From positions 1 to 64,000 of the forward strand of contig NZ_LDJP01000045.1 of assembly GCF_001431505.1 (NCBI RefSeq): DNA of 64,000 bases. Reading direction: 5' to 3'. Positions 1 to 64,000 of this stretch are shown piece after piece. Positions within the stretch are counted from its first letter, which is position 1. Each line of letters begins with the position of its first letter. Below the pieces are notes generated by a model. That model saw nothing but the letters and a program-made list of their open reading frames with translations, did not search any database and was not told the DNA's origin. Source of the stretch: Stenotrophomonas daejeonensis. Its GTDB lineage: Bacteria; Pseudomonadota; Gammaproteobacteria; Xanthomonadales; Xanthomonadaceae. Position numbers and translations under genes: made by a program.

Positions 1-160
1 AGGCATTGCCGGCGGCGATGGCGCGCTGGCGTTCGACCAGTGGCGCGAGGGAGGGCAGTGCGACGGCTGCGCTGATCGACAGTATGCAGGCGCAGACGAT
101 CAATTCCGCCAAAGTGATGCCGGCATGCAGGGGAGGTGGGGTGGTTGGCATCCTTGCCAT
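1..160 (-). CDS. Type IV pilin-like / FimT-GspH family pseudopilin, 5' end only
   Basis: Only the first 53 codons lie in the window; the gene continues beyond base 1. The N-terminus has a short leader ending in Gly, then ITLAE and a run of hydrophobic residues ([19 protein letters not shown]). This is the class III prepilin signature: Gly before the cleavage site, Glu at +5 and a membrane-spanning N-terminal helix. Such proteins are processed by prepilin peptidase and join type IV pili or type II secretion pseudopili. The [16 protein letters not shown] stretch after the helix resembles FimT/GspH minor pseudopilins. The ATG at 158-160 is the only start that leaves a normal leader. Which family member it is cannot be settled from this fragment. 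Confidence 0.7.
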
Positions 161-318
161 GTTTTCCTTCCTGCTCCATGAAGGGCCACGCAGGCATCTT
201 CGCCTGTGCCGGGGATGGTGAATGTCGGCCCCCGGGGTGCCGCACTGTAGGGAAGCCGCTCAGGCAGTCGTCATCCATGCGGTGGCTATACTTGCCGGTC
301 AATCCTGTCCGCGCCGCC

Positions 319-2337
<2,019 letters not shown>

Positions 2338-2383
2338 GGCCGGCGCGCGGGAACCGGCCCGCGAACAAATTCACGGAACCCTA

Positions 2384-2412
2384 TTGTCCTGCCCGAACGG
2401 CTGGACTAAGAT
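2384..2412 (+). promoter_or_regulatory. Putative sigma70 promoter of tRNA-Val
   Basis: TTGTCC (2384-2389) and TAAGAT (2407-2412) are separated by 17 bp and lie 37 bp upstream of the tRNA 5' end. Spacing is ideal and both hexamers are close to consensus. Confidence 0.6.
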
Positions 2413-2449
2413 ACGCGCCCTCGCAGCGAGCAATTCGCCGCGGCGCGAA

Positions 2450-2524
2450 GGGCGGTTAGCTCAGCGGTAGAGCACTACCTTGACATGGTAGGGGTCACAG
2501 GTTCGAACCCTGTACCGCCCACCA
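2450..2524 (+). tRNA. tRNA-Val (anticodon GAC)
   Basis: A complete cloverleaf with encoded CCA. The acceptor stem is GGGCGGT pairing with ACCGCCC. The anticodon stem is CTACC/GGTAG around loop TTGACAT, with anticodon GAC at 2482-2484. The T-arm carries GGTTCGAACCC. Its 3' part is the integration site of the island: the last 50 bases of the gene plus one flanking base are repeated at 41276-41326. Because the island end restores the 3' half, the tRNA is intact after integration. Confidence 0.97.
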
Positions 2525-2525
2525 C
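2475..2525 (+). repeat. attL: 51-bp island direct repeat (left)
   Basis: Identical to 41276-41326. It runs from the anticodon stem of tRNA-Val to one base beyond the CCA. The match stops at both ends (A versus C at 2474/41275, G versus T at 2526/41327), which defines the core. Confidence 0.93.
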
Positions 2526-2526
2526 G

Positions 2527-2580
2527 AAATCAAAGACTTAGGACTTTGGCTCGTGGCACGTACGGAAAAAATACGGAAAA
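2527..2580 (+). other. Candidate integrase arm-type sites, attL side
   Basis: AAATCAAAGACTTAG (2527-2541) and a pair of TACGGAAAA boxes (2561-2569, 2572-2580; 11-bp pitch) lie just inside the left core repeat. The same set occurs inside the right end: AAATCAATGACTTAA at 41229-41243 and TACGGAAAA at 41176-41184 and 41187-41195 with the same pitch. Shared boxes flanking both att cores suggest integrase or excisionase binding sites; this is inferred, not shown. Confidence 0.45.
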
Positions 2581-2607
2581 GCGGCCTGCATAAGCGCCGC
2601 TTTTTTT
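2577..2607 (+). terminator. Rho-independent terminator supplied by the island after tRNA-Val
   Basis: Stem AAGCGGC (2579-2585) pairs with GCCGCTT (2596-2602) around a 10-base loop and runs into seven Ts. It replaces the native tRNA terminator, which is now displaced to 41346-41371 beyond attR. Confidence 0.7.
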
Positions 2608-3032
2608 GTGCCTCGATTCTGAGCTGGTGACGTGGCCTTTCATGCTCGGGGTGTGTCACCTTCAGCGTCCGATACGAGCATTGGAGTGCATCCCTTGGCC
2701 GATCTTGTAATGACCCAGCGATTCCTGCACAGGTCTGGCCACTAAATCGTACGCCTCGGCGGTATCGTTCAGGTTTTCTTATCCTATCGGCACGTGCTAT
2801 TCACGCAGGGTTTGTCGGTCGCTGGCGTATGGGCGCGGCGGAGTTGGCGATCCGCACCGTACGTTCGGCTTCGATCCGGTGGTGACCTCCATCGCGCTGT
2901 GCACGTAGATGAAGCACGTGGCGTTACCGGTCGAACAAGCGCTTCATAGAGCGTTTGGATGGGAACTAGAGCCCTGTGCGGCAAATGCCACGCATACAAA
3001 AGAGCCATACAGGGAATAGTTGCGCTAATCTT
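2608..3032. other. Non-coding interval with an IS3-type terminus
   Basis: No convincing gene is seen in these 425 bases. The stretch 2705-2736 (TTGTAATGACCCAGCGATTC and following bases) matches 19302-19332, the terminus of an IS3-family remnant, with two differences. So this is a scar left by the same IS type. Confidence 0.5.
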
Positions 3033-3052
3033 TTGTTCCTTAGAAGGAACAA
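3033..3052 (+). promoter_or_regulatory. Operator-like palindrome upstream of mobile mystery protein A
   Basis: A perfect inverted repeat, TTGTTCCTT-AG-AAGGAACAA, ends two bases before the ATG at 3055. Its position over the ribosome binding region, and the helix-turn-helix of the encoded protein, suggest autorepression. Part of the right arm (AAGGAA) would also act as the Shine-Dalgarno sequence. Confidence 0.6.
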
Positions 3053-3054
3053 TC

Positions 3055-3546
3055 ATGGCTCCCAGCGCAACTTCCCGGATGCGTCGCTTAGCCCGGTTCA
3101 AGCTTGATCAAACCGGTGATTGGCTGCGTCAGATACTACCCAGACTTCGACCCGTACCACGTGGCGGTTGGATCGCGGCCACTCGCGACGCCTTAGGAAT
3201 GTCCCGAACCGAGCTCGCACGACGACTGGGGGTGCAGCCTAGTTCGGTGCTCAAGCTGGAGAACAGCGAGCGGGCCGGAACGGTGCAGGTTGACACATTG
3301 CGCCGCGCAGCCGCGGCCATGGATTGTGAAGTTGTCTTGCTGGTGGTGCCGAGACAGTCGCTACAGGCAAGCGTCGATCAACAGCGCCTGAAGCTCTTCA
3401 ACGCCACATTCAATCGGACTGCGACCCACATGAAGTTGGAAGATCAGGCGGTCTCCGAAGAGCTTCGACGCTATCTCCTGGAACAGGCTGAAACCGAGAT
3501 CCCGGATACCGCACTGTGGCGGGTACGGGAGGAGGACCTTGGCTGA
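3055..3546 (+). CDS. Mobile mystery protein A (HTH regulator), partner B missing
   Basis: A 163-residue protein with an XRE-type helix-turn-helix at about residues 40-85 (WIAATRDALGMSRTELARRLGV, then PSSVLKLENSE). Length, the GWIAATRDALGMS core and the ending match the 'mobile mystery protein A' family (TIGR02612), which is normally encoded directly before a Fic-domain 'mobile mystery protein B'. A start at the ATG at 3055 is chosen because it follows AAGGAA and the operator palindrome; the longer open frame from 2959 would read through that operator. No partner B follows: the downstream bases carry stops and unrelated sequence. The A-B pair is thought to behave like a toxin-antitoxin or regulatory module on mobile elements. 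Here A is a solitary, probably intact, DNA-binding protein. Confidence 0.8.
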   Translation: MAPSATSRMRRLARFKLDQTGDWLRQILPRLRPVPRGGWIAATRDALGMSRTELARRLGVQPSSVLKLENSERAGTVQVDTLRRAAAAMDCEVVLLVVPRQSLQASVDQQRLKLFNATFNRTATHMKLEDQAVSEELRRYLLEQAETEIPDTALWRVREEDLG

Positions 3547-3767
3547 TCTCCAGCGATTCAAGTTCACACTAAAGGACAGGCAAGACTTGGCATTGACTGT
3601 GTCCTGGCACTGCATCTGTAGGTAGCTTGGCGAGAACAGCCGCAAGTCCTTGTCCAGACTGTCTGGCTGCGACCGGAAGCTCCGACTTTAGGGGCGCTGA
3701 AGTAGCTTCGCGTCGACATCTTTCAAGCGAGAGATCAGACGACGCGAACCAATCACGGGCTAGCTGG

Positions 3768-4391
3768 CTATGTGCTGGGACTTTGGGTGGAGCAGGGGCG
3801 GGTTGCCAGAGGGGTGTCCGTAGCGGGTATGTTGATTTCGTAACGGGTACTGCGGCCGCCATCTGGTAGGCGGCGCAAGTAGCCCCTTTCCACCAAGTCG
3901 ATGAGGTGGCTGTCGGTGGTGGCTTTGGATACCTTGGCCACTGCTTGGTACTGGCGGGTGTTGATGCCCTGCTCGAAGCCGTGCTCACCACCATCAAGAA
4001 GGCGATTGAGCACTTTCATTTGGTCTGCCGACAGCGATTGGGGGCAATGGTTCTGCCAGAAAGATCCCTTGGCCTTCAGTCGGTTGATCCGATGCCAGGC
4101 CTGAATCAGGCTGTCATGCAGGGTGCTCAGGAACCATTGCAGCCAGGCGGTGATGTGAAGGCTGCGCTTCTGGGTGCTCTCAAGGATGCGGTAGTAGCCT
4201 GCGCGGTCAGCCCATATGCTGGCCGACATGGTGTAGAAACGGATTGTCTGTGGTTGTGCTTGGGCCAAGGCCAGATCGGTCAGGGCTCGAGTGAGGCGGC
4301 CGTTGCCGTCGTCGAAGGGATGCAAGGTGGATGCATCTACCCGTTTCGAAACCCGCAGGTTCTTCTCTGGTCCGATGGATTTTTTCGAATT
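3768..4391 (-). pseudogene. Fic family protein, 5'-truncated remnant
   Basis: The reading frame opens after an in-frame TAA at about 4392 and reaches HPFDDGNGRL within 30 codons. HPFxxGNGR is the catalytic Fic motif for AMP transfer to Ser/Thr/Tyr hydroxyls. A helical region follows, then a winged-helix-like C-terminus (VAKVSKATTDSHLIDLVERGYLRRLPDGGRSTRYEI). Family members carry 150-200 residues before the motif, including much of the Fic helical core; these are absent, so enzymatic activity is unlikely. TTG 4325 is the first possible in-frame start that keeps the motif. It runs opposite to the mobile mystery protein A gene, so it is not simply its displaced partner. Confidence 0.75.
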
Positions 4392-4413
4392 TTACAAACG
4401 GTAATGAGTGTTA

Positions 4414-4456
4414 TTTACGATAAAGGATAACTCTTTACAATAAAGGAATTCCTTTA
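4414..4456 (-). promoter_or_regulatory. Operator-like repeats upstream of the Fic remnant
   Basis: Two direct repeats, TTTACGATAAAGGA (4414-4427) and TTTACAATAAAGGA (4434-4447), with the second forming part of a perfect 16-bp palindrome TAAAGGAATTCCTTTA (4441-4456). The tract is AT-rich and lies about 23 bp upstream of the opened Fic frame. It probably bound the regulator of the original gene. Confidence 0.5.
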
Positions 4457-4761
4457 CATGTAGAGTTTTGGTGGATCATTTTTCTTGCCTATTCCCTATT
4501 TATATCAATGGCATGCAGACTTATCCACATTTTTCCCACGTGGGAAAATCATGAGATCTGGCCGATGTGGACGATGCTAAAGACCGAATTCTTCGTCAGC
4601 TACGGTGCTGAGAGGTGAGTTGTACGCGTCCGACTGACCTGCTCCCCTGAGCCGTGACAAGCAGCGATGCAGGTGTTCTCGAGCACCGCGCTTGGAGTGA
4701 GGTTAGGACTGTGACGTGATCGGCACTGTGCGCGCCGATCACGATTCAGCACTGGTAGCTG
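4457..4761. other. Non-coding interval, nothing recognised
   Basis: About 300 bases with no gene, tRNA or clear terminator visible. The first 110 bases are AT-rich compared with the chromosome, consistent with foreign DNA. Confidence 0.5.
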
Positions 4762-4884
4762 TCACTCGGCGTCCCCCGTCTTCAGTAGAGGGGCTGTTTG
4801 GAATCCGGTGTTCATCGTCGCGGCATTGGCCGTGAGTTGTCGTGCATAGGCGGCGGGCGTCAGCCCGCCGTGTAAGGCTGACAG
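4762..4884 (-). pseudogene. IS3-type transposase C-terminal remnant
   Basis: Read on the minus strand this gives ...SALHGGLTPAAYARQ... and ends LLKTGDAE with a stop at 4762-4764. A short 'H-S-x-L-x-x-L-T-P-A-x-x-A' tail is the usual end of IS3-family OrfB transposases. Only about 40 codons remain; the frame is cut at 4883 by the start of the repeat block that follows. Confidence 0.6.
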
Positions 4885-5020
4885 GCCTCCCGAACCCTAG
4901 GGGGTGCGACCATTACTCCACACTTCACAAAGCCCACTGGTGGCGGTTGTGAAGTGCATACGGTCCCCGAATCCAAGCCAATTGCTACATGTAGGGGTGT
5001 GGAGTAATGGTCGCCCCCCC
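4883..5020 (+). repeat. 138-bp repeat with long inverted ends, copy 1
   Basis: Near-identical to 5250-5385. Each copy starts AGGCCTCCCGAACCCTAG and carries the box GGGTGCGACCATTACTCCAC at the left and its inverse (GTGTGGAGTAATGGTCGC) at the right, around about 75 bp that include a TTCACAA/TTGTGAA hairpin. A further box, GTGGAGAAATGATCGCACCC, lies at 5032-5051. Multiple copies of a ~20-bp box at one locus recall the repeated terminal sites of IS21-family elements, but no istA/istB gene is recognisable here. Confidence 0.6.
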
Positions 5021-5249
5021 ACGAATTTGGCGTGGAGAAATGATCGCACCCATCCGTCCAAAGAGGACTGCTGACCTCTCCCTTCAGCGGTCTGAGTCGT
5101 CAGGAGGGGGAGGCGCTTCTTGTAAGCTACGACTAGATATTGGGTAAAAAATGCAGGATAGGCACTATATCTGGCGCATCCTCGGGGTGGGGCGAGCGAC
5201 GAGGCGATGAAGGGGGGCATATCCAGAGGTCGCCGAGTAGGGCTGAGAG
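5021..5249. other. Spacer between the two 138-bp repeats
   Basis: The spacer begins with the GTGGAGAAATGATCGCACCC box (5032-5051). The rest has no recognisable gene. A minus-strand frame across it ends inside the repeat and shows no family features. Confidence 0.4.
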
Positions 5250-5385
5250 GCCTCCCGAACCCTAGGGGGTGCGACCATTACTCCACACTTCATAAAGCCC
5301 ACTGGTGGCAGTTGTGAAGTGCGTACGGCCCACGCATCCAGGCCGATTGCGACATGTAGGGGTGTGGAGTAATGGTCGCACCCCC
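5250..5385 (+). repeat. 138-bp repeat with long inverted ends, copy 2
   Basis: A direct copy of 4883-5020 at a 367-bp offset, with scattered substitutions (for example TTCATAA for TTCACAA). It is followed by two more boxes: GTGTGGAGAAATGATCGCAC at 5395-5414 and a degenerate one near 5428-5450. The array thus holds seven related boxes in both orientations. Confidence 0.6.
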
Positions 5386-5539
5386 AAGAGCTTGGTGTGG
5401 AGAAATGATCGCACCCCCCACGAATCCAGAGGGAGAAGTGATTGCATCCAATCCTCTCCCATCAGCTGTACCGGAAAATAGCGGCTTCGCGGCCGGGTCT
5501 TCGGCTAGGTAGTTGAGAGCTGGATTTCAAGCTCCAGAA

Positions 5540-5910
5540 GAATCTCGACCTTTTCACGGTTCATGAGTTGACGCCCCCCGAAAGACTTGCATGCCAAGCA
5601 ATTCGGGCTGCCAAGAATCTCGACCATCAGGCTGCGGTGAGGGGTCAAAAAGCCCCCTTTCTGTAGCCCGGAAAAGAATCTCGACCTTTTGTGCGGCATG
5701 AGCTGCGAGTTTCGTCCCGAATGGCTTGGTACATAAAGGAATCGAGGGCGAAAGAATCTCGACCTTTTTGGCCTGATGCAGGGCAAAAATGAGGTTGCTC
5801 GGCATGGTCACTAATGAATCTCGACCTTTTTCAACGGGAGCATCGGGCGAAATCACGCCCAAAGGCTTGCCTAGCAACGGTCCTAAAGGATAGAGAATCT
5901 CGACCTTTTT
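5540..5910 (+). repeat. Iteron-like array: six GAATCTCGACCTTTT boxes
   Basis: Direct copies start at 5540, 5615 (3' part degenerate), 5676, 5754, 5816 and 5895. Start-to-start spacing alternates: 75, 61, 78, 62, 79 bp. The real unit is therefore a pair of boxes repeating every 136-141 bp. The long gaps resemble each other (a CCCGAA/CCCAAA element followed by GGCTTG or ACTTG), while the short gaps share a weaker G-rich pattern. No open frame with family features covers the array. Regular boxes with diverged gaps fit protein-binding iterons (replication, partition or transfer) better than coding sequence. Confidence 0.65.
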
Positions 5911-6046
5911 GGCGGACACGCCTGCTGGCGGCGAGGGCAGCACACCCTCACCAGCAAGCCAGGGGCCAATTCCCGCCCACTGGCATTGGTGATCTGGGAA
6001 GTGGAGCTTTTGAGACCAAGGCTTTGCCGTGTTGTCGTGGATGGCC

Positions 6047-6550
6047 ATCCCATAGCAAAACCCGTGAAGTTCGCTATGGGAAATCACCCCCGTCCACACA
6101 CTACTGCTGCATGGGAATAGGGTTCCGTCCCCATGCATTAGCAAGCCGCCCTTGTATGTGAACGTCCTCCAAATCCCATGCAATGCATGGGAACGGTGGG
6201 TCTTCCCCATATACGCAGTCATCATGATTTTCCCTGGTGACCTGGGAATCGACCTACTTTTGGCGCTTTTCTGCGCCTGGCTATCCCATAGCGAAATCCG
6301 CTATGGGAAAGCACCCCCGTCCACACACTACTGCTGCATGGGAATGGGGTTCCGTCCCCATGCAATGGGGGAAGCCTCCCATGTATGTGAACGCCCTCCC
6401 AATCCCATGCATTGCATGTGAACGGTGGGCCTTCCCCATACATTGGGGAAACGATCTTTCGCTAACCCTGAAAACCCACTTCTGCCTGCTTTCCCTGTAT
6501 GGGAAATTTTCCATTCCCATAGCAAGTAGATATATGGGGAACAGGAGAAT
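6047..6550 (+). other. Palindrome-rich tract with 141-bp direct repeat; possible oriT
   Basis: Two copies of a ~141-bp sequence (6072-6212 and 6299-6440) lie 228 bp apart. Each is preceded by an inverted repeat CCCATAGC...GCTATGGG (6049-6056/6073-6080 and 6285-6292/6300-6307); a third CCCATAGC is at 6516-6523. A perfect hairpin TTCCCCA-TACAT-TGGGGAA lies at 6432-6450. Variants of CATGGGGA/TCCCCATG recur throughout. The tract is non-coding and ends at the ribosome binding site of the 6552 gene. Its placement directly upstream of a MobI-like gene resembles the oriT region of SXT/R391-type elements; this reading is an inference. Confidence 0.45.
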
Positions 6551-6551
6551 T

Positions 6552-7208
6552 ATGAGTCACCAGCTTTACGAGCTGGACCTAGGCCAACTGGCCAACACCA
6601 TTGAAGACCTCACCAAGCAGGTCACTGTCCTTGAGGCACTGATCGAGATCGAAGCCAAGCAGCTGAGTAAATCCTTCAAGGAAGCGAGGAAGAACGCCAA
6701 GGACCAACTAGGCGAAGCCACCACCAAGGAAAAGCACAAGGCTCAATTTGCACCACTGCTCTTTCACACCCGGCTCCACAAGGGCAGCTTGGAGATCAAC
6801 TGGTCACTGCTGAAGGCCAAGACCAAGCCCAACGGAGCGAGTGCTAGCAGGCCGATCTACCACAACGTCGCCAAGGGCAAGGGGTTCGGATACCGTTTGC
6901 CGGATCTGATGTCACTCTCCCGTGACTACCAGCAGGTGCTGGTACTCGAAGCCGAACAGAAAGCTGTGGTGCTCCGAGAGCTGTGGTCGAAGATCGTCAA
7001 CTTGCGTGTGTCGATCCGGACGCTGAGTCGTCTCTGCGAAGAGAAGACAAATCCGGTGGAAAAGGTCGAGGAGGCCAAGCGTGAGGGATTGGCCGCTGAG
7101 CTGGCGGTGCAGGGGGATGAGCGGGAGAGGCGGCGCCTTGCCGATGCCGAGAAGGCGGCCATGACCTATGAATTCGATAAAACTCATTTGGGGGCCTCTA
7201 CTGAATGA
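6552..7208 (+). CDS. Hypothetical protein, possibly MobI-like
   Basis: A 218-residue, highly charged, mostly helical protein with no signal peptide or membrane segment. The ATG at 6552 follows AGGAG with good spacing. The open frame extends to 6237 but that part reads through repeats. The middle of the protein (about residues 75-165) has the pattern 'GSLEINWSLLKAKT ... KGKGFGYRLPDLM ... VLVLEAEQKAVVLRELWSK', which is like the W...KGKG-Y...E...R arrangement I recall for MobI of SXT-type elements. MobI is an auxiliary factor needed to initiate conjugative transfer. The similarity is weak and only by eye. The upstream palindromic tract supports the idea; no relaxase is seen. Confidence 0.45.
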   Translation: MSHQLYELDLGQLANTIEDLTKQVTVLEALIEIEAKQLSKSFKEARKNAKDQLGEATTKEKHKAQFAPLLFHTRLHKGSLEINWSLLKAKTKPNGASASRPIYHNVAKGKGFGYRLPDLMSLSRDYQQVLVLEAEQKAVVLRELWSKIVNLRVSIRTLSRLCEEKTNPVEKVEEAKREGLAAELAVQGDERERRRLADAEKAAMTYEFDKTHLGASTE

Positions 7209-7218
7209 GGTATTCGTT

Positions 7219-7377
7219 ATGAAAGACCCTGATGACATCGAACACGAGGCACCCGACCCAATGACCATCGCAACTGCACCACTCGACATGCCCCAGTCCG
7301 AACAGGACGTGTGGAGTGCCTTGCGCAGCTACTTGAACCTGCAGGTGCCGCTGGCCGCTATTCTCCGCAGCCCATAA
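7219..7377 (+). CDS. Small hypothetical protein, perhaps truncated
   Basis: A 52-residue acidic protein starting MKDPDDIEHEAPDP, ten bases after the preceding gene, with TGAGG upstream as a possible ribosome binding site. The last residues (LNLQVPLAAILRSP) look like the start of a helical domain that stops abruptly. The next bases resemble an unrelated minus-strand fragment, so this may be the 5' end of a longer gene cut by rearrangement. It is not recognised. Confidence 0.4.
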   Translation: MKDPDDIEHEAPDPMTIATAPLDMPQSEQDVWSALRSYLNLQVPLAAILRSP

Positions 7378-7588
7378 GGTTTCCTTAATCAGGGTGATCG
7401 CCCACAAGAAGAACAGGGCGGTCGATCCGCGACCGTCCTTCAGTTCCGTAAGCCAGGCAACAAAGTTGCCCCGTCCACTGAAGACCAGAAATCCTACTGC
7501 AGATGAACGGGGGTAGCAGGCTACGCCTATGGGAGAGCCGCGAGGTGTAGGGCTGGCGCACTGCTACAACATCTTCCCTCCTTCTCTT
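7378..7588. other. Intergenic junction with an unidentified minus-strand gene fragment
   Basis: On the minus strand, about 7480-7380 reads VFSGRGNFVAWLTELKDGRG and continues ALFFLWAITLIKETL, a plausible but unassigned protein fragment. The remainder up to the LexA-like box has no visible feature. Confidence 0.3.
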
Positions 7589-7606
7589 GTTAGTAATCCT
7601 GCTAAC
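7589..7606 (+). promoter_or_regulatory. LexA-like SOS box upstream of imuA
   Basis: GTTAGTAATCCTGCTAAC is an 18-bp imperfect palindrome (GTTAG-N8-CTAAC). It fits the Xanthomonadales LexA motif TTAG-N6-TACTA with one change and lies 114 bp upstream of the imuA start. ImuABC operons are typically LexA-repressed. No lexA gene is in the window, so control would depend on the host repressor. Confidence 0.65.
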
Positions 7607-7719
7607 AGCATATGATGTGCTGTCTCAGGTCATGCGCCGCCCGGGTCCGAGACTGCCCTCATGCCGTTGTTCTGCTTCCGCTTCTGCAGCCACCACTTCC
7701 GCTCGACGGAGGTGGTGTG

Positions 7720-8334
7720 ATGGCTGCGGTCGTGGCACTGGATGCCTTGGTGCATACCGGTCGGGTTTGGCGCGGCCAGCCGGCGGGTGTTCCGGAGGTT
7801 GCGCCTCAGCCCACCGGGTATGACGCGCTGGATGCCGTGCTGCCGGCCCGGGGCTGGCCTGCACACGCCCTGTCGGAGATCCTGCTGCCGGCTGACGGAA
7901 TGGGGGAGATATCGCTGGTCTGGCCAACCTTGGCCCGGCTCACGCGTGCAGGCTTCAGGGTCGTGCTGATCGCGCCGCCCTATCGACCGCATGCGCCGGC
8001 ATGGGCCCGGGCCGGCATGGACCTGAGCCAGGTGCAGGTTGTCCATGCATCTCCCCGCGAGGCCTTGTGGGCCACGGAGCAATGCCTGCGCTCGGCCGCT
8101 TGTGGCGCGGTCCTGTGCTGGCCGGCCAAGGCCGATGACCGCGCGTTGCGTCGCTTGCAGGTCGCTGCCGAGACGGGCCAATGCCTGGGTTTCGTGTTCC
8201 GTGATGCACGCCATGCCGACAACCCGTCACCGGTCGCGTTGCGCCTGCAGGTCAGTCCCGGCCAGATCCGGGTGCTCAAGTGCCGGGGGGGCAATCCTCC
8301 CGCCCGGTCGATCTGCTTCTCTGCGATTGCGTGA
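7720..8334 (+). CDS. imuA: Translesion synthesis-associated protein ImuA
   Basis: A 204-residue RecA/SulA-related protein that acts with ImuB and DnaE2 in SOS mutagenesis. Visible family features are the opening MAAVVALDALVHTGRVWRG, then 'PTGYDALDAVLPARGWPAHALSEILLP' and GEISLVWPTLARLT, and a C-terminal half with LCWPAKADDRALRRLQVAAE. As is common for ImuA, the P-loop is not canonical. The start at 7720 is chosen because GGAGGTGGTGTG lies directly before it; the upstream ATG at 7612 sits next to the LexA-like box and gives non-family sequence. It is the first gene of a three-gene operon, 6 bp before imuB. Confidence 0.9.
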   Translation: MAAVVALDALVHTGRVWRGQPAGVPEVAPQPTGYDALDAVLPARGWPAHALSEILLPADGMGEISLVWPTLARLTRAGFRVVLIAPPYRPHAPAWARAGMDLSQVQVVHASPREALWATEQCLRSAACGAVLCWPAKADDRALRRLQVAAETGQCLGFVFRDARHADNPSPVALRLQVSPGQIRVLKCRGGNPPARSICFSAIA

Positions 8335-8340
8335 ATTGCC

Positions 8341-9747
8341 ATGCGCTGGGCTTGCCTGCTGCTGCCGCACCTGGCGATGGATGCCGTCCTCCGGCAATTG
8401 CCGACGCCGGAGGTGCCGCTGGTGCTGGCCAGTGGCCCGGCGCAGCGCCGGGTGTTGCATGCGGTCGCTCCTGCGGCCCAGCGACTGGGCCTGCGGCGGG
8501 GCATGCGCCTGTCGGCGGCTCAGGCCCTTGGTTCGGATTTCATCGTCCAGAATCACGACCCGCGCGTGGACCAACAGGCGTTCCTGTTGCTGGCGACATG
8601 GGCATACAGTTTCAGCTCGCAGGTCTGTACCGAGTTCGGGCATGCACTGGTGCTGGAGATCGGCGCCAGTCGGGCTCTGTTCGGGCAGTGGCCTGATCTG
8701 GAACGGCGCCTGCGCAGTGAGCTGGATATGCTGGGCTTCCGCCATCGCCTGGTGGCCGCGCCCAATCCCCACGCCGCCTATGTGCTGGCCCGCAACCACG
8801 ACGGGCTGGGGGTGGATGAAGGGCAACTGGAAGCGGCGCTGGGGCGGGTGCCCATCGAACGTGCCGGCCTGCCTAAGGTCGCAGTCGATACCTTGAGCCG
8901 CTCGGGCCTGCGTACCCTTCGGCCGGTATTCGCGCTGGCCCGCGAGAGCCTGGTACGGCGTTTCCCGCCGGAGGTGCTGGCCCATCTGGATGCCATCCGG
9001 GGCAGGGACGCCGCGCCGCTGGCGTATTTCCAGCCGCCCGACCGTTTCATGGCCCGCATCGAGTTCGAGTACGAGGTCGAATCCAGCACCGCACTGCTGT
9101 TTCCACTGCGCCGGCTGACTGGTGATCTGGCCGCTTTCCTGTCCAGTCGCGACGGCGGGGTGCAGCGCTTCGTGCTGAAGTTCGAGCACGAGCGTCACCC
9201 GGCCAGCACCCTGGTGGTGGGCCTGCTGACCGCCGAGCGCGATGCCGCCGTGCTGTTCGAGCTGGCACGCAGTCGTCTGGATCATCTGCGGTTGCCGGCT
9301 GGCACGCGCGGCATGTCGTTGCTGGCCGAGGAACTGCCGCCGTTCGTGCCGGTGGCGCGCGACCTGTTCGACACCCGGCCACAGCAGGCGATGGATTGGG
9401 AGCAACTGCGCGAACGGTTGCGGGCACGTTTGGGGGACGAGGCCGTCCAGGGCATGAGCGTGCACGCCGATCACCGTCCTGAACGGGCCTCCGGGGTGTC
9501 GTCGGCTTCAACGTTGCCACCGCAGTTGCCCCAGCGTCCGGCATGGCTGTTGCCGCACCCGGTTCCGTTGCGGGGTTTCGGGATGGAAGTGCTGTGCGGA
9601 CCGGAGCGGATCGAATCGGGCTGGTGGGATGGCGAGCCGGTGCGCCGCGACTATTACGTGCTGCAAACGCGCAACGGCCAGCGCGCCTGGGCTTTTACCG
9701 CACCGGGCGAGCGTGGCCCGTTCATGCTGCACGGGTGGTTCGCATGA
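8341..9747 (+). CDS. imuB: ImuB, Y-family DNA polymerase-like protein
   Basis: The 468-residue product resembles Y-family polymerases but belongs to the catalytically inactive ImuB branch that bridges the beta clamp, ImuA and DnaE2. It begins [14 protein letters not shown], where active enzymes have a catalytic DxD-type site, and retains the helical '[35 protein letters not shown]' thumb-like part. The C-terminal half carries the little-finger-like region. The gene lies 6 bp after imuA and its stop overlaps the dnaE2 start (ATGA at 9744-9747), so expression is coupled. Its length is slightly under the usual ~500 residues but no domain appears to be missing. Confidence 0.92.
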
Positions 9748-12700
9748 GCGCGCCGGCCTATGCGGAACTGCATTGCCTGTCGGCTTTTTCCTTCCAGCGC
9801 GGGGCCTCCACGGCCAAGGAACTGTTCCAGCGGGCCAAGGAACAGGGCTACACCGCCCTGGCCATTACCGACGAGTGTTCGCTGGCCGGCATCGTGCGTG
9901 CCCACGAGGCGGCAAGGGAATCGGGTGTGAGGCTGGTTGTCGGTGCGGAGTTGCAGGTCGAAGACGGGCCGAAGCTGGTGCTGTTGTGCGAGAACCTGGC
10001 CGGCTACCAGATCCTGTGCCAGTTGATCACGGTGGCCCGGCGACGGGCGAAGAAGGGGCAATACCGATGCCTGCGTGAGGACTTTCCTGACGAGGTGCCC
10101 GGACTTTTCTGCCTGCTCTGTCAGGCAACTCCCACGCCCGATAGCGACATCGACTGGTTGAAACAGCGCTTCCCCGGATGCCTCGGACTGGCGCTGGAAC
10201 TGCACCGCGGGCCGGATGACGTCCAGCACCAGGACAGGCTCCAGCAGCAATCCATCCACCATGGGCTGCCGCTGGTGGCCGCGGGCGATGTGCATATGCA
10301 TGTGCGCCGCCGTCGCGCCCTGCAGGACACGCTCACCGCCATCGGCCACCGCTGCACCGTGGCCGAAGCGGGCTGGCGGCTGTTCCCCAATGGTGAACGT
10401 CACCTGCGTACCCGGCAGGCGCTGGCGGCGATCTATCCGGCTGAGGCTCTCGCGCAGAGCGTGCGCATTGCAGCGCGGTGCCGCTTCAGCCTCGACGAGC
10501 TGCGATACACCTATCCCCGCGAACTGGTGCCGGCCGGCTACACGCCGGCACGCTGGTTGCGGCAACTGGTCGAGGAGGGCGCGGCATGGCGTTGGCCGCA
10601 AGGGGTGCCGGACAAGGCGCGCAGCCAGATCGAGCACGAGCTGGCGTTGATCGCCGAGCTCGACTACGCGTCCTACTTTCTCACCGTCCACGATCTGGTG
10701 CGGTTTGCCCGCAGCCGCGGCATCCTGTGCCAGGGCCGTGGATCGGCGGCCAATTCGACGGTCTGTTTCGCGCTGGGGGTCACCGAGATCGATCCGTCCC
10801 GGATGTGCCTGCTGTTCGAGCGCTTCATCTCGCGCGAGCGCAACGAACCGCCGGATATCGACATCGATTTCGAACACGAGCGGCGCGAGGAAGTACTGCA
10901 GTATGTGTTCCAGCGCTACGGGCGTGATCGTGCAGCGCTGACGGCGGTGGCCACCAGCTACCGTGGCCGCAGCGCGATCCGTGATGTGGCCCGGGCGCTG
11001 GGCCTGCCTTCCGACCAGATCGACGAGCTGGCCCGGACACTGGATCGCTGGAGCGGCGATACGCCCTTGCCGCAGACGCTGCGCGAGCGTGGTTTCGATC
11101 CGGACACGCCGGTCATGCGCCAGCTGCTGGCATTGACCGGTGAACTGATCGACTTTCCCCGGCACCTGTCCCAGCACCCGGGAGGCTTCGTGATCTCCGA
11201 GCATCCGTTGCATACCCTGGTGCCGGTGGAGAACGCGGCGATGGACGGGCGCACCGTCATCCAGTGGGACAAGGACGACCTCGACGCGCTGGGGCTGATG
11301 AAAGTCGACTGCCTGGCGCTGGGGATGCTCACCGCCGTGCGCAAATGCCTGGACATGCTGCGTGACACGGGCCGGCGCGAGCTGACGATGGCTACGATTC
11401 CCGCCGATGACCGCGACACCTACGCCATGATCGGCAAGGCCGATACCGTGGGCGTGTTCCAGATCGAATCGCGGGCGCAGATGGCGATGCTGCCGCGTTT
11501 GCGGCCACGCAATTTCTACGACCTGGTGATCGAGGTGGCGATCGTGCGCCCCGGACCGATCCAGGGCGACATGGTCCATCCCTACCTGCGGCGTCGCAAT
11601 GGCGAGGAGCCGGTCGAATACCCCCCGCAACTGGGCCATGTGTTCGAGCGCACGCTGGGCGTGCCGCTGTTCCAGGAGCAGGTGATGCAGCTGGCGGTGG
11701 CGGCGGCCGGTTTCACCCCGGGCGAGGCCGATGCGCTGCGTCGCTCGATGGCGGCATGGAAACGCCGCGGCGGGCTGGAGCCGTACCGGGAAAAGCTGAC
11801 GCAGGGCATGCTCGAACGCGGCTACAGCCTCGACTATGCCGAGCAGCTCTTCCACCAGATCAAGGGCTTTGGCAGTTACGGTTTTCCCGAGAGCCATGCC
11901 GCCAGCTTCGCACTGGTCACCTATGCCAGTTGCTGGCTCAAATGCCACGAACCGGCGGCGTTTGCCGCCAGCCTGATCAACAGCCAGCCGATGGGCTTCT
12001 ATACCCCGGACCAGATCCTGCAGGACGCGCGCCGCCATGGGGTCAAGGTACGGCCGGTGGACGTACGTTACAGCCAGTGGGATTGCACATTGGAGTTTGC
12101 CCGCGGTGATGGGTCGGGAAACCCTGAAATCCGCCTCGGACTCCGGATGATCAACGGGTTCCAGTCGGTGGTGGCCGAGCGGCTGGCCGGGCAACGGCAA
12201 CGTCGGGGCTTCACCGATGTGGCCGACCTCAGCCATCGCGTGGACCTGGATTCGCGCCATCTTGCATTGCTTGCCGACGCGGGCGCATTGAAGGGGCTGG
12301 CCGGGCATCGCCATCGCGCACGCTGGCAGGCATCAGGTGTGGAAAAGACGCTGCCGCTGTTCGAGGGCCTGGCGGGAACCTGTGAGCCCGCACCGGCCTT
12401 GCCGCTGCCCACGCCATGGCAGGACACGCAGGCGGACTACAGCACCACGGGGACCACCCTGGGCAGGCACCCGATGCGCTTCATTCGCCGGCAACTGGAG
12501 GCGCGTGGCTACCTGCGTTCGGTGCAACTGGAAGTGCTGCCGCACGGCAGGCGCGTGCGCCATGCCGGCATCGTGCGCATGCGGCAGTCGCCTCCCACGG
12601 CCAGCGGCGTGACCTTCGTGACGTTGGAAGATGAGGACGGCATGATCAACGTCGTCGTCTGGCAGCAGGTGATGCAGCGGCAGCGCCGGACGCTGGTCGA

Positions 12701-12830
12701 GAGCAGACTGCTCGGCATCGAAGGGCGATGGGAGCGGGTGGAGGGTGTGTCGCACCTGATCGCCGAACGGATGACCAGCCTTGATGGGCTGCTCGGTGGC
12801 CTGGAGACAGGCAGCCGTGACTTCAGATAG
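9744..12830 (+). CDS. dnaE2: Error-prone DNA polymerase DnaE2 (ImuC)
   Basis: A C-family DNA polymerase of 1028 residues, normal for DnaE2. The PHP domain opens with [15 protein letters not shown]. The polymerase palm has GRGSAANS near residue 335 and the catalytic PDIDIDF near 370. [11 protein letters not shown], the [11 protein letters not shown] segment, an HhH region and a C-terminal OB fold follow. The start at the ATG at 9744 overlaps the imuB stop; the longer frame from 9543 is antisense to nothing but lies inside imuB and is not family sequence. DnaE2 carries out mutagenic lesion bypass with ImuA/ImuB and is responsible for damage-induced mutation. The whole operon is inside the mobile island, directly upstream of the integron cassettes and in the same orientation. 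Confidence 0.96.
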
Positions 12831-13158
12831 ACATCACTTGGCTGACTACCGGGGTGGATGGACGGTATTTCGAACAGGGCGCGTGACCCGCCGATAGATT
12901 GCTGCCATGACCAGGTAGGGTGCGATGCCTGACCCCGCGACCGGACTGGCTTCGGCAAAAACGGCGATTTCTGTCCGATTACACCGGATGCGAGAGGGGT
13001 CTAATCCATAGCAGGTCTTCCTTGCGGTCTAACACAGCCAACACCAGCGTCCCTGCAGTTCTCCAACCCATTGGTTTCCCGTAGGAATTCCCTGATTCCA
13101 ACTCTTGCCCGGACGTGGAATACTCCGTGCAACACCGCAATTAGGCGGTCCAATAAGC
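12831..13158. other. Junction between dnaE2 and the cassette array
   Basis: No gene, no integron integrase remnant and no clear attI are visible. No strong hairpin followed by a T-run is seen, so transcription from imuABC could continue into the cassettes. GGTCTAACAC at about 13038 resembles a lone attC R-box. Confidence 0.4.
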
Positions 13159-13474
13159 GTTAGGCCTTGTTTCCCGCAGTGTCGTAGCCGGGCTCTAGGT
13201 GCCTTGCAGCATCTCGCTCATTTGCGGCATTTGCACTTCGCAAGCGCGGGAGCTGCATCGGCAGTCACCCGTGGTACTCCTCGGCTTCGGACAGGCGCGA
13301 CTTTGGCGCAAGTACGATCATCCTGAGTCGGCTTCCTGAGGGTTAGCGGTGCGAGTTCTCGGCCGCGCGCCCGGGCAATCCGGCTCCGTCCGCAGAAAGC
13401 TCAAGCCCGAGCTGCCGGGCCAGACTTGTTGTACTGTTTGGCCAGGGGTTGGGTCGCGGTGCTGGGCATCGGCG
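13159..13474 (+). other. Cassette with no recognisable gene
   Basis: It begins with an R' box GTTAGGC at 13159-13165 and ends at the attC starting 13475. The ~310-bp body has stops in all forward frames at short intervals, apart from a frame entering from upstream and ending at 13326 with no family features. Cassettes without genes are known and may carry promoters or small RNAs. Confidence 0.5.
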
Positions 13475-13586
13475 GCCTAACAATGCGTTCAAGCCGAAGC
13501 CGCTTCGTTACGCGGTCCAGGCGGCAGGTAAAGCTTGCCACCTGGTCCGCTCCACTACGCGCCTCGGCTTAACTTAGGTGTTAGGC
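13475..13586 (+). repeat. attC site 1 (112 bp)
   Basis: Bounded by GCCTAAC (13475-13481) and GTTAGGC (13580-13586). The internal arms TTCAAGCCGA and CTCGGCTTAA are complementary, and a long imperfect hairpin lies between them. Confidence 0.9.
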
Positions 13587-13599
13587 CGCAGGTGATGCT

Positions 13600-13944
13600 T
13601 TGACGCACAACGTGCTCTTTGTCTGTGGCAAGAACCGTCTTCGCAGTCCTACTGCAGAGCAGGTATTCGCGGACTGGCCGGGCGTTGAGACGGCTTCGGC
13701 GGGGACGGGGCACGACGCGGACTGCCACGTCTCGGCTGAGCTCATCGGCTGGGCAGATACGGTGCTCGTCATGGAGTCGGCGCACCGGGCCAAGATCGCG
13801 GCCAAGTTCCAGCCGCAACTGCGCGGCAAGCGCGTAGTGGTCCTCGGCATTCCGGACCAGTACGAGTACATGGCGCCGGAGCTCGTGCGGCTACTCCAGC
13901 AAAAGGTTCCGCGCCACTTGCCGGCTCGCGGGGGCGCAGCTTAG
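13600..13944 (+). CDS. Low-molecular-weight protein tyrosine phosphatase-like cassette protein
   Basis: A 114-residue protein starting VLFVCGKNRLRSPTAE. This matches the N-terminal P-loop of low-MW tyrosine phosphatases, normally V-x-C-x-G-N-x-C-R-S. Here the loop reads VCGKNRLRSP, so the nucleophilic Cys of CxxxxxRS is retained, but GN and the second Cys are changed. GTGHD and the acidic region near 'LGIPDQYEYMAPELVRLL' agree with the family, but the protein is shorter than the usual ~150 residues. Conserved cassette proteins of this kind recur in integrons; activity is uncertain. It is a single-gene cassette between attC 1 and attC 2. Confidence 0.75.
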   Translation: MTHNVLFVCGKNRLRSPTAEQVFADWPGVETASAGTGHDADCHVSAELIGWADTVLVMESAHRAKIAAKFQPQLRGKRVVVLGIPDQYEYMAPELVRLLQQKVPRHLPARGGAA

Positions 13945-13950
13945 TCTGCG

Positions 13951-14062
13951 GCCTAACAATGCGTTCAAGCCGACACCGCATCGGGGCGCGAACCACATGG
14001 CAGGTACAGCTTGCCATGTGCTTCACGCCCCGCTGCGGCGCGGCTTAACTTAGGCGTTAGAC
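13951..14062 (+). repeat. attC site 2 (112 bp)
   Basis: GCCTAAC (13951-13957) to GTTAGAC (14056-14062). Long hairpin arms include GGGGCGCGAACCACATGGCA pairing with its downstream inverse. Architecture and length match attC 1. Confidence 0.9.
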
Positions 14063-14065
14063 ATC

Positions 14066-14857
14066 ATGAGGGAAGCGGTGACCATCGAAATTTCGAACCA
14101 ACTATCAGAGGTGCTAAGCGTCATTGAGCGCCATCTGGAATCAACGTTGCTGGCCGTGCATTTGTACGGCTCCGCAGTGGATGGCGGCCTGAAGCCATAC
14201 AGCGATATTGATTTGTTGGTTACTGTGGCCGTAAAGCTTGATGAAACGACGCGGCGAGCATTGCTCAATGACCTTATGGAGGCTTCGGCTTTCCCTGGCG
14301 AGAGCGAGACGCTCCGCGCTATAGAAGTCACCCTTGTCGTGCATGACGACATCATCCCGTGGCGTTATCCGGCTAAGCGCGAGCTGCAATTTGGAGAATG
14401 GCAGCGCAATGACATTCTTGCGGGTATCTTCGAGCCAGCCATGATCGACATTGATCTAGCTATCCTGCTTACAAAAGCAAGAGAACATAGCGTTGCCTTG
14501 GTAGGTCCGGCAGCGGAGGAATTCTTTGACCCGGTTCCTGAACAGGATCTATTCGAGGCGCTGAGGGAAACCTTGAAGCTATGGAACTCGCAGCCCGACT
14601 GGGCCGGCGATGAGCGAAATGTAGTGCTTACGTTGTCCCGCATTTGGTACAGCGCAATAACCGGCAAAATCGCGCCGAAGGATGTCGCTGCCGACTGGGC
14701 AATAAAACGCCTACCTGCCCAGTATCAGCCCGTCTTACTTGAAGCTAAGCAAGCTTATCTGGGACAAAAAGAAGATCACTTGGCCTCACGCGCAGATCAC
14801 TTGGAAGAATTTATTCGCTTTGTGAAAGGCGAGATCATCAAGTCAGTTGGTAAATGA
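14066..14857 (+). CDS. aadA2: Aminoglycoside 3''-adenylyltransferase AadA2
   Basis: ANT(3'')-Ia enzyme that adenylates streptomycin and spectinomycin. It is a 263-residue protein with the nucleotidyltransferase motif GSAVDGGLKPYSDIDLLV near residue 36, holding the metal-binding Asp pair, then FGEWQRNDILAGIFEPAM. The sequence agrees with AadA2 rather than AadA1 at many positions (TIEISNQLSEVLSVIERHLEST, LNDLMEASAFPGESETLRAIEV, ending IIKSVGK). It is a normal cassette: the ATG is 3 bp after attC 2, and attC 3 follows 1 bp after the stop. No Pc promoter or intI1 is present, so its expression source is unclear. Confidence 0.97.
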   Translation: MREAVTIEISNQLSEVLSVIERHLESTLLAVHLYGSAVDGGLKPYSDIDLLVTVAVKLDETTRRALLNDLMEASAFPGESETLRAIEVTLVVHDDIIPWRYPAKRELQFGEWQRNDILAGIFEPAMIDIDLAILLTKAREHSVALVGPAAEEFFDPVPEQDLFEALRETLKLWNSQPDWAGDERNVVLTLSRIWYSAITGKIAPKDVAADWAIKRLPAQYQPVLLEAKQAYLGQKEDHLASRADHLEEFIRFVKGEIIKSVGK

Positions 14858-14858
14858 T

Positions 14859-14918
14859 GTCTAACAATTCGTTCAAGCCGACCGCGCTACGCGCGGCGGC
14901 TTAACTCCGGCGTTAGAT
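14859..14918 (+). repeat. attC site 3 (aadA type, 60 bp)
   Basis: GTCTAAC (14859-14865) to GTTAGAT (14912-14918) with the short CCGCGCTACGCGCGG hairpin that is typical of aadA cassettes. Confidence 0.95.
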
Positions 14919-15020
14919 GCACTAAGCACATAATTGCTCACAGCCAAACTATCAGGTCAAGTCTGCTTTTATTATTTTTAAGCGTGCATAATAAGCCCTA
15001 CACAAATTGGGAGATATATC

Positions 15021-15368
15021 ATGAAAGGCTGGCTTTTTCTTGTTATCGCAATAGTTGGCGAAGTAATCGCAACATCCGCATTAAAATCTAGCGAGGGCTT
15101 TACTAAGCTTGCCCCTTCCGCCGTTGTCATAATCGGTTATGGCATCGCATTTTATTTTCTTTCTCTGGTTCTGAAATCCATCCCTGTCGGTGTTGCTTAT
15201 GCAGTCTGGTCGGGACTCGGCGTCGTCATAATTACAGCCATTGCCTGGTTGCTTCATGGGCAAAAGCTTGATGCGTGGGGCTTTGTAGGTATGGGGCTCA
15301 TAATTGCTGCCTTTTTGCTCGCCCGATCCCCATCGTGGAAGTCGCTGCGGAGGCCGACGCCATGGTGA
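15021..15368 (+). CDS. qacEdelta1: QacEdelta1, truncated SMR quaternary ammonium efflux protein
   Basis: The 115-residue SMR-family protein has four hydrophobic segments and starts [27 protein letters not shown], with the essential Glu14. The last segment runs into [13 protein letters not shown], the known aberrant C-terminus produced when sul1 fused to qacE. The protein gives weak or no biocide tolerance compared with full QacE. Its end overlaps the sul1 start by 7 bp. GGGAGATATATC before the ATG supplies the ribosome binding site. Confidence 0.97.
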
Positions 15369-16201
15369 CGGTGTTCGGCATTCTGAATCTCACCGAGGAC
15401 TCCTTCTTCGATGAGAGCCGGCGGCTAGACCCCGCCGGCGCTGTCACCGCGGCGATCGAAATGCTGCGAGTCGGATCAGACGTCGTGGATGTCGGACCGG
15501 CCGCCAGCCATCCGGACGCGAGGCCTGTATCGCCGGCCGATGAGATCAGACGTATTGCGCCGCTCTTAGACGCCCTGTCCGATCAGATGCACCGTGTTTC
15601 AATCGACAGCTTCCAACCGGAAACCCAGCGCTATGCGCTCAAGCGCGGCGTGGGCTACCTGAACGATATCCAAGGATTTCCTGACCCTGCGCTCTATCCC
15701 GATATTGCTGAGGCGGACTGCAGGCTGGTGGTTATGCACTCAGCGCAGCGGGATGGCATCGCCACCCGCACCGGTCACCTTCGACCCGAAGACGCGCTCG
15801 ACGAGATTGTGCGGTTCTTCGAGGCGCGGGTTTCCGCCTTGCGACGGAGCGGGGTCGCTGCCGACCGGCTCATCCTCGATCCGGGGATGGGATTTTTCTT
15901 GAGCCCCGCACCGGAAACATCGCTGCACGTGCTGTCGAACCTTCAAAAGCTGAAGTCGGCGTTGGGGCTTCCGCTATTGGTCTCGGTGTCGCGGAAATCC
16001 TTCTTGGGCGCCACCGTTGGCCTTCCTGTAAAGGATCTGGGTCCAGCGAGCCTTGCGGCGGAACTTCACGCGATCGGCAATGGCGCTGACTACGTCCGCA
16101 CCCACGCGCCTGGAGATCTGCGAAGCGCAATCACCTTCTCGGAAACCCTCGCGAAATTTCGCAGTCGCGACGCCAGAGACCGAGGGTTAGATCATGCCTA
16201 G
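15362..16201 (+). CDS. sul1: Sulfonamide-insensitive dihydropteroate synthase Sul1
   Basis: A 279-residue dihydropteroate synthase that condenses p-aminobenzoate with the pterin pyrophosphate while discriminating against sulfonamides. DHPS landmarks are visible: [17 protein letters not shown] at the start, [11 protein letters not shown] near residue 40, [10 protein letters not shown] near 170 and SRKSFLGA near 210. The sequence ends [11 protein letters not shown] as in Sul1. It overlaps qacEdelta1 in another frame, the standard arrangement of the 3'-CS. The start is the ATG at 15362; the longer frame from 15275 lies in qacEdelta1. Confidence 0.98.
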
Positions 16202-16328
16202 CATTCACCTTCCGGCCGCCCGCTAGCGGACCCTGGTCAGGTTCCGCGAAGGTGGGCGCAGACATGCTGGGCTCGTCAGGATCAAACTGCACTATGAGGC
16301 GGCGGTTCATACCGCGCCAGGGGAGCGA

Positions 16329-16388
16329 ATGGACAGCGAGGAGCCTCCGAACGTTCGGGTCGCCTGCTCGGGTGATATCGACGAGGTT
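16329..16388 (+). pseudogene. orf5 (GNAT acetyltransferase) remnant of the 3'-CS
   Basis: The first 20 codons (MDSEEPPNVRVACSGDIDEV) are those of orf5, the GNAT-type gene after sul1. After base 16388 the sequence switches to an unrelated, oppositely oriented cassette gene. Only a 5' stub remains. Confidence 0.85.
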
Positions 16389-16664
16389 AGCCGTCATGCC
16401 AAGCAATTCAGCCAGTTGTTGCAATTCGGGATCGCCGGGGTCTGTGGCATTGATCGGCATGGCAGCGCGCACTAGGTCGGCTCGCACGTATTCGACTTCC
16501 AACCCGCCTATGCTGTCCTGGCACCATGTCACTTCGTGGCCGAAACCAATCGGGAACGGATCGTATTCGCCTTCAGTTCGGCCTGATTCTTCGTCCACCC
16601 ATGCGTCCGAGTTGACTTGCAGCCATACTCGCTTCGGTGCCGTTTCTGTTGTGTGTCCGCTCAT
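16389..16664 (-). pseudogene. Reverse-oriented cassette gene, 3' end replaced by the 3'-CS
   Basis: From ATG 16664 (preceded by GGAGG) the frame reads MSGHTTETAPKRVWLQVNSDA, then 'GEYDPFPIGFGHEVTWCQDSIGGLEVEYVRADL', a soluble hypothetical protein of a type seen in phage and cassette genes. About 92 native codons remain. After the 3'-CS junction at 16388/16389 the frame runs antisense through the 3'-CS to a chance stop at 16131. The gene points away from its attC, opposite to the other cassettes. Its function is unknown. Confidence 0.65.
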
Positions 16665-16688
16665 CGGTTCCTCCAGCCGCGCAATTAC

Positions 16689-16740
16689 GGCTAACAATTC
16701 ATTCAAGCCGACACCGCTTCGCGGCGCGGCTTAATTCAGC
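16689..16740 (+). repeat. attC site 4, left part abutting an IS1111-type element
   Basis: GGCTAAC (16689-16695) and the full CCGCTTCGCGG stem are present up to TTAATTCAGC. The terminal R' box (GTTAGGC) is missing, because IS sequence starts here. The same break is seen at 18970. Confidence 0.8.
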
Positions 16741-17463
<723 letters not shown>

Positions 17464-17465
17464 TA

Positions 17466-17516
17466 CTCATTCAAGCCGACGCCGCTTCGCGGCGCGGCTT
17501 AATTCAAGTGTTAGGC
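17466..17516 (+). repeat. attC fragment right of the IS1111-type element
   Basis: It begins CTCATTCAAGCCGACGCC, lacking the R'' box (CCTAACAATT), and ends with GTTAGGC (17510-17516). With attC 4 this gives two almost complete stems around one IS, more than a simple single-site insertion would leave. Confidence 0.8.
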
Positions 17517-17547
17517 CGCGTCCCGCATCCTTCAGGGGGAGTTGGAA

Positions 17548-18048
17548 ATGCAAGAAAAAAATAACAAAAAGGACAGTTTTGGCGAGCGAGCTTCTGGAGC
17601 GATTCTTAAAGGACTGGGATCGCTTTTGGCGCTGATAATCGCGTTCGGAGTTGTTGGAGCCTTGAATCGCGGCAAAAAGCCTGCGAAGGCTGCGACTGCG
17701 GTTAGCTTCCCCGATAAGGTCGTAATTGAGGGTCTGCCGCGTTTAGCTAAGCAGATCAATGAGGGTTTGCCCATGATGGTGGATGAACAAACAAGAGCTG
17801 ATAGCGTGGTAGCTGGACCAAAAAAGAAGCTTACGTACAACATGACGTTTGTCTCGATGAAACCGAGTGACATATCAGCAGACCAACTTAGAGAACTTCT
17901 TGAGCCCAAACTGCGCAAAGAAATATGCACCTCCGATAAAGTCTCTGGCCTGAGATCAGATGGCGTGGTCTGGGGTTACAAGTACCACGACAACCAAGGC
18001 AATGTAATTGCGGAGATCGTGATTTATCCAGACGACTGCAAGTCTTGA
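17548..18048 (+). CDS. Cassette-encoded membrane-anchored hypothetical protein
   Basis: A 166-residue protein of unknown function. A charged N-terminus (MQEKNNKKDSFGERASG) is followed by one membrane segment at about residues 23-42 (LGSLLALIIAFGVVGAL). The rest is soluble and has two cysteines (EICTSDK near 132 and DDCKS at the end). The ATG at 17548 follows GGGGGAG. It is a single-gene cassette with an attC fragment upstream and attC 5 downstream. Codon use is more AT-rich than the chromosome. Confidence 0.7.
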   Translation: MQEKNNKKDSFGERASGAILKGLGSLLALIIAFGVVGALNRGKKPAKAATAVSFPDKVVIEGLPRLAKQINEGLPMMVDEQTRADSVVAGPKKKLTYNMTFVSMKPSDISADQLRELLEPKLRKEICTSDKVSGLRSDGVVWGYKYHDNQGNVIAEIVIYPDDCKS

Positions 18049-18065
18049 CGGCGCGCGATGGCGCG

Positions 18066-18124
18066 GCCTAACAAGTCATTCAAGCCGACGCCGCTTCGCG
18101 GCGCGGCTTAATCAAGCGTTAGCT
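18066..18124 (+). repeat. attC site 5 (59 bp)
   Basis: GCCTAAC (18066-18072) to GTTAGCT (18118-18124) with the CCGCTTCGCGG hairpin. It separates the two membrane-protein cassettes. Confidence 0.9.
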
Positions 18125-18181
18125 GCTTCTGGCTACTGAACCAGGGTTGAGCCGCGTCATTGTCATTCCACAGGGGGGGAT

Positions 18182-18913
18182 GTGAAAACTTTAAAAAACA
18201 TTGCCGTAGCAATCGCTATATTCATCGCGATCAAAGTTATTTTCTCGATTTCCGGACATATGGCCGTAGATTCCGTCAAGAATCCACGCAAAGCTTCAAA
18301 TAACGCGGCCCCCTTGATTGAGGCGACAAATCAACAGCCAGAGCCTACGGAAGGGTTCGAGCGCCTCACGCTAAGTGGCGGCTTGCAAGTTGATGTTCCA
18401 CTGCAATGGGAGCCGTTGCCAGAGGAGCTCACAACCGCGATTCGAACAACAGCCAATGCCCTCATGTCAAACGAGGGCGTAGATACTGGATCTGACGGCT
18501 CACGGCTCCTTGTTGCTTACACTTCTCGCCCCACGACGACTTACGCGGCCGTTCGGGTTAAAGAGATTGTGCCCGCATCAGTATCGCCTGCCGAGTTGCT
18601 CGCGGCTAGTGACGCGGAGGTGGCTGCAGTTGCGCAAGAACTAGTCCAGATCATGTCAGGGCCTATGGCCAAACAGAACCAAGACATGCAGCCCGGCGCT
18701 ACGACAACTCGTGAGTTGATATCTGGCCATCCAGCACTTGTTTTCCGTTATCGACGTTTGGGTGGAGAGGGCGGTCCGGTTGCAGTGGAGCAAATTAAGA
18801 TTATGACTCCCAACCGAGAAATCTTAGTCACGCTGTCTTATCGAGAGGCGGAAGGCGTACTATGGAAGCCAGTAGTCGAGAATATTCGTCGATCAATTAA
18901 AATCCCTGCGTGA
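18182..18913 (+). CDS. Cassette-encoded hypothetical exported or membrane-anchored protein
   Basis: A 243-residue protein starting at GTG 18182, directly after a CAGGGGGGGAT ribosome binding site. An N-terminal hydrophobic segment (IAVAIAIFIAIKVIFSI, residues 7-23) is an uncleaved anchor or signal. The remainder is predicted periplasmic, with a beta-rich pattern (LSGGLQVDVPLQWEPLPEEL; SGHPALVFRYRRLGGEGG; QIKIMTPNREILVTLSYRE) similar in style to lipoprotein or PsbP-like folds that handle 'FxxxxVxxPxxW' sequences. No family is named with confidence. It is a single-gene cassette ending at attC 6. Confidence 0.65.
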   Translation: MKTLKNIAVAIAIFIAIKVIFSISGHMAVDSVKNPRKASNNAAPLIEATNQQPEPTEGFERLTLSGGLQVDVPLQWEPLPEELTTAIRTTANALMSNEGVDTGSDGSRLLVAYTSRPTTTYAAVRVKEIVPASVSPAELLAASDAEVAAVAQELVQIMSGPMAKQNQDMQPGATTTRELISGHPALVFRYRRLGGEGGPVAVEQIKIMTPNREILVTLSYREAEGVLWKPVVENIRRSIKIPA

Positions 18914-18920
18914 AGAGCGC

Positions 18921-18970
18921 AGCTAACAATTCATTCAAGCCGACGCCGCTTCGCGGCGCGGCTTAATTCA
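18921..18970 (+). repeat. attC site 6, cut by a second IS1111-type element
   Basis: AGCTAAC (18921-18927) plus the full stem up to TTAATTCAGC, then IS sequence AACTGTATTGAGAAACC. The breakpoint is the same as in attC 4, which shows site-specific insertion. Confidence 0.8.
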
Positions 18971-18971
18971 G

Positions 18972-19301
18972 CAACTGTATTGAGAAACCGTCGCTCAGGC
19001 TGCGGTTAGTCTCTCCTCACGCAGCTCATCGCGTCGCCTGGCATTGACGATTCCCAGCAGCTTGCGCATGTAGGCAACCAGCGCGACCTTGCCCAGTTTC
19101 CCGCGCTCGCGCAGCTGCTGGTATTGCGCCTTCATCAACGGGTCCCAACGCACCGCTGACAGCGTGGCCATATAGAGCGCCACCCGGACCGGTGACCGAC
19201 CTCCCCGGATGCGACGGTGGCGAGAGCCTTGGCCGCTATCCCGATTCATGGGAGCCACACCGACCAGCTTGGCAATCTGGCGGCGGTCGAGATGGCCAAG
19301 T
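18972..19301 (-). pseudogene. IS1111-type transposase C-terminal remnant (second copy)
   Basis: It encodes ...[24 protein letters not shown]... to RRRDELREERLTAA, nearly identical to the C-terminus of the 16763-17371 copy (CAERLAAA there). It is cut at about 19301 by the terminus of an IS3-family element, so the N-terminal two thirds are lost. Confidence 0.85.
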
Positions 19302-19590
19302 TTGTAATGACCCATCGATTCCTGCTCAGGTCATGCGGTTAATGTAGCGGCGTAGGCCGCGTCCGGGGTCATCATCTTCAACGCCTGATGCGGGCGCCGT
19401 TGGTTGTAGAAGGCGATCCAGTCACCGATCACACGCAGGGCGTGCACTTGGCTCTCGAAGCGATGCCGGTGCACGCACTGCTCCTTCAGTGTTCGGATCA
19501 CACGCTCCACCATTCCGTTCTGCTGTGGGCAGTGCGGGGTGATGAACTCCTGCTTTAAACCGTAGCTGATGCGGACTACCGAACCAAGAA
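19302..19590 (-). pseudogene. IS3-family OrfB remnant with IS terminus
   Basis: The minus strand reads SYGLKQEFITPHCPQQNGMVE, then 'RVIRTLKEQCVHRHRFES' and ends PDAAYAATLTA. This is the DDE-domain C-terminus of an IS3-family transposase, including the 'PQQNGMVER' glutamate motif. The IS end (19302-19332) also occurs as a scar at 2705-2736. Beyond about 19590 the transposase frame is lost. Confidence 0.75.
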
Positions 19591-19696
19591 AAATGGCACT
19601 GCCTCGGGCGAGAAAATCGTGGGTACCTCTGGACGCTGACCACCGTCCCGCGTAGGTGTGGCAGCATGGGGTATTGAAATCTTGCTTCAGGCCTTA

Positions 19697-21049
19697 TCAG
19701 ATGTCGATTGTCCGGTGCCACCCCGTGCTCTCACTCGCATAGTCGCCCTCAAGCTCAATCAACTTCAAGGGCACTGCTCCCACACCTAATGCTTTCTCAA
19801 TGGTCAGTTCGCTGCCTTGCTCTGAAAGCAAGTCTCTGAGGCGGGCGAATTCGCCGCACCAGACGCTCTCGATGTCCCGGTCCCGGCCGGGGTCATTGGC
19901 CCTGGACAGCGAGACGGCGCGTACCTGCAGGCGTCCGCTTTCCGAGCGGCCGCCAAGCTCGACGCCATAGCCCGGGGTCGCTGCCTTGCGCAGGACGACA
20001 CTGCCGGCATCGGCCCAGGCCGTCTCCATGCCTTCGCGGACTTCGTAGCCCAGGCTGGCCAGGCCTTCGAGCATGGCCCGTCGCCTGATACCTGCTGCCT
20101 GCTTTCCATTTTCATCGGCGATGGCTTCGCTGCATTGCGTTGATAGCGCGATGGTCTGTTGGATATCCGGCGCTTGTTGGGCCAGGCAATCCGCGATCTG
20201 GATCAGTAGCGGTGAGTTGGCTTGTCCAGGCATTGCCTCCAGCTCGGATGCTAGGTTTCGCAGTGCGAGACGATGTTCACCCAGATCCTTGTGAAATACG
20301 GATGCTGCCGCCAGGTCCAGTACCAGGCTATCGAGCAGCAGTCCGCGTCGTGCTTGTTGCACGTCCTCTTCGATGGCTGCCAAGCGGTGCTGGAAGGGCT
20401 CGGCTACCGCGGCACCGTACAGCGTCTGCAGGCGTGCCAGATAGCCGTCGATGCGTTCCAGGCGTGGTTCGCGAACGGTGTGATCCTCCGCGATCCACTT
20501 GTTTGGGTGATCAGTCTGCAAGGCGCGGGCGAGATCGCGTTGCGCGTCGGTTACCGTTTCGGTATCGGCTCGATTGGCGCTGCTAAGGCGCCCAAAGCCC
20601 TGGGCCAGGATCGCTGCTGGGTCGGCGACCGATCGGCCGGCAACAATCAACTCCAAGGCTTGCACCAACGCCACGTCGGCCTCCGTCGCACCGTCAGGCA
20701 GTGCCTTCAGCAAGGTCGCGGCGTTGGCCCTCAGGTTGCGCTGGGTCGTGCGCAGTTCGGCCGCTTTTGTCACCGCCGCTTCCTGACGTTGCATCAGATC
20801 GGCTTCAATAAAGTTTATTTCCAGCGGTACCTGCTTCTGCAGCAGCCACAACTCATCCTGTACCAACATCTGCTGCAGCTGCACCCGCCGCTCGCGCGTA
20901 GCGTTCAGTATCGCCTCGTCCTCCTGTCCAAGCCGGAGCGATTCTTTGTGCCAGTTGGCGATAGCACGATCCAGTCGGCTCAGGAGCGCTTCGCAGATCG
21001 CCAGGACCTCTTCGCGGGTAGTGAGCCGGACGACTTTAGGACCACTCAT
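19697..21049 (-). CDS. Coiled-coil protein of unknown function, last gene of the defence-like operon
   Basis: A 450-residue protein starting MSGPKVVRLTTREEVLAICE, an N-terminal signature I associate with conserved hypothetical proteins but cannot assign. Residues about 15-110 and 165-310 are long amphipathic helices with heptad character (ICEALLSRLDRAIANWHKES; AAVTKAAELRTTQRNLRANAATLLKAL). The last ~120 residues are more mixed and look globular (VVLRKAATPGYGVELGGRSESGRLQVRAVSLSR). No catalytic motif is seen. Its ATG overlaps the stop of the large helicase gene by 4 bp, so it is translationally coupled and is probably a structural or regulatory partner of that protein. Confidence 0.75.
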   Translation of the reverse strand: MSGPKVVRLTTREEVLAICEALLSRLDRAIANWHKESLRLGQEDEAILNATRERRVQLQQMLVQDELWLLQKQVPLEINFIEADLMQRQEAAVTKAAELRTTQRNLRANAATLLKALPDGATEADVALVQALELIVAGRSVADPAAILAQGFGRLSSANRADTETVTDAQRDLARALQTDHPNKWIAEDHTVREPRLERIDGYLARLQTLYGAAVAEPFQHRLAAIEEDVQQARRGLLLDSLVLDLAAASVFHKDLGEHRLALRNLASELEAMPGQANSPLLIQIADCLAQQAPDIQQTIALSTQCSEAIADENGKQAAGIRRRAMLEGLASLGYEVREGMETAWADAGSVVLRKAATPGYGVELGGRSESGRLQVRAVSLSRANDPGRDRDIESVWCGEFARLRDLLSEQGSELTIEKALGVGAVPLKLIELEGDYASESTGWHRTIDI

Positions 21050-24000
21050 GGCTGTTCCTTGGTGAGCTCGGCTTCCGGCTTCTGCACAACGGCTTGGCTG
21101 CCATCAGTAAGCGCGACGGCTATTGCCTGGCGCAAGCGCAGGCGTTCGTTGTCGCCATCCCCATACCAGCCCAATGACGACACCCGATGGATATGCGGTA
21201 CCGACCGCTGCAGCACCTTGCGGCGCCAGATCTCGCGCGCCCGGGCACGGCGCAGCAGCGGGTGCCGCGGGCTGTCGCATTCAATGCCGATGGCGTACAG
21301 CTGGGTAACCGGATCTTCAATCGCCAGGTCCAGGCCGAAGGTGTCGCCTTCGTCGGCCGCTACCGGCTCCCACCCCAACGAACGGATGTAGGCGGCGACC
21401 GCATTGGTGAAGCCGTCGCCTTGGCGGCGGTGCTCCGCGCGAACTTGGCCGCGGTCGGTGAGCAGCCGTCCCAGCAATGCACGGCTGCCACTGAACTCTC
21501 CCGCAGACAGGGCGCGCGCGTACTCTAGATAGCCTTGCAGATAGTCGCGGGGGCTGGTCGGCGGACGCTGGGTAGTGAGCATGTCGGAGATGTCGGCAAT
21601 CGGCATGGAGGTGATCATCACCACTTTTTCGCGGGCTCGGGTGACCGCCACGTTCAACCGCCGCTCGCCACCGGTTTGGCCCAATACGCCGAAATTGCGA
21701 CGGAAGGTGCCCTGGCCATTGCGCCCGAACGTGGAAGAAAACACGATGATGTCGCGCTCGTCACCCTGTACGTTCTCGACGTTTTTGACGAACACCGCCA
21801 TATCCTCGCCGCCATCCCGGCGCTCACGTTCCTCGGCGAAGGCCATGCGGAAACCATCGTCCAGCGTTGCGCGCTCTTCCATCCGCTCTTCGATCAGGTC
21901 GGCTTGCTTGCGGTTGAAGGTCACCACGCCGACGGATGGGCGCTGTTCCACCGGCGCGCGCCAAAGCTCGGCGAGATAGTCGACCACGCGCTCGGCTTCC
22001 TGCGGGTTGGTTTGTTCCTGGTAGAGTCCATCGACACGAATCAGCTCCAATGGACGCGCCTGCAGAATCCTCGCAGCCGGGTGTCGCACCGGCACGCTGA
22101 GCCGATTGCCGTAGAACGATGCATTGGAGTAACCGATCAGTTCGCGATAGGCGGAACGGTAGTGGATCTGCAGGGTGGTGGTTGGCAGCACGCTGCGCGC
22201 CAGCTGCAACAGGTCCGGGCAGTCCTTGATCTCGCGCCGGTTCCAGGTGTCCTCGAACTGCTCCTGCTCTTCCGGCTCGGCGTCCTCCGTGGGCGTCTCG
22301 CCATCGAACAGTTCAGCTTCATCGCTCTCGATGCGACTGGAGAAGAAGGCCGTCGGCGGCATCTGTTTCTCATCGCCGCTGACGATCATCACCCGTCCAC
22401 GGAACAGCGTGGGCAAGGCGTATTCGACCGGCATCTGCGAGGCTTCGTCGTAGATCACCGTATCAAACAAGCCGGCACGAAGCGGCAGTACGCGGCTGGC
22501 GACGTCCGGGTTCATCAGCCATACCGGACGAAGGTGCATCAGGCCCAAGCCCGCGCCCAGTTCGATGAACTCGCGCAGACGGCGGGAACGGCGACCTGTC
22601 AGTCGGGTTACGTCTTCCCATTGCTTGCGGGTGCCTAGCAGTTGGCTGTCGATGGCAGTACCGAGCATCTCACGGTTGAGTTGACGCATCTGTGCATCCG
22701 CCTGCGCCAGCGCGTCCACCTTGCCCGCTGCTTCGGTCTGGTCCAGCAGCAATGCTGGCTGTGTGCGTTCGATGCGCTGCTTCCATCCCAGTCGCGCTTC
22801 GCGATTGATCAGGTGGCGGACGCTGAGGTCCAGCCGCTCATCGGCGATGCCCTTGAGCTCAGTGACGCGTTCACGCAACAGGGCAAAGAAGGCCAGCTGC
22901 GCAGGCGACAGCTGCTCGGCGCGCACGCGGAACTGCTGATATGCGGCCAGCGTTGGCAAGGCCTGCGTCAGCTCGTCGAGCGTGGCATGGTTGTCATGGC
23001 CTTGCTCGATTGCGCCGCGCAGCTGTGCGACCCAGTCGGCATTGGCCCAGTCGGCCAGTCGCTGCAGACGCTCAAGGCTGCGTTCGCGGGCTGATTGCTG
23101 CGCCAGCGCGGCTTCGGTTTCCGTCAGCATGGCCAGCAGCGCTTGGCGGGTCCCCGAGCGCACCGCCGCTTCCAGTGCCGCAGTCCGTGGCGCCGTAGCG
23201 ATGGATGCGGCGAGCGTTTGCGCGGCGCGGAGTTTGTCGGTGGTATCGGCGACCTGCGCCGAAAGAAGAGGGCCGCTTGCTACATCGGGGAGCGGAAGTT
23301 CCAGCAGCAGCTGCGCAGCAGAGAACGCCGCGCGCAACGGCCGCCAGTACTGTTCGAGTTTCGCTGCAGCAAGCAAGCAGCCGAGCTGCGCCGTGCCTGT
23401 TTTCGTCTCGCCATGATTGGCGAGGAAGGCCGATACGCGACGGCGCCGTAGGTAGTTCAAAGGGCTGATGCGCGCAAGCCAGGAGGTCGCATTCAACAAC
23501 GCGCCAGCCTGACTGGCCAGACGATCCAGGGTTGGCGAGGGCAGGGCAGCCAATGCGGGTGAGAGGAGCGGGGAATGGCTTTGCAATGCAGCGTTGCGCA
23601 GGTCGCGCTGGATCTGGTCCAGCGAGGCGAGCGTGCGTACGCCGATGCCAGTGTCACCGGTTGCAGATGCACGGAACAGCGGCAGCCAGCTAGCCAGGCG
23701 TTGTCGCTGGCCTTCGTCCAGTTCGAGCAGGGTGCGCGCCGGCCCCTGCAGCCACTCGCGATAGGGCGTCGGCTCGGCAACCTCGAAACCCGCCGGATGC
23801 GATTGCAGTATCTCGATCCTGGCGGTCTCGGCTTCGACAAATTGCCGGAAGTCGTGCTGGAAGGCCTGCAAGGTGGAGGCATCAGACGTAAAGACCTGCA
23901 GACGTGCGAGCGGACTTGCTTCGTAATTGGAGGGAAGCCACAGCCGAGCCAGCGGCGCGCAGGCCTCTTCCAGCTGCGCGAGCTCGGTCATATCGATATC

Positions 24001-27000
24001 ACCCAAGCGCTGGCGTAGTGCCGGAAACGCCAGCGTTGCCCCATCCTGTTCCAGTTCAATCAGCTCGCCCAGTAACTGGCGATAGCTCAGCCCGGTGCGT
24101 TCATCAACCTCATGCAGATTGGCGTGGAAGCGGTCCAGCTCGCCCTCCAGCGATTCGATACGGGCGGCAAGCCGCTCGCGTTGCGCCTGCCAGCTGCGTG
24201 AGGTCGGACCGTCAGTGGCAAACAGCGTTTCCAGTTGTTCGCGCACACCGCGGATCACCCGTTCGCGATCGCGATTGACGTCATCAAGCATCACCACGCG
24301 ATTGCCGAGCCCCTCGGCCACCAGCCGTTTGTGCACGACTTCCAGTGCAGCGTGCTTCTGGCAGACGATCAGCAGACTTTTCTGTCGACCGATGGCATCG
24401 GCCACTATGTTGACGATGGTCTGGCTCTTGCCGGTACCGGGCGGGCCTTCGACCAACAGGCCCGGTGTCTGCCGTGCCTGCAAGACGGCGTCCTCCTGCG
24501 AGGGATCACTGGAGGCGGTGAAGAAACGATCCAGTTCGGCCGGTGCCGCGTCCGGGGCTTCCGCCGAGGCGGTGCCCAGGCGCAGCGCGGTTTCCAGACC
24601 GGTGCCGCTGGGCGACAAGGCTTTGAGCTGACGCAGATCCTCACCCAGTGCCTGGCCCATGAAGGTGACGTGGAACAGCACCGCCGCACAGGCCAGCTCG
24701 ACCTCATGCACAGGGATTTCGGTGGAGGCCGGGGGAAGCGCCTCAAGCACCCGCGCACGCGGGCTGGCCAGCACACCGAACGCATCCATCACGTCGGCGG
24801 CCTTCAGCGAAGAACGACCCAATACTTCATCCGCCGTCCTGCGCCAGGCTTTGCAGGCTTCAGCTCCCACCAGGGCTTCCAGGGCCGGATTCAGCCGGAC
24901 TTCCTCGCGCTCACTATCGAAGGCCAGCGCAATCCGCCCACGGTTGCCCAGTTCCATCTGCAGCTTCACTGGCCACAGCAGCAGGGGCGCAATGCGGGTG
25001 CGGGTGTTCTGTGAGTCGCGGATCAGCAGGAAGGGAAAGCCAAGGTGCAGGCCGTCGATGCCGGTGTCACGCTTGTACAGCGAGCTCTGCCGTTGAAGGC
25101 TGTTCAAACGGGCCAGCAACGGCTGGCTGGCCGCCAGCGCTACCGGGTCCAAGTCCACGGCGCGGGCTTGCCGTTGCAGCAGCGCATCAAGCAGTGCAGC
25201 GGCAGGACGACGGGTGGTATCGAGCTCGTGCAGATCGATGCGCGCGGTGGTCTTGCCGATGATCATGCGTACCAATGGGCCGCGCATCACGCTGGTCGTC
25301 ACCTTCTTCTCGAAGAAGTCGAGGATCTGGGTGATGTATTGCTGCTTCTGTGGTTCCAGCCAGTTCTCTGCCGGCACCGCCAGCAACACCAGGGCGTTGG
25401 CCAGCGGCATGCGCCGCTCCAGCCGGAACTGATCAGCCCAGGCATCGGGTTGGCGAAGACCGCAGCGGGCGAAGCCGACGATGCGCTCATCCACGCGCAG
25501 GAACAGCTCCCGCCGTTCAAGCGCCAACAGCGTGCGTGCAACTGCAGGATCGAACTGCAGCACACCGGCCTCGAACGCCAGCAGCTTGGCCTGGTCAATG
25601 ATGGCGTCCACTGAACGGAACTGATGGATGCCCGCGCCAAGCAGGACGATCAGGTCTTCCTCGCCGATCAGCCGGCGTTCGCTCAGCGAGCGGATGCCTG
25701 CGTGCTCGCTATCGGGCAACAGCTGTTGGCGCTCCTGCCACTGCGCTGCCAAGCGGACCCGCGAGGTTGACAGCAGATAGATGCGCAGCTGTGCCTCGTC
25801 CAGCTCGATACCTTGATGGCGGGCGCGCTGGCGCACCTGATCGGCGCGTATCTTCAATCGCCATAGCCAGCTTTCACTGCCCAGGGCTTCCAGCAGATCC
25901 GGTACCGGACCGGTAATCAGCCGGTAGCCTTCCAGCGGATGTTCGAGCAGCCAGCCGGGGGTAACGATCTGTCCCCGATGGATCAGCGGCATGTCCGGGT
26001 TGAGGATCTTCAGCGCAAGCAGAAGACGGAAGTCGTCTTCAAGTTCGACATGCTGTGCGGCATTGCGCAGGCCCGCGATTGACTTGGGCGGAAGACCGAC
26101 CTGCTCGGCCCAGGTCACGATCACACCGCGCAACAGATGGTCCAGTGCCTGCGCCCAGTGCTGCTCTTCTGCGGCGCTCAGTGCGAAGAGCGCCGGTTTG
26201 TGAAAACGTCGTTCGCCCAGCGTGATCGTCGCGCCGCTGGCGGCGTCCTGTTCGGCCTGCGCGCCAGCAGGCGCGGTGACCGGCTCGCCATCCAGCCAGG
26301 CACGTACTTCGGGCCACTGCCAGCGCTGGTTGCGATCACGTGCCAGCAGCCCGCGCAGCAGCAGGTTCAACTGCGGGTCCAGCGCATCCGGTAGCAGCGC
26401 ACCGTTTGCCAGTACGTGGATGAGGTAAGCATTCGGGTTGACCCCGTCAAAGCAGGCGCCTTGGGTCAGCTGTTCCAGCAGGATCATGCCCAGGCTCCAC
26501 CAATCGGAGGCCGCAGCGACACCGCCGGCGATGGCCTCCGGCGCCATGTAGCGGCTGATCTCCAGCGGCGACACGATATCGAGGTCGAACTCGGACAGAC
26601 GCGCCGAGCCGAAGCCGCTGATCACCAGGTCCAGCGGCTCACGGCTGCGCACCAGCAGTGTGGACGGGCGCAGGTCGCGGTGGCGCAACCCGACTTCGCT
26701 GAACGCGTGCAGCGCCTGGCCCAATTCGCGCACCACATGCCGCACGGCATCGAGGTCGTGGATGACGATGCCCAACGAGGCGAGGGTGCCGCCGGTGAGT
26801 TCTTCGGCGACTTCGTAGGCGCGATCGTTCCAACGACCAGTCGCGATGATGTCCGGCACATGCTCGCGGGGCAGCCGGCGCAGCACGCAATAGACCGCCG
26901 GGTCCGGCTCGGCACCGGCGCGATACAAGGTAAGGACCGCTTGCCTGCCGTCGTCGTGCTCGGCGAGGTAGCGTTCGCGCACACCGTCGGTGCGGCTGAT

Positions 27001-27366
27001 CTCGCGAAGCAGACGCCAGCCGTCAATGCGTGTCTCGGCAGCATCATCAGCTACCGTGCTGCCTGCGTCTTCACTTTGAGGTGTCGGCGGCTGCGATGCG
27101 GCGGGCTCACCGCCACACTCCAGGCACATCAGATCGCCGGCCTGCAGCGGGTGGCCGTTAACGCAGTGTAATGCCGGCGCATCGGCTTCGGCACTGGCCG
27201 GAGTGAGGGGAGCGTCGTGGGTAATGACAGGTTGCGGTCGCCAGCCAGCGGCACGGATGGGCTCGCTGGAGAGATCCCAGCTGCAGGCTTGTCCCCCAAC
27301 TACCCCTTCGCAGAAGAGCTCAAGGAGGTCACGTTCGGTGTGGCAATTGGGGCAGAAGCGCATCAT
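21046..27366 (-). CDS. Zinc-ribbon / protein kinase-like / COG1112-type helicase / nuclease fusion (2106 aa)
   Basis: Domains in order: a zinc ribbon (CPNC near residue 5, more Cys by 29); a second Cys cluster (CVNGHPLQAGDLMCLEC, 68-84); a Ser/Thr kinase-like domain (about 115-365) with HRDLRPST near 229 and RYMAPEAI; a helical region; a DUF4011-like segment (about 740-800; 'APLLLWPVKLQ', 'VRLNPALEAL'); an SF1 helicase with Walker A GPPGTGKS near 975, DEAS near 1640 and LNVAVTRAREKV near 1905; and a C-terminal PD-(D/E)xK-like nuclease (FGLDLAI...IGIECDS, about 2000-2080). The kinase looks degenerate: Thr replaces the metal-binding Asn, and GFG replaces DFG. A long insert (about 1050-1600) separates helicase motifs. 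It overlaps both neighbours by 4 bp. Kinase plus COG1112 helicase recalls Mokosh, but the nuclease type and partners differ. A defence role is inferred. Confidence 0.85.
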   Translation of the reverse strand: MMRFCPNCHTERDLLELFCEGVVGGQACSWDLSSEPIRAAGWRPQPVITHDAPLTPASAEADAPALHCVNGHPLQAGDLMCLECGGEPAASQPPTPQSEDAGSTVADDAAETRIDGWRLLREISRTDGVRERYLAEHDDGRQAVLTLYRAGAEPDPAVYCVLRRLPREHVPDIIATGRWNDRAYEVAEELTGGTLASLGIVIHDLDAVRHVVRELGQALHAFSEVGLRHRDLRPSTLLVRSREPLDLVISGFGSARLSEFDLDIVSPLEISRYMAPEAIAGGVAAASDWWSLGMILLEQLTQGACFDGVNPNAYLIHVLANGALLPDALDPQLNLLLRGLLARDRNQRWQWPEVRAWLDGEPVTAPAGAQAEQDAASGATITLGERRFHKPALFALSAAEEQHWAQALDHLLRGVIVTWAEQVGLPPKSIAGLRNAAQHVELEDDFRLLLALKILNPDMPLIHRGQIVTPGWLLEHPLEGYRLITGPVPDLLEALGSESWLWRLKIRADQVRQRARHQGIELDEAQLRIYLLSTSRVRLAAQWQERQQLLPDSEHAGIRSLSERRLIGEEDLIVLLGAGIHQFRSVDAIIDQAKLLAFEAGVLQFDPAVARTLLALERRELFLRVDERIVGFARCGLRQPDAWADQFRLERRMPLANALVLLAVPAENWLEPQKQQYITQILDFFEKKVTTSVMRGPLVRMIIGKTTARIDLHELDTTRRPAAALLDALLQRQARAVDLDPVALAASQPLLARLNSLQRQSSLYKRDTGIDGLHLGFPFLLIRDSQNTRTRIAPLLLWPVKLQMELGNRGRIALAFDSEREEVRLNPALEALVGAEACKAWRRTADEVLGRSSLKAADVMDAFGVLASPRARVLEALPPASTEIPVHEVELACAAVLFHVTFMGQALGEDLRQLKALSPSGTGLETALRLGTASAEAPDAAPAELDRFFTASSDPSQEDAVLQARQTPGLLVEGPPGTGKSQTIVNIVADAIGRQKSLLIVCQKHAALEVVHKRLVAEGLGNRVVMLDDVNRDRERVIRGVREQLETLFATDGPTSRSWQAQRERLAARIESLEGELDRFHANLHEVDERTGLSYRQLLGELIELEQDGATLAFPALRQRLGDIDMTELAQLEEACAPLARLWLPSNYEASPLARLQVFTSDASTLQAFQHDFRQFVEAETARIEILQSHPAGFEVAEPTPYREWLQGPARTLLELDEGQRQRLASWLPLFRASATGDTGIGVRTLASLDQIQRDLRNAALQSHSPLLSPALAALPSPTLDRLASQAGALLNATSWLARISPLNYLRRRRVSAFLANHGETKTGTAQLGCLLAAAKLEQYWRPLRAAFSAAQLLLELPLPDVASGPLLSAQVADTTDKLRAAQTLAASIATAPRTAALEAAVRSGTRQALLAMLTETEAALAQQSARERSLERLQRLADWANADWVAQLRGAIEQGHDNHATLDELTQALPTLAAYQQFRVRAEQLSPAQLAFFALLRERVTELKGIADERLDLSVRHLINREARLGWKQRIERTQPALLLDQTEAAGKVDALAQADAQMRQLNREMLGTAIDSQLLGTRKQWEDVTRLTGRRSRRLREFIELGAGLGLMHLRPVWLMNPDVASRVLPLRAGLFDTVIYDEASQMPVEYALPTLFRGRVMIVSGDEKQMPPTAFFSSRIESDEAELFDGETPTEDAEPEEQEQFEDTWNRREIKDCPDLLQLARSVLPTTTLQIHYRSAYRELIGYSNASFYGNRLSVPVRHPAARILQARPLELIRVDGLYQEQTNPQEAERVVDYLAELWRAPVEQRPSVGVVTFNRKQADLIEERMEERATLDDGFRMAFAEERERRDGGEDMAVFVKNVENVQGDERDIIVFSSTFGRNGQGTFRRNFGVLGQTGGERRLNVAVTRAREKVVMITSMPIADISDMLTTQRPPTSPRDYLQGYLEYARALSAGEFSGSRALLGRLLTDRGQVRAEHRRQGDGFTNAVAAYIRSLGWEPVAADEGDTFGLDLAIEDPVTQLYAIGIECDSPRHPLLRRARAREIWRRKVLQRSVPHIHRVSSLGWYGDGDNERLRLRQAIAVALTDGSQAVVQKPEAELTKEQP

Positions 27367-28034
27367 TTGCGGAGGATCTCGTAAGGGCCGCGCAATGCGG
27401 TATCAGCGCTGACCTGCAGCTGGTGGCCCTGCTCGCGCAGCAATGCGCGCAGGCGCAGTAGATCGTCGCGGCGTGGGATGCCGGCCATCCACACGCTGCC
27501 GTCTTCGTCGAGCATCAGGTCCAGCGCTTTGTCTTCAGGGCGCAGTGGTCGCTCGAAGCCTGAGAAGCGCGCGCGGCCAACCGTTGTAAGCAGATGCAGA
27601 CGCTGGTTGTCGCTGCCGCGTAGGGCGACGGATTGCGGCAGCGCCTGCTCGTAGGGATCGGAGATCAATGCATCGATCAGCCCTTCGGCAACGGCAAGAA
27701 CCGGTGCAAGGTACTCCAGCGGATAACCGCTATAGACCAGGATGTCGTGCTGCCCGAGCTGACGCAGCGCCCGCAGCAATTCGAGCAGTGCCTCGGGCTG
27801 GTCGAACGGTTCACCGCCTGAAATGGTGATGCCATCTGCTTCCGTCAACCAAGGCTGGATCTGCGTGAGCAAGCTCGCGATGGTCGCGAGGTGGCGACCT
27901 GCTCCCCAGGTATCGGCGGAGATACAGCCTGGGCAGCGGATGCTGCAACCCTGGAACCAGATGCCAAGGCGCCGCCCTGGCCCCAAGGTGGTCACCGGGA
28001 AGTGCACGCGTGACAAGTCAAGCACTGTGCTCAA
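27363..28034 (-). CDS. Small radical-SAM (4Fe-4S single-cluster) protein
   Basis: A 223-residue protein. The cluster motif is GCSIRCPGC (CxxxCxxC) at about residues 30-37, followed by the SAM-binding GGEP (TISGGEPFDQ, near 74). The size and the opening 'VHFPVTTLGPGRRLGIWFQGC' match NrdG/activating-enzyme-like single-cluster proteins that form a 5'-deoxyadenosyl radical. No nrdD or pyruvate formate-lyase partner is nearby, so a standard glycyl-radical role is not supported. Its ATG overlaps the end of the ClpB-like gene and its end overlaps the start of the kinase-helicase gene, each by 4 bp, so it is an integral part of this operon. It could modify an operon product or a nucleotide; its substrate is unknown. 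Confidence 0.85.
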   Translation of the reverse strand: MSTVLDLSRVHFPVTTLGPGRRLGIWFQGCSIRCPGCISADTWGAGRHLATIASLLTQIQPWLTEADGITISGGEPFDQPEALLELLRALRQLGQHDILVYSGYPLEYLAPVLAVAEGLIDALISDPYEQALPQSVALRGSDNQRLHLLTTVGRARFSGFERPLRPEDKALDLMLDEDGSVWMAGIPRRDDLLRLRALLREQGHQLQVSADTALRGPYEILRK

Positions 28035-29875
28035 CGCGGCACCAGTTGCAGTCCCGCGCTCGATAGATCTTCCACTTCAAAGCGCTGGCCCGGCTGCGCG
28101 TCCTGGTCGAACAACGCACGCGCCAGCGGATTGATGAAGTGGGCTTCGAGCTGATTGCGGATACCGCGGCCACCATTGGACAGATCGCTCAGGCACAAGC
28201 TGCGCAGCGCAGCACGCGCGGGTTCGGCCAGTTCCACCTGCAGCGACTGCTCGCCCAGGTCGGCAAGCGTGGCATCCACCATTTGCGCGAAAATCTGTGC
28301 GGCCACATCCTCGCGGATGAAGTCGAAGACAATGATGTTCTCGCCGATGCGGTTGAGGATCTCCGGCCGATTCAGCACCAGCTTGAAATGGCGTTCGATC
28401 TCGCTCTCCACCTTGCGCTGCACAGTATCGAACGCATCAGTGGGCATGACGTTGGCAACGCGCTCGCCGTTTTCGTCCTGGCGATAGATGCCCAGGTTCG
28501 ATGTGAATACGATCAGCGCCTCGGAGAAGTAGACTCGGTCACCGCGGCCCGAGGTCAGGACGCCGTCGTCCAGGATCTGGAGGAACTTGTCGAGGATCCG
28601 CGGGTGGGCTTTCTCGATTTCGTCGAATAGCACCACGCTGAAGGGCTTTTCGCGGATGGCATTGGTGAGTTCGCCGCCAACGTCGTAGCCAACGTAGCCT
28701 GGAGGGGCACCGATCAATCGCTGATCGGAATGTTCGGCACTGAATTCGGACATGTCGAAACGGATATAGGCGTTGTCATCGCCAAACAGCAGGCTGGTGA
28801 CGGTTTTCGCTAACTCGGTCTTGCCGACACCGGTCGGGCCGGCAAGGAAGGCCACGCCGCGCGGGCGGTTGCCCTTGCGGCTGGCACCGACGCCGGTCAT
28901 GGCGCGTTTGACGATGTCCAGCATGTGCGTAACCGCATGGGTCTGGCCCTTGACCCTGCGGCTGATGAAGTCGTCAGCCTCGCGGATCCGGCGACGGTCA
29001 ATCTTCAGCCAGGGATCCTCGGTCACGCCGACCTTGTAACGACGCACTGCATCGGAAATGCGCGCCATGGGCACCCCTTCGACACGCGCCAACTGGGCGA
29101 TCGCGTTGAGGTCCAGCAACAGCAACCCCTCGGTGCTTTCGATGAAGGCATCGGCGGCCATCTGCAGCGCTTCCGCGCTGGCCTCACGGCCACCGTCCAG
29201 GCCGCGCAGCAGGCTTGAGGCAATCGCCCGACGCGCGGGCAGGTCGGGTTTGGATACCGGGATATGCCGCAGCCGGGGGTTGTCGACCAGCAGCCAGTCC
29301 GGCAGGTCACCTTCCTTGTGGACGACCCAAATCACAGTATTGAAGAAGGGTTTGCGGGCCTCGCCGGCGGGCCGCGCCCGGGCGCTGTGGGAAAGCACCA
29401 ACGCGCGAGTGAAAAGCTGGTGTTCGGCTGGGGCCAAGCTATCGTTGCGCACGACCAACCGGGAGGCGAAATCGACGATCAGCGCGATGGGCTCGCCGTT
29501 GCGGTCAACAATTCGTGGCAGAGTCGTGCTCAGCAGGTCGGGGCCGGCGGCCGCTACACCTTCTACCGGGGTCATCCCCAGTTCGCGGAGCAAGGCGTCC
29601 CCTGCGTCAGGGGCACCGGCGTCATCGCTACCGGGGCGGCCAAGCACCCTGAACCCCGTCAATGGGTCCCATCCGACAACCTGGCTGAAGCCGGCTTCCA
29701 GCATCGCGTCGCGCAGGTTCACACTGAAGGTCTGCGGCGTCAGTACGCCCGGCGAAACCTCGCTGACCTGCAGATCGCCGACGTTTCCGGAGAGAACGAA
29801 CTGGCTCTTCAGTGGCAGGAACCGGACAAGATCCCGAAGCCAGCGCGGCTTTTGAAAGGCAGCTGAAGATGACAT
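28031..29875 (-). CDS. ClpB/ClpA-like AAA+ ATPase with a degenerate first module
   Basis: The 614-residue product ends in a typical Clp/Hsp100 D2 module: Walker A GPTGVGKT near residue 346, pore loop PPGYVGYDVGG near 395, Walker B VVLFDEIEKAHP near 415, sensor 1 LIVFTSNLG, arginine finger RPEILNRIG, and a sensor-2 region GGRGIRNQLEAHFINPLARALF. The first 300 residues look like a second AAA module without a Walker A (ALIVDFASRLVV in place of Walker B; PDLPARRAIASSLLRG). It has no Clp N-domain repeats and no coiled-coil M-domain. It probably unfolds or remodels a protein using ATP. First gene of the tightly coupled four-gene block. Confidence 0.88.
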   Translation of the reverse strand: MSSSAAFQKPRWLRDLVRFLPLKSQFVLSGNVGDLQVSEVSPGVLTPQTFSVNLRDAMLEAGFSQVVGWDPLTGFRVLGRPGSDDAGAPDAGDALLRELGMTPVEGVAAAGPDLLSTTLPRIVDRNGEPIALIVDFASRLVVRNDSLAPAEHQLFTRALVLSHSARARPAGEARKPFFNTVIWVVHKEGDLPDWLLVDNPRLRHIPVSKPDLPARRAIASSLLRGLDGGREASAEALQMAADAFIESTEGLLLLDLNAIAQLARVEGVPMARISDAVRRYKVGVTEDPWLKIDRRRIREADDFISRRVKGQTHAVTHMLDIVKRAMTGVGASRKGNRPRGVAFLAGPTGVGKTELAKTVTSLLFGDDNAYIRFDMSEFSAEHSDQRLIGAPPGYVGYDVGGELTNAIREKPFSVVLFDEIEKAHPRILDKFLQILDDGVLTSGRGDRVYFSEALIVFTSNLGIYRQDENGERVANVMPTDAFDTVQRKVESEIERHFKLVLNRPEILNRIGENIIVFDFIREDVAAQIFAQMVDATLADLGEQSLQVELAEPARAALRSLCLSDLSNGGRGIRNQLEAHFINPLARALFDQDAQPGQRFEVEDLSSAGLQLVPR

Positions 29876-30224
29876 GTACGAAACCCTTCCCTAGGCGATT
29901 TGTCCATAGGATAGCTGTATCGGGAATTGGCTCCCAAACATCTGCCGTTGGCTGGGAGTCCGGCGCGTCAGGTCAGATACGAGGCAGGGACTTTCAATCG
30001 CCACACATAAATCTGACTAGCCTGATCACACAAGAAGCCATTTCTGGCTCGGTGCAGCTGCGTTCGCGCCGTTGTGCTTCTTCAATGGCAACGCATGGGC
30101 GCTGCTAGCGTTCCCGGTGTGGTGCCTGATCATCTGGATCTGCGTGTGCCCAGGACGCGGTGGGCGTTCTATAGCTATTACGTTGCCCATATCGGGCTGA
30201 TGGCAATATTTACGTGATACGTCA
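29876..30224. other. Leader/promoter region of the ClpB-like operon
   Basis: No gene is recognised in these 350 bases. Any promoter for the minus-strand operon must lie here or further upstream beyond the IS elements. On the minus strand near 30230-30200, TGACGTATCACGTAAATATT contains a short GACGTATCACGT inverted motif. No clear -35/-10 pair was found. Confidence 0.35.
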
Positions 30225-30379
30225 CTAAATGAGCCAGGGCGATTCAAGGCACTCAGGTCAAGTGCTTCAACGAAAGCATCGACCACCCGCACCGGATTGT
30301 CTTCGTGGACGTAATCTTCGAGCCGATCAGGCAACAAAAGCTCCTGTGACCGATCAACGCCATCGACGAATCGCTTCAT
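30225..30379 (-). pseudogene. IS1182-family transposase N-terminal remnant
   Basis: From ATG 30379 the frame reads MKRFVDGVDRSQELLLPDRL, then 'EDYVHEDNPVRVVDAFVEALDLSAL', the conserved N-terminus of IS1182-like transposases. Homology stops after about 50 codons and the rest of the frame is unrelated. Confidence 0.8.
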
Positions 30380-30585
30380 GGTCAGCACCAACCGAGTGGT
30401 GCTGAGATATTGCCAGTGGCGCAGGGTTTTTCACACAGCTTCGGACGGTAGCGGGTATCGGCGGGGTAGGGGATTAGGGAGATTTATCGGGGGTAGGGTA
30501 GGCCCCGATTGCGACCGGTAATCCCCCCGCAGGTTAGCTGACGCCAGAAGTGGAATTTTCTCGTACGCTTTCCCGAGGAGGTTCC

Positions 30586-30852
30586 ATGAAGAAGTCCCGC
30601 TTCACCGATAGCCAGATCATCGCCGTGCTCAAGCAGGCCGAGGCCGGCACGCCCGTTCCGGAGTTGCGCCGCGAGCACGGCATCAGCTGCGCCACCTTCT
30701 ACAAGTGGCGCAGCAAGTTCGGCGGCATGGACGCATCGCTGATGTCCCAGCTCAAGGAGCTGCAGGACGAGAACCGGCGCCTGAAGAAGATGTATGCCGA
30801 GGCCCAGCTCAGCGCCGACCTGCTGAAGGAGGCGATGTCAAAAAAATGGTGA
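30586..30852 (+). CDS. IS3-family transposase OrfA
   Basis: An 88-residue protein starting [21 protein letters not shown] with the HTH_Tnp_1 domain ([24 protein letters not shown]) and a leucine-zipper tail ([20 protein letters not shown]). GAGGTTCC before the ATG at 30586 supplies the ribosome binding site. Seven As at 30840-30846, just before the stop, are the usual slippery site for the -1 frameshift that makes the OrfAB transposase. Confidence 0.92.
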
Positions 30853-31675
30853 GGCCATCTCAACGCCGGGAGATGGCCCGATGGGCGGTGGACAGTGGGC
30901 TATCGAGCATCCGGCACGCCTGCCAGACTTTCGCGGTGAGACAGACCTGCTACCGCTACCAGGCCAAGGCGAGCGAGGAGAATGCTCGGATCGCCGACTG
31001 GCTGGTGCGATTGACGACTGCCTATCGCGACTGGGGTTTCGGCCTGTGCTTCCTGCATCTGCGCAACGTCAAAGGCTTTGGCTGGAACCACAAGCGGGTC
31101 TATCGCATCTACCGGGAGCTGGAGTTGAACCTGCGGATCAAGCCGAAGAAGCGCCTGGTACGCGAACGCCCGGAGCCACTGGCGGTGCCGGAGGCGATCA
31201 ACCAGGTCTGGTCAATGGACTTCATGCACGACCAGCTCAGCGACGGATGCAGCTTCCGCCTGTTCAACGTGCTGGACGATTTCAATCACCAAGGGCTGGG
31301 CGTCGAGGTGGATCTGTCACTGCCGTCGGCCCGAGTCATCCGTGCACTGGAGCAGATCATCGAATGGCGGGGCAGGCCGCGGGTGATCCGTTGCGACAAC
31401 GGCCCTGAATACATCAGTGGCGTGCTGCTGGCATGGGCCGAGCAACAAGGTATCCGCATCGAGCACATCCAGCCCGGCAAACCACAGCAGAACGCCTATG
31501 TCGAACGCTACAACCGAACCGTACGTGTTACGCCTGGCTGGCCCGAACCCTGTTCGACTCGATCGAGCAGGTACAGGACAAGGCCACCCGTTGGCTATGG
31601 ACTTACAACCACGAGCGCCCGAACATGGCGCTCGGCGGCATCACGCCCATGCAGAAACTGGCACTTGCCGCTTAG
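30838..31675 (+). pseudogene. IS3-family transposase OrfB, frameshifted
   Basis: The DDE domain is intact for about 230 codons (NQVWSMDFMHDQLSDGCSFR; VIRCDNGPEYISG; QPGKPQQNAYVERYNRTV). At about 31520 the frame shifts; the C-terminus (YAWLARTLFDSIEQVQDKAT... to MQKLALAA) continues in another frame to 31675. A one-base loss or two-base gain near 31520-31525 would explain this. It is inactive unless the break is a sequencing error. Confidence 0.85.
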
Positions 31676-31714
31676 CTCCACTTTTGGAGACCGCTAAAAG
31701 CGGGGGGATTACCG

Positions 31715-31930
31715 GGGGATTACCGACCCAAAGCGGAAATCGCCCACTCGTCTCGGACAAACAGGCGCGGGGGAACTTTGTTGCGCGCTATTACGCCTTT
31801 GGCGCGACGACTGGTGCAGTGAACAGCTGGCTTACAGGCCAGCAATTGCTAACCCCTGCGACATCGATCGATGTCACTTTTGCTGGATCGAGGGTGAGTT
31901 CGGCTGATCCTGCGCAAGCACGCCGCGCGC
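31715..31930. other. Junction with an unidentified gene fragment
   Basis: The plus strand reads ARGNFVARYYAFGATTGAVN, then 'SWLTGQQLLTPATSIDVTFAGS', protein-like but unassigned. The RGNFVA start also appears on the minus strand near 7470-7450, so two parts of the island share a short homologous fragment. Confidence 0.3.
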
Positions 31931-32770
31931 CTAGTCGTGCAGCCAGTCGACCTTTTGGTCGATGTCAGCGGAAGGATGTGGACCAGCGTAGAGCAGGAAG
32001 AGCCGGAACTGCTCATTTCGATCAAGATGTTGAAAGTAGATTCGAGCGGCGGCGGTTTCGCTAGTGCCGTCACCTTCTTTGAGATGCAGGTTGGAGTCAA
32101 ACCGCTCCAACTGCTTGACGCCTTTCATCAAGCGGATGCAGGTGCTGATGCCGCCAGAGTGGGCCACCCCGATACGCTTGTCGCGGCAGTAGTCTTCCAG
32201 CGTCATTCCGAGACGCCCCTTCTTTCTGCAGAACTTGTCTAACATCTCTGCCGAGCGCTTCAAGAACGGATGCCGCGAGGTATGCACCTCATCGCAGCGA
32301 TCCAGTGCAGCGCCAACGATAATGTAATCGGCCAGCTTTTCGGCCGAGCGTCGAAAACGCTCAGCTGGAGAAGCGGTGACCTGCCAGCCCAGCTCTTGGA
32401 ACAGGGCCAAGCGTACGTCGTTGGTAAAATCGTCCTCGGCGCGTTGCCCCACCAGCCGTGGCGGCCAGTCGCCTTGCCCCAACTGCGGGCGGATCACCTG
32501 GGCGCCGTTTGCAGCTAGCAGTTCCAGCACATCGTTCATGCCTTCCGGCCAACCCACGTAAGGCAGCGCGACCACGGTCAGCGAGGTCCAGTCGTGTACA
32601 TCGGCGAAGCGTTCCAGATCGCCAATGGCCTGCTCAGAGGGCGGATTGAAGATGTATCGATAGTTCGATTTGACTACTAGGCACAGCCCAGCCTCTTCCT
32701 GCCGGCGTCCGGCTTCGGCGAGGAAGGGCTTTTGCAATGTGTTGGGCAGTCCAATGACAAACGTTGCCAT
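31931..32770 (-). CDS. Hypothetical protein, second gene of the upstream pair
   Basis: A 279-residue soluble protein that is not recognised. The N-terminal part (MATFVIGLPNTLQKPFLAEA; LCLVVKSNYRYIFNPPSEQAI) alternates strand and helix. The middle has several charged helices and a cluster of Cys and His (DRCDEVHTSRHP, DKFCRKKG, DYCRDKRIGVAHSGGISTC). The C-terminal 45 residues (AARIYFQHLDRNEQFRLFLLYAGPHPSADID) resemble in outline the strand-rich end of RelE/ParE-like or small nuclease folds, but this is only an impression. It lies 15 bp after the LOTUS-like gene on the same strand, and probably belonged to one operon with the ClpB-like block before IS insertion. Confidence 0.7.
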   Translation of the reverse strand: MATFVIGLPNTLQKPFLAEAGRRQEEAGLCLVVKSNYRYIFNPPSEQAIGDLERFADVHDWTSLTVVALPYVGWPEGMNDVLELLAANGAQVIRPQLGQGDWPPRLVGQRAEDDFTNDVRLALFQELGWQVTASPAERFRRSAEKLADYIIVGAALDRCDEVHTSRHPFLKRSAEMLDKFCRKKGRLGMTLEDYCRDKRIGVAHSGGISTCIRLMKGVKQLERFDSNLHLKEGDGTSETAAARIYFQHLDRNEQFRLFLLYAGPHPSADIDQKVDWLHD

Positions 32771-32785
32771 CCTTGGCTCACTCCC

Positions 32786-33646
32786 TTACCGGCGTGCACT
32801 CACCATGATTATGGACGCCATCAGCGGAATCAGCGTGTCGGCGATCTCCTGATCGGTCAGCGACTCGATGAGTTTGAGGGCGCGCTGCTTGGGGCTTAGC
32901 GCCGCTGCATCGGTGAGCGACGCAGTAGAGACGGGCGGATGCGCGTGGCGCGTCTCGAACGATGGAAGCAGCATCGATACGTCCACTCCAGCGCGTTGCG
33001 CCCATTGGCTCATCACCTCGAACATCTTGCCGGTGCGGAACTGGGTCCATTGCTTGCCGGCCGCGCCCAACGCTTTGGTGAATTCCACATTCACCGCGGT
33101 GCGATAGGGCTGCGCGATCATCGGATAGTCGGCTGCCACAAGGGTAGACGCCTGGGCGAGGAACTCCTGCATCCAAGCGGTCTGTTGGGTGCCAGGCACC
33201 GGCTCAATCTTCACCCAATCTGCTACCGGAGTCAGGCCAACGGCCGCACCCAGGTCGGTCTGTTGGAAATGCTTGACCGCGCCAGTCTTGCGATTGAAAT
33301 AGCGCAGGCGCTGCGGATCGGGATTGGAGAAGGCAATCCACACGTCTTCGCGCGCCGCTGACATTGCCCGGTGCTCGCCACGTACCGCCACGGGCTGTGC
33401 CGCGGCTGCCGCAAGCGAGAGCACTTCCATATCGCCGCCGGGGCGCACACGCATTTCGAGCACGTCGGGAAATTGCTCGAGAAAGGCGCGGAAGCGCGGG
33501 AAACCCAGCTCGACGTAACTGAAGGTACCCAGGCCGCGTTGCTCGCCCAGGTCCACCAAGCGCTGCCGCAGTCGGGCGGCGGGCTCCACTGACTGCTGCT
33601 TCAGCAGCTCCTGCAGCAGAGGTTTCCAGGCAGAGACATCTTTCAC
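32786..33646 (-). CDS. Protein with N-terminal OST-HTH/LOTUS-like domain
   Basis: A 286-residue protein. Residues about 5-75 (LLQELLKQQSVEPAARLRQR, then LVDLGEQRGLGTFSYVELGFPRFRAFLEQFPDVLEMRV) fit the OST-HTH/LOTUS pattern: 'LLxxLLxxxSVxPAARLGxxL...dFxYxxxGFxxFxxFLexxpdxvxv'. LOTUS domains bind RNA, including G-rich structures. The middle part (VWIAFSNPDPQRLRYFNRKTGAV; VADWVKIEPVPGTQQTAWMQEFL) is unassigned, and the end has a hydrophobic stretch (DTLIPLMASIIMVSARR). The start is GTG 33646 after AAGGA with 7-base spacing. It heads the minus-strand gene series. The domain call is by eye. Confidence 0.65.
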   Translation of the reverse strand: MKDVSAWKPLLQELLKQQSVEPAARLRQRLVDLGEQRGLGTFSYVELGFPRFRAFLEQFPDVLEMRVRPGGDMEVLSLAAAAAQPVAVRGEHRAMSAAREDVWIAFSNPDPQRLRYFNRKTGAVKHFQQTDLGAAVGLTPVADWVKIEPVPGTQQTAWMQEFLAQASTLVAADYPMIAQPYRTAVNVEFTKALGAAGKQWTQFRTGKMFEVMSQWAQRAGVDVSMLLPSFETRHAHPPVSTASLTDAAALSPKQRALKLIESLTDQEIADTLIPLMASIIMVSARR

Positions 33647-33673
33647 GCCAAATTCCTTGTCGGTCGTCGTAAC

Positions 33674-33706
33674 GAAAAAGCCGTTACTAATAGTAACGGC
33701 TTTTTC
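33674..33706 (-). terminator. Perfect 33-bp hairpin in the 5' leader: attenuator-like
   Basis: GAAAAAGCCGTTACTA-A-TAGTAACGGCTTTTTC is a perfect inverted repeat with a GC core and T-run on either strand, so it is a bidirectional intrinsic terminator. It lies 27 bp upstream of the GTG start at 33646, inside the leader of the minus-strand genes. There it either shields them from outside transcription or acts as an attenuator. Confidence 0.75.
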
Positions 33707-34107
33707 GGGTAATCAAATTGTCTTGCTAATGCTAAGTTCCAACCCGTTATGACGTCGTCCGGACGAGAGAACTTAGCAGCACTCTTCCGGCCCATGGGCG
33801 CCATAAAAGTTCCATCCATGCAGCATCGATCGATTCGGTGCACTGATGGGCAACCCCGGCCAGTGATGCATTCACGTAGCCGAGCCGTGACAGTATCAGG
33901 CGCTGCGCTTGGTCGTGTCAAATCTGCGAGTCCCGGCGGTAGGTCGGCGTTTCAACTCGTGAGTTCACTCCTGAATAGATTCATGAATGGCGTACGCCTC
34001 CCACGCTTTGAGCGCTCCTGCTCCCGTGGCGTCACAGGGTCATGAACCACGTGCTAGCGGGGGGTGAACTACCATGAAGCTGACGTCTATTGCATACATG
34101 CATTGTT
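33707..34107. other. Divergent intergenic region between the two defence loci
   Basis: It separates divergently transcribed genes. It holds an inverted repeat TGCTAAGTT (33730-33738) / AACTTAGCA (33770-33778) with an inner CGTCCGGACG palindrome. No gene with family features is seen. Promoters for both directions are expected here. Confidence 0.45.
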
Positions 34108-34138
34108 TTATGCATTAATATCGATCGTAGATGCATAA
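34108..34138 (+). promoter_or_regulatory. Operator-like inverted repeat upstream of ietA
   Basis: TTATGCAT (34108-34115) and ATGCATAA (34131-34138) form an inverted repeat 20 bp upstream of the ATG at 34159. A further ACATGCAT lies at 34096-34103. IetA carries its own C-terminal helix-turn-helix, making autoregulation plausible. Confidence 0.5.
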
Positions 34139-34158
34139 ATGTGGAAATACAGGCATTC

Positions 34159-35346
34159 ATGGAGCACTTCACCATTGTTCTGGCCCTACTACGCGCGGCA
34201 CTGAAAGTGCCGAGTCCGGCTGTGACCGGTCACGCCGAGCGATTGCTGGCCGCCTTGCGAAAAGGCGGCGAGACGATCCAGGCCGAGCAGTTGGAAAAAC
34301 TACTGGAGGGAGGGAGCGTGGCGGGTCGGATGCAGCCAAGTAGAGTCGTGCTGTCGCGCGCAGCGTTGCCTGGCGAACCGCTGACCCCTAGCGTGCGGCC
34401 GCCGGTCGACAAGGAGACCGGTGGCGCGCTGGCGGACATAACGTTGCCTGACGCGCTCACGCCCATGGAGGCGCCCGTATTGAACAACGCATTGCGCGGA
34501 TCGGTAGATGCCCTAGTGGAGGAGTGGCGCCATCTGGATCGGCTGCGCGCCATGGGGATACGCCCGCCGCTGAACTGCCTACTCTTCGGCGCTCCCGGAA
34601 CCGGCAAAACCAAGCTAGCGCAAATCGTGAGCAGAGAGATTGGGCTGCCCTTGGTGACGGCCCGGCTCGATGGCCTGATCTCCTCCTATCTCGGCACCAC
34701 AGCGCGCAACATCTCCTCGCTGTTCGCTTTTGCCAACCGCTACCAGTGCGTCCTGTTACTGGACGAGTTCGACGCCATCGCCAAGGTCCGCGATGACCCC
34801 CATGAAGTGGGCGAAATCAAGCGCGTCGTCAACACGCTGCTGCAGTGTCTGGATCAACGTAGTGACTTGGGCATCACGATAGCCATCACCAATCACGAGC
34901 AACTTCTCGATAGCGCTATCTGGCGTCGCTTCGACATCCGCATCGCCGTGCCGCGCCCGGACCTCGAATCGCGCCTGGAGATCGTCAACCGCTACGTTAC
35001 CCCCTTGGAAATCGCACTGCCTGAGCGCCGCTTTCTGGCTTGGCTGACCGAAGGGCTGACCGGTAGCGAGATTGAAACCCTGGCAAATGCCATCAAGCGC
35101 GCCGCTGCGCTGAACTCATCGGCCGACTTCTCGGCCTTGAACGCACTCAAAGTCCACGCCCAACTCAGTTCTAACCATCGTCATCACCCGCGATGGGAGC
35201 AGTTGTTGGGCCCGGCCGAGGCGTTGGCGGCCACCTTGAGTCGTGATCGAGAACTGGCCTTCAGCCAGGAAGACCTAGCCAGATTCTTCGGTAAAGACCA
35301 ATCCACCATCAGCCGCTGGAAACGAAGGTACCGCGAGGGATCCTAA
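34159..35346 (+). CDS. ietA: AAA ATPase of the IetAS defence pair, with C-terminal HTH
   Basis: A 395-residue single-AAA protein of the FtsH/Cdc48-like type: Walker A FGAPGTGKT near residue 144, Walker B LLLDEFDA near 200, sensor 1 AITNHEQLLD, arginine finger WRRFDIRI. The last 30 residues (AFSQEDLARFFGKDQSTISR and WKRRYREGS) look like a helix-turn-helix. It is paired with a subtilisin-like protease whose start overlaps its stop (TAATG). ATPase plus S8 protease is the IetAS arrangement, known for plasmid incompatibility/toxin-antitoxin behaviour and reported as anti-phage. The ATG at 34159 is preferred because the alternative at 34090 would encode the operator-like tract. Confidence 0.85.
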   Translation: MEHFTIVLALLRAALKVPSPAVTGHAERLLAALRKGGETIQAEQLEKLLEGGSVAGRMQPSRVVLSRAALPGEPLTPSVRPPVDKETGGALADITLPDALTPMEAPVLNNALRGSVDALVEEWRHLDRLRAMGIRPPLNCLLFGAPGTGKTKLAQIVSREIGLPLVTARLDGLISSYLGTTARNISSLFAFANRYQCVLLLDEFDAIAKVRDDPHEVGEIKRVVNTLLQCLDQRSDLGITIAITNHEQLLDSAIWRRFDIRIAVPRPDLESRLEIVNRYVTPLEIALPERRFLAWLTEGLTGSEIETLANAIKRAAALNSSADFSALNALKVHAQLSSNHRHHPRWEQLLGPAEALAATLSRDRELAFSQEDLARFFGKDQSTISRWKRRYREGS

Positions 35347-37760
35347 TGCCAAACAATCCGGTCCAAGTCGTACTCAATGCCAAGGACTACCAGTACGTGC
35401 CCGAGCGCAACGGCGGTAGTCAGGTCAAGGACTTCTTCCAAGGACGGGATCAAGCGTTCTTGGCGCATAAGCAGCGTCTGCTGACCGAGCTGGACCAGGT
35501 CGGCCGTACGTTGGCCAAAGGCAATCGACCGTTGGTCACCTACATGCACGTGGCCCTTAATGAAGACGCGTGGGCCAAGACCAAGCGTCCGACCATGCGG
35601 CTACTCCCCCCGGCCAAGGTACCGATCGTGGGCGGACGCAACTTAGGTGACATGATCGTTGAACTTACACCGGAGAACTTTGCCGACATTCGCGGCGGCA
35701 TCAGTGCGGCAGAGATCGAAGTGCCCCTAGCGCTGGACAAGCGCACGCAAGAGCTCAAACCCAAGCCTTCGCGGGCGCGAGGCGAGGTGGGCGCCATCCT
35801 GTCTTTCCGCGCGCACCACGCCGCAGACCGTCGTTCGTTCTCGGCGCAGGAGGCTATTGAATGGTTGGCCGACCCTCGTACCGGGGGCATGTACTTAGTG
35901 GAAACCTTCGTCGACCCCCGCGTCGCGCAGGACGCGACGAGCCGTGAGCGCCGGCGCCGGGCAATTGCAGCATTCAACGACCTTCGCACGGGATTGGAGC
36001 AGCTGGCGCTGCCGTTGGATATCGAAGATACCGCCATGCGCTGGAAGAGCGTCAGGCTCCTGCTGGTGCGCCTCAACAGCCGGACACTGGCCACCCACGA
36101 GGCGTTGCTGCGGTTTTTGGATGAGCATCCCATCGTGCGCCGTATCGGCCTGCCGCCGATCCTGGAGATCGAGCAGACCGCACCCGGTGCGAAGGGGCCG
36201 CCGGCCGCGATCTCGGCGCCCCAGATCGACGCCGGCTATCCGATCCTAGGCATCGTGGACACCGGGGTGACGCCGGTGCCGGTACTTGAGCCCTGGTGCG
36301 TCGGGCGCACTGATGTGGTAACCAGCACGCAGCAGGATCGCGCGCATGGCACCTTCATCGCCGGGTTGTCGGCGGCGGCCCACGAATTCAATCAACACCC
36401 GCTCTTCGACGAGATCCCATGCAAGTTCTACGATATGGGCTTGCATCCCACCCAGCCGGACGTCTATGACGATGTCTACCCACGCGGGTTCATCGACTTC
36501 CTCGAACAACTGGATGCGGAAATCCCCACGGCGGTGAAAGCCGGCACCCGCGTCTTCAACATGAGCCTGTCGATCGAGCGGGCCGTGTCCGATGCCGGTT
36601 ATGGCGACTACGCCACCTTGCTCGATGAGATCTCCGATCGCCATGACGTGGTCTTCGTCCTACCGGCAGGCAACCTGCGCGCCCCATTGTGGCGGCCGGT
36701 GTGGCCGGACGCGCCTGCCGACGTGGCGGCCATGCTGGCGGGGTATCGGCATGCGGGCCAAGATCGTCTGTTCCAGCCGGCCGAAAGCATTCGCTCAGTC
36801 TCCGTTGGAGCCGTGGACCCGCCCGATGCTAAAGGCAACCTGCGTCCGTCGGTGTATACGCGTCGCGGTCCCAGCACGGCGCTGGGCTTGAAACCGGATC
36901 TGGCGCACGTGGGTGGGGAGGGCAGCCACACCTCGAATCTATTCTCCCTCGATCCCACCGGCGCCACCACCAGCGGCCTGGGTACCAGCTATGCCGCACC
37001 GCTGGCGGCGCGCACGCTGGCCAGCTTGAACCATCTGATTGAAGGTGACGTCCAGCGGGAGACATTGATCGGCATGCTCGTGCACCACGCCGCAGTCCCG
37101 GCCGCGTTGACCGACAAACAGGTCAGCAAGTTCGCGGCCGACTTCGTTGGCCACGGCATTCCCGTCAATGCGCTGAACATGCTGGCCACAGACGATAGCG
37201 CGATCACACTGGCTTTTGTCGGCACCTTGTCCTCGCAGCAGGAGTTGGAGTTTCCTTTCGCATGGCCGGCCAGCTTGGTCGATGAGAAAGGCAGATGCCG
37301 CGGTCGCGCCCGCATGACCTTGGTCTACCGCGCCCCGACGCACTATCAGTTCGGCGCAGAGTACGTGCGGGTGAATCTCGAAGGTCACCTACGCCAAGAG
37401 GTGATCAACGCCGCTACGCGCAAGATCAGCTGGAAGGGCCGCCTGAAGTCAGAGGGCAAGATCTACGAAAAACACCTGATTGAGCATGGTCACAAATGGT
37501 GGCCGATTAAGCGGGCCGAGCAGAACTTTGTACGCGGCGTTGGCAACTCCTCGCAGTGGCGCCTGGTGGTCGATTCCTTGTGCCGGACGGATGTGGCTTT
37601 TCCGGAGGATGGGGTTCCGTTCGCGGTCATTTTGACGCTGGATGATCCCGAGGGTCAGGCACCGGTATTCAACGACCTGCGCCAAGCGCTGCGCGCCAGT
37701 GGCGTGCAGATTGATGACATCCGCACGGCGGCGCGCATCAAACCGCGTGGCAGGACCTAA
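35346..37760 (+). CDS. ietS: Subtilisin-like (S8) serine protease of the IetAS pair
   Basis: An 804-residue protein. The catalytic triad is visible: Asp in ILGIVDTGV (about 303), His in RAHGTFIAG (about 334) and Ser in GLGTSYAAPLA (about 546). An oxyanion-region PAGNLRAP follows near 440. The N-terminal 290 residues and C-terminal 240 residues are specific to this family. No signal peptide is present, so it acts in the cytoplasm. This fits a protease held in check or activated by the AAA ATPase encoded immediately upstream. Its ATG overlaps the ietA stop by one base. The pair is complete and shows no disruption, so it is likely functional. Confidence 0.88.
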   Translation: MPNNPVQVVLNAKDYQYVPERNGGSQVKDFFQGRDQAFLAHKQRLLTELDQVGRTLAKGNRPLVTYMHVALNEDAWAKTKRPTMRLLPPAKVPIVGGRNLGDMIVELTPENFADIRGGISAAEIEVPLALDKRTQELKPKPSRARGEVGAILSFRAHHAADRRSFSAQEAIEWLADPRTGGMYLVETFVDPRVAQDATSRERRRRAIAAFNDLRTGLEQLALPLDIEDTAMRWKSVRLLLVRLNSRTLATHEALLRFLDEHPIVRRIGLPPILEIEQTAPGAKGPPAAISAPQIDAGYPILGIVDTGVTPVPVLEPWCVGRTDVVTSTQQDRAHGTFIAGLSAAAHEFNQHPLFDEIPCKFYDMGLHPTQPDVYDDVYPRGFIDFLEQLDAEIPTAVKAGTRVFNMSLSIERAVSDAGYGDYATLLDEISDRHDVVFVLPAGNLRAPLWRPVWPDAPADVAAMLAGYRHAGQDRLFQPAESIRSVSVGAVDPPDAKGNLRPSVYTRRGPSTALGLKPDLAHVGGEGSHTSNLFSLDPTGATTSGLGTSYAAPLAARTLASLNHLIEGDVQRETLIGMLVHHAAVPAALTDKQVSKFAADFVGHGIPVNALNMLATDDSAITLAFVGTLSSQQELEFPFAWPASLVDEKGRCRGRARMTLVYRAPTHYQFGAEYVRVNLEGHLRQEVINAATRKISWKGRLKSEGKIYEKHLIEHGHKWWPIKRAEQNFVRGVGNSSQWRLVVDSLCRTDVAFPEDGVPFAVILTLDDPEGQAPVFNDLRQALRASGVQIDDIRTAARIKPRGRT

Positions 37761-38173
37761 GTCGACATGCTCACGTTTCCGCTCCAGGCACATCGCCTTT
37801 TTGGGAGGTAAGGGTCCATAGCTGACGCCAGAGCAGGAAATCCTCTGGCATCCGCAGCTCCACTGCGCCCCCCTACAGTGGGGACAAACCGCGCCACATG
37901 GGTGGTGTCGAAGACCGCGGAAGCAAGCGGATGGTCGGCATACGGGTTGTGGGCCAAGTATGGGCCGTCAAACAGGTGCTCCTGATAGCTGCCCTGCCGG
38001 CTCACGCGGTAGCGGGGCCCGATGTTGTCGAGATTGAGGTTCATCGTTTGATAGATCGTGGCCCGCTCCGGCGCCAGGGCAAATGCACGCATCTTTCCCC
38101 AGGTTGTCAGCGGGCTGTACACCACCGCCGAGACGTGACGATATGCCGCTGAGGCGAACAAGCCGACAGGCAC
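37757..38173 (-). CDS. Hypothetical protein, probably a remnant
   Basis: A 138-residue frame with protein-like composition (VVYSPLTTWGKMRAFALAPE; NIGPRYRVSRQGSYQEHLFD; ADHPLASAVFDTTHVARFVP). No recognised family and no clear ribosome binding site. The end overlaps the ietS stop by 4 bp on the opposite strand. The abrupt start and a Pro/Arg-rich last section suggest an internal fragment of a longer gene. Confidence 0.35.
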   Translation of the reverse strand: MPVGLFASAAYRHVSAVVYSPLTTWGKMRAFALAPERATIYQTMNLNLDNIGPRYRVSRQGSYQEHLFDGPYLAHNPYADHPLASAVFDTTHVARFVPTVGGRSGAADARGFPALASAMDPYLPKRRCAWSGNVSMST

Positions 38174-38384
38174 CTAGATATTGGCGGCCCTACTGACTGA
38201 GAATAGCGCACGACCGTATCGGCGCGCTTGCGGAACGTCGCCTCTTCGTCATCGTAGATTCCATGCGGAGCGATCTTCGAGCATGGTCATAGGAGTAAAG
38301 AAGCTGTGCAATAGCCAACTCCTTCATGGAGTTGGGCGCACGGCTGTTAAAGTCCATCTGCGCGGCGCCGATCGCGGAGTTCGC
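38174..38384. other. Intergenic interval, nothing recognised
   Basis: Short region between the remnant and the second recombinase. No clear features apart from a GGCGCGGCGCCGATCGC GC-rich stretch near 38360. Confidence 0.35.
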
Positions 38385-39395
38385 CTACTTGAGCAAGCGG
38401 GCTGCAGGATTGTCTTCGGCTGCGCCAGCTTGAAAATACCCGATCACACTCGCGACCGAACGATGCTCAGTCATCGCCATGACTGCAGGCAGCGGCACGC
38501 CTTGCTTACCCGCTTCGGTGACAAACCCTGATCGAAGACTGTGCGCTCCAAAGTCCCCCTGCAGCCCCGCCAACTTAGCCCGCCGCTTGACGATCGTGGC
38601 GACCGAGCCGGGGAGCAGGGCAGGGCCGACTCGCCCCTTCCAGACCCGCCGGAAGATCCCTCCCTCATCGATCTGCGCGGTTTCGAGCCAAGCAGCCAAG
38701 GCCTCAGCACTACGGCCCAGGATCGGCTTGTCCGGGGTCGAGTCCGCCGTTACGCCCGCTTGCTGGGTCTTCGAGTACTCCAGCCGATAGATGTAGCCGT
38801 CTTCGCCGACTTTGCGCAGGTCGCGCATATCCGCGGCCGCGATCTCACTGCCTCGGCGGCCGCCACTGGCAAAGCCGAAGCAGAACAGGGCACGGTCGCG
38901 CAGACCTTCGAGGCTGTCATAGCAGGTCGCCAGTATCGCCTCGAGCTCGGCTCGGGTAATCGCGGTCTTCTTGGTAGGCCGCTCGCCGCGCTTGACCGCC
39001 GCGCGCCGAGCCCGGCTCAGCAGGGTGCGGACGCTGGGTAGCTTGCACGGGTTGGCCAGGCGCTTGAGCTTGTGCGCGGTGGACAGCTTCAGCGGCCCGA
39101 CCTTGGCCTTGAGGCCGGCGGCGACCAGCGCTTGGTCGATCGCCGGCGGCAGCTCGCTGACTAGGCCGGCCTTGTTCTTGCGCTGGATGTGGTCGATCAA
39201 GAACTGGATCACCACGGCCTCGCTCGTTGGCAAGGCCAGCTCGACGCCGTAGCGGGCCTGATGCCAGCCGGCCCAGTAGCGCAGGGCGGTGGCATAGCTG
39301 CGGGTGGTGTTGGCGGCGGCCGCTTCGGCCAGCAGTTCGCGCACGGCGTCTGCGGCCTGCTGGGCCAGCGACGTCCCCCCTGTCTTCAGTCGCAT
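38385..39395 (-). CDS. Second tyrosine recombinase
   Basis: A 336-residue phage-type integrase/recombinase. The N-terminal SAM-like DNA-binding domain (about 20-105: TTRSYATALRYWAGWHQAR) is followed by a catalytic domain with the full R...HxxR...H...Y set: SGGRRGSEIAA, AHSLRSGFVTEAG, TEHRSVASVIGYFQ. It is distinct from the att-proximal integrase and lacks its N-terminal extension. Recombinases of this short type often reside alone in islands and may act at another site or be left from an earlier element. The start is the ATG at 39395. No paired excisionase is seen beside it. Confidence 0.88.
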   Translation of the reverse strand: MRLKTGGTSLAQQAADAVRELLAEAAAANTTRSYATALRYWAGWHQARYGVELALPTSEAVVIQFLIDHIQRKNKAGLVSELPPAIDQALVAAGLKAKVGPLKLSTAHKLKRLANPCKLPSVRTLLSRARRAAVKRGERPTKKTAITRAELEAILATCYDSLEGLRDRALFCFGFASGGRRGSEIAAADMRDLRKVGEDGYIYRLEYSKTQQAGVTADSTPDKPILGRSAEALAAWLETAQIDEGGIFRRVWKGRVGPALLPGSVATIVKRRAKLAGLQGDFGAHSLRSGFVTEAGKQGVPLPAVMAMTEHRSVASVIGYFQAGAAEDNPAARLLK

Positions 39396-39649
39396 TGCCG
39401 CCAGTAACTGACTCCAGCCTACGAGTGACGTCGTCGGGCACGGCCATCTACTTCACCTCGCAGGAGCTGACCAGAACATCGCCGAGGTAGTCCTTTCTTC
39501 AACCCTCGTTAGGGCACGTCAGAGTCGGGGTGATGGTCTGATGCTATTGAATGACATTGAAATTCGGCGTTCTTTCCCGGGCTTGGCTGCAGACTGAACT
39601 GGGTAAATTGAATCCTAAGCATGTACCCATGTGTTCGTTAAATAAGAAG
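39396..39649. other. Intergenic region between recombinase and alpA
   Basis: About 250 bases, AT-richer towards the right. No clear gene. It presumably holds promoters for the divergent recombinase and alpA-like genes. Confidence 0.35.
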
Positions 39650-39946
39650 ATGGAAAAGCAAAGAGAAAATACTTCCCCGAATGGCCGCGACATTGATGCG
39701 GGTATTGAGGATCGTCTGATTCGTCGTCGCGAAGTCCTGAGGAGAACGGGGCTCAGTTCTACTGCGCTTGATCGGCTTGAGCGATCAGGGAGGTTCCCGA
39801 TAAAGGTGACGATTGGACCTAGGGCAGTAGCTTGGTCTGGGTCAGAAGTTAACGCGTGGATTGATGCGAGAAAAGCAGATAGAAAAATACATGATTCCCA
39901 TTTGTATCAGCTGAATGGCGACTTCTCCAGCGGTATACGCCCATGA
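39650..39946 (+). CDS. AlpA-family HTH regulator (candidate excisionase)
   Basis: The frame ends with LIRRREVLRRTGLSSTALDR, followed by LERSGRFPIKVTIGPRAVAWSGSEVNAWIDAR, the compact winged helix-turn-helix of AlpA/prophage regulators. This family activates or directs excision of tRNA-integrated islands. The start is uncertain: ATG 39650 (98 residues) gives a normal size, while ATGs at 39629 and 39551 are also open. It is convergent with the island integrase, whose stop lies 40 bp away. Confidence 0.75.
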   Translation: MEKQRENTSPNGRDIDAGIEDRLIRRREVLRRTGLSSTALDRLERSGRFPIKVTIGPRAVAWSGSEVNAWIDARKADRKIHDSHLYQLNGDFSSGIRP

Positions 39947-39986
39947 CAGTTGCGGATGTGTCAGTCATGAGAAGTGGCGATACTGA

Positions 39987-41123
39987 TCAGATGGCGAGGG
40001 TTTCTAGCGCCTTGGCGGCTAGATGCTGCTGGAGGTGGCCGTAGTGCTTTTCGATCATTCGTACGGAGGTGCCCGCCAGCTGTGCGACGGTGAATAGATC
40101 GAGCCCGGAAGACACCAGATCAGTGATGACCGAGTGCCGGAGGGTATACGCGGAGGTTTCTTTCGGGAGGTTCGCCGCCTCGGCTGCTTGCTTGAATGGT
40201 TTCTTCCACTTGTCCTTGTTCCAGCGTGAACCGTCGCCGCGCATGAACAGTGGGGCATTCGGCAGCTTGTTCCGGCACAGGCTGTCCAGCATGGTCTTCA
40301 TGCCCTGTGACAGGGGCAGCTTGCGACCAGCGCCGGACTTGTCGGCAGCGATGGAGAGGACGCCAAGGCGGCTGTCGTAATGCGACACGTCGGCGTCAGC
40401 GAGGGCGCCAGGTCGTACCGGGAGCAGGCAAAGGGCGCGGGCGAGGATGGCAGCGTCTCCCGTGAGGGCATCCAGTAGCCGCCTCCGCTGCTCCTTGTTC
40501 AGATAGAGTTCGCGGCGCTGGTTCGCCTCGGCCGGTTCCAATGCCTTCTTCCATGCGTTGGCGGTCAGAACGTCGCCGCTATCAAGGGCCATGTTCAAGG
40601 CTGCGCGAAAGGGCACCATGTCCCGGTTGACGGTCGCAGCGCTGCGCGGGCGGGTGACCTTCGGCCCCTTCTTGTTCTTGGAGACCTCGGCAGGGGTCGC
40701 TTCCAGTCGCTTGCGCCATGCGCGGACATGTCGGTCGGTGAGCTTCTGCAGCTGAACGTGTGCGATGGGGTCGTCATAGACGTAACGCGGGAACCGCTTG
40801 GCTGCGTCGGGTTTGCCTTCGGCATACCTTTCGCAGGCATCCCGGACTGTCAGGACTTCCTTGGAGCCGCCGCGAGCGAGGTGGTCGAGCCATTCGCGTG
40901 CTGCCTTGACGGCCGCTCCGTAGCGTTCATTCGGTGGCAGGTTGGCGTAGTCGCCCAATGAGCGGGACACGTACTTGATCGCTACCGGGTCGTAATGGCG
41001 AGCGATCCATGTACCTGCTGGCACTCGATACCCGATGAACTGTCCGGTCCCTAGCTTCTGCCAATGTGGCTCTCGGTTGGCTTTCAGTTTCTCTCGGGTT
41101 TTCACTAGGGACAGGTCTGGCAC
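39987..41123 (-). CDS. Island tyrosine integrase
   Basis: A 378-residue tyrosine recombinase located 153 bp inside attR. The N-terminal part (residues 5-100) is the arm-binding/DUF-like region with REPHWQKLGTGQFIGYRVPAG and LGDYANLPPNERYGAAVKAA. A SAM-like core-binding domain follows. The catalytic domain has LLPVRPGALADADV (first Arg), SAYTLRHSVITDLVSSG (Arg-His box; Tyr in place of the first His), and GTSVRMIEKHYGHL (Tyr nucleophile). The start is GTG 41123. The position next to attR, plus the intact 51-bp att repeats, make this the enzyme responsible for integration at tRNA-Val. Confidence 0.92.
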   Translation of the reverse strand: MPDLSLVKTREKLKANREPHWQKLGTGQFIGYRVPAGTWIARHYDPVAIKYVSRSLGDYANLPPNERYGAAVKAAREWLDHLARGGSKEVLTVRDACERYAEGKPDAAKRFPRYVYDDPIAHVQLQKLTDRHVRAWRKRLEATPAEVSKNKKGPKVTRPRSAATVNRDMVPFRAALNMALDSGDVLTANAWKKALEPAEANQRRELYLNKEQRRRLLDALTGDAAILARALCLLPVRPGALADADVSHYDSRLGVLSIAADKSGAGRKLPLSQGMKTMLDSLCRNKLPNAPLFMRGDGSRWNKDKWKKPFKQAAEAANLPKETSAYTLRHSVITDLVSSGLDLFTVAQLAGTSVRMIEKHYGHLQQHLAAKALETLAI

Positions 41124-41175
41124 AGCGTCTATCGAATGCGATGAGGGCGGCGCAGTTTACTCGCATCTAGGGTCG

Positions 41176-41243
41176 TACGGAAAATGTACGGAAAAGCTAG
41201 TGGTGAACATGGTGGCTTGTGGCACGGTAAATCAATGACTTAA
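41176..41243 (+). other. Candidate integrase arm-type sites, attR side
   Basis: TACGGAAAA at 41176-41184 and 41187-41195, and AAATCAATGACTTAA at 41229-41243. The same motifs with the same 11-bp pitch lie inside attL (2527-2580), which supports a recombination role. Confidence 0.45.
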
Positions 41244-41275
41244 GTGGTTGTGGTGGCTTCTGGACCCCCGTTTTC

Positions 41276-41326
41276 CTACCTTGACATGGTAGGGGTCACA
41301 GGTTCGAACCCTGTACCGCCCACCAC
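41276..41326 (+). repeat. attR: 51-bp island direct repeat (right)
   Basis: A perfect copy of 2475-2525, the 3' part of tRNA-Val. No D-arm or 5' acceptor strand lies upstream (CCCCCGTTTTC instead), so it is a pseudo-tRNA end, not a second tRNA gene. Confidence 0.93.
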
Positions 41327-41345
41327 TCCGGACGGAGTGGCCCCG

Positions 41346-41371
41346 AAACCCGGCTTCCAGGCCGGGTTTTT
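41346..41371 (+). terminator. Original tRNA-Val terminator, displaced beyond attR
   Basis: AAACCCGGC (41346-41354) pairs with GCCGGGTTT (41361-41369) around a 6-base loop, followed by Ts. Before integration this was 20 bp downstream of the tRNA. Confidence 0.85.
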
Positions 41372-41526
41372 CGTTTTGGCATTGGCGACACCGCCGCCGG
41401 GCAGGGATGGTTGCGTCGGCGCGCAGCCGGTATCCGCAGGGGCGCAATGGCCGGAATTGGTTTACCATCGCCCCCGATATCCCGGCAGACAAGGTGGCCC
41501 GCGGAAACGCCGGCCCAGCGTGCGAC

Positions 41527-41553
41527 ATGAGCACTACCACCGCCCATCGCTGA
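41527..41553 (+). CDS. Threonine-rich leader peptide upstream of thrS
   Basis: A mini-gene encodes Met-Ser-Thr-Thr-Thr-Ala-His-Arg and a TGA stop. Three consecutive Thr codons (ACT ACC ACC) lie 34 bp before a perfect terminator hairpin and 143 bp before thrS. This is the layout of a ribosome-mediated attenuator that senses charged tRNA-Thr. The Shine-Dalgarno sequence is weak (GGAAAC well upstream), which is a caveat. Confidence 0.5.
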   Translation: MSTTTAHR

Positions 41554-41572
41554 CCGCTCCCGCAGGCCCCCG

Positions 41573-41603
41573 AAAAGGCGCCCTTGCGGCGCCTTTTGAT
41601 TTT
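41573..41603 (+). terminator. Attenuator hairpin in the thrS leader
   Basis: AAAAGGCGCC (41573-41582) pairs perfectly with GGCGCCTTTT (41588-41597) around CTTGC, followed by GATTTT. It lies between the Thr-rich mini-ORF and thrS, so it must be read through or prevented to express thrS. Confidence 0.7.
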
Positions 41604-41695
41604 CACATGCGCAGGAACGGGGCAGCCCACGACGGAGCCGGTCGCCAATGACCCGCCGTGGCCACGCCACTCCTGCCAGCAACGCAGATACCGAC

Positions 41696-43600
41696 ATGAT
41701 CAACATCACCCTCCCCGACGGCAGCGTCCGTCAGTTCGAACATCCGGTCAGCGTCATGGACGTGGCCCAGTCCATCGGCGCCGGGCTGGCCAAGGCCACC
41801 ATCGCCGGTACGGTCGATGGCGTGCCGGTCGATGCCAGCGACGTGATCGACCACGATGCCAGCCTGCGCATCATCACCGCCAGGGACGAGGAGGGCGTGG
41901 AGATCATCCGCCATTCCTGCGCGCACCTGGTCGGCCATGCGGTCAAGCAGCTGTACCCGGACGTGAAGATGGTGATCGGCCCGGTCATCGCCGAAGGCTT
42001 CTATTACGACATCTGGTCCGAGCGCCCGTTCACGCCGGAGGACATGGCGGCGATCGAGAAGCGCATGGGCGAACTGATCGCGCAGGACTACGACGTCATC
42101 AAGAAGATGACGCCGCGCGCGGAGGTCGTCGAGATATTCAAGGCCCGCGGCGAGGACTACAAGCTGCGGCTGATCGAGGACATGCCGGCGGACGTCACCG
42201 CGATGGGCATGTACTACCACCAGGAATACGTGGACATGTGCCGCGGCCCGCACGTGCCGAACACGCGCTTCCTCAAGGCGTTCAAGCTGACCCGCATTTC
42301 CGGCGCCTACTGGCGCGGCGATGCGAAGAACGAGCAGCTGCAGCGCATCTACGGCACCGCATGGGCCGACAAGAAGCAGCTCGACGCCTACATCAAGCGC
42401 ATCGAGGAAGCCGAGATGCGCGACCATCGCCGCATCGGCAAGCAGCAGGACCTGTTCCACCTGCAGGAGGAGGCGCCGGGCCTGGTGTTCTGGCACCCGA
42501 AGGGCTGGGCGCTGTGGCAGGTGGTCGAGCAGCACATGCGCCGCGTGTACCGCGATACCGGCTACGGCGAGGTGCGCTGCCCGCAGATTCTTGACGTCGA
42601 GCTGTGGAAGAAGTCCGGCCACTGGGACAACTACAAGGACAACATGTTCTTCACCGAGTCCGAGAAGCGGACCTATGCGGTGAAGCCGATGAATTGCCCG
42701 GGCCACATCCAGGTCTTCAACCAGGGGCTGCACAGCTACCGCGACCTGCCGATCCGCTACGGCGAGTTCGGCTCCTGCCACCGTGACGAGCCGTCCGGCG
42801 CGCTGCACGGCATCCTGCGCGTGCGTGGTTTTACGCAGGACGACGGGCATGTGTTCTGCACGCCGGAGCAGGTGGAATCCGAGGTGCGTGCCTTCCACGA
42901 GCAGGCGCTCAAGGTCTATGCGGATTTCGGCTTCGAGGACATCCAGATCAAGATTGCGTTGCGCCCGGAGTCCCGCCTTGGCGACGACGCCACGTGGGAC
43001 AAGGCCGAGGACGCGCTGCGTTCGGCCCTGCGCGCTTCCGGCGTGGAGTGGCAGGAGCTGCCGGGCGAGGGCGCGTTCTACGGCCCGAAGATCGAATACC
43101 ACCTCAAGGACGCCATCGGCCGCACGTGGCAGTTGGGCACCATGCAGGTGGATTTCATGATGCCGGGCCGGCTGGGCGCGGAATACGTGGATGAAAACAG
43201 CCAGCGCAAGCACCCGGTGATGCTGCACCGGGCCATCGTCGGCTCGATGGAGCGCTTCATCGGCATCCTGATCGAGCACCACGCAGGCGCCTTCCCGGCG
43301 TGGCTGGCACCGACCCAGGTGGTGGTGGCCAACATCACCGACGCCCAGGCCGATTACGTCCGGCAGGTCCGTGAAACCCTTGCGGAACAAGGCTTCCGGG
43401 TCGTGGCCGATTTGCGGAACGAGAAGATCGGCTATAAGATTCGCGAGCATGCGCTGCAGCGGGTGCCCTACCTGCTGGTCGTCGGTGACCGCGAGAAGGA
43501 AAACGGCGCGGTCGCGGTACGCACCCGTTCGGGCGAGGATCTGGGCAGCATGGCGCTGCCGGTTTTCGTCGAACGCCTGCGGGCCGAGCACCGGCAGTAA
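41696..43600 (+). CDS. thrS: Threonyl-tRNA synthetase
   Basis: A class II aminoacyl-tRNA synthetase of 634 residues, normal length. Domains: TGS (1-60, starting [17 protein letters not shown]), editing domain (about 65-225 with [16 protein letters not shown] and the CRGPHVPNT zinc-like hydrolytic site), catalytic core (about 240-530 with motif 2 [18 protein letters not shown] and the Cys of MNCPGH that binds zinc), and anticodon-binding domain (WLAPTQVVV to the end). The start at 41696 is chosen because the frame from 41648 adds only non-conserved residues. It is the first gene after the island. Probably regulated by the Thr leader at 41527. Confidence 0.97.
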
Positions 43601-43665
43601 GCACCAAGCCCCGGCCCCGCGGATGATCCGCCGGGGCCGGTTCGATTCCATCCGGAGATTGCAAT

Positions 43666-44190
43666 ATCAGTACCCCTGACAACAAGCAGAATCGCCGCAA
43701 CCACGAAATCCGCGTGCCGCGCGTGCGCGTGATCGGCAGCGACGGCGAAATGATCGGCGTGATGTCGCGCGACGAAGCGCTGTCGATGGCCGAGGACGAG
43801 GACCTGGACCTGGTCGAGATCCAGCCGCAGGCCGACCCGCCTGTCTGCAAGATCATGGACTTCGGCAAGTTCAAGTTCGAGATGCAGAAGAAGGCCAACG
43901 AGGCCAAGAAGAAGACCCGCCAGGTCGAGATCAAGGAAGTGAAGTTCCGTCCGGTCACGGACGAGGGCGACTACCAGATCAAGCTGCGCAAGATGCGCGG
44001 TTTCCTTGAGGATGGCGACAAGATCAAGGTCAACATCCGCTTCCGTGGCCGCGAAATGAGCCATCAGGAGCTGGGCCGCGAGATGGCCAGCCGGATCGAG
44101 GCGGACCTGGGCGAGGACATCGTGATCGAGTCGCGCCCGCGCCTGGAAGGCCGGCAGATGGTCATGATGATCGCGCCGAAGAAGAAGTAA
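43666..44190 (+). CDS. infC: Translation initiation factor IF-3 (ATC start codon)
   Basis: A 174-residue IF-3 with the N-domain ([20 protein letters not shown]), lysine-rich linker ([24 protein letters not shown]) and C-domain ending [12 protein letters not shown]-3 keeps initiation complexes faithful and represses its own non-AUG start. Here the frame begins ATC AGT ACC CCT, with GGAG 8 bases upstream (43654-43657). ATC at 43666 is the best start; the first ATG-type codon lies far inside the conserved N-domain. The rare start codon matches the known autoregulation of infC. It is 65 bp after thrS. Confidence 0.93.
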
Positions 44191-44223
44191 GCCCGCGGCC
44201 GCATGGCCGTGGCTTCACCAGGC

Positions 44224-44255
44224 GGGGAGGGGCGAAGGCCTCCTCCCCGTTTGTT
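44224..44255 (+). terminator. Putative terminator after infC
   Basis: GGGGAGG (44224-44230) pairs with CCTCCCC across a GC-rich loop, followed by GTTTGTTT. A moderate T-run suggests partial termination. Confidence 0.5.
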
Positions 44256-44289
44256 TGCGCCCTTGCCCGGGTAGCCCGCCGGCCTGCAT

Positions 44290-44318
44290 TTGCAAGTGCC
44301 CGGCCCGGCAGGCATAAT
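44290..44318 (+). promoter_or_regulatory. Promoter of rpmI-rplT
   Basis: TTGCAA (44290-44295) and CATAAT (44313-44318) with a 17-bp spacer. The ~185-nt leader to rpmI has a GC hairpin (CCCGG-TTCTG-CCGGG, about 44325-44341) and a Lys/Arg codon-rich coding start; leaders of this operon are often the site of L20 autoregulation. Confidence 0.6.
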
Positions 44319-44505
44319 GGGCGGCCCGGTTCTGCCGGGTTTGCTGTTTGCGACACCCAGGACCTGCCTGCCTCCATCGGGAGCGTGGGCTTCAAACCGG
44401 CAAGGGCAAGGATGGAAAGCGTGGTTCGTGTGCTTGGCGACGCAGTCGCGAAGCCCGTGAAACACCGCCCGGCCAGTGACAAAAGACCCAATCAAGGACA
44501 TAGCA

Positions 44506-44703
44506 ATGCCCAAGATCAAGACCAACCGGGCGGCGGCCAAGCGTTTCCGCAAGACCGCCTCCGGCAAGTACAAGGCCGGCCACGCCAACCGTAGCCACAT
44601 CCTCACCAAGAAGGCGACCAAGCGGAAGCGCAACCTGCGTCAGACGAACCACGTCCGCGCAGAAGACGCAGGCCGTCTGGACCGCATGCTTCCCTACCTC
44701 TGA
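44506..44703 (+). CDS. rpmI: 50S ribosomal protein L35
   Basis: 65 residues, the exact usual length, opening [21 protein letters not shown]. It is very basic, as expected for this rRNA-binding protein. The start is the ATG at 44506, preceded by AAGGA. It is cotranscribed with rplT 10 bp downstream. Confidence 0.97.
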
Positions 44704-44713
44704 GGACTGACAC

Positions 44714-45073
44714 ATGGCACGAGTAAAGCGTGGTGTGCAGGCGCGCCGCCGCCACAAGAAAATCCTGACCCTGGCGAAGGGCTACTACAACGCCCGCCGC
44801 AAGGTATTCCGCGTCGCCAAGCAGGCGGTCATCAAGGCGCAGCAGTACGCCTACATCGGCCGCAAGCAGAAGAAGCGCAACTTCCGTTCGCTGTGGATCA
44901 CCCGCATCAACGCGGCTGCCCGCATCAACGGCTTGAGCTACAGCCGTTTCATGAACGGCCTGCTCAAGGCCGGCATCACCCTGGACCGCAAGGTGCTGGC
45001 GGACATCGCCGTGCACGACGCGGCCGGTTTTGCCGCGCTGGCCGAGAAGGCCAAGGGCGCGCTGGCGGCATAA
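44714..45073 (+). CDS. rplT: 50S ribosomal protein L20
   Basis: 119 residues, canonical: [20 protein letters not shown] at the start, then a long basic helix and the [15 protein letters not shown] signature. L20 binds 23S rRNA early in 50S assembly and can repress its own operon. It starts 10 bp after rpmI with GAGGA as ribosome binding site. Confidence 0.98.
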
Positions 45074-45126
45074 GTCCTTCCGCTGCCGGCGCGGTTCACC
45101 CGCGGTGGTGGTGAATGAGACAATGC

Positions 45127-45162
45127 ATGGGGAAGGGCGCAAGTCCTTCCCCATTTCTTTTT
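45127..45162 (+). terminator. Rho-independent terminator after rplT
   Basis: ATGGGGAAGG (45127-45136) pairs with CCTTCCCCAT (45144-45153), followed by TTCTTTTT. A strong ten-base stem ends the L35-L20 transcript before pheS. Confidence 0.85.
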
Positions 45163-45187
45163 CCGATTTGGCGTCAAAGCCTTGCTA

Positions 45188-46361
<1,174 letters not shown>

Positions 46362-46437
46362 CGCGCGGCGCGGGCGACAGCGGGTTCCACAGGCATACAC
46401 ACGGCGGGCGCCGGCCCGCACAACGGATCGAACGACG

Positions 46438-48816
46438 ATGAAATTCTCCGAAAGCTGGCTGCGCAGCCATGTCCCCACCGAGGCCTCGCGCGACGAACTG
46501 AGCGCGGTGCTGACCGCCATTGGCCTGGAAGTCGAGGACGTCACCGCGCTGGGCGATGGCCTGCAGCACGTGGTGGTGGCGCGCATCGTCGAAGCGGTGC
46601 GCCACCCGGAGGCCGACCGCCTGCAGGTGTGCAAGGTCGATGCCGGACAGGGCGAGCCGTTGCAGATCGTCTGCGGCGCGCCGAACGCGCGCGCCGGGCT
46701 GGTTGCGCCGCTGGCGATGGTCGGCGCGCAGATCGGCGAGTTGAAGATCAAGCCGGCCAAGCTGCGCGGCGTCGAGTCCAACGGCATGTTGTGTTCGGCC
46801 AAGGAACTTGGTTTGGACAGCGACGCTTCCGGCCTGCTGGAACTGCCGGATGATGCCCCGGTCGGCACGCCGCTGGTCGAGTACCTTGGCCTGCCCGACG
46901 CCAGCATCGAGATCAAGCTCACGCCGAACCGTGCCGACTGCTTCAGCGTGCGCGGCATCGCCTACGACGTGGCCGCGGCCACCCGCAGCGAGGTAAAGCC
47001 GTTCGCCGCGGAGTCGGTGGCCGCGGTGGGTAGCCGCGAGTTGTCCATCAGCTTGAATGCCGGTGCCGAAGCGCCGCGCTACCTCGGCCGCGTGATCGAG
47101 GGCGTCAACGCCGCCGCGCCGACGCCGCTGTGGATGGCCGAGCGCCTGCGCCGCAGCGGCGTGCGCCCGGTGTCGCTGCTGGTGGACATCACCCAGTACG
47201 TGATGCTGGAGCTGGGCCAGCCGATGCACGCCTACGACCTGGACACGCTCAAGGGCGAGATCGGCGTGCGCCGCTCGCGCAATGGCGAAACCCTCAAGCT
47301 GCTCGACGGCCGTGATGCCGCGCTGGACGACAGCTTCGTGCTGGTCACCGACGCCGACCGCCCGGTCGGCCTGGCCGGCCTGATGGGCGGTTTCGACACC
47401 CGCGTCACCGATGCCACCGGCAACGTGTTCCTCGAAGCGGCGCACTTCGCGCCGGCCGCGATCATGGGCCGTGGCCGCAAGCTGGGCCTGCATACCGATG
47501 CCGGCCACCGCTTCGAGCGCGGCGTCGATCCGCAGTTGCCGCGCACCGCGATCGAATACGCCACCGCGCTGGTGCTGGAACTGGCCGGCGGCACGCCGTC
47601 GCCGGTCACCGAAGCGGTACGCGAGGCCGACCTGCCGAAGGCGGCGACGATTGCCTTGCGCCGTGCGCGGATCGCCCGCGTACTCGGCATCCATATCGAC
47701 GATGCCGAGGTCGAGCGCATCCTGCGCGCGCTGGGCATGGCGGTCGCGGCGACGGGCGAGGGCTGGAGCGTCACCGCGCCGAGCCGCCGCTTCGACATCG
47801 CCATCGAAGAGGACCTGATCGAGGAACTGGCGCGTATCCACGGCTACGAGAGGATCCCGACCACGCTGCCGGGAGGCGCCGCGCGCATCGCGATGCCCAG
47901 CGAAACCCGCCTCGACGACCTGAGCGTGCGCCGCCAACTGGTGGCGCGCGACCTGCTGGAAACCATCAACTACGCCTTCGTCGACGCCGGTCTGCTGGAC
48001 CCGTGGGAGCTGAAGGACGGCCGCGTCGCGCTGGCCAACCCGCTGTCGGCGGAACTGGCGGTGATGCGGCCGATGCTGTTGCCGGGGCTGGTGGCCACGC
48101 TGGGCCGCAACGTCGCGCGCCAGGCCGGGCGCGTGCGCCTGTTCGAGCTGGGCCGCGTGTTCGCGCAGCAGGGCGAAGCCGGGCAAGCGCCATGCGAAAC
48201 CGTGCGCGTGGCCGCCGCCGTGTGCGGCGACGCCGCCGTGCTGCAATGGGGCGACACGGCGCGCAAGGTCGATTTCCACGATTTGAAGGGTGATCTGGAG
48301 TCGCTGGCCGCGGCCTCCGGCGCGCGGTTGGAATTCCGTGCCGCACAGCATCCGTTCGCGCACCCGGCACGTTCGGCCGACGTCTGCCGCGATGGCCGGC
48401 GCATCGGCTGGATCGGCCAGCTGCACCCGCGCCTGGCCGCAATGATCGACATCGACGTGGAGGTGCTGGCGTTCGAGCTGGACCTGGAGCCGCTGGCCGC
48501 ACGCAGCCTGCCGCGTGCCGGCGAGCTGTCGCGCTTCCCGGCGGTGCGCCGCGACCTGGCCGTGGTGGTGGCCGAGACGGTGGAATGGGGCGCCTTGTCG
48601 GCCACCATCCGCCAAGCGGCTGGCGGCCTGCTGCGCGAGGTGGTGCTGTTCGACCGCTACGTCGGCCAGGGCGTCGAACCGGGTTTCAAGAGTCTGGCTA
48701 TGGGCTTGATTTTGCAGGACACCTCGCGCACTCTGACGGACCGCGATGTGGAAGCCGTGGTCGCCTCGGTGGTGGCTGCAGTCGAGCGCGAGCACGGCGC
48801 CAGGATCCGGGGTTGA
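46438..48816 (+). CDS. pheT: Phenylalanyl-tRNA synthetase beta subunit
   Basis: 792 residues, normal. Domains in order: a B1/tRNA-binding OB region (VEAVRHPEADRLQVCKVDAG, residues 45-150), B3/4 editing domain (about 210-380, with GARVIEGV-like and MPMHAYDLDTL), B5 (about 400-475), the catalytic-like core (about 490-690) and a C-terminal anticodon-binding FDX-ACB domain (RFPAVRRDLAVVV to the end). It follows pheS by 76 bp and precedes ihfA by 27 bp, the usual operon order. Confidence 0.97.
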   Translation: MKFSESWLRSHVPTEASRDELSAVLTAIGLEVEDVTALGDGLQHVVVARIVEAVRHPEADRLQVCKVDAGQGEPLQIVCGAPNARAGLVAPLAMVGAQIGELKIKPAKLRGVESNGMLCSAKELGLDSDASGLLELPDDAPVGTPLVEYLGLPDASIEIKLTPNRADCFSVRGIAYDVAAATRSEVKPFAAESVAAVGSRELSISLNAGAEAPRYLGRVIEGVNAAAPTPLWMAERLRRSGVRPVSLLVDITQYVMLELGQPMHAYDLDTLKGEIGVRRSRNGETLKLLDGRDAALDDSFVLVTDADRPVGLAGLMGGFDTRVTDATGNVFLEAAHFAPAAIMGRGRKLGLHTDAGHRFERGVDPQLPRTAIEYATALVLELAGGTPSPVTEAVREADLPKAATIALRRARIARVLGIHIDDAEVERILRALGMAVAATGEGWSVTAPSRRFDIAIEEDLIEELARIHGYERIPTTLPGGAARIAMPSETRLDDLSVRRQLVARDLLETINYAFVDAGLLDPWELKDGRVALANPLSAELAVMRPMLLPGLVATLGRNVARQAGRVRLFELGRVFAQQGEAGQAPCETVRVAAAVCGDAAVLQWGDTARKVDFHDLKGDLESLAAASGARLEFRAAQHPFAHPARSADVCRDGRRIGWIGQLHPRLAAMIDIDVEVLAFELDLEPLAARSLPRAGELSRFPAVRRDLAVVVAETVEWGALSATIRQAAGGLLREVVLFDRYVGQGVEPGFKSLAMGLILQDTSRTLTDRDVEAVVASVVAAVEREHGARIRG

Positions 48817-48843
48817 GGCGGAAGCGACAGGGAACAGGCAGGC

Positions 48844-49143
48844 ATGGCATTGACCAAGGCGGAGATGGCGGACCGGTTGTTCGACGAGGTCGGCCTGAAC
48901 AAGCGTGAGGCCAAGGAGTTCGTCGATGCGTTCTTCGACGTGCTGCGCGATGCCCTGGAGCAGGGACGCCAGGTGAAGCTGTCCGGTTTCGGCAATTTCG
49001 ACCTGCGGCGCAAGAACCAGCGCCCGGGTCGCAACCCCAAGACCGGCGAGGAAATTCCGATTTCCGCCCGCACGGTGGTCACCTTCCGTCCGGGCCAGAA
49101 GCTCAAGGAGCGGGTGGAGGCATATGCTGGATCCGGGCAGTAA
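48844..49143 (+). CDS. ihfA: Integration host factor alpha subunit
   Basis: A 99-residue HU/IHF family protein with [32 protein letters not shown] and the [31 protein letters not shown]-bending arm. It is the alpha partner of the IHF heterodimer, a nucleoid protein used in transcription and site-specific recombination. It is in the pheST operon; in Xanthomonas this gene was named gumA because the gum cluster starts beside it. Confidence 0.96.
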
Positions 49144-49480
49144 CCGCGAACTTCCGCCGATTCCGGCCAAGCGCTATTTCACCATCGGTGAGGTCAGCGA
49201 GCTGTGCGACGTCAAACCGCACGTGCTGCGCTACTGGGAGACCGAGTTCCCGAGCTTGGAGCCGGCCAAGCGCCGCGGCAACCGCCGCTACTACCAGCGC
49301 CACGACGTGCTGATGGTGCGGCAGATCCGCAGCCTGCTGTACGAACAGGGCTACACCATCGGCGGCGCGCGCCTGCAGCTGGAAGGCGAGGGTGCGCGGC
49401 AGGAGTCGGCGCTGAGCAACCAGATCATCCGGCAGGTGCGGATGGAACTGGAAGAAGTGCTGCAGCTGCTGCGGCGCTGA
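49124..49480 (+). CDS. MerR-family transcriptional regulator
   Basis: A 118-residue protein. The MerR N-terminal winged HTH is clear ([50 protein letters not shown]). A C-terminal coiled coil follows ([20 protein letters not shown]). No metal-binding cysteines are present. It overlaps the end of ihfA by 20 bp, a typical arrangement in this group of bacteria. Its target is unknown. Confidence 0.9.
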
Positions 49481-49547
49481 ACACTTCCGCGCACAAAGCC
49501 GCTATAATCGCCAGCCCGCCGGCGTGCCGGCGGGTTGCAGCAGAGAT

Positions 49548-49624
49548 CGGGGCGTAGCGCAGCCTGGTAGCGCATCTGCCTGGGGGGCAGAGGGTCGTCG
49601 GTTCGAATCCGGCCGTCCCGACCA
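49548..49624 (+). tRNA. tRNA-Pro (anticodon GGG)
   Basis: A full cloverleaf with CCA encoded. CGGGGCG pairs with CGTCCCG in the acceptor. The anticodon stem TCTGC/GCAGA flanks loop CTGGGGG, with GGG at 49582-49584. In Xanthomonas this tRNA lies next to the gum locus. Confidence 0.97.
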
Positions 49625-49642
49625 CTTGCTGGGAAACAACAG

Positions 49643-49673
49643 AAAGCCTGCGCTTCACAGTGCGGGCTTTTTT
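49643..49673 (+). terminator. Terminator after tRNA-Pro
   Basis: AAGCCTGC and GCGGGCTT pair around a 10-base loop, followed by seven Ts. Confidence 0.8.
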
Positions 49674-49878
49674 GTTGCCGCCATCCGTGGCGGCAACCCT
49701 TCGGGCCATCGACAAGCGATGTCAAAAACTGCTCCCGGCGGTTTTTTTTGTGCCTGCAGCCTGACGGCCAATCTTCAAGCGGAGCAGGCGTCCATGCCGC
49801 GCGAGCCAACGATTCGCTAACGCGGATGCCCGGGGAAATGGCTAATGTCGCGCCTTCGCGGAGTCACGGGGAAGGCGC

Positions 49879-50904
49879 ATGCGCAGCAAGGAATGGAGTC
49901 GGCTGGCAGCCTGTCTGTTGCTGGTGGTGAGCATGTCCGCATGGGCAAGGGAAGAGCCGCCGGCGGTTGTGGTGGCGGCTGATGCGGCGCCCATCCGCGA
50001 TCTGGAAACGCTGGTGGTGCACGGTGCGCAGCCGGGTCCCGGGCTGTGGAAGATCAGCAAGGACGGGCACGTGATGTGGGTGCTCGGTACGGTCCGACCG
50101 TTGCCCGACGGGATCGAATGGCAATCGGGCGAGGTGGAAGCGGCCATCGCACGCTCGCGGCAGGTGCTGTCGCCGCCTTCGTTCGCGTTGCATGCCGATG
50201 TCGGTTTCTTCGGGATGCTGGGGCTGGCGCCGGCAATGTGGAAGGCGACGCGCAACGAGGGCGGGGCCAGTCTTGAGGACGTGCTGCCTGCCGGGTTGTA
50301 CGCACGCTGGCAGGTACAGAAACGCCGTTACCTTGGCCGGGACGGCGGCATCGAGCGCAAGCGGCCGATGATCGCGGCGGAGAAGCTGCGTGCGGCGGCG
50401 ATCAAGTCCATTGGCCTCGGGCAGAAGCCTGTGCTGTGGTCGGTGCTGGAACGGGCGTTCAAGGCGGCCGGTATCGAACCCACCGCGACCCGATTGAAGT
50501 TCACCATCGACGACCCGAAGGCCGCGATTCGTGAGTTCCGTGCCGGCGGCATGGACGACACCGCCTGTTTCGAGCGGACGCTGGCGTCGGTGGAGCATGA
50601 CCTGCCGAGGCTGGTGGAGCGTGCCAATGCCTGGGCGGTGGGCGATGTCGAGGCCCTGCGCCGGCTGCCGCTGGAGGATGTCGATGGCGCCTGCATGCAG
50701 GCGTTTGCCGAGTCCGGCTATGCGCGCGACCACGGTTACGGCAACCTGCGGGAAAAGGTGCGGCAGCACTGGCTGGAGGTCGCCGAGCAGGCGCTGCATG
50801 ACAACGACGAAACGTTTGCGGTGCTGCCGGTCGATGACCTGCTGGCGGAGGATGGTTATCTGGCGCGGTTGCAGGCGCGTGGCTGCGAGGTGGACGCTCC
50901 CTGA
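49879..50904 (+). CDS. TraB/GumN family protein, exported
   Basis: 341 residues. A signal peptide (MRSKEWSRLAACLLLVVSMSAWA) precedes the mature protein. The TraB/GumN domain is visible from about 55 (GLWKISKDGHVMWVLGTVRPLPDGIEWQSGEVEAAIARS, resembling 'lwkv...g..vyLlGTiH.lp......s..v..a...s'). The His of the usual GTxH is Arg here (GTVRPLP), so the putative catalytic site is changed. The position after ihfA-merR-tRNA-Pro corresponds to gumN at the end of the Xanthomonas gum cluster, but the polysaccharide genes gumB-M are absent. Function is not known with certainty for the family. Confidence 0.85.
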   Translation: MRSKEWSRLAACLLLVVSMSAWAREEPPAVVVAADAAPIRDLETLVVHGAQPGPGLWKISKDGHVMWVLGTVRPLPDGIEWQSGEVEAAIARSRQVLSPPSFALHADVGFFGMLGLAPAMWKATRNEGGASLEDVLPAGLYARWQVQKRRYLGRDGGIERKRPMIAAEKLRAAAIKSIGLGQKPVLWSVLERAFKAAGIEPTATRLKFTIDDPKAAIREFRAGGMDDTACFERTLASVEHDLPRLVERANAWAVGDVEALRRLPLEDVDGACMQAFAESGYARDHGYGNLREKVRQHWLEVAEQALHDNDETFAVLPVDDLLAEDGYLARLQARGCEVDAP

Positions 50905-50915
50905 TGGGGGCTGCC

Positions 50916-52016
50916 TCAGGCCGATGCCAGTCCCGCCGCCGCCAACGTCAGGAACAGCAGCGACAACGCGGCGAACAGCAGCGGTTTGGTGCGCATGCCG
51001 GTGCGCGGCAGCTGGTTGATGCGTGCGCTGCTGGTGCGCAGGATCAGCCCTTCGGGAAAGGCGTTGCGCTGCATGCTGGCGTCGCAGGCGTCGATGCAGG
51101 CATTGCATTCGATGCAGGAGGTGGTGGGGCCGTTGCGGATGTCCAGGCCGATGGGGCAGGCGTGCACGCAATCGCCGCAATCGGTGCAGTCGCCCAGGTG
51201 CGTGTCCTTGAAGGTGGCGCGGGCACCGGCGCTGGTCGGGTGCGAGGCGCGGAACACGTAGTCGCGCGCGGTCATCGGGTCGAGCAGGCCGCGTGCGCGC
51301 TGCATCACGCTGCCGTTGCCGGGCGCGCGCGGGCCGCGCGGCTCGCCACGCCGTGCATCGTAGTGCAGGGTGGGGGTGAAGGCATCGGTGAGCAGCGGCT
51401 GCACGCGGCTGTACGGGCAGAGGTAGGTGCAGACCTGTTCGTGCAGGTAGAGCACGTTGGCCCAGGTGGCCAGTGCGTAGAAGCCGATCCAGAACGTTTC
51501 CCAGCCGCTGAGCGTGAACGGGTACAGCCCGCCGACCAGCTCGCGGATCGGCACGAAGTAGCCGACGAAGGTGATGCCGGTCCACGCCGCCACCAGCGCC
51601 CATGCCGCGTGCCGCATGGTTGCGGCCAGCCAGCGCGGGGCATCCTTGAAGGCGAACAACCGTTGCAGCCCGCGGTGCAGCCGCGTGAGCACCGTTTGCG
51701 GGCATGCGTAACCGCACCACAGCCGGCCGCCGACGCTGGTGACCAGGCACAGCACCGCCGCTGCCGCCAGTGCCAGCCACAGCAGCGGCAACATGCCTTC
51801 CGGGCGCAGTTGCAGGCCGAAGAAGTGAAGCTGCCTTGCGTCGATATTGAACAGCAGCAACGGCATGCCGTTCCACCGCAGCCACGGCAGGCCGTGGAAC
51901 AGGCCCAGCATCAGCAGCATCGCGGACAGGCGCAGGGTCTGCCGGTGCCGCGCCGTGTCGTTGTGCATGGATGGCGCGATGGTGACGGAATCGATGACCG
52001 GCCGTGGCGTCGTCAT
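50916..52016 (-). CDS. ccoG: Cytochrome c oxidase accessory protein CcoG, short form
   Basis: 366 residues with several membrane segments and two ferredoxin-like cluster motifs (CTDCGDCVHACP and CIECNACIDACDAS, about residues 265-310), plus the family signature LWCGYACPQTVLTRLHRG. CcoG (RdxA/FixG) helps deliver copper to cbb3 oxidase. Most CcoG proteins are ~460-480 residues and end in an Ig-like FixG domain; this one ends with a last membrane helix just after the cluster domain, so the FixG domain is missing. The start at ATG 52016 is used; the open frame to 52505 overlaps the upstream gene. It overlaps the next gene on this strand by 4 bp. Confidence 0.88.
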   Translation of the reverse strand: MTTPRPVIDSVTIAPSMHNDTARHRQTLRLSAMLLMLGLFHGLPWLRWNGMPLLLFNIDARQLHFFGLQLRPEGMLPLLWLALAAAAVLCLVTSVGGRLWCGYACPQTVLTRLHRGLQRLFAFKDAPRWLAATMRHAAWALVAAWTGITFVGYFVPIRELVGGLYPFTLSGWETFWIGFYALATWANVLYLHEQVCTYLCPYSRVQPLLTDAFTPTLHYDARRGEPRGPRAPGNGSVMQRARGLLDPMTARDYVFRASHPTSAGARATFKDTHLGDCTDCGDCVHACPIGLDIRNGPTTSCIECNACIDACDASMQRNAFPEGLILRTSSARINQLPRTGMRTKPLLFAALSLLFLTLAAAGLASA

Positions 52017-52303
52017 TCCAGCGGTGGCTCGCCGTCGAGGTGGTCGGGCGGGTTCAGCAGCAGCGCGGTGGTGCCGCAGCCAAGGAAAGCGCCCAGCCAT
52101 GCCAGCAGGAAGCCGACGCTGTAGCCGAATTCGCGGCTGATGGCGTGGCCGGGAAAGCTGATGCGCTGCAGTTCCAGCGGGTCGACGAAGGCGAAGAACA
52201 GCACCGATCCGACGGCCGCGAGGAAGAAGCTCGGCCACAGCACCGCGCCGAGCCGTTGCACCGGGAGCAGGCGTGGGCGAACGGGGTTGTCGGGGTCGTT
52301 CAT
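52013..52303 (-). CDS. Small two-helix membrane protein upstream of ccoG
   Basis: 96 residues from ATG 52303. Two hydrophobic segments (WPSFFLAAVGSVLFFAF and GYSVGFLLAWLGAFLGCGTTALLL) flank a loop. The ATGA overlap with ccoG indicates coupled translation. The neighbour suggests a role linked to cytochrome oxidase biogenesis; it is otherwise uncharacterised. Confidence 0.75.
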   Translation of the reverse strand: MNDPDNPVRPRLLPVQRLGAVLWPSFFLAAVGSVLFFAFVDPLELQRISFPGHAISREFGYSVGFLLAWLGAFLGCGTTALLLNPPDHLDGEPPLE

Positions 52304-52474
52304 GCGAGCGTCCGGAACGGGCACGGGGCGTACAATGGCGGGGCTGCCGCTGCGGCAACGCCGGCGGTGCGGGAGTGCCGCGCCGCCAGACTAGGTGGCC
52401 CCGCGATGGCGGGCCTTGATCTGGATCAAGTACCCGCAGCCGGCACGCGCAGCCCGTGCAACGAGGAACCGCGA

Positions 52475-52888
52475 ATGAATGAAGAACGCCTGCCGCAGCC
52501 GGCACTCGACCTGTGCAGCGAGGAGGAGGTCGACCGCCTCGTGCGGCGCTTCTACGGCCGCGTGCGCGAGGACGACATGCTCGGGCCGGTGTTCGAGGCC
52601 CATGTCCACGACTGGGAGGAGCACATGCTGCACCTGGTCGATTTCTGGTCGGCCCTGCTGCGCGGCACGCGGCGTTTCCGTGGCGCGCCGGTGCAGAAGC
52701 ACATGGTGATCGACGAGCTGCGCGAGGAATTGTTCGAGCGCTGGCTGCTCCTGTTCCGGCAGACTACCGCCGGGCTGGGCAACCCGCCGATGCAGCGGCT
52801 GGCCGATGATGCCGCCGAACGCATCGCGGAGAATTTCTGGCGGCGGTTCCAGATGTCACGCTGGCCGAGCCTGCAGATGCTGGGGTGA
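52475..52888 (+). CDS. Group III truncated hemoglobin
   Basis: 137 residues. Family features: LVRRFYGRVREDDMLGPVFE, then HVHDWEEHMLHLVDFWSALLRG and, near the heme pocket, GAPVQKHMVI with the proximal His, then ERWLLLFRQT. Group III truncated hemoglobins bind O2 or NO and may protect microaerobic respiration, which fits the adjacent cbb3-oxidase accessory genes. The ATG at 52475 follows GAGG; the frame upstream to 52004 is antisense to the membrane protein. Confidence 0.9.
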   Translation: MNEERLPQPALDLCSEEEVDRLVRRFYGRVREDDMLGPVFEAHVHDWEEHMLHLVDFWSALLRGTRRFRGAPVQKHMVIDELREELFERWLLLFRQTTAGLGNPPMQRLADDAAERIAENFWRRFQMSRWPSLQMLG

Positions 52889-52983
52889 GCGTGGCGGCGA
52901 TGGCCGGGGAAGTGGGGGCGCGCATGCCGCCACGGGAGAGGCGCGATTCACAAGCGCGCGCCGATCAGGCACGCTATCGCGAT

Positions 52984-53070
52984 GCCCGGATGGCGAAACT
53001 GGTAGACGCATCGGACTTAAAATCCGCCGGCCGCGAGGCCATGCCGGTTCGATTCCGGCTCCGGGCACCA
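52984..53070 (+). tRNA. tRNA-Leu (anticodon TAA)
   Basis: An 87-nt class II tRNA with CCA encoded. GCCCGGA pairs with TCCGGGC. The anticodon loop is CTTAAAA with TAA at 53018-53020, and a variable arm (CCGGCCGCGAGGCCATGCCGG region) is present. Confidence 0.97.
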
Positions 53071-53093
53071 GTTCGCAACCACGAAGGGATGGC

Positions 53094-54383
53094 ATGAGCG
53101 CCGACATCACCGCAGCCACCGTGCCGCGCATCGCCATCATCGGCCTGGGCTACGTGGGCCTGCCGCTGGCGGTGGAATTCGGCAAGGCGCTGGACGTACT
53201 GGGCTACGACATCGACGTGGCGCGTGTGGCCGAGCTGCACAACGGCCACGACCGCACGCTGGAGCTGGCCGATGCCGAACTGGCTGCCGCCACCGGGTTG
53301 CGCTACAGCGCCGATCCCGCCGAGCTGGCGCAGTGCAACGTCTTCATCGTCACCGTGCCCACGCCCATCGACGCCTGGGAGCAGCCCGATCTTGAACCGT
53401 TGCGCGGTGCCAGCCGGCTGATCGCCGGCGCGCTCAAGCGCGGCGACCTGGTGGTCTACGAGTCCACGGTCTACCCCGGCACTACCGAGGAAGTCTGCGT
53501 GCCGCTGCTGGAGCAGGGCTCCGGGCTGCGCTTCAACATCGATTTCTACTGCGGCTACAGCCCCGAGCGGATCAATCCGGGCGACCGCCAGCGGCGGCTG
53601 CCGGACATCCGCAAGATCACCTCCGGCTCCACGCCGGAGGCGGCCGAGACGGTGGACGCGCTGTACCGGCGCATCATCGCCGCCGGTACCTGGCGCGCAC
53701 CGTCGCTGCGCGTGGCCGAGGCGGCCAAGGTGGTCGAGAACATCCAGCGCGACGTCAACATCGCGCTGGTCAACGAGCTGGCATTGATCTTCGACAAACT
53801 CGGCATCGACACGCTGGATGTTCTGGAAGCGGCCGGTACCAAGTGGAACTTCCTGCCGTTCCGGCCGGGCATGGTCGGTGGCCATTGCATCGGCGTGGAT
53901 CCGTACTACCTGCTGCACAAGTCCGAGAGCGTCGGTTACCACCCGGACCTGATCCACACCGCGCGGCAGGTCAACAACCGCGTGGTCGCGCACGTGGTCG
54001 AACGCGTGCGCGTATTGCTGGAAGGCAGGAACAAGTCTTTGCGCGGCGCGAAGGTGCTGGTGCTGGGCGTCACCTTCAAGGAGGACTGCCCGGACATGCG
54101 CAACAGCCGCGCGCTGGACCTGGTGCGGCTGCTGGCCGGGCAGGGCGCGGCGGTGGATGCGTTCGACCCGTGGGCCGATGCGGCCGAGGCCGCGCACGAA
54201 TCCGGCGTGGCGCTGTGCGACGCGCCCGCGCAGAACCACTACGACGCGGTGGTGCTGGCCGTGGCGCATCGCCAGTTCCGCGCGTTCGACGAGGCCCGGA
54301 TCCGCGCGCTGGGCGTGCCGGACATGGTGGTCTACGACGTGAAGTCGGCATGGCCGCGCCACGTCGTGGACGACCGCCTGTAA
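53094..54383 (+). CDS. Nucleotide-sugar dehydrogenase (UDP-N-acetyl-hexosamine dehydrogenase, TviB-like)
   Basis: 429 residues. A Rossmann fold (IAIIGLGYVGLPLAVEFG near residue 12) and the family's PTPID segment lead to the catalytic Cys in GGHCIGVDPYYLLHKSE (about 263). Conserved Lys and Asn residues in the 'VVENIQRDVNIALVNELA' helix follow. The C-terminal domain has GVTFKEDCPDMRNSR. The sequence resembles TviB/WbpO-type enzymes that oxidise UDP-N-acetylgalactosamine or -glucosamine to the uronic acid for polysaccharides. The ATG at 53094 is used; the tRNA-Leu ends 23 bp upstream. No polysaccharide gene cluster is beside it. Confidence 0.9.
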   Translation: MSADITAATVPRIAIIGLGYVGLPLAVEFGKALDVLGYDIDVARVAELHNGHDRTLELADAELAAATGLRYSADPAELAQCNVFIVTVPTPIDAWEQPDLEPLRGASRLIAGALKRGDLVVYESTVYPGTTEEVCVPLLEQGSGLRFNIDFYCGYSPERINPGDRQRRLPDIRKITSGSTPEAAETVDALYRRIIAAGTWRAPSLRVAEAAKVVENIQRDVNIALVNELALIFDKLGIDTLDVLEAAGTKWNFLPFRPGMVGGHCIGVDPYYLLHKSESVGYHPDLIHTARQVNNRVVAHVVERVRVLLEGRNKSLRGAKVLVLGVTFKEDCPDMRNSRALDLVRLLAGQGAAVDAFDPWADAAEAAHESGVALCDAPAQNHYDAVVLAVAHRQFRAFDEARIRALGVPDMVVYDVKSAWPRHVVDDRL

Positions 54384-54408
54384 TTTCCGCAATCGCAAGA
54401 GGACGGCA

Positions 54409-56031
54409 ATGCATCGCTATCTGGTTTACGTGTTGGCCCTGGTCCTGTTGCCGGTCTCGCTGGCGTTGGCCCTGCACTGGCCTGCCTGGTACTGGGGCGT
54501 GGGCCTGTTCGGCGCGATGTCGCTGCTGGGCACGTGGGACATGCTGCAGCGGCGCAGCACGCTGCGGCGCAATTACCCGGTGCTGGCGCACTTCCGCTAC
54601 GGGCTGGAATCCATCGGCCCGGAGATCCGCCAGTACTTCGTGCAGAGCGACCTGGACGACGTGCCGTTCTCGCGCCAGCAGCGGCAGCTGGTCTACCAGC
54701 GTGCGCGCAACGTGATGGACGTGGTGCCGTTCGGCACGCTGCGCAGCGCCTATGCGGTGGACTACGAATGGATCAACCATTCGCTGGCGCCCGCCCACGC
54801 CGCCGACCATGATTTCCGGGTGGTGATCGGCGCCGGCTGCGCCAGGCCGTACTCGGCCAGCGTGTTCAACATCTCGGCGATGAGCTTCGGCTCGCTGTCG
54901 GCCAACGCCATCCGCGCGCTGAACAAGGGCGCGAAGCTGGGCGGCTTCTACCACGACACCGGCGAGGGTTCGATCTCGCCCTACCACCGCGAGCATGGCG
55001 GCGACCTGGTGTGGGAAATCGGCTCGGGGTATTTCGGTTGCCGCGACGAGCAGGGCGGTTTCAGCGAGGAGCGCTTCGTCGCCAACGCCAACCACGACCA
55101 GGTGAGGATGATCGAGATCAAGCTGTCGCAGGGCGCCAAGCCGGGCCACGGCGGGGTGCTGCCGGCGGCCAAGGTCAGTGCGGAAATCTCGGTTACCCGC
55201 GGCGTACCGATGGGCGTGGACTGCGTGTCGCCGGCGCAACACTCGGCGTTCTCCACGCCGGTGGGGCTGCTGCAGTTCGTGGCGCGGCTGCGCGAGCTGT
55301 CCGGCGGCAAGCCGACCGGCTTCAAGCTCGCCATCGGCCACCCATGGGAATGGTTCGGCATCGCCAAGGCGATGCACGAGACCGGGCTGTTGCCCGACTT
55401 CATCGTGGTCGATGGCGCCGAGGGCGGCACCGGTGCCTCGCCGGCCGAGTTCATCGACCACGTTGGCGTGCCGATGAACGAAGCCCTGATCCTGGTGCAC
55501 AACACGCTGGTGGGGTTGAACCTGCGCGAGCGCATCCGCATCGGTGCCGCCGGCAAGGTGACCAGCGCCTTCGACATCGCCCGCACCATCGCGCTGGGCG
55601 CGGACTGGTGCAATGCCGGGCGCGGCTTCATGTTCGCGCTGGGCTGCATCCAGTCGCTGAGCTGCCACAACGACAAATGCCCCACCGGCATCGCCACCCA
55701 GGACCCGAGCCGCTGGAAGCACCTGGAACCGGAAGACAAGGCGCACCGCGTGGCCAGCTTCCACGACAACACCCTGCGCGCGCTGCGCGACCTGCTGGGG
55801 GCGGCCGGTCTGCAGCATCCTTCCGAACTCGGGCCCGAGCACATCCTGCGTCGCGTCTCGCCCACCGAGATCCGCTCGATGGCGACGCTGTACCGCTACC
55901 TGGCCCCCGGCGAGCTGCTGGACCGGGTGCCCGAGCATGCGGTGTTCCGCGAATACTGGGCCGATGCGCGCAGCGACTCGTTCGGCCCGCCGCCGCGGAT
56001 CGCGGCATTGCGGGGAACCAAGCTGTGCTGA
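54409..56031 (+). CDS. FMN-binding glutamate synthase family protein
   Basis: 540 residues. Two N-terminal membrane segments (YLVYVLALVLLPVSLALAL; YWGVGLFGAMSLL) precede a glutamate-synthase-like TIM barrel: VFNISAMSFGSLSANAIRALNKGA, NTGEGSISPYH-like GGDLVWEIGSGYFGCR, GAKPGHGGVLPAAKV, DGAEGGTGASP, and a C-terminal Cys set CHNDKCPTGIATQ for an Fe-S cluster. Such stand-alone proteins lack the amidotransferase domain and probably form glutamate from ammonia or act on other substrates. No glutaminase partner is adjacent. Confidence 0.9.
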   Translation: MHRYLVYVLALVLLPVSLALALHWPAWYWGVGLFGAMSLLGTWDMLQRRSTLRRNYPVLAHFRYGLESIGPEIRQYFVQSDLDDVPFSRQQRQLVYQRARNVMDVVPFGTLRSAYAVDYEWINHSLAPAHAADHDFRVVIGAGCARPYSASVFNISAMSFGSLSANAIRALNKGAKLGGFYHDTGEGSISPYHREHGGDLVWEIGSGYFGCRDEQGGFSEERFVANANHDQVRMIEIKLSQGAKPGHGGVLPAAKVSAEISVTRGVPMGVDCVSPAQHSAFSTPVGLLQFVARLRELSGGKPTGFKLAIGHPWEWFGIAKAMHETGLLPDFIVVDGAEGGTGASPAEFIDHVGVPMNEALILVHNTLVGLNLRERIRIGAAGKVTSAFDIARTIALGADWCNAGRGFMFALGCIQSLSCHNDKCPTGIATQDPSRWKHLEPEDKAHRVASFHDNTLRALRDLLGAAGLQHPSELGPEHILRRVSPTEIRSMATLYRYLAPGELLDRVPEHAVFREYWADARSDSFGPPPRIAALRGTKLC

Positions 56032-56043
56032 GGCCCGAGCAGG

Positions 56044-56180
56044 AGTCGTAGGTACGGGGCTCGCCCCGTATGGAGGCTTTTCCGGTGAAGCTTCGTGCGG
56101 GGCGAGCCCCGCACCTACGGAAGCAGTGCGGAGGCTTCACCGGGAACGCTTCATGCGGGGCAGGCCCCCCGCATCCATGG
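56044..56180. repeat. GTAG-type REP palindromes
   Basis: Units GTAGGTACGGGGCTCGCCCCGTA and the inverse GGGGCGAGCCCCGCACCTAC, plus a third CGGGGCAGGCCCCCCGCA, form interrupted palindromes separated by GAGGCTT..CCGGTGAAGC and its inverse. A GTAG tetranucleotide at the stem base is the hallmark of Stenotrophomonas SMAG-type REPs. A related unit occurs at 59042-59117. Confidence 0.7.
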
Positions 56181-56188
56181 GGATGCGC

Positions 56189-57436
56189 TCACCGCAGCCA
56201 ATCGACCGCGCCTTCGGCGGCACGCAGGGCGCTGGCGTAGCAGGCGGTCAGCAGGTAGCCGCCGGTCGGGGCTTCCCAGTCCAGCATTTCGCCGGCGCAG
56301 AACACGCCGGGCAGGGCACGCAGCATCAGCCGCGCGTCCATCGCCTCCAGCCGCACGCCGCCGGCGGTGCTGATGGCCTCGCTCATCGGGCGCGGGCGCA
56401 GCAGGCGCAGCGGCAGGCGTTTGAGCGTGCGCGCCACCGCATCCAGGTCGTTGCCGGCGTCCTTGCCGAGTATTTCGAATACCAGCGCAGCCTTGGCCGC
56501 ATCCACACCGGCGGCGCGGCGCAGGTGTTCGCCGAAGCTGCGGCCTTTGCGCGGGCGTGCGAGGTCGGCGTGCAGGCGTTGCAGCTCGCGGCCGGGGACG
56601 AGGTCCAGTTCCAGCATCGCGTGGCCATCACGGTTGATCGCCTCGCGCAGATCGGCGGCGATGGCATAAATCACGCTGCCTTCGATGCCGTATCCGCTGG
56701 CCACGCATTCGCCTTGCAATGCATGCGCGGTGCCATGTGCGTCGCGCCAATGCGCGATGATCGGTTTGAGCGGGCTGCCGGCGTGGCGCTGCTGGAAGTG
56801 CGTGCTCCAGTCGATGTCGAAACCGCAGTTGGCCGCTTGCAACGGTGCGATTTCGACGCCGCGTGTACGCAGCGCCTCCACCCAACCGCCATCGGAGCCG
56901 AGCTGCGGCCAGCTGCCGCCGCCCAGTGCCAGCACGGTGGCGTCGGCCCGCACGGTGGTTTCGCCGGCGGCGGTCCGCATGCGCAGGCTGCCGTCGTCGT
57001 TCCAGCCCAGCCAATGGTGCTGGACGTGGAAGCGCACGCCCTGTTCCTTCAGGCGCCGCACCCAGCCGCGCAGCAGTGGCGCGGCCTTGCGGTCCAGCGG
57101 AAACACGCGCCCGGAGCTGCCCACGTAGGTCTCCACGCCCAGCCCCTGCGCCCAGCGGCGCAGTGCGTCGGCGTCGAACCCGTCCAGCCAGCTGGCGACC
57201 GCCGCCTCACGCTCGCGGTAGCGGGCGTCGAACCCGGGACGCGGTTCGGAATGGGTGAGGTTCAGCCCGCCCTTGCCGGCGATCAGGAACTTGCGTCCCG
57301 GCGAGCCCTTGGCTTCGTACAGATCGACCGGCAGCCCGGCGCCACGCAGGCGCTCGGCGGCGAACAGCCCGGCCGGGCCGCCGCCGATCACCGCGACGCG
57401 CTTTCCCGTGGGACGGGTTTCAGCGGGGCTGGACAT
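56189..57436 (-). CDS. FAD-dependent oxidoreductase, HI0933/BaiN type (TIGR03862-like)
   Basis: 415 residues. The FAD-binding Rossmann motif VIGGGPAGLFAAERL is near residue 14. GSPGRKFLIAGKGGLNLTHSE matches the family signature. A substrate domain and the end 'GVFCAGEMLDWEAPTGGYLLTACYASALRA' carry the second dinucleotide-binding region. Biochemical function of this group is unclear. It overlaps the FKBP gene's end by 17 bp on the same strand. Confidence 0.88.
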   Translation of the reverse strand: MSSPAETRPTGKRVAVIGGGPAGLFAAERLRGAGLPVDLYEAKGSPGRKFLIAGKGGLNLTHSEPRPGFDARYREREAAVASWLDGFDADALRRWAQGLGVETYVGSSGRVFPLDRKAAPLLRGWVRRLKEQGVRFHVQHHWLGWNDDGSLRMRTAAGETTVRADATVLALGGGSWPQLGSDGGWVEALRTRGVEIAPLQAANCGFDIDWSTHFQQRHAGSPLKPIIAHWRDAHGTAHALQGECVASGYGIEGSVIYAIAADLREAINRDGHAMLELDLVPGRELQRLHADLARPRKGRSFGEHLRRAAGVDAAKAALVFEILGKDAGNDLDAVARTLKRLPLRLLRPRPMSEAISTAGGVRLEAMDARLMLRALPGVFCAGEMLDWEAPTGGYLLTACYASALRAAEGAVDWLR

Positions 57437-57851
57437 CGAGCAGTTCGACGTCGAACACCAGCGAGGAGCCCGCCGGGATCGGGCCGGTGCGGCGGTTGCC
57501 GTAGCCGTACTCGGCCGGGATCAGCAGCGTGCGCTTGCCGCCGACCTTCATGCCGGCCACGCCCTCGTCCCAGCCGCGGATGACCTGCTTCTCGCCGAGG
57601 TTGAAGGTGAACGGCTGGGCGCGGTCCAGCGAGCTGTCGAACTTCTCGCCGTGCCTGTCGGCAGTGCGTTCGTCGTAGAGCCAGCCGGTGTAGTGCACGG
57701 TGACCTTGCTGCCGGGCACGGCCTCGGCGCCGTTGCCCGGCACGGTGTCGATGCGCTCGAAAGCCGCGATGCTGCCTCCCGGCGGCGGGCCGGGCGGGGT
57801 GCAGCCGGCAAGGGGCAGGGACAGCAGCAAGCTGGCGAAAAGACGACGCAT
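57420..57851 (-). CDS. FKBP-type peptidyl-prolyl isomerase, lipoprotein
   Basis: From ATG 57851 the protein has 143 residues. A lipoprotein signal (MRRLFASLLLSLPLAGC) ends at the lipidated Cys; the FKBP domain follows with VTVHYTGWLYDERT, FDSSLDR, QPFTFNLGEKQVIRGWDEGVAGMKVGGKR and AEYGYG, all expected active-site residues. A GTG at 57863 would add four residues. It probably folds envelope proteins. It is upstream of the flavoprotein gene with overlap. Confidence 0.92.
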   Translation of the reverse strand: MRRLFASLLLSLPLAGCTPPGPPPGGSIAAFERIDTVPGNGAEAVPGSKVTVHYTGWLYDERTADRHGEKFDSSLDRAQPFTFNLGEKQVIRGWDEGVAGMKVGGKRTLLIPAEYGYGNRRTGPIPAGSSLVFDVELLDVQPR

Positions 57852-57913
57852 GGCGGTATTCACGGATACGAAACACGCAAGGGTAGCGCATCGCCTGCGG
57901 GTATCATGGCGGC

Positions 57914-58279
57914 ATGGCCAAACTGCTGCTCAACCTGCGCAACGTCGAGGAAGACGAAAGCCGCGAAGTCGGCGAATTGCTCGACCGCAACGGCATCGCC
58001 TGGTACCGCACCGAACCCAGCCCGTGGGGCATTTCCTTCGGTGGCATCTGGCTGCGCGAGCGTGGCGACCACCCGCGCGCGAAGGCGCTGATGGACGCTT
58101 ACCAGAGCGAGCGCTCGCAGCGCGTGCGCGCCGAGCGCGAAGCCGGGCTGCGCGACGGCACCGCCGAAACCTTCGCCACGCTGTTCCGCCGGCGGCCGCT
58201 GTACGTGCTCGCCATGCTGCTGGGCATGCTCGCGGCGGCGGCGCTGGTGCTGCTGCCGTTCGTGCTGCTGCGTGGCTGA
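57914..58279 (+). CDS. Small membrane protein, DUF6164-like
   Basis: 121 residues: an N-terminal globular part (MAKLLLNLRNVEEDESREVG, LLDRNGIAWYRTEPSPWGISFGGIWL) and one membrane helix near the C-terminus (YVLAMLLGMLAAAALVLLPFVLL). It is similar in style to DUF6164, whose function is unknown. It starts 20 bp before trhO ends its upstream region, so the two may be cotranscribed. Confidence 0.75.
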   Translation: MAKLLLNLRNVEEDESREVGELLDRNGIAWYRTEPSPWGISFGGIWLRERGDHPRAKALMDAYQSERSQRVRAEREAGLRDGTAETFATLFRRRPLYVLAMLLGMLAAAALVLLPFVLLRG

Positions 58280-58298
58280 GTGCAGGTAAAATGGCGGC

Positions 58299-59045
58299 AT
58301 GATCGTCAATACCGCTGCCTACCACTTCGTTTCCATCGCCGATGCCGAAGCGCTGGCCGCCCGGCTGCTGGAGCGGGCGCAGGCGCTGGAGCTGCGCGGC
58401 ACCCTCCTGGTCGCGGGCGAGGGCATCAACCTGTTCCTGGCCGGCAGTGCCGAAAGCATCGATGCCTTCTATGGCGAATTGAAAGATGATGCGCGCTTTT
58501 CCGACATGCGCGTCAAATACAGCCATAGCCATATGCAGCCGTTCGCGCGGCTCAAGGCCAAGGTCAAGCAGGAGATCATCAGCTTCCGCCGCGACGACGG
58601 CCAGCCGCTGGACTACCCGCGCGCCCCGGCCGTGGCTCCGGCCACGCTGCAACGCTGGCTGCGGCAGGGCCATGATGACGACGGCAAGCGCGTGGTGATG
58701 CTCGACACCCGCAACGAGCAGGAATTCGCGCACGGCACCTTCGCCGGCGCCTTGACCCTGCCGATCGCCCGCTTCACCGACCTGCCGGCGGCGCTGGAAC
58801 CGCACCGCGCCGGGCTGGCCGATGCCACCGTGGTCAGCTTCTGCACCGGCGGCATCCGCTGCGAGAAGGCCGCGTTGTGGATGCGCAACGACGGCATGGA
58901 CAACGTGCTGCAGCTGGATGGCGGCATCCTCGGTTATTTCGAGGACGTCGGCGGCGAAGGCTACGAGGGCCGTTGCTTCGTGTTCGACGAGCGCGTGGCG
59001 CTGGACCCGCAGTTGCAGCCGCTGGTGGACGCAGCAACTCCGTAG
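58299..59045 (+). CDS. trhO: tRNA uridine(34) hydroxylase TrhO
   Basis: 248 residues. TrhO uses molecular oxygen to make 5-hydroxyuridine at tRNA position 34. An N-terminal ferredoxin-like domain ([19 protein letters not shown]) precedes a rhodanese domain ([25 protein letters not shown]) with the active Cys in [16 protein letters not shown]. It is shorter than the 330-residue E. coli form and lacks the C-terminal cysteine region, which is common for the short class. It begins 19 bp after the DUF6164-like gene. Confidence 0.88.
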
Positions 59046-59117
59046 ATGCGGGGCTTGCCCCGCATGTGGCTTTCCCGGTAATGCCCCTGTGTCGGGCAAG
59101 CCCGACACCTACGAGAG
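59042..59117. repeat. GTAG-type REP unit after trhO
   Basis: GTAGATGCGGGGCTTGCCCCGCA and the inverted unit GTCGGGCAAGCCCGACACCTAC, spaced by about 25 bp. It is the same family as 56044-56180. Confidence 0.7.
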
Positions 59118-59244
59118 CGGTACTCCTGTGGGTGAGGGTGGAATCACCGCGGAAAACAGTGTCCGGGTGATGGCCGTTCCGGATGGATGGGAAACGCCCC
59201 GGCGGACCCCCATGTCGTTTCCGACGTCCGCCGGAAACCACCGC

Positions 59245-60234
59245 ATGATCCCCCTTTCCATCCTCGACCTGGCCCCGGTCTGCGAAGGTGCCACGCCCCG
59301 CGAGGCCTTCGCCAACATGCTCGATCTGGCCCGCCATGCCGAGCGCTGGGGCTACCGCCGCTACTGGCTGGCCGAGCACCACAACATGCCGGGCATCGCC
59401 AGCGCGGCGACCTCGGTGCTGATCGGCCACGTCGCCGGTGGCACCTCCACCATCCGCGTCGGTGCCGGCGGCATCATGCTGCCCAACCATTCGCCGCTGC
59501 AGGTGGCCGAGCAGTTCGGCACGCTGGCCTCGCTGTACCCGGGGCGCATCGACCTCGGCCTGGGCCGGGCGCCGGGCACCGACCAGCCCACCGCGCGGGC
59601 CCTGCGCCGCTATTTCGACAGCGCCGACCAGTTCCCGCAGGATGTGGCCGAACTGCTGCGCTACTTCGAGCCGGCGCAGCCAGGGCAGGGTGTGCAGGCG
59701 GTGCCGGGGGCGGGTGTCGAGGTGCCGGTGTGGCTGCTCGGCTCCAGCCTGTTCAGCGCGCGCCTGTCGGCGGCGATGGGCCTGCCGTTCGCGTTCGCCT
59801 CGCATTTCGCCCCGGATGCGATGGACGAGGCGGTGGCGCTCTATCGCCGCGATTTCCGTGCTTCGGCACGGCTGGCCGAGCCCTGGGTGATCCTCGCGCT
59901 GAACGTGGTGGCCAGCGAATCGGAGGCGCAGTCGCGGCGGCTGTTCACCACCCAGCAGCAGAGCTTCGTGAACCTGCGGCGCGGCCGGCCGGGGCGCATC
60001 CCGGCGCCGGTGGACGACATCGAGGCGTTCTGGGAGCCGCATGAAAAGGCCGGTGTGGAGCGGGCGCTGGCCTGCACCGTGCTGGGCGATGCGGCGCAGG
60101 TCGGCGAGGGGCTGGCGGCATTTGCCGCGCGCCACCGCCCGGACGAGATGATGATCACCGCCAACGTCTTCGACCACGCCGCGCGGCTGCGTTCCTTCGA
60201 GTTGGCGATGCGGGCGTGGCAGTCGCGGCACTGA
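59245..60234 (+). CDS. LLM-class flavin-dependent oxidoreductase (luciferase-like)
   Basis: 329 residues starting [20 protein letters not shown]. The fold signature of bacterial luciferase-like monooxygenases is visible: [84 protein letters not shown]. The group reduces or oxidises with FMN; substrate is unknown. The ATG at 59245 is chosen because it gives the family N-terminus; earlier starts run through REP sequence. Confidence 0.9.
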
Positions 60235-60294
60235 CGACGGCTGGCTGAACCGCGGCGCGGCCGCGCTGGCGGCTGCCGCGGAAAACCCGGATAA

Positions 60295-61749
<1,455 letters not shown>

Positions 61750-61773
61750 GCCTCGCCGGCGAAGTGGCATGAG

Positions 61774-61802
61774 GAAAGGCCCTGCACTTGCGGGGCCTTT
61801 TC
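61774..61802 (+). terminator. Terminator after purA
   Basis: AAAGGCCCTGC pairs with GCGGGGCCTTT (one G-T pair) around ACTT, followed by TTCG. The T-run is short. Confidence 0.75.
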
Positions 61803-61920
61803 GTATCCGGGCTTCTCGAGGCAGCCATGGTTTGGCCGTGCATGGAGGGCTGCAGCCAGCCCCGGTGATCCGACGGCAGTCATTGCCTCGGGGTGGTTGA
61901 GAGGTGGCCGGCCCCGGCCT

Positions 61921-62115
61921 TCAGTGTTTCCCGCTGCCGGGCGACTTGCGGCCGCTGCCGGATTTCTTGCCGCCGCCATCCTGCTTGTTGACCGTGGCCC
62001 AGGCGATCCGCTCGGCGGCTTCATGGCTGCGGCCGTGCTCCAGTTCGCTTTTCTCGATGTGCCGGGCCTGCCGCTTCTGCTTGTCGGTATAGCTGGACTT
62101 GTCGCCTTGGGTCAT
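61921..62115 (-). CDS. Small basic hypothetical protein
   Basis: 64 residues, MTQGDKSSYTDKQKRQARHI then EKSELEHGRSHEAAERIAWATVNKQDGGGKKSG. This pattern (KSKYTDKQKRKAxHIExGYxxxGxxxxExERRAWATVNKxxGGG) is a widespread small protein sometimes labelled 'plasmid stabilisation protein'; function is not known. It is convergent with purA. Confidence 0.8.
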   Translation of the reverse strand: MTQGDKSSYTDKQKRQARHIEKSELEHGRSHEAAERIAWATVNKQDGGGKKSGSGRKSPGSGKH

Positions 62116-62278
62116 GTCGCTTCTCCCGTGATTGGATTGCCGGCAGGTATAGGCCGGACAGGTAGAGCGGGGCGTGAAGCAAGCGTTGGCAATCCGCTAT
62201 TCGTTGCCTTTGGCAGGTCCGGGAGAGTGGGGCGGCTGGCTAGAATGCGGCCGTTGCGATGCTGCCGGATTCCTGCCG

Positions 62279-63007
62279 ATGCGAATCGACCCTGCCGAAA
62301 TCGAAGCCCTGTTCGATGCCATTCCCAGCGTGCTGTTCTTTGCCAAGGACAGCGCGGGGCGTTACACCCACGTCAACAAGACGATGATGCAGCGGCTTGG
62401 CGTGCGGTCGCGCGGGGAGGTGATCGGCAGGCGTGCCGATGAGCTGTACCCGGCCGGAATGAGCGAGGCGTACGTCGCGCAGGACCAGCGCGTGCTGGCT
62501 GGCGAGGTGGTCGAGAACGTCATGGAACTGCAGCTGTTTGCCAACCGCCGGCCGGGTTGGTGCCTGACCTGCAAGCGCCCGATCGTCGAGAACGGCAAGG
62601 TGGTGGGCCTGATCGGCATTTCCCGCGACCTGGGGCAACGCGGTGGGCTGGAGTCGCAGTACGAGCCGCTGCGGTTGGCCTTGGACTACCTCAGCACGCA
62701 CTACGCCGAGAGCGTGCGCATGCAGACCCTGCTGGACATCACCGGGTTCTCGCTGTCCAAGCTGGAGCGGAGCTTCCGCAAGGTGTTCCAGATGACCCCG
62801 CAGCAGGTGCTCACCCGGCTGCGCATCCAGATCGCGCTGCACCTGCTGCATGGCGAGGACAGCGTGGCCAGCATCGGCCAGGCCTGCGGGTTCAGCGACC
62901 AGAGCGCGTTCACCCGCAAGTTCAAGGCCGAGGTGGGCATGGCGCCGCGCCAGTACCGGGCGTTGATCGCGGCCAGGGAACGGCCGGGTGACCTGCCCAT
63001 GGATTGA
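62279..63007 (+). CDS. AraC-family regulator with N-terminal PAS domain
   Basis: 242 residues. A PAS domain (about 5-125: LFDAIPSVLFFAKDSAGRYTHVNKTMMQRLG ... GLIGISRDL) is followed by a double HTH of AraC type (LLDITGFSLSKLERSFRKVFQMTPQQVLTRLRIQIALHLL; ASIGQACGFSDQSAFTRKFKAEVGMAPRQYR). It probably activates target genes in response to a small ligand or redox signal. The ATG at 62279 gives a complete PAS start; no autoregulated neighbour is clear. Confidence 0.9.
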   Translation: MRIDPAEIEALFDAIPSVLFFAKDSAGRYTHVNKTMMQRLGVRSRGEVIGRRADELYPAGMSEAYVAQDQRVLAGEVVENVMELQLFANRRPGWCLTCKRPIVENGKVVGLIGISRDLGQRGGLESQYEPLRLALDYLSTHYAESVRMQTLLDITGFSLSKLERSFRKVFQMTPQQVLTRLRIQIALHLLHGEDSVASIGQACGFSDQSAFTRKFKAEVGMAPRQYRALIAARERPGDLPMD

Positions 63008-63103
63008 CGGAAGCATGACTTCCGGCGCTGTCCGGCGCATGCCGCGGGCGGCGACGATGCGTCATTGGCTGATTCCGTCGATGGCATACAAGGGAGAGTG
63101 AGC

Positions 63104-64000
63104 ATGCGTCGTATCCTGGCAACCGCAATCGCGCTGGCGTTGGCCGGCACCTGTGTTTCGGCATCCGCACAAGGCGAGGCGCCTGCGACGCCCGTGGCCG
63201 GGCAATCATCGGCAACGACCCAACTGCCGCGTACCGCACGGCCGAGCCATTACCACGTCGAGGTCACGCCGCATGCCGGGGAGATGGCGTTCGACGGCAA
63301 GGTGCGGATCGACCTGGAGGTGCTGGAAAGCACGTCGAGCATCGTGTTGCAGGCGGCGAACCTGCGCTTTGCCAACAGTACGCTCGCCGCGGCCGGCGGC
63401 AAGCCGATGCCGGCAACCGCAAGTGTCGATGGCGAGAACCAGACCGCCACCTTCAGCTTCGGCAAGCCGTTGTCCCCGGGGCATTACACGCTTGCCACCG
63501 ATTACAGCGGCGTCATCAACACCCAGGCCAATGGCCTGTTCGCGCTCGACTACCCGACCGAGTCGGGTAACCGGCGCGCGCTGTTCACCCAGTTCGAGAA
63601 CTCAGATGCGCGGCGTTTCATCCCCTCGTGGGACGAGCCGGGCTACAAGGCGACCTTCGACCTGGTCATCAACGTGCCGGAAGCCGAGATGGCGGTCAGC
63701 AACATGCCGGTGGCAAGCACCAGGGAGCTGGGCAATGGCCTGAAGCAGGTGGTGTTCCAGACCACGCCGAAGATGTCCACCTACCTGCTGTTCGTCGCGG
63801 CCGGCGATTTCGAGCGGGCCGCCATCAAGGACGACGGCGGTACCGAGATCGGCGTGATCGCGCAGAAGGGCAAGGTCGAGCAGGCGCGCTTCGCGCTGGA
63901 GGGCAGCCGTGAGGTCCTGCGCGAGTACAACGATTATTTCGGCGTGCCCTACCCGCTGCCGAAACTCGACAACCTGGCCGCGCCCGGCAGCAGCCAGTTC
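63104..64000 (+). CDS. M1-family aminopeptidase, exported, 3' end outside the window
   Basis: The first 299 codons are visible. A signal peptide (MRRILATAIALALAGTCVSASA) precedes an M1 N-terminal beta-domain: RPSHYHVEVTPHAGEMAFDG, YSGVINTQANGLFALDYPTESG and 'FTQFENSDARRFIPSWDEPGYKATFDLVINVP', the conserved E/D-P-x-x-R region. The GAMEN and zinc-binding HExxH motifs lie beyond the window: the last bases read PKLDNLAAPGSSQF, where a GAMEN-type sequence would be next. AGGGAGAGTGAGC before the ATG is a good ribosome binding site. Confidence 0.9.
   Translation, partial: MRRILATAIALALAGTCVSASAQGEAPATPVAGQSSATTQLPRTARPSHYHVEVTPHAGEMAFDGKVRIDLEVLESTSSIVLQAANLRFANSTLAAAGGKPMPATASVDGENQTATFSFGKPLSPGHYTLATDYSGVINTQANGLFALDYPTESGNRRALFTQFENSDARRFIPSWDEPGYKATFDLVINVPEAEMAVSNMPVASTRELGNGLKQVVFQTTPKMSTYLLFVAAGDFERAAIKDDGGTEIGVIAQKGKVEQARFALEGSREVLREYNDYFGVPYPLPKLDNLAAPGSSQF

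Follow-up and report, generated by a model that had tools for sequence, protein, structure and literature searches.

A conserved four-gene AAA+, radical-SAM, helicase-nuclease and coiled-coil operon in a genomic island of Stenotrophomonas daejeonensis: a candidate conflict system

Results

The locus and its island

The window (the whole stretch of DNA analysed, 64,000 nucleotides of contig NZ_LDJP01000045.1 from Stenotrophomonas daejeonensis) contains a tRNA-Val genomic island of 38.8 kb that carries a four-gene operon together with IetAS. The features are as follows.

2475-41325: genomic island, flanked by 50-bp direct repeats of the tRNA-Val 3' end
2475-2524 and 41276-41325: the two island repeats (tRNA-Val 3' end, 50 bp)
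39987-41123: tyrosine integrase of the island
19697-29875, minus strand: the four-gene unit as a whole
28031-29875, minus strand: gene 1, 614-aa tandem AAA+ protein (ORF and Pfam)
27363-28034, minus strand: gene 2, 223-aa radical-SAM protein (ORF, Pfam/NCBIfam)
21046-27366, minus strand: gene 3, 2106-aa fusion protein (PADLOC/Pfam/NCBIfam matches; 80 full-length relatives)
19697-21049, minus strand: gene 4, 450-aa coiled-coil protein (ORF and AF2 model)
29876-29957, minus strand: leader 5' of gene 1, probably the operon promoter region; DNA homology with S. terrae reaches here, then ends
30026-30391: IS1182-labelled remnant, between the two gene blocks
30586-31697, plus strand, ends approximate: transposase genes of the IS3 family, also lying between the gene blocks, not in the operon
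31931-32770, minus strand: 279-aa gene, outside the operon
32786-33646, minus strand: 286-aa gene with a weak LOTUS match, outside the operon

The six minus-strand ORFs described in a first-pass annotation (286, 279, 614, 223, 2106 and 450 aa) are all present where it had placed them, with 4-bp overlaps at the three junctions of the last four genes and 15 bp between the first two. The genes were indeed found to lie in an island beside IetAS, as proposed: IetA (508.7 bits) and IetS (926.5 bits) adjoin the operon, and a C-terminal PD-T7-5-like fragment also lies within the island. The IS3 transposase between the blocks is confirmed by an rve domain in ORF 30705-31697 (Pfam), its start being taken from the sequence; the IS1182 remnant has no Pfam match. 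An OST-HTH/LOTUS match exists in the 286-aa protein but falls under the cut-off (17.6 of 23.8 bits).

Extent and conservation of the operon

The extent of the unit was defined on a reference set, the 80 loci that encode a full-length relative of the 2106-aa protein. Both the AAA+ and the radical-SAM gene were found in 78/80 loci, and the coiled-coil gene in 78/80; three loci are incomplete, contig ends cut two of them, and in L116 (Saezia) the big protein stands alone, with none of its three partners. Recurrence of the neighbours around homologues of the 2106-aa protein, the check proposed in the first-pass annotation, was seen for these three genes but never for the LOTUS and 279-aa genes, which occur in 0/80 orthologous loci (about 6.5 kb upstream of gene 1 being covered where the contig allows). 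Neither of the latter has relatives in the plasmid collection, a search of 228 further genomes from the class gave no match to the LOTUS protein, and the DNA homology with S. terrae, which spans 19749-29957, stops 82 bp upstream of gene 1. The suggestion that all six genes had once formed one operon was thus contradicted: the unit is four genes, tightly conserved, and the LOTUS and 279-aa genes are unrelated neighbours. A fifth conserved neighbour was not found in the flanks, where the largest cluster covers 8/77 loci.

Of the 75 relatives with a readable MSGPK start, 67 have the big gene and the coiled-coil gene overlapping by 4 bp, so that the overlap pattern is not due to chance. Four-gene synteny is also found in eight plasmid records with a near-full-length big gene (one Caballeronia, seven Rhizobium); in four of these the big-gene match is in two or three pieces, and some plasmid copies may be broken. 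Against S. terrae, dN/dS is about 0.08 for the AAA+ gene, 0.12 for the radical-SAM gene, 0.12 for the big gene and 0.25 for the coiled-coil gene, and pairwise distances among the four proteins are correlated at 0.87-0.94 (74 rows).

The four proteins

The identification of genes 1 and 2 as a ClpB-like AAA+ ATPase and an NrdG/PFL-activase-like radical-SAM protein is backed by Pfam and NCBIfam. In gene 1, residues 1-265 form a first AAA domain that is degenerate and lacks a P-loop, with a weak paraplegin/VCP match in the N-domain, and residues ~290-602 a ClpB-D2-like ATPase with intact motifs (Pfam AAA_2, 156.5 bits), whose Walker residues K352/T353 and D418/E419 are kept in 78/78 relatives. The predicted model (mean pLDDT 79) matches ClpC, ClpB and ClpA chains along both AAA domains. 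Gene 2 (Pfam Fer4_12, 79.5 bits) has the CxxxCxxC motif as C30, C34 and C37, every cysteine being kept in 79/79, and matches the PFL-activating enzyme in the PDB (7e-10).

Gene 3 had been described as a kinase/helicase/nuclease fusion. Pkinase, DUF4011, AAA_11/AAA_12 and MTES_1575 were all matched, but the kinase is a conserved pseudokinase. Its parts, all on the minus strand, are the following.

27112-27354, minus strand: two zinc-ribbon-like Cys clusters, residues 5-85 (by eye, without Pfam match)
26287-27018, minus strand: pseudokinase domain, residues ~117-360 (Pkinase, 56.9 bits)
24874-25128, minus strand: DUF4011, residues 747-831 (40.9 bits, cut-off 22.2)
21601-24537, minus strand: SF1 (SMUBP2-like) helicase, residues ~944-1922 (AAA_11, AAA_12; SMUBP-2 in the PDB)
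21121-21411, minus strand: Vsr-like REase (MTES_1575) nuclease, residues 1986-2082 (60.1 bits, cut-off 38.2)

Cysteines C5, C8, C19 and C28 are found in 81/81 sequences and C68, C81 and C84 in 80/81. To fix its register, the pseudokinase was aligned with four kinases of related loci whose motifs are intact. At residue 146, the beta3 Lys position, lysine occurs in 0/81 (Thr 74, Ser 3, Val 3, Glu 1); at residue 251, the DFG Asp position, aspartate occurs in 2/81, the motif being mostly GFG. With the beta3 Lys missing from all 81 and the DFG Asp from nearly all, an active kinase in gene 3 was rejected. Helicase residues K980, D1640, E1641 and R1910 are kept in 81/81, as are D2013, E2029 and H2035 of the nuclease (D2031 in 80/81).

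The gene 4 protein starts with MSGPK and has long helices and, towards its C-terminus, an alpha/beta region (AF2 model, pLDDT 91, pTM 0.83). MSGPK is found in 75/78 relatives (L051, split into two ORFs, was not scored as a carrier); L109 and L126 have MSSS instead. It recurs in other AAA+/radical-SAM loci (Aristaeella, G199), with MSGTK in G021, and is missing from the variant-B proteins examined (L027, L151). In glycyl-radical sites a glycine lies beside a serine, and the MSGPK N-terminus was considered as a substrate of the radical-SAM enzyme. This idea is weakened by MSSS in L109 and L126, by the variant-B proteins without the motif and by a structural alternative. In the model, residues 2-10 form a strand, and several fold matches span residue 3 to ~418 with just 88-94 residues aligned, which suggests that the N-terminal strand is part of the predicted C-terminal domain; structure may therefore explain the conservation of MSGPK. 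The alpha/beta region was aligned with Chk1 KA1 (Z 8.0, rmsd 2.9, 89 aligned), a designed helical protein ranking first at 8.1, and Foldseek with the gene 4 model gave no match at E <= 0.001. Such Z values are common, and the KA1-like fold is a lead only.

Related loci, distribution and genomic context

In related loci, the partners of the AAA+/radical-SAM genes are either intact-motif kinases together with FHA proteins or a helicase together with a PIN nuclease, and one locus has a PP2C-like member in its putative phosphosignalling module. Five AAA+ N-domain loci (L039, L040, L041, L149, L150) had no radical-SAM match in the DNA examined. Of these, L040 begins within the AAA+ gene, L041 has its AAA+ gene in two pieces, and the entire contig measures 10.3 kb for L149 and 8.4 kb for L150. 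About 9 kb separate the AAA+ and radical-SAM genes in Geminocystis (L032). Given these five loci and the separated Geminocystis genes, the pair was rejected as an invariant core; it is recurrent, not universal. Variant B was sought in E. coli, where 0/5426 genomes had at least 80% of the AAA+/radical-SAM DNA and the 10 matches listed were Clp ATPases.

The AAA+ N-domain family, all variants taken together, is present in 8/349 genomes of the phylum and 8/91 of the genus, our own included. The tree of the big protein shows 29 changes of family label (minimum possible 27, shuffled mean 52.4); it largely tracks bacterial families, and turnover is slower than for a typical defence gene. Large contigs, up to 2.6 Mb, carry many of the 80 loci, and the neighbours vary. 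When viral contigs were scanned by pattern, a single weak match to the kinase region emerged, and tblastn of phages with the AAA+ N-domain gave none.

The flanks were compared with control flanks for 16 of 20 locus pairs, L105, L108, L114 and L118 being left out. PADLOC families numbered 132 in 118 flank ORFs and 39 in 110 control ORFs, a modest enrichment counted by family and not by locus, in which ORFs were chosen mechanically, some being spurious, and one protein can match several families. The families listed for the flanks of the 16 relatives (25 of 132) contain GajA (1.8e-222) and GajB (1.1e-128) of Gabija as well as JetA (1.1e-119) of Wadjet; among those listed for control flanks (25 of 39), MkoA scores best (7.5e-49). 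The most frequent match was mad3 in both flank (4 members) and control (3 members), which we took as noise.

PA2725-PA2728 of P. aeruginosa may be this four-gene operon. No study of PA2725-PA2728 was found in the portions of open-licence PMC articles available. A DUF4011 flank gene reported in every P. aeruginosa isolate marks the right edge of the defence hotspot cDHS1 (PMC10250203), and our locus may correspond to this flank.

Comparison with known systems

As the first-pass annotation had stated, no named system is known to have its gene set: the operon is unnamed, and PADLOC and NCBIfam models cover pieces only. The portions of open-licence PMC articles available gave no name for the four-gene set either, and a name elsewhere is possible. 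The best PADLOC match of the big protein, PDC-S37 (485 bits), aligns profile positions 290-1353 of 1550 with residues 949-2098 in its best stretch, which stops short of the Cys-cluster/pseudokinase part; we take PDC-S37 as a single-gene system from its name. Hhe and ProA, of the DUF4011/SF1 helicase families, resemble the helicase-nuclease half but score far under their cut-offs, Hhe with 310.7 bits against 2000 (best stretch only 1322-2074) and ProA with 512 against 1500 (only 939-2099).

With Mokosh the operon shares a kinase domain plus an SF1 helicase, the make-up seen in the MkoA profile PDLC03920. This profile is matched by the helicase end of our big protein (162.3 bits, best stretch 1633-1924), by a kinase with intact motifs in one related locus (positions 7-272) and by the variant-B helicase (340 bits). 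Mokosh (MkoA/MkoB, MkoC) includes a PLD nuclease in its definition, whereas none of the six proteins matched a PLD nuclease at E up to 0.01, MTES_1575 being found instead. The operon also differs in its dead kinase, its Vsr-like nuclease and its added AAA+, radical-SAM and coiled-coil genes.

Gene 1 shares a ClpB-type ATPase core with Dodola DolB and PDC-M37B (60-97 bits), but over residues 282-462 only. Dodola is a DolB/DolA pair, and DolA is not among the PADLOC families listed for the six proteins (25 of 26 for the big protein). Gene 2 has the radical-SAM fold and CxxxCxxC of NrdG/PflA activases but lies under the equivalog cut-offs (NrdG 77.8 of 126.1 bits, PFLA 60.3 of 231.75), and the lack of a recurrent fifth neighbour makes a conserved glycyl-radical-enzyme gene beside the operon unlikely. 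With viperin (pVip), gene 2 reaches just 15.5 bits over residues 28-104, below both activases. MADS (mad6, mad8) and PD-T4-6 were rejected, the kinase or helicase part alone being matched. No likeness in gene content was found to the vWA-MoxR and FtsH ternary systems in the parts of their description available (PMC7159879).

Discussion

The first-pass proposal of a defence-type multigene system is retained with four genes instead of six, on account of a strictly conserved unit, effector domains of defence type and an island with IetAS. The sequences show how the genes are ordered and inherited together, that the motifs of the ATPase, the radical-SAM protein, the helicase and the nuclease are intact, that the kinase fold has lost its catalytic residues, and that kinase/FHA loci have AAA+/radical-SAM genes in common with the operon; a defence role is inferred and likely. 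Its patchy occurrence, the IetAS genes and PD-T7-5-like fragment of the island and the Gabija and Wadjet genes in flanks of relatives speak for such a role. The family-tracking tree, the scarcity of matches in viral contigs and phages, the lone big protein of L116 and the fragmented big-gene matches of four plasmid records speak against it. On balance, we consider the operon a self-contained four-gene conflict system, most likely anti-phage or anti-plasmid. In such a system, the Cys clusters, the pseudokinase and the coiled-coil protein might constitute a sensing and holding module. The NrdG-like enzyme would make or reverse a radical-dependent modification of a partner protein, which would license the complex, and the Hsp100-like AAA+ protein would spend ATP to remodel or unfold a partner within it. 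After its release, the SF1 helicase might track foreign or damaged nucleic acid, which the Vsr-like nuclease would cut. The pseudokinase seems to be what is left of an active kinase: in related loci an intact-motif kinase persists next to a distinct zinc-ribbon/FHA protein, and the zinc-ribbon and kinase parts of these proteins appear fused in gene 3.

An unlikely alternative is a cell stress or repair machine, in which nucleoprotein complexes that are damaged or stalled would be removed by the helicase-nuclease and the AAA+ protein, with the radical-SAM cluster as a redox or SAM sensor. The tracking of bacterial families by the big-protein tree and the purifying selection on all four genes are consistent with it, and Vsr itself acts in mismatch repair. 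The DUF4011 flank gene reported in every P. aeruginosa isolate by the cDHS1 paper (PMC10250203) would point the same way if it belongs to the same operon. Such a housekeeping role is harder to reconcile with the absence of the AAA+ N-domain from 83/91 genomes of the genus and 341/349 of the phylum, with copies on plasmids and in an integrase-bearing island, with defence genes as neighbours, and with AAA+/radical-SAM genes that also accompany other effectors such as the PIN nuclease. The island with its own integrase and the copies on rhizobial and Caballeronia plasmids could instead indicate a module for maintenance or inter-element competition of integrative elements and megaplasmids, not host immunity; we hold this to be quite improbable, since large contigs and varied neighbours are the setting of many of the 80 loci. 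The common strand, the 15-bp spacing of the first pair and the IS3 insertion spoke for a single six-gene system, headed by the LOTUS gene and the 279-aa gene and later interrupted by IS elements; this is already contradicted by the orthologous loci, the S. terrae boundary and the plasmid collection, and is scarcely credible.

If the defence inference is true, the operon would represent an unrecognised immune system spread over many proteobacterial families, possibly at the cDHS1 edge, and a nuclease switched on by protein-radical chemistry together with an AAA+ unfoldase would be a novel mechanism. Intact-motif kinases with FHA proteins, compared with a dead kinase fused to its effector, offer a natural series in which the evolution of a pseudokinase switch could be followed directly. 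Even in a stress or repair role, four strictly linked proteins of no assigned function merit solving.

The operon may also belong to a new, modular class of conflict systems, with a recurrent core of Hsp100-type AAA+ protein, glycyl-radical-activase-like radical-SAM protein and coiled-coil adaptor, and with kinase/FHA input (PP2C-like in one locus) in some lineages and a frozen pseudokinase here. Radical modification would arm a partner that the AAA+ protein unfolds, thereby freeing a helicase-nuclease, a PIN nuclease or another effector. This generalisation is doubtful, and less probable because five AAA+ N-domain loci have no radical-SAM gene in the DNA examined.

Results

The first-pass annotation had read six minus-strand genes, from a LOTUS gene to a coiled-coil gene, as one candidate defence-type system split by IS elements. 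All six ORFs lie where it had placed them (assignments of genes 1-4 come from family searches):

32786-33646, minus strand: LOTUS protein, 286 aa, sub-threshold OST-HTH/LOTUS match
31931-32770, minus strand: 279-aa protein, sub-threshold DUF7267 match (19.2 of 27 bits)
28031-29875, minus strand: gene 1, 614 aa, ClpB-D2-type AAA+ protein
27363-28034, minus strand: gene 2, 223 aa, NrdG/PFL-activase-like radical-SAM protein, scores under model cut-offs
21046-27366, minus strand: gene 3, 2106 aa (the big protein), Pkinase, DUF4011, SF1 helicase (AAA_11/AAA_12) and MTES_1575 Vsr-like nuclease
19697-21049, minus strand: gene 4, 450 aa, coiled coil, no family match

As annotated, 15 bp separate the first two ORFs and the junctions of the last four are 4-bp overlaps. 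The single six-gene operon does not stand, and the conserved unit is four genes. Three aligned big proteins served as the query for a scan of 84,980 species genomes, which gave 425 relatives; the best 80 of these 425 were kept, all matching over approximately the full length. Among these 80 loci, the AAA+ and radical-SAM genes lie upstream of the big gene in 78, and the coiled-coil gene lies downstream, likewise in 78. Three loci are incomplete: one contig begins at the big gene (L060), another stops there (L092), and in Saezia (L116) the big gene sits amid other genes, in a genome without a match to the AAA+ N-domain. The LOTUS and 279-aa proteins had no match in the 80 loci, for which some 6.5 kb ahead of gene 1 was covered unless the contig ended sooner, or among 72,556 plasmid records, nor did the LOTUS protein match anything in 228 further genomes of this class. 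DNA homology to Stenotrophomonas terrae (91% identity over 19749-29957) reaches 82 bp upstream of gene 1 and stops there. No recurrent fifth gene was found, the biggest flank cluster comprising 8/77 loci. The big protein of L116 (Saezia sanguinis) is full-length and diverged (end branch 1.07), and its locus has no AAA+, radical-SAM or coiled-coil gene.

Family alignments, window included and short or partial ORFs omitted, held 78 AAA+, 79 radical-SAM, 81 big and 76 coiled-coil proteins. The C-terminal ATPase of the AAA+ protein keeps Walker K352/T353 and D418/E419 in 78/78, while residues 1-265 have no P-loop and a weak sequence likeness to the paraplegin/VCP AAA domain (E 0.0028). Its AF2 model (mean pLDDT 79, pTM 0.60) matches chains of ClpC, ClpA and ClpB across the two AAA domains (TM-scores 0.40-0.47), and we read the protein as a probable tandem Hsp100-like unfoldase whose first domain is dead. 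The radical-SAM protein has CxxxCxxC in 79/79, and its closest solved structure is PFL-activating enzyme.

The N-terminal Cys clusters of the big protein are conserved in 80-81 of 81 sequences. Helicase residues K980, D1640, E1641 and R1910 are each present in 81/81, as are nuclease residues D2013, E2029 and H2035 (D2031 in 80/81). Its kinase-fold domain, by contrast, is predicted to have lost catalysis: in a register set by alignment with four intact-motif kinases of related loci, position 146, where the beta3 lysine should be, holds Thr in 74, Ser in 3, Val in 3 and Glu in 1, the DFG Asp position 251 is Gly in 71, Ser in 5, Asp in 2, Glu in 2 and Ala in 1, and the HRD Asp is still there in 76/81. 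The coiled-coil protein is the least conserved of the four (mean pairwise identity 0.38 vs 0.55-0.67 for the others); 75/78 relatives share its MSGPK start. Its confident model (pLDDT 91, pTM 0.83), in which long helices are combined with an alpha/beta region and a strand at the N-terminus, gave no clear match to known folds.

The AAA+ N-domain and radical-SAM genes were found together again beside different partners. In variant B (Moellerella, Polaromonas, Acinetobacter, Photobacterium, Leisingera), an SF1-type AAA helicase, a PIN protein and a hypothetical protein accompany the pair; helicase and PIN are both confirmed by Pfam in Moellerella, and a second AAA+ copy in one genome (G625) has this layout as judged by gene size. 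Variant C (Aristaeella, Bacillota) comprises a DUF4011 helicase, two kinases, an MSGPK protein, a zinc ribbon with FHA, radical SAM, AAA+ and a PP2C-like phosphatase (under the Pfam cut-off). Variant D (genomes G281 and G199) has a coiled-coil-like protein, AAA+, radical SAM, a zinc-ribbon/FHA protein and a kinase, and no helicase was seen at these two loci. The pair is not universal, since five other AAA+ N-domain loci (L039, L040, L041, L149, L150) had no radical-SAM gene in the DNA examined.

The operon lies in an integrated island of 38.8 kb, bounded by two identical 50-bp copies of the tRNA-Val 3' end in direct orientation (2475-2524 and 41276-41325); an ARAGORN tRNA-Val call at 41246 has only its 3' part in common with the tRNA at 2450. 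Other features are:

3768-4325: SoFic-profile C-terminal fragment
7612-12830: candidate imuA-imuB-dnaE2-like mutagenesis cassette, recognised by eye from ORF translations
14066-16201: aadA-type aminoglycoside adenylyltransferase, SMR and pterin-binding (dihydropteroate-synthase, sul-type) genes in succession, within the island
34090-37760: IetA (508.7 bits) and IetS (926.5 bits)
37757-38173: PD-T7-5-like C-terminal fragment
38385-39395 and 39987-41123: phage-integrase-family recombinases, right end of the island

The PD-T7-5 and SoFic fragments suggest decayed defence genes, and the aadA/SMR/sul-type row resembles a class 1 integron 3' segment. Around 16 relatives, flanks matched 132 PADLOC families (E up to 1e-10) vs 39 in control regions from the same contigs, where several families can match one protein. 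Among the matches listed, Gabija GajA/GajB and Wadjet JetA stand near the top for flanks, and nothing exceeds MkoA (7.5e-49) for controls. This defence-gene association is suggestive only.

The AAA+ N-domain, all variants together, occurs in 8/349 genomes of the phylum and 8/91 of the genus (own included in both), and in 1/18 of the genus of P. otitidis, namely P. otitidis itself. Against S. terrae, dN/dS of genes 1-4 is about 0.08, 0.12, 0.12 and 0.25, respectively. The distance matrices of the four proteins correlate at 0.87-0.94 (74 rows). Inheritance appears mostly slow, with loss and some transfer, because the big-protein tree mostly tracks families (29 label changes against a minimum of 27 and a shuffled mean of 52.4). 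In this tree S. rhizophila falls inside a cluster of Pseudomonas, and a metagenome bin labelled Simkania sits next to Tatlockia, possibly through a binning error. The operon genes stand together in eight plasmid records (1 Caballeronia, 7 Rhizobium); some copies may be broken, since in 4/8 the match to the big gene is split into 2-3 pieces. Moreover, Microvirga (L036, 12085-15383) and Roseomonas (L037, 988-3692) plasmids carry decayed copies, with the 3' big-gene part and coiled-coil gene only, adjoining transposase genes.

Discussion

We lean slightly towards a conflict system as the role of the four-gene operon; a radical-modification step specifically seems rather unlikely. The helicase-nuclease would be held through Cys-cluster, pseudokinase and coiled-coil contacts and controlled by the AAA+ and radical-SAM enzymes. 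The parts, their linkage, the integrity of their motifs and the variants are observed features of these loci. What is sensed, in which order the steps follow, and what serves as substrate and target are parts of the scheme that we infer.

The four-gene set as a whole appears to be new, while its effector half resembles proteins already described; the function of the set is putative. None of the PADLOC models scanned covers more than pieces of the four-gene set, and the big protein fails the cut-offs of both Hhe and ProA. Mokosh is a kinase-helicase system, so this pairing is already known there, and its MkoA profile also matches the Moellerella variant B helicase (340 bits). The effector half is of the same kind as the MTES_1575-type SF1 helicase/Vsr-REase fusions, already known (PMC3710099). 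By gene description, the right-flank list given for the P. aeruginosa defence hotspot cDHS1 in PMC10250203 fits genes 4-3-2 and may be this operon; its DUF4011 gene is reported there to occur in every P. aeruginosa isolate. Separately from that paper, PA2725 is known in P. aeruginosa as a probable chaperone, and PA2726 as a probable radical-activating enzyme.

In its N-terminal half, the big protein seems to join in one chain the zinc-ribbon and kinase modules seen in the phosphosignalling variants, minus FHA and, apparently, catalytic function, because the intact-motif kinases of variants C and D align with the pseudokinase region and some 80-100 residues past its end. These four kinases all have Lys, HxD Asp and DFG. 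Any direction of change between separate and fused forms is our interpretation.

The AAA+/radical-SAM loci with phosphosignalling genes (L148, 2988-11699; L038, 3328-14153; L026, 3170-21032) carry intact-motif kinases and zinc-ribbon/FHA proteins, L026 additionally a PP2C-like phosphatase; such loci are possibly a separate phosphosignalling system. Rows of AAA ATPase, DUF2997 and NrdG-like radical-SAM genes on Rhodococcus (L033, 4252-7989) and Paenibacillus (L034, 9676-12543, including DUF1257) plasmids are a further instance of an AAA protein adjoining this kind of radical-SAM protein.

What the first reader, a model, noticed from the sequence alone, without database searches (positions are those of the whole stretch)
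21046..27366. 2106-aa fusion of zinc ribbons, kinase-like domain, SF1 helicase and PD-(D/E)xK nuclease
One polypeptide carries sensing, signalling, motor and cutting modules. The kinase-like domain has HRDLRPST but Thr for the metal-binding Asn, and GFG for DFG, so it may be a pseudokinase. COG1112-type helicases with kinase domains recall Mokosh type I, but here the nuclease is PD-(D/E)xK-like and fused, and the partners differ.
Basis: partly seen in the sequence, partly recalled or inferred. Interest (0 to 1): 0.72.

Follow-up and report, generated by a model that had tools for sequence, protein, structure and literature searches.

The report
Four-gene pseudokinase helicase-nuclease defence cassette
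A giant bacterial protein that fuses zinc fingers, a dead protein kinase, a DNA/RNA motor and a nuclease is almost always encoded with three partners (a ClpB-like unfoldase, a radical-SAM enzyme and an uncharacterised 'MSGPK' protein), and together they look like an undescribed mobile immune cassette, sitting here near a known anti-phage system.

Summary
In about 80 alpha-, beta- and gammaproteobacterial loci the four genes keep their order and have diverged together (distance correlations r 0.89-0.93). In 87 homologues the kinase-like domain keeps the kinase fold and HRD Asp but lacks the catalytic Lys in all 87 and the DFG Asp in 86, so it is an ancestral pseudokinase. Helicase and nuclease motifs are intact. 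In a distant Clostridia plasmid cluster the same components occur unfused, with active Ser/Thr kinases, a PP2C phosphatase and an FHA protein; the proteobacterial form looks like a condensed version. The cassette lies on a ~39-kb tRNA-Val integrative island that also carries IetAS. Its relative in P. aeruginosa PA7 sits at the right-flank position of defence hotspot cDHS1. Best explanation: a multi-protein anti-phage/anti-plasmid nuclease system; not Mokosh, and below the cut-offs for Hhe and ProA. The defence function and the roles of the radical-SAM and MSGPK proteins are inferred, not shown.

The parts
28031..29875 (-). Gene 1: 614-aa ClpB/Hsp100 D2-like AAA+ ATPase with a family-specific N-terminal half
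   Evidence: AAA_2 8.3e-46 and ClpB_D2-small; Walker A/B, pore loop GYVG and NRPEILNR invariant or nearly so in 88 homologues; far below the true ClpB cut-off (254 vs 1232 bits)
27363..28034 (-). Gene 2: 223-aa NrdG-like radical-SAM (4Fe-4S single cluster) enzyme
   Evidence: Fer4_12 3.9e-22; CxxxCxxC and GGEP invariant in 87 of 87; overlaps genes 1 and 3 by 4 nt
21046..27366 (-). Gene 3: 2106-aa zinc ribbons - pseudokinase - helical region - DUF4011 - SF1 helicase - MTES_1575 nuclease fusion
27283..27354 (-). Zinc ribbon 1 (C5, C8, C19, C28)
   Evidence: all four Cys invariant in 87 homologues
27115..27165 (-). Zinc ribbon 2 (C68, H72, C81, C84)
   Evidence: all four residues invariant in 87 homologues
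26284..27033 (-). Pseudokinase domain, residues 112-361
   Evidence: VIA Z 24.6 over 245 residues; Lys lost in 87 of 87, DFG Asp lost in 86 of 87, HRD Asp kept in 87 of 87
24874..25128 (-). DUF4011 (residues 747-831)
   Evidence: Pfam PF13195 2.8e-10
21592..24552 (-). SF1 (COG1112/Upf1-like) helicase core, residues 939-1925, with a long insert between the AAA_11 and AAA_12 parts
   Evidence: AAA_11/AAA_12; GPPGTGKS, DEAS(Q) and LNVAVTRAR conserved in 83 or more of 87
21121..21411 (-). MTES_1575 REase-fold nuclease domain, residues 1986-2082
   Evidence: PF18741 2.3e-16; D2013 and E2029 in 86 of 86, H2035 in 84
19697..21049 (-). Gene 4: 450-aa 'MSGPK' protein: long helices plus a small alpha/beta domain that includes the N-terminal strand
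   Evidence: no Pfam, PADLOC, NCBIfam or PDB sequence hit; S2, G3, P4, K5 and C398 invariant in 89 of 89; AlphaFold pLDDT 90
34090..37760 (+). Context: IetAS anti-phage system (ietA 34090-35346, ietS 35346-37760) on the same island
   Evidence: PADLOC IetA 509 bits, IetS 927 bits
2475..2525 (+). Context: left 51-bp att repeat (3' half of tRNA-Val)
   Evidence: 51/51 identity with 41276-41326; tRNA-Val at 2450-2524
41276..41326 (+). Context: right 51-bp att repeat
39987..41123 (-). Context: tyrosine integrase beside the right att
   Evidence: PF00589 5.1e-12

Best explanation
The 2106-aa protein is the effector of an undescribed four-gene, horizontally transmitted genome-defence cassette. It most likely detects invading nucleic acid or a replication intermediate through its zinc-ribbon/pseudokinase front end, moves along it with the SF1 helicase, and cuts it with the C-terminal REase-fold nuclease. 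The pseudokinase is read as an allosteric regulator descended from a real Ser/Thr phosphorylation switch that is still present, unfused and with complete catalytic residues, in distant relatives. The ClpB-like AAA+ protein probably assembles, arms or dismantles the complex by threading a subunit; the radical-SAM enzyme probably modifies a partner protein or makes a small-molecule signal; the MSGPK protein probably acts as adaptor or substrate. Shown here: domain anatomy, loss of kinase catalytic residues, intact helicase, nuclease, AAA+ and radical-SAM motifs, near-obligate four-gene linkage, placement on an integrative island with IetAS. Inferred: defence function, order of events, and the roles of the three partners.
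For: All four genes lie on one strand in one order in 77 of the 81 loci compared (window + 80 from the genome scan); three of the other four are cut by contig ends. Pairwise distances of the four proteins correlate at r 0.89-0.93 (largest of 300 permutations 0.17). Adjacent genes overlap or nearly so (median gaps -4, +10, -4 nt). Catalytic motifs of every enzyme except the kinase are conserved. Patchy distribution: own genome + 3 of 36 congeners, 5 of 398 genomes in a phylum sample, 6 of 146 in another genus. 51-bp att repeat, integrase and IetAS around it. The nearest relative matches at 90.9% over window 19749-29957, i.e. the cassette alone. Its helicase-nuclease is related to Hhe, ProA and PDC-S37. 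PA7 copy about 20 kb from ihfA, the right-flank position of cDHS1 (PMC10250203). Clostridia plasmid cluster L119: PDC-S37-type helicase-nuclease (1308 bits), kinase with complete catalytic residues, MSGPK protein, zinc-ribbon-FHA, radical SAM, ClpB-like, PP2C side by side. Proteobacterial cluster L110: ClpB-like, radical SAM, FHA-like, PP2C and a catalytically complete kinase with the post-kinase region shared (E 7e-30).
Against: No phage or plasmid challenge data for this family were found in the library searched. Johnson et al. report the DUF4011 flank gene as core in every P. aeruginosa isolate, which also fits a housekeeping role. Flanking genes are only modestly defence-rich (roughly a dozen of 129 PADLOC-like, no control), and many copies sit among ordinary genes. 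The nuclease motif reads E-C-D rather than E-x-K. The pseudokinase might still bind ATP or have an unusual activity.
Confidence: 0.62

Rival explanations
1. A stress-response or genome-maintenance system: the ClpB-like, radical-SAM and helicase-nuclease proteins handle damaged nucleic acid or stalled complexes, with the phosphorylation-derived module as a stress sensor.
For: Reported core status in P. aeruginosa (PMC10250203); many copies in ordinary chromosomal neighbourhoods; Clp-type disaggregase-like partner; Ser/Thr kinase-PP2C-FHA relatives are typical of regulatory pathways.
Against: Patchy presence within genera; integrative island with IetAS; closest families of the effector are named anti-phage proteins.
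Confidence: 0.22
2. A member of Mokosh type I in which the PLD nuclease has been replaced.
For: SF1 COG1112-type helicase plus kinase-like domain; MkoA profile 162 bits.
Against: PDC-S37 and ProA score far better (485 and 512 bits); no MkoB-type hit among the partners; kinase inactive; different, conserved partners.
Confidence: 0.06
3. The kinase-like domain is an active, atypical kinase that phosphorylates the MSGPK protein or the ClpB-like protein.
For: HRD Asp kept in 87 of 87; the fold is intact; unfused relatives have complete catalytic residues.
Against: No homologue has the VAIK Lys and 1 of 87 has the DFG Asp; the HRD+5 Asn is kept in only 11.
Confidence: 0.06

Closest known systems
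PADLOC candidate PDC-S37 / NCBIfam ProA (NF058533)
   Same: DUF4011 - SF1 helicase - MTES_1575 nuclease order; best-scoring families (485 and 512 bits). The unfused Clostridia relative matches PDC-S37 strongly (1308 bits).
   Different: Window protein is far below the ProA cut-off (512 vs 1500) and adds zinc ribbons and a pseudokinase; it comes with three near-obligate partners.
Hhe (NF042953)
   Same: DUF4011 domain-containing anti-phage protein; the C-terminal helicase-nuclease region aligns (311 bits).
   Different: 311 bits against a cut-off of 2000; extra N-terminal domains and three partner genes here.
Mokosh (MkoA/MkoC)
   Same: COG1112-type SF1 helicase; kinase-like plus helicase theme.
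   Different: 162 bits at best, best stretch in the helicase region; MTES REase instead of a PLD nuclease (Mokosh nuclease from memory); no MkoB; pseudokinase.
Right-flank operon of P. aeruginosa core defence hotspot cDHS1 (DUF4011 gene + radical SAM + hypothetical; PMC10250203)
   Same: PA7 homologue at 69% identity over the full protein, with all four genes, about 20 kb from ihfA. From memory this corresponds to PAO1 PA2725-PA2728.
   Different: In the parts read that paper uses these genes as core-genome markers of the hotspot; here the cassette is on a mobile island.
ClpB-radicalSAM-kinase-PP2C-FHA clusters (L110, L119)
   Same: Homologous ClpB-like and radical-SAM proteins (profile hits of 527-566 and 135-137 bits), kinase with a shared post-kinase region.
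   Different: Unfused kinases with complete catalytic residues, separate PP2C and FHA proteins; no DUF4011 helicase was seen in the 20-kb L110 stretch.

Membership tests
Active Hanks-type Ser/Thr kinase | VAIK Lys, HRD Asp, HRD+5 Asn, DFG Asp | tested here: not met
   Lys 0 of 87, HRD Asp 87 of 87, Asn 11 of 87, DFG Asp 1 of 87
Protein-kinase fold (pseudokinase) | Bilobal kinase fold without catalytic residues | tested here: met
   Pfam Pkinase 56.9 bits; Foldseek and VIA Z 24.6, rmsd 2.9, 245 aligned
SF1 helicase (COG1112/Upf1-like) | Walker A, DEAx(Q), motifs V, VI | tested here: met
   AAA_11/AAA_12 above cut-off; motifs conserved in 83 or more of 87
REase_MTES_1575 (PD-(D/E)xK-related) | Pfam match with catalytic D and E | tested here: met
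   60.1 bits vs cut-off 38.2; D2013 and E2029 86 of 86; fold not modelled
Hhe | NCBIfam NF042953 score of at least 2000 bits | tested here: not met
   310.7 bits
ProA | NCBIfam NF058533 score of at least 1500 bits | tested here: not met
   512 bits
Mokosh type I | MkoA-type helicase as the best match, with MkoB encoded alongside | tested here: not met
   MkoA only third-best family (162 bits); no MkoB-type hit among the operon proteins at E 0.1
ClpB disaggregase | Score above the TIGR03346 cut-off (two AAA+ domains, full length) | tested here: not met
   254 vs 1232 bits, only the D2 region matches
Glycyl-radical-enzyme activase (NrdG, PFL-AE) | Score above family cut-off and a glycyl-radical partner | tested here: not met
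   NrdG 77.8 vs 126.1 bits; no Gly_radical Pfam hit in the operon and no R-V-x-G-Y-like motif in the four proteins
Radical-SAM superfamily | CxxxCxxC and GGEP | tested here: met
   87 of 87; the Radical_SAM Pfam model itself scores below its cut-off (21.8 vs 29.5), Fer4_12 above it
Anti-phage defence system | Demonstrated protection from phage | not testable with these tools
   Needs phage challenge

The most novel reading that the evidence does not exclude
A family of immune systems, spread over Proteobacteria and Clostridia, in which a ClpB-like AAA+ machine and a radical-SAM enzyme control a helicase-nuclease through a phosphorylation switch; in Proteobacteria the switch has been condensed into a pseudokinase fused to the effector, and radical-SAM modification of the MSGPK protein (invariant SGPK N-terminus, invariant Cys398) arms or disarms the nuclease. 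This would be a new mode of immune regulation and a new use for radical-SAM chemistry beyond viperin-type nucleotides.
Probability: 0.2. Interest if true: 0.87.

Novelty: new variant of a known kind. Interest (0 to 1): 0.66.

Why it matters
If it is a defence system, it joins four activities rarely seen in one immune cassette (zinc-ribbon/pseudokinase regulation, a helicase-nuclease, a Clp-type unfoldase and a radical-SAM enzyme). It would give a function to an operon reported as core in P. aeruginosa that has served as a landmark for a defence hotspot. The unfused relatives with catalytically complete kinases suggest how a phosphorylation switch could collapse into a pseudokinase inside an effector, which can be tested directly. 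The cassette is absent from most genomes but consists of the same four genes almost wherever it occurs, so all four are probably needed.

Tried and rejected
Stand-alone protein: rejected; four-gene linkage is near-universal. Mokosh, Hhe, ProA membership: tested and not met. Glycyl-radical activase with a local substrate: no partner found. Phage origin: no match for the pseudokinase or the ClpB N-terminal region in 50,697 phage records; the viral-contig scan returned only matches from about residue 190 onward, mostly the generic Clp D2 region, and was dropped. MSGPK protein fold: Foldseek found nothing at E <= 0.001 in the PDB or the viral library; a second look gave KA1-like and eIF2-alpha-like alpha/beta domains at Z 6-8 (Chk1 KA1 Z 7.9, rmsd 2.9, 89 aligned), within the range reported for chance, so no claim. 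Homology of the MSGPK protein to the coiled-coil protein of the PIN-type clusters: not supported (hhalign E 0.27); to the Clostridia MSGPK protein: weak (E 0.015, conserved Cys aligned) plus the identical MSGPK start and operon position. Literature searches for DUF4011, PDC-S37, PA2725-PA2728 and radical SAM + ClpB found no functional description; one search (MSGPK) was wasted on unrelated words. The library holds no bioRxiv preprints and few subscription papers, so a published description could have been missed.
Full report
WHAT IS THERE. The 2106-aa reading frame is real and lies on the minus strand, 27366 to 21046. It is the third of four genes with overlapping ends: a 614-aa AAA+ protein (29875-28031), a 223-aa radical-SAM protein (28034-27363), the 2106-aa fusion, and a 450-aa protein (21049-19697). 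Neighbouring genes overlap by 4 nt, which suggests translational coupling (inference).

DOMAINS. Pfam finds kinase, DUF4011, AAA_11, AAA_12 and MTES_1575 restriction-endonuclease domains above their curated cut-offs. Residues 1-950 were modelled from 56 homologues (mean pLDDT 81); residues 111-360 are a kinase fold (Foldseek; VIA Z 24.6, rmsd 2.9, 245 aligned to Aurora-A). The nuclease was judged from sequence only.

PSEUDOKINASE. In 87 aligned homologues the VAIK lysine is never present (Thr in 84), the DFG aspartate is Gly in 83 and Asp in 1, the HRD+5 asparagine survives in 11, while the HRD aspartate is invariant. The loss is therefore ancestral to the family and not an accident of this strain. 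By contrast the eight zinc-ribbon ligands are invariant; helicase motifs I, II, V and VI are conserved in 83 or more of 87; nuclease D2013 and E2029 in all 86 that reach them; radical-SAM CxxxCxxC in 87; and AAA+ Walker A, Walker B and pore loop GYVG (V or I at its third position) in 88. The nuclease motif reads E-C-D instead of E-x-K, a departure from the textbook PD-(D/E)xK triad; the Clostridia relative also reads E-C-D there.

A FOUR-GENE UNIT. A genome-wide scan found 290 stretches encoding relatives and kept the best 80, all in Proteobacteria. Of 81 loci (window included), 77 carry all four genes, all on one strand in one order. Three exceptions are cut by contig ends; one metagenome assembly (L068) has no radical-SAM gene on its 10-kb contig. 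Distances of the four proteins across 81 sets correlate at r 0.89 to 0.93 (largest of 300 permutations 0.17). The closest relative (Stenotrophomonas terrae) is 90.9% identical from 19749 to 29957 and not beyond, so the unit moves as a block. Occurrence is patchy: 3 of 36 congeners, 5 of 398 genomes across the phylum, 6 of 146 in another genus, 1 of 25 species in the genus of PA7.

WHERE IT SITS. A perfect 51-bp repeat of the 3' half of tRNA-Val (2475-2525 and 41276-41326) with a tyrosine integrase at 39987-41123 marks an island of about 39 kb. It also carries IetAS, a known anti-phage system (IetA 509 bits, IetS 927 bits), an aadA-type gene and a Sul1-type gene, and insertion-sequence genes. 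Congeneric genomes are Stenotrophomonas (the G013 contig has the length of the S. rhizophila contig of L048), so the window is probably Stenotrophomonas (inference).

LINK TO P. AERUGINOSA. PA7 carries the cassette (L024, 69% over the full fusion), about 20 kb from ihfA. Johnson et al. (PMC10250203; [quoted passage not shown] aeruginosa isolate. That these are PA2725-PA2728 in PAO1 is from memory. Two papers report mutations in PA2727 (PMC4918941, PMC3697988) in the course of comparing genomes.

EVOLUTIONARY SOURCE. A 44-kb plasmid of the clostridium Aristaeella lactis (L119) holds the same components unfused: a DUF4011-helicase-MTES nuclease (PDC-S37, 1308 bits), a Ser/Thr kinase with complete catalytic residues, a 430-aa MSGPK protein, a double-zinc-ribbon FHA protein, radical SAM, ClpB-like, PP2C, and a second kinase. 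A distant proteobacterial cluster (L110) has ClpB-like, radical SAM, a zinc-ribbon protein that looks FHA-like (my reading of the sequence), PP2C, a catalytically complete kinase and two FGE-sulfatase-like genes. The kinases of both clusters keep Lys, Asp, Asn and DFG, and for two of them the match to the family profile extends about 100 residues past the kinase. A third arrangement on gammaproteobacterial and betaproteobacterial plasmids pairs ClpB-like and radical SAM with an MkoA-like helicase, a PIN-domain protein and a coiled-coil protein. The simplest reading is a shared ClpB/radical-SAM core combined with helicase-nuclease effectors; in Proteobacteria the zinc ribbons and a kinase-derived domain were fused to the effector, the phosphatase and FHA genes were lost, and kinase activity was lost. 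Direction of change is inferred; no rooted tree was built.

MECHANISM. Most likely (0.62): nucleic-acid surveillance and cleavage by gene 3, gated by its zinc-ribbon/pseudokinase front end and by the partners. Shown: anatomy, conservation, linkage, context. Inferred: defence function and each partner's role. The MSGPK protein is confidently modelled (pLDDT 90); structural matches that span its N-terminal strand and its C-terminal part suggest that these form one alpha/beta domain. S2, G3, P4, K5 and C398 are invariant in 89 homologues, which makes it the prime candidate for adaptor or radical-SAM substrate (speculative). Rivals are a stress or genome-maintenance function (0.22), Mokosh membership (0.06) and an active atypical kinase (0.06).

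LIMITS. PADLOC hits among 129 flanking proteins number roughly a dozen, with no random control. Non-proteobacterial genomes were reached only through plasmids. The paper library lacks preprints, so prior description cannot be excluded.

Noticed in passing
window 34090-37760: IetAS anti-phage system (IetA 509 bits, IetS 927 bits in PADLOC), about 4 kb from the cassette on the same island.
   Followed up: yes
window 2475-41326: ~39-kb integrative island bounded by a 51-bp tRNA-Val repeat, with a tyrosine integrase at 39987-41123 and a second one at 38385-39395; it carries an aadA-type gene (14066-14857), an SMR-type efflux gene that looks like qacEdelta1 (15021-15368) and a Sul1-type gene (15275-16201).
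   Followed up: partly
window 31931-33646: Two minus-strand genes, one with a weak OST-HTH/LOTUS match (286 aa) and one with no clear family (279 aa), between the cassette and IetAS; no PADLOC match.
   Followed up: partly
L110:5316-15434: Distant cluster: ClpB-like, radical SAM, zinc-ribbon/FHA-like, PP2C, catalytically complete Ser/Thr kinase and two FGE-sulfatase-like genes; a Cas3-like gene further along.
   Followed up: partly
L125, L126, L127, L128: Plasmid-borne five-gene clusters: MkoA-like SF1 helicase, PIN-domain protein, coiled-coil protein, ClpB-like AAA+, radical SAM; possibly another undescribed system type.
   Followed up: partly
L068:1027-10211: Accumulibacter MAG copy with no radical-SAM gene between the ClpB-like gene and the fusion; a real loss or an assembly problem.
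   Followed up: partly
L010, L013, L012, L014, L016: Truncated or frame-broken copies of the fusion on alphaproteobacterial plasmids; in L010 and L013 a transposase gene lies just upstream: possible decay of the cassette.
   Followed up: no
L119:22660-24174 and 24174-27032: The Clostridia cluster also has a DUF6273 protein and a second kinase (952 aa) with complete catalytic residues, suggesting a larger signalling network.
   Followed up: no
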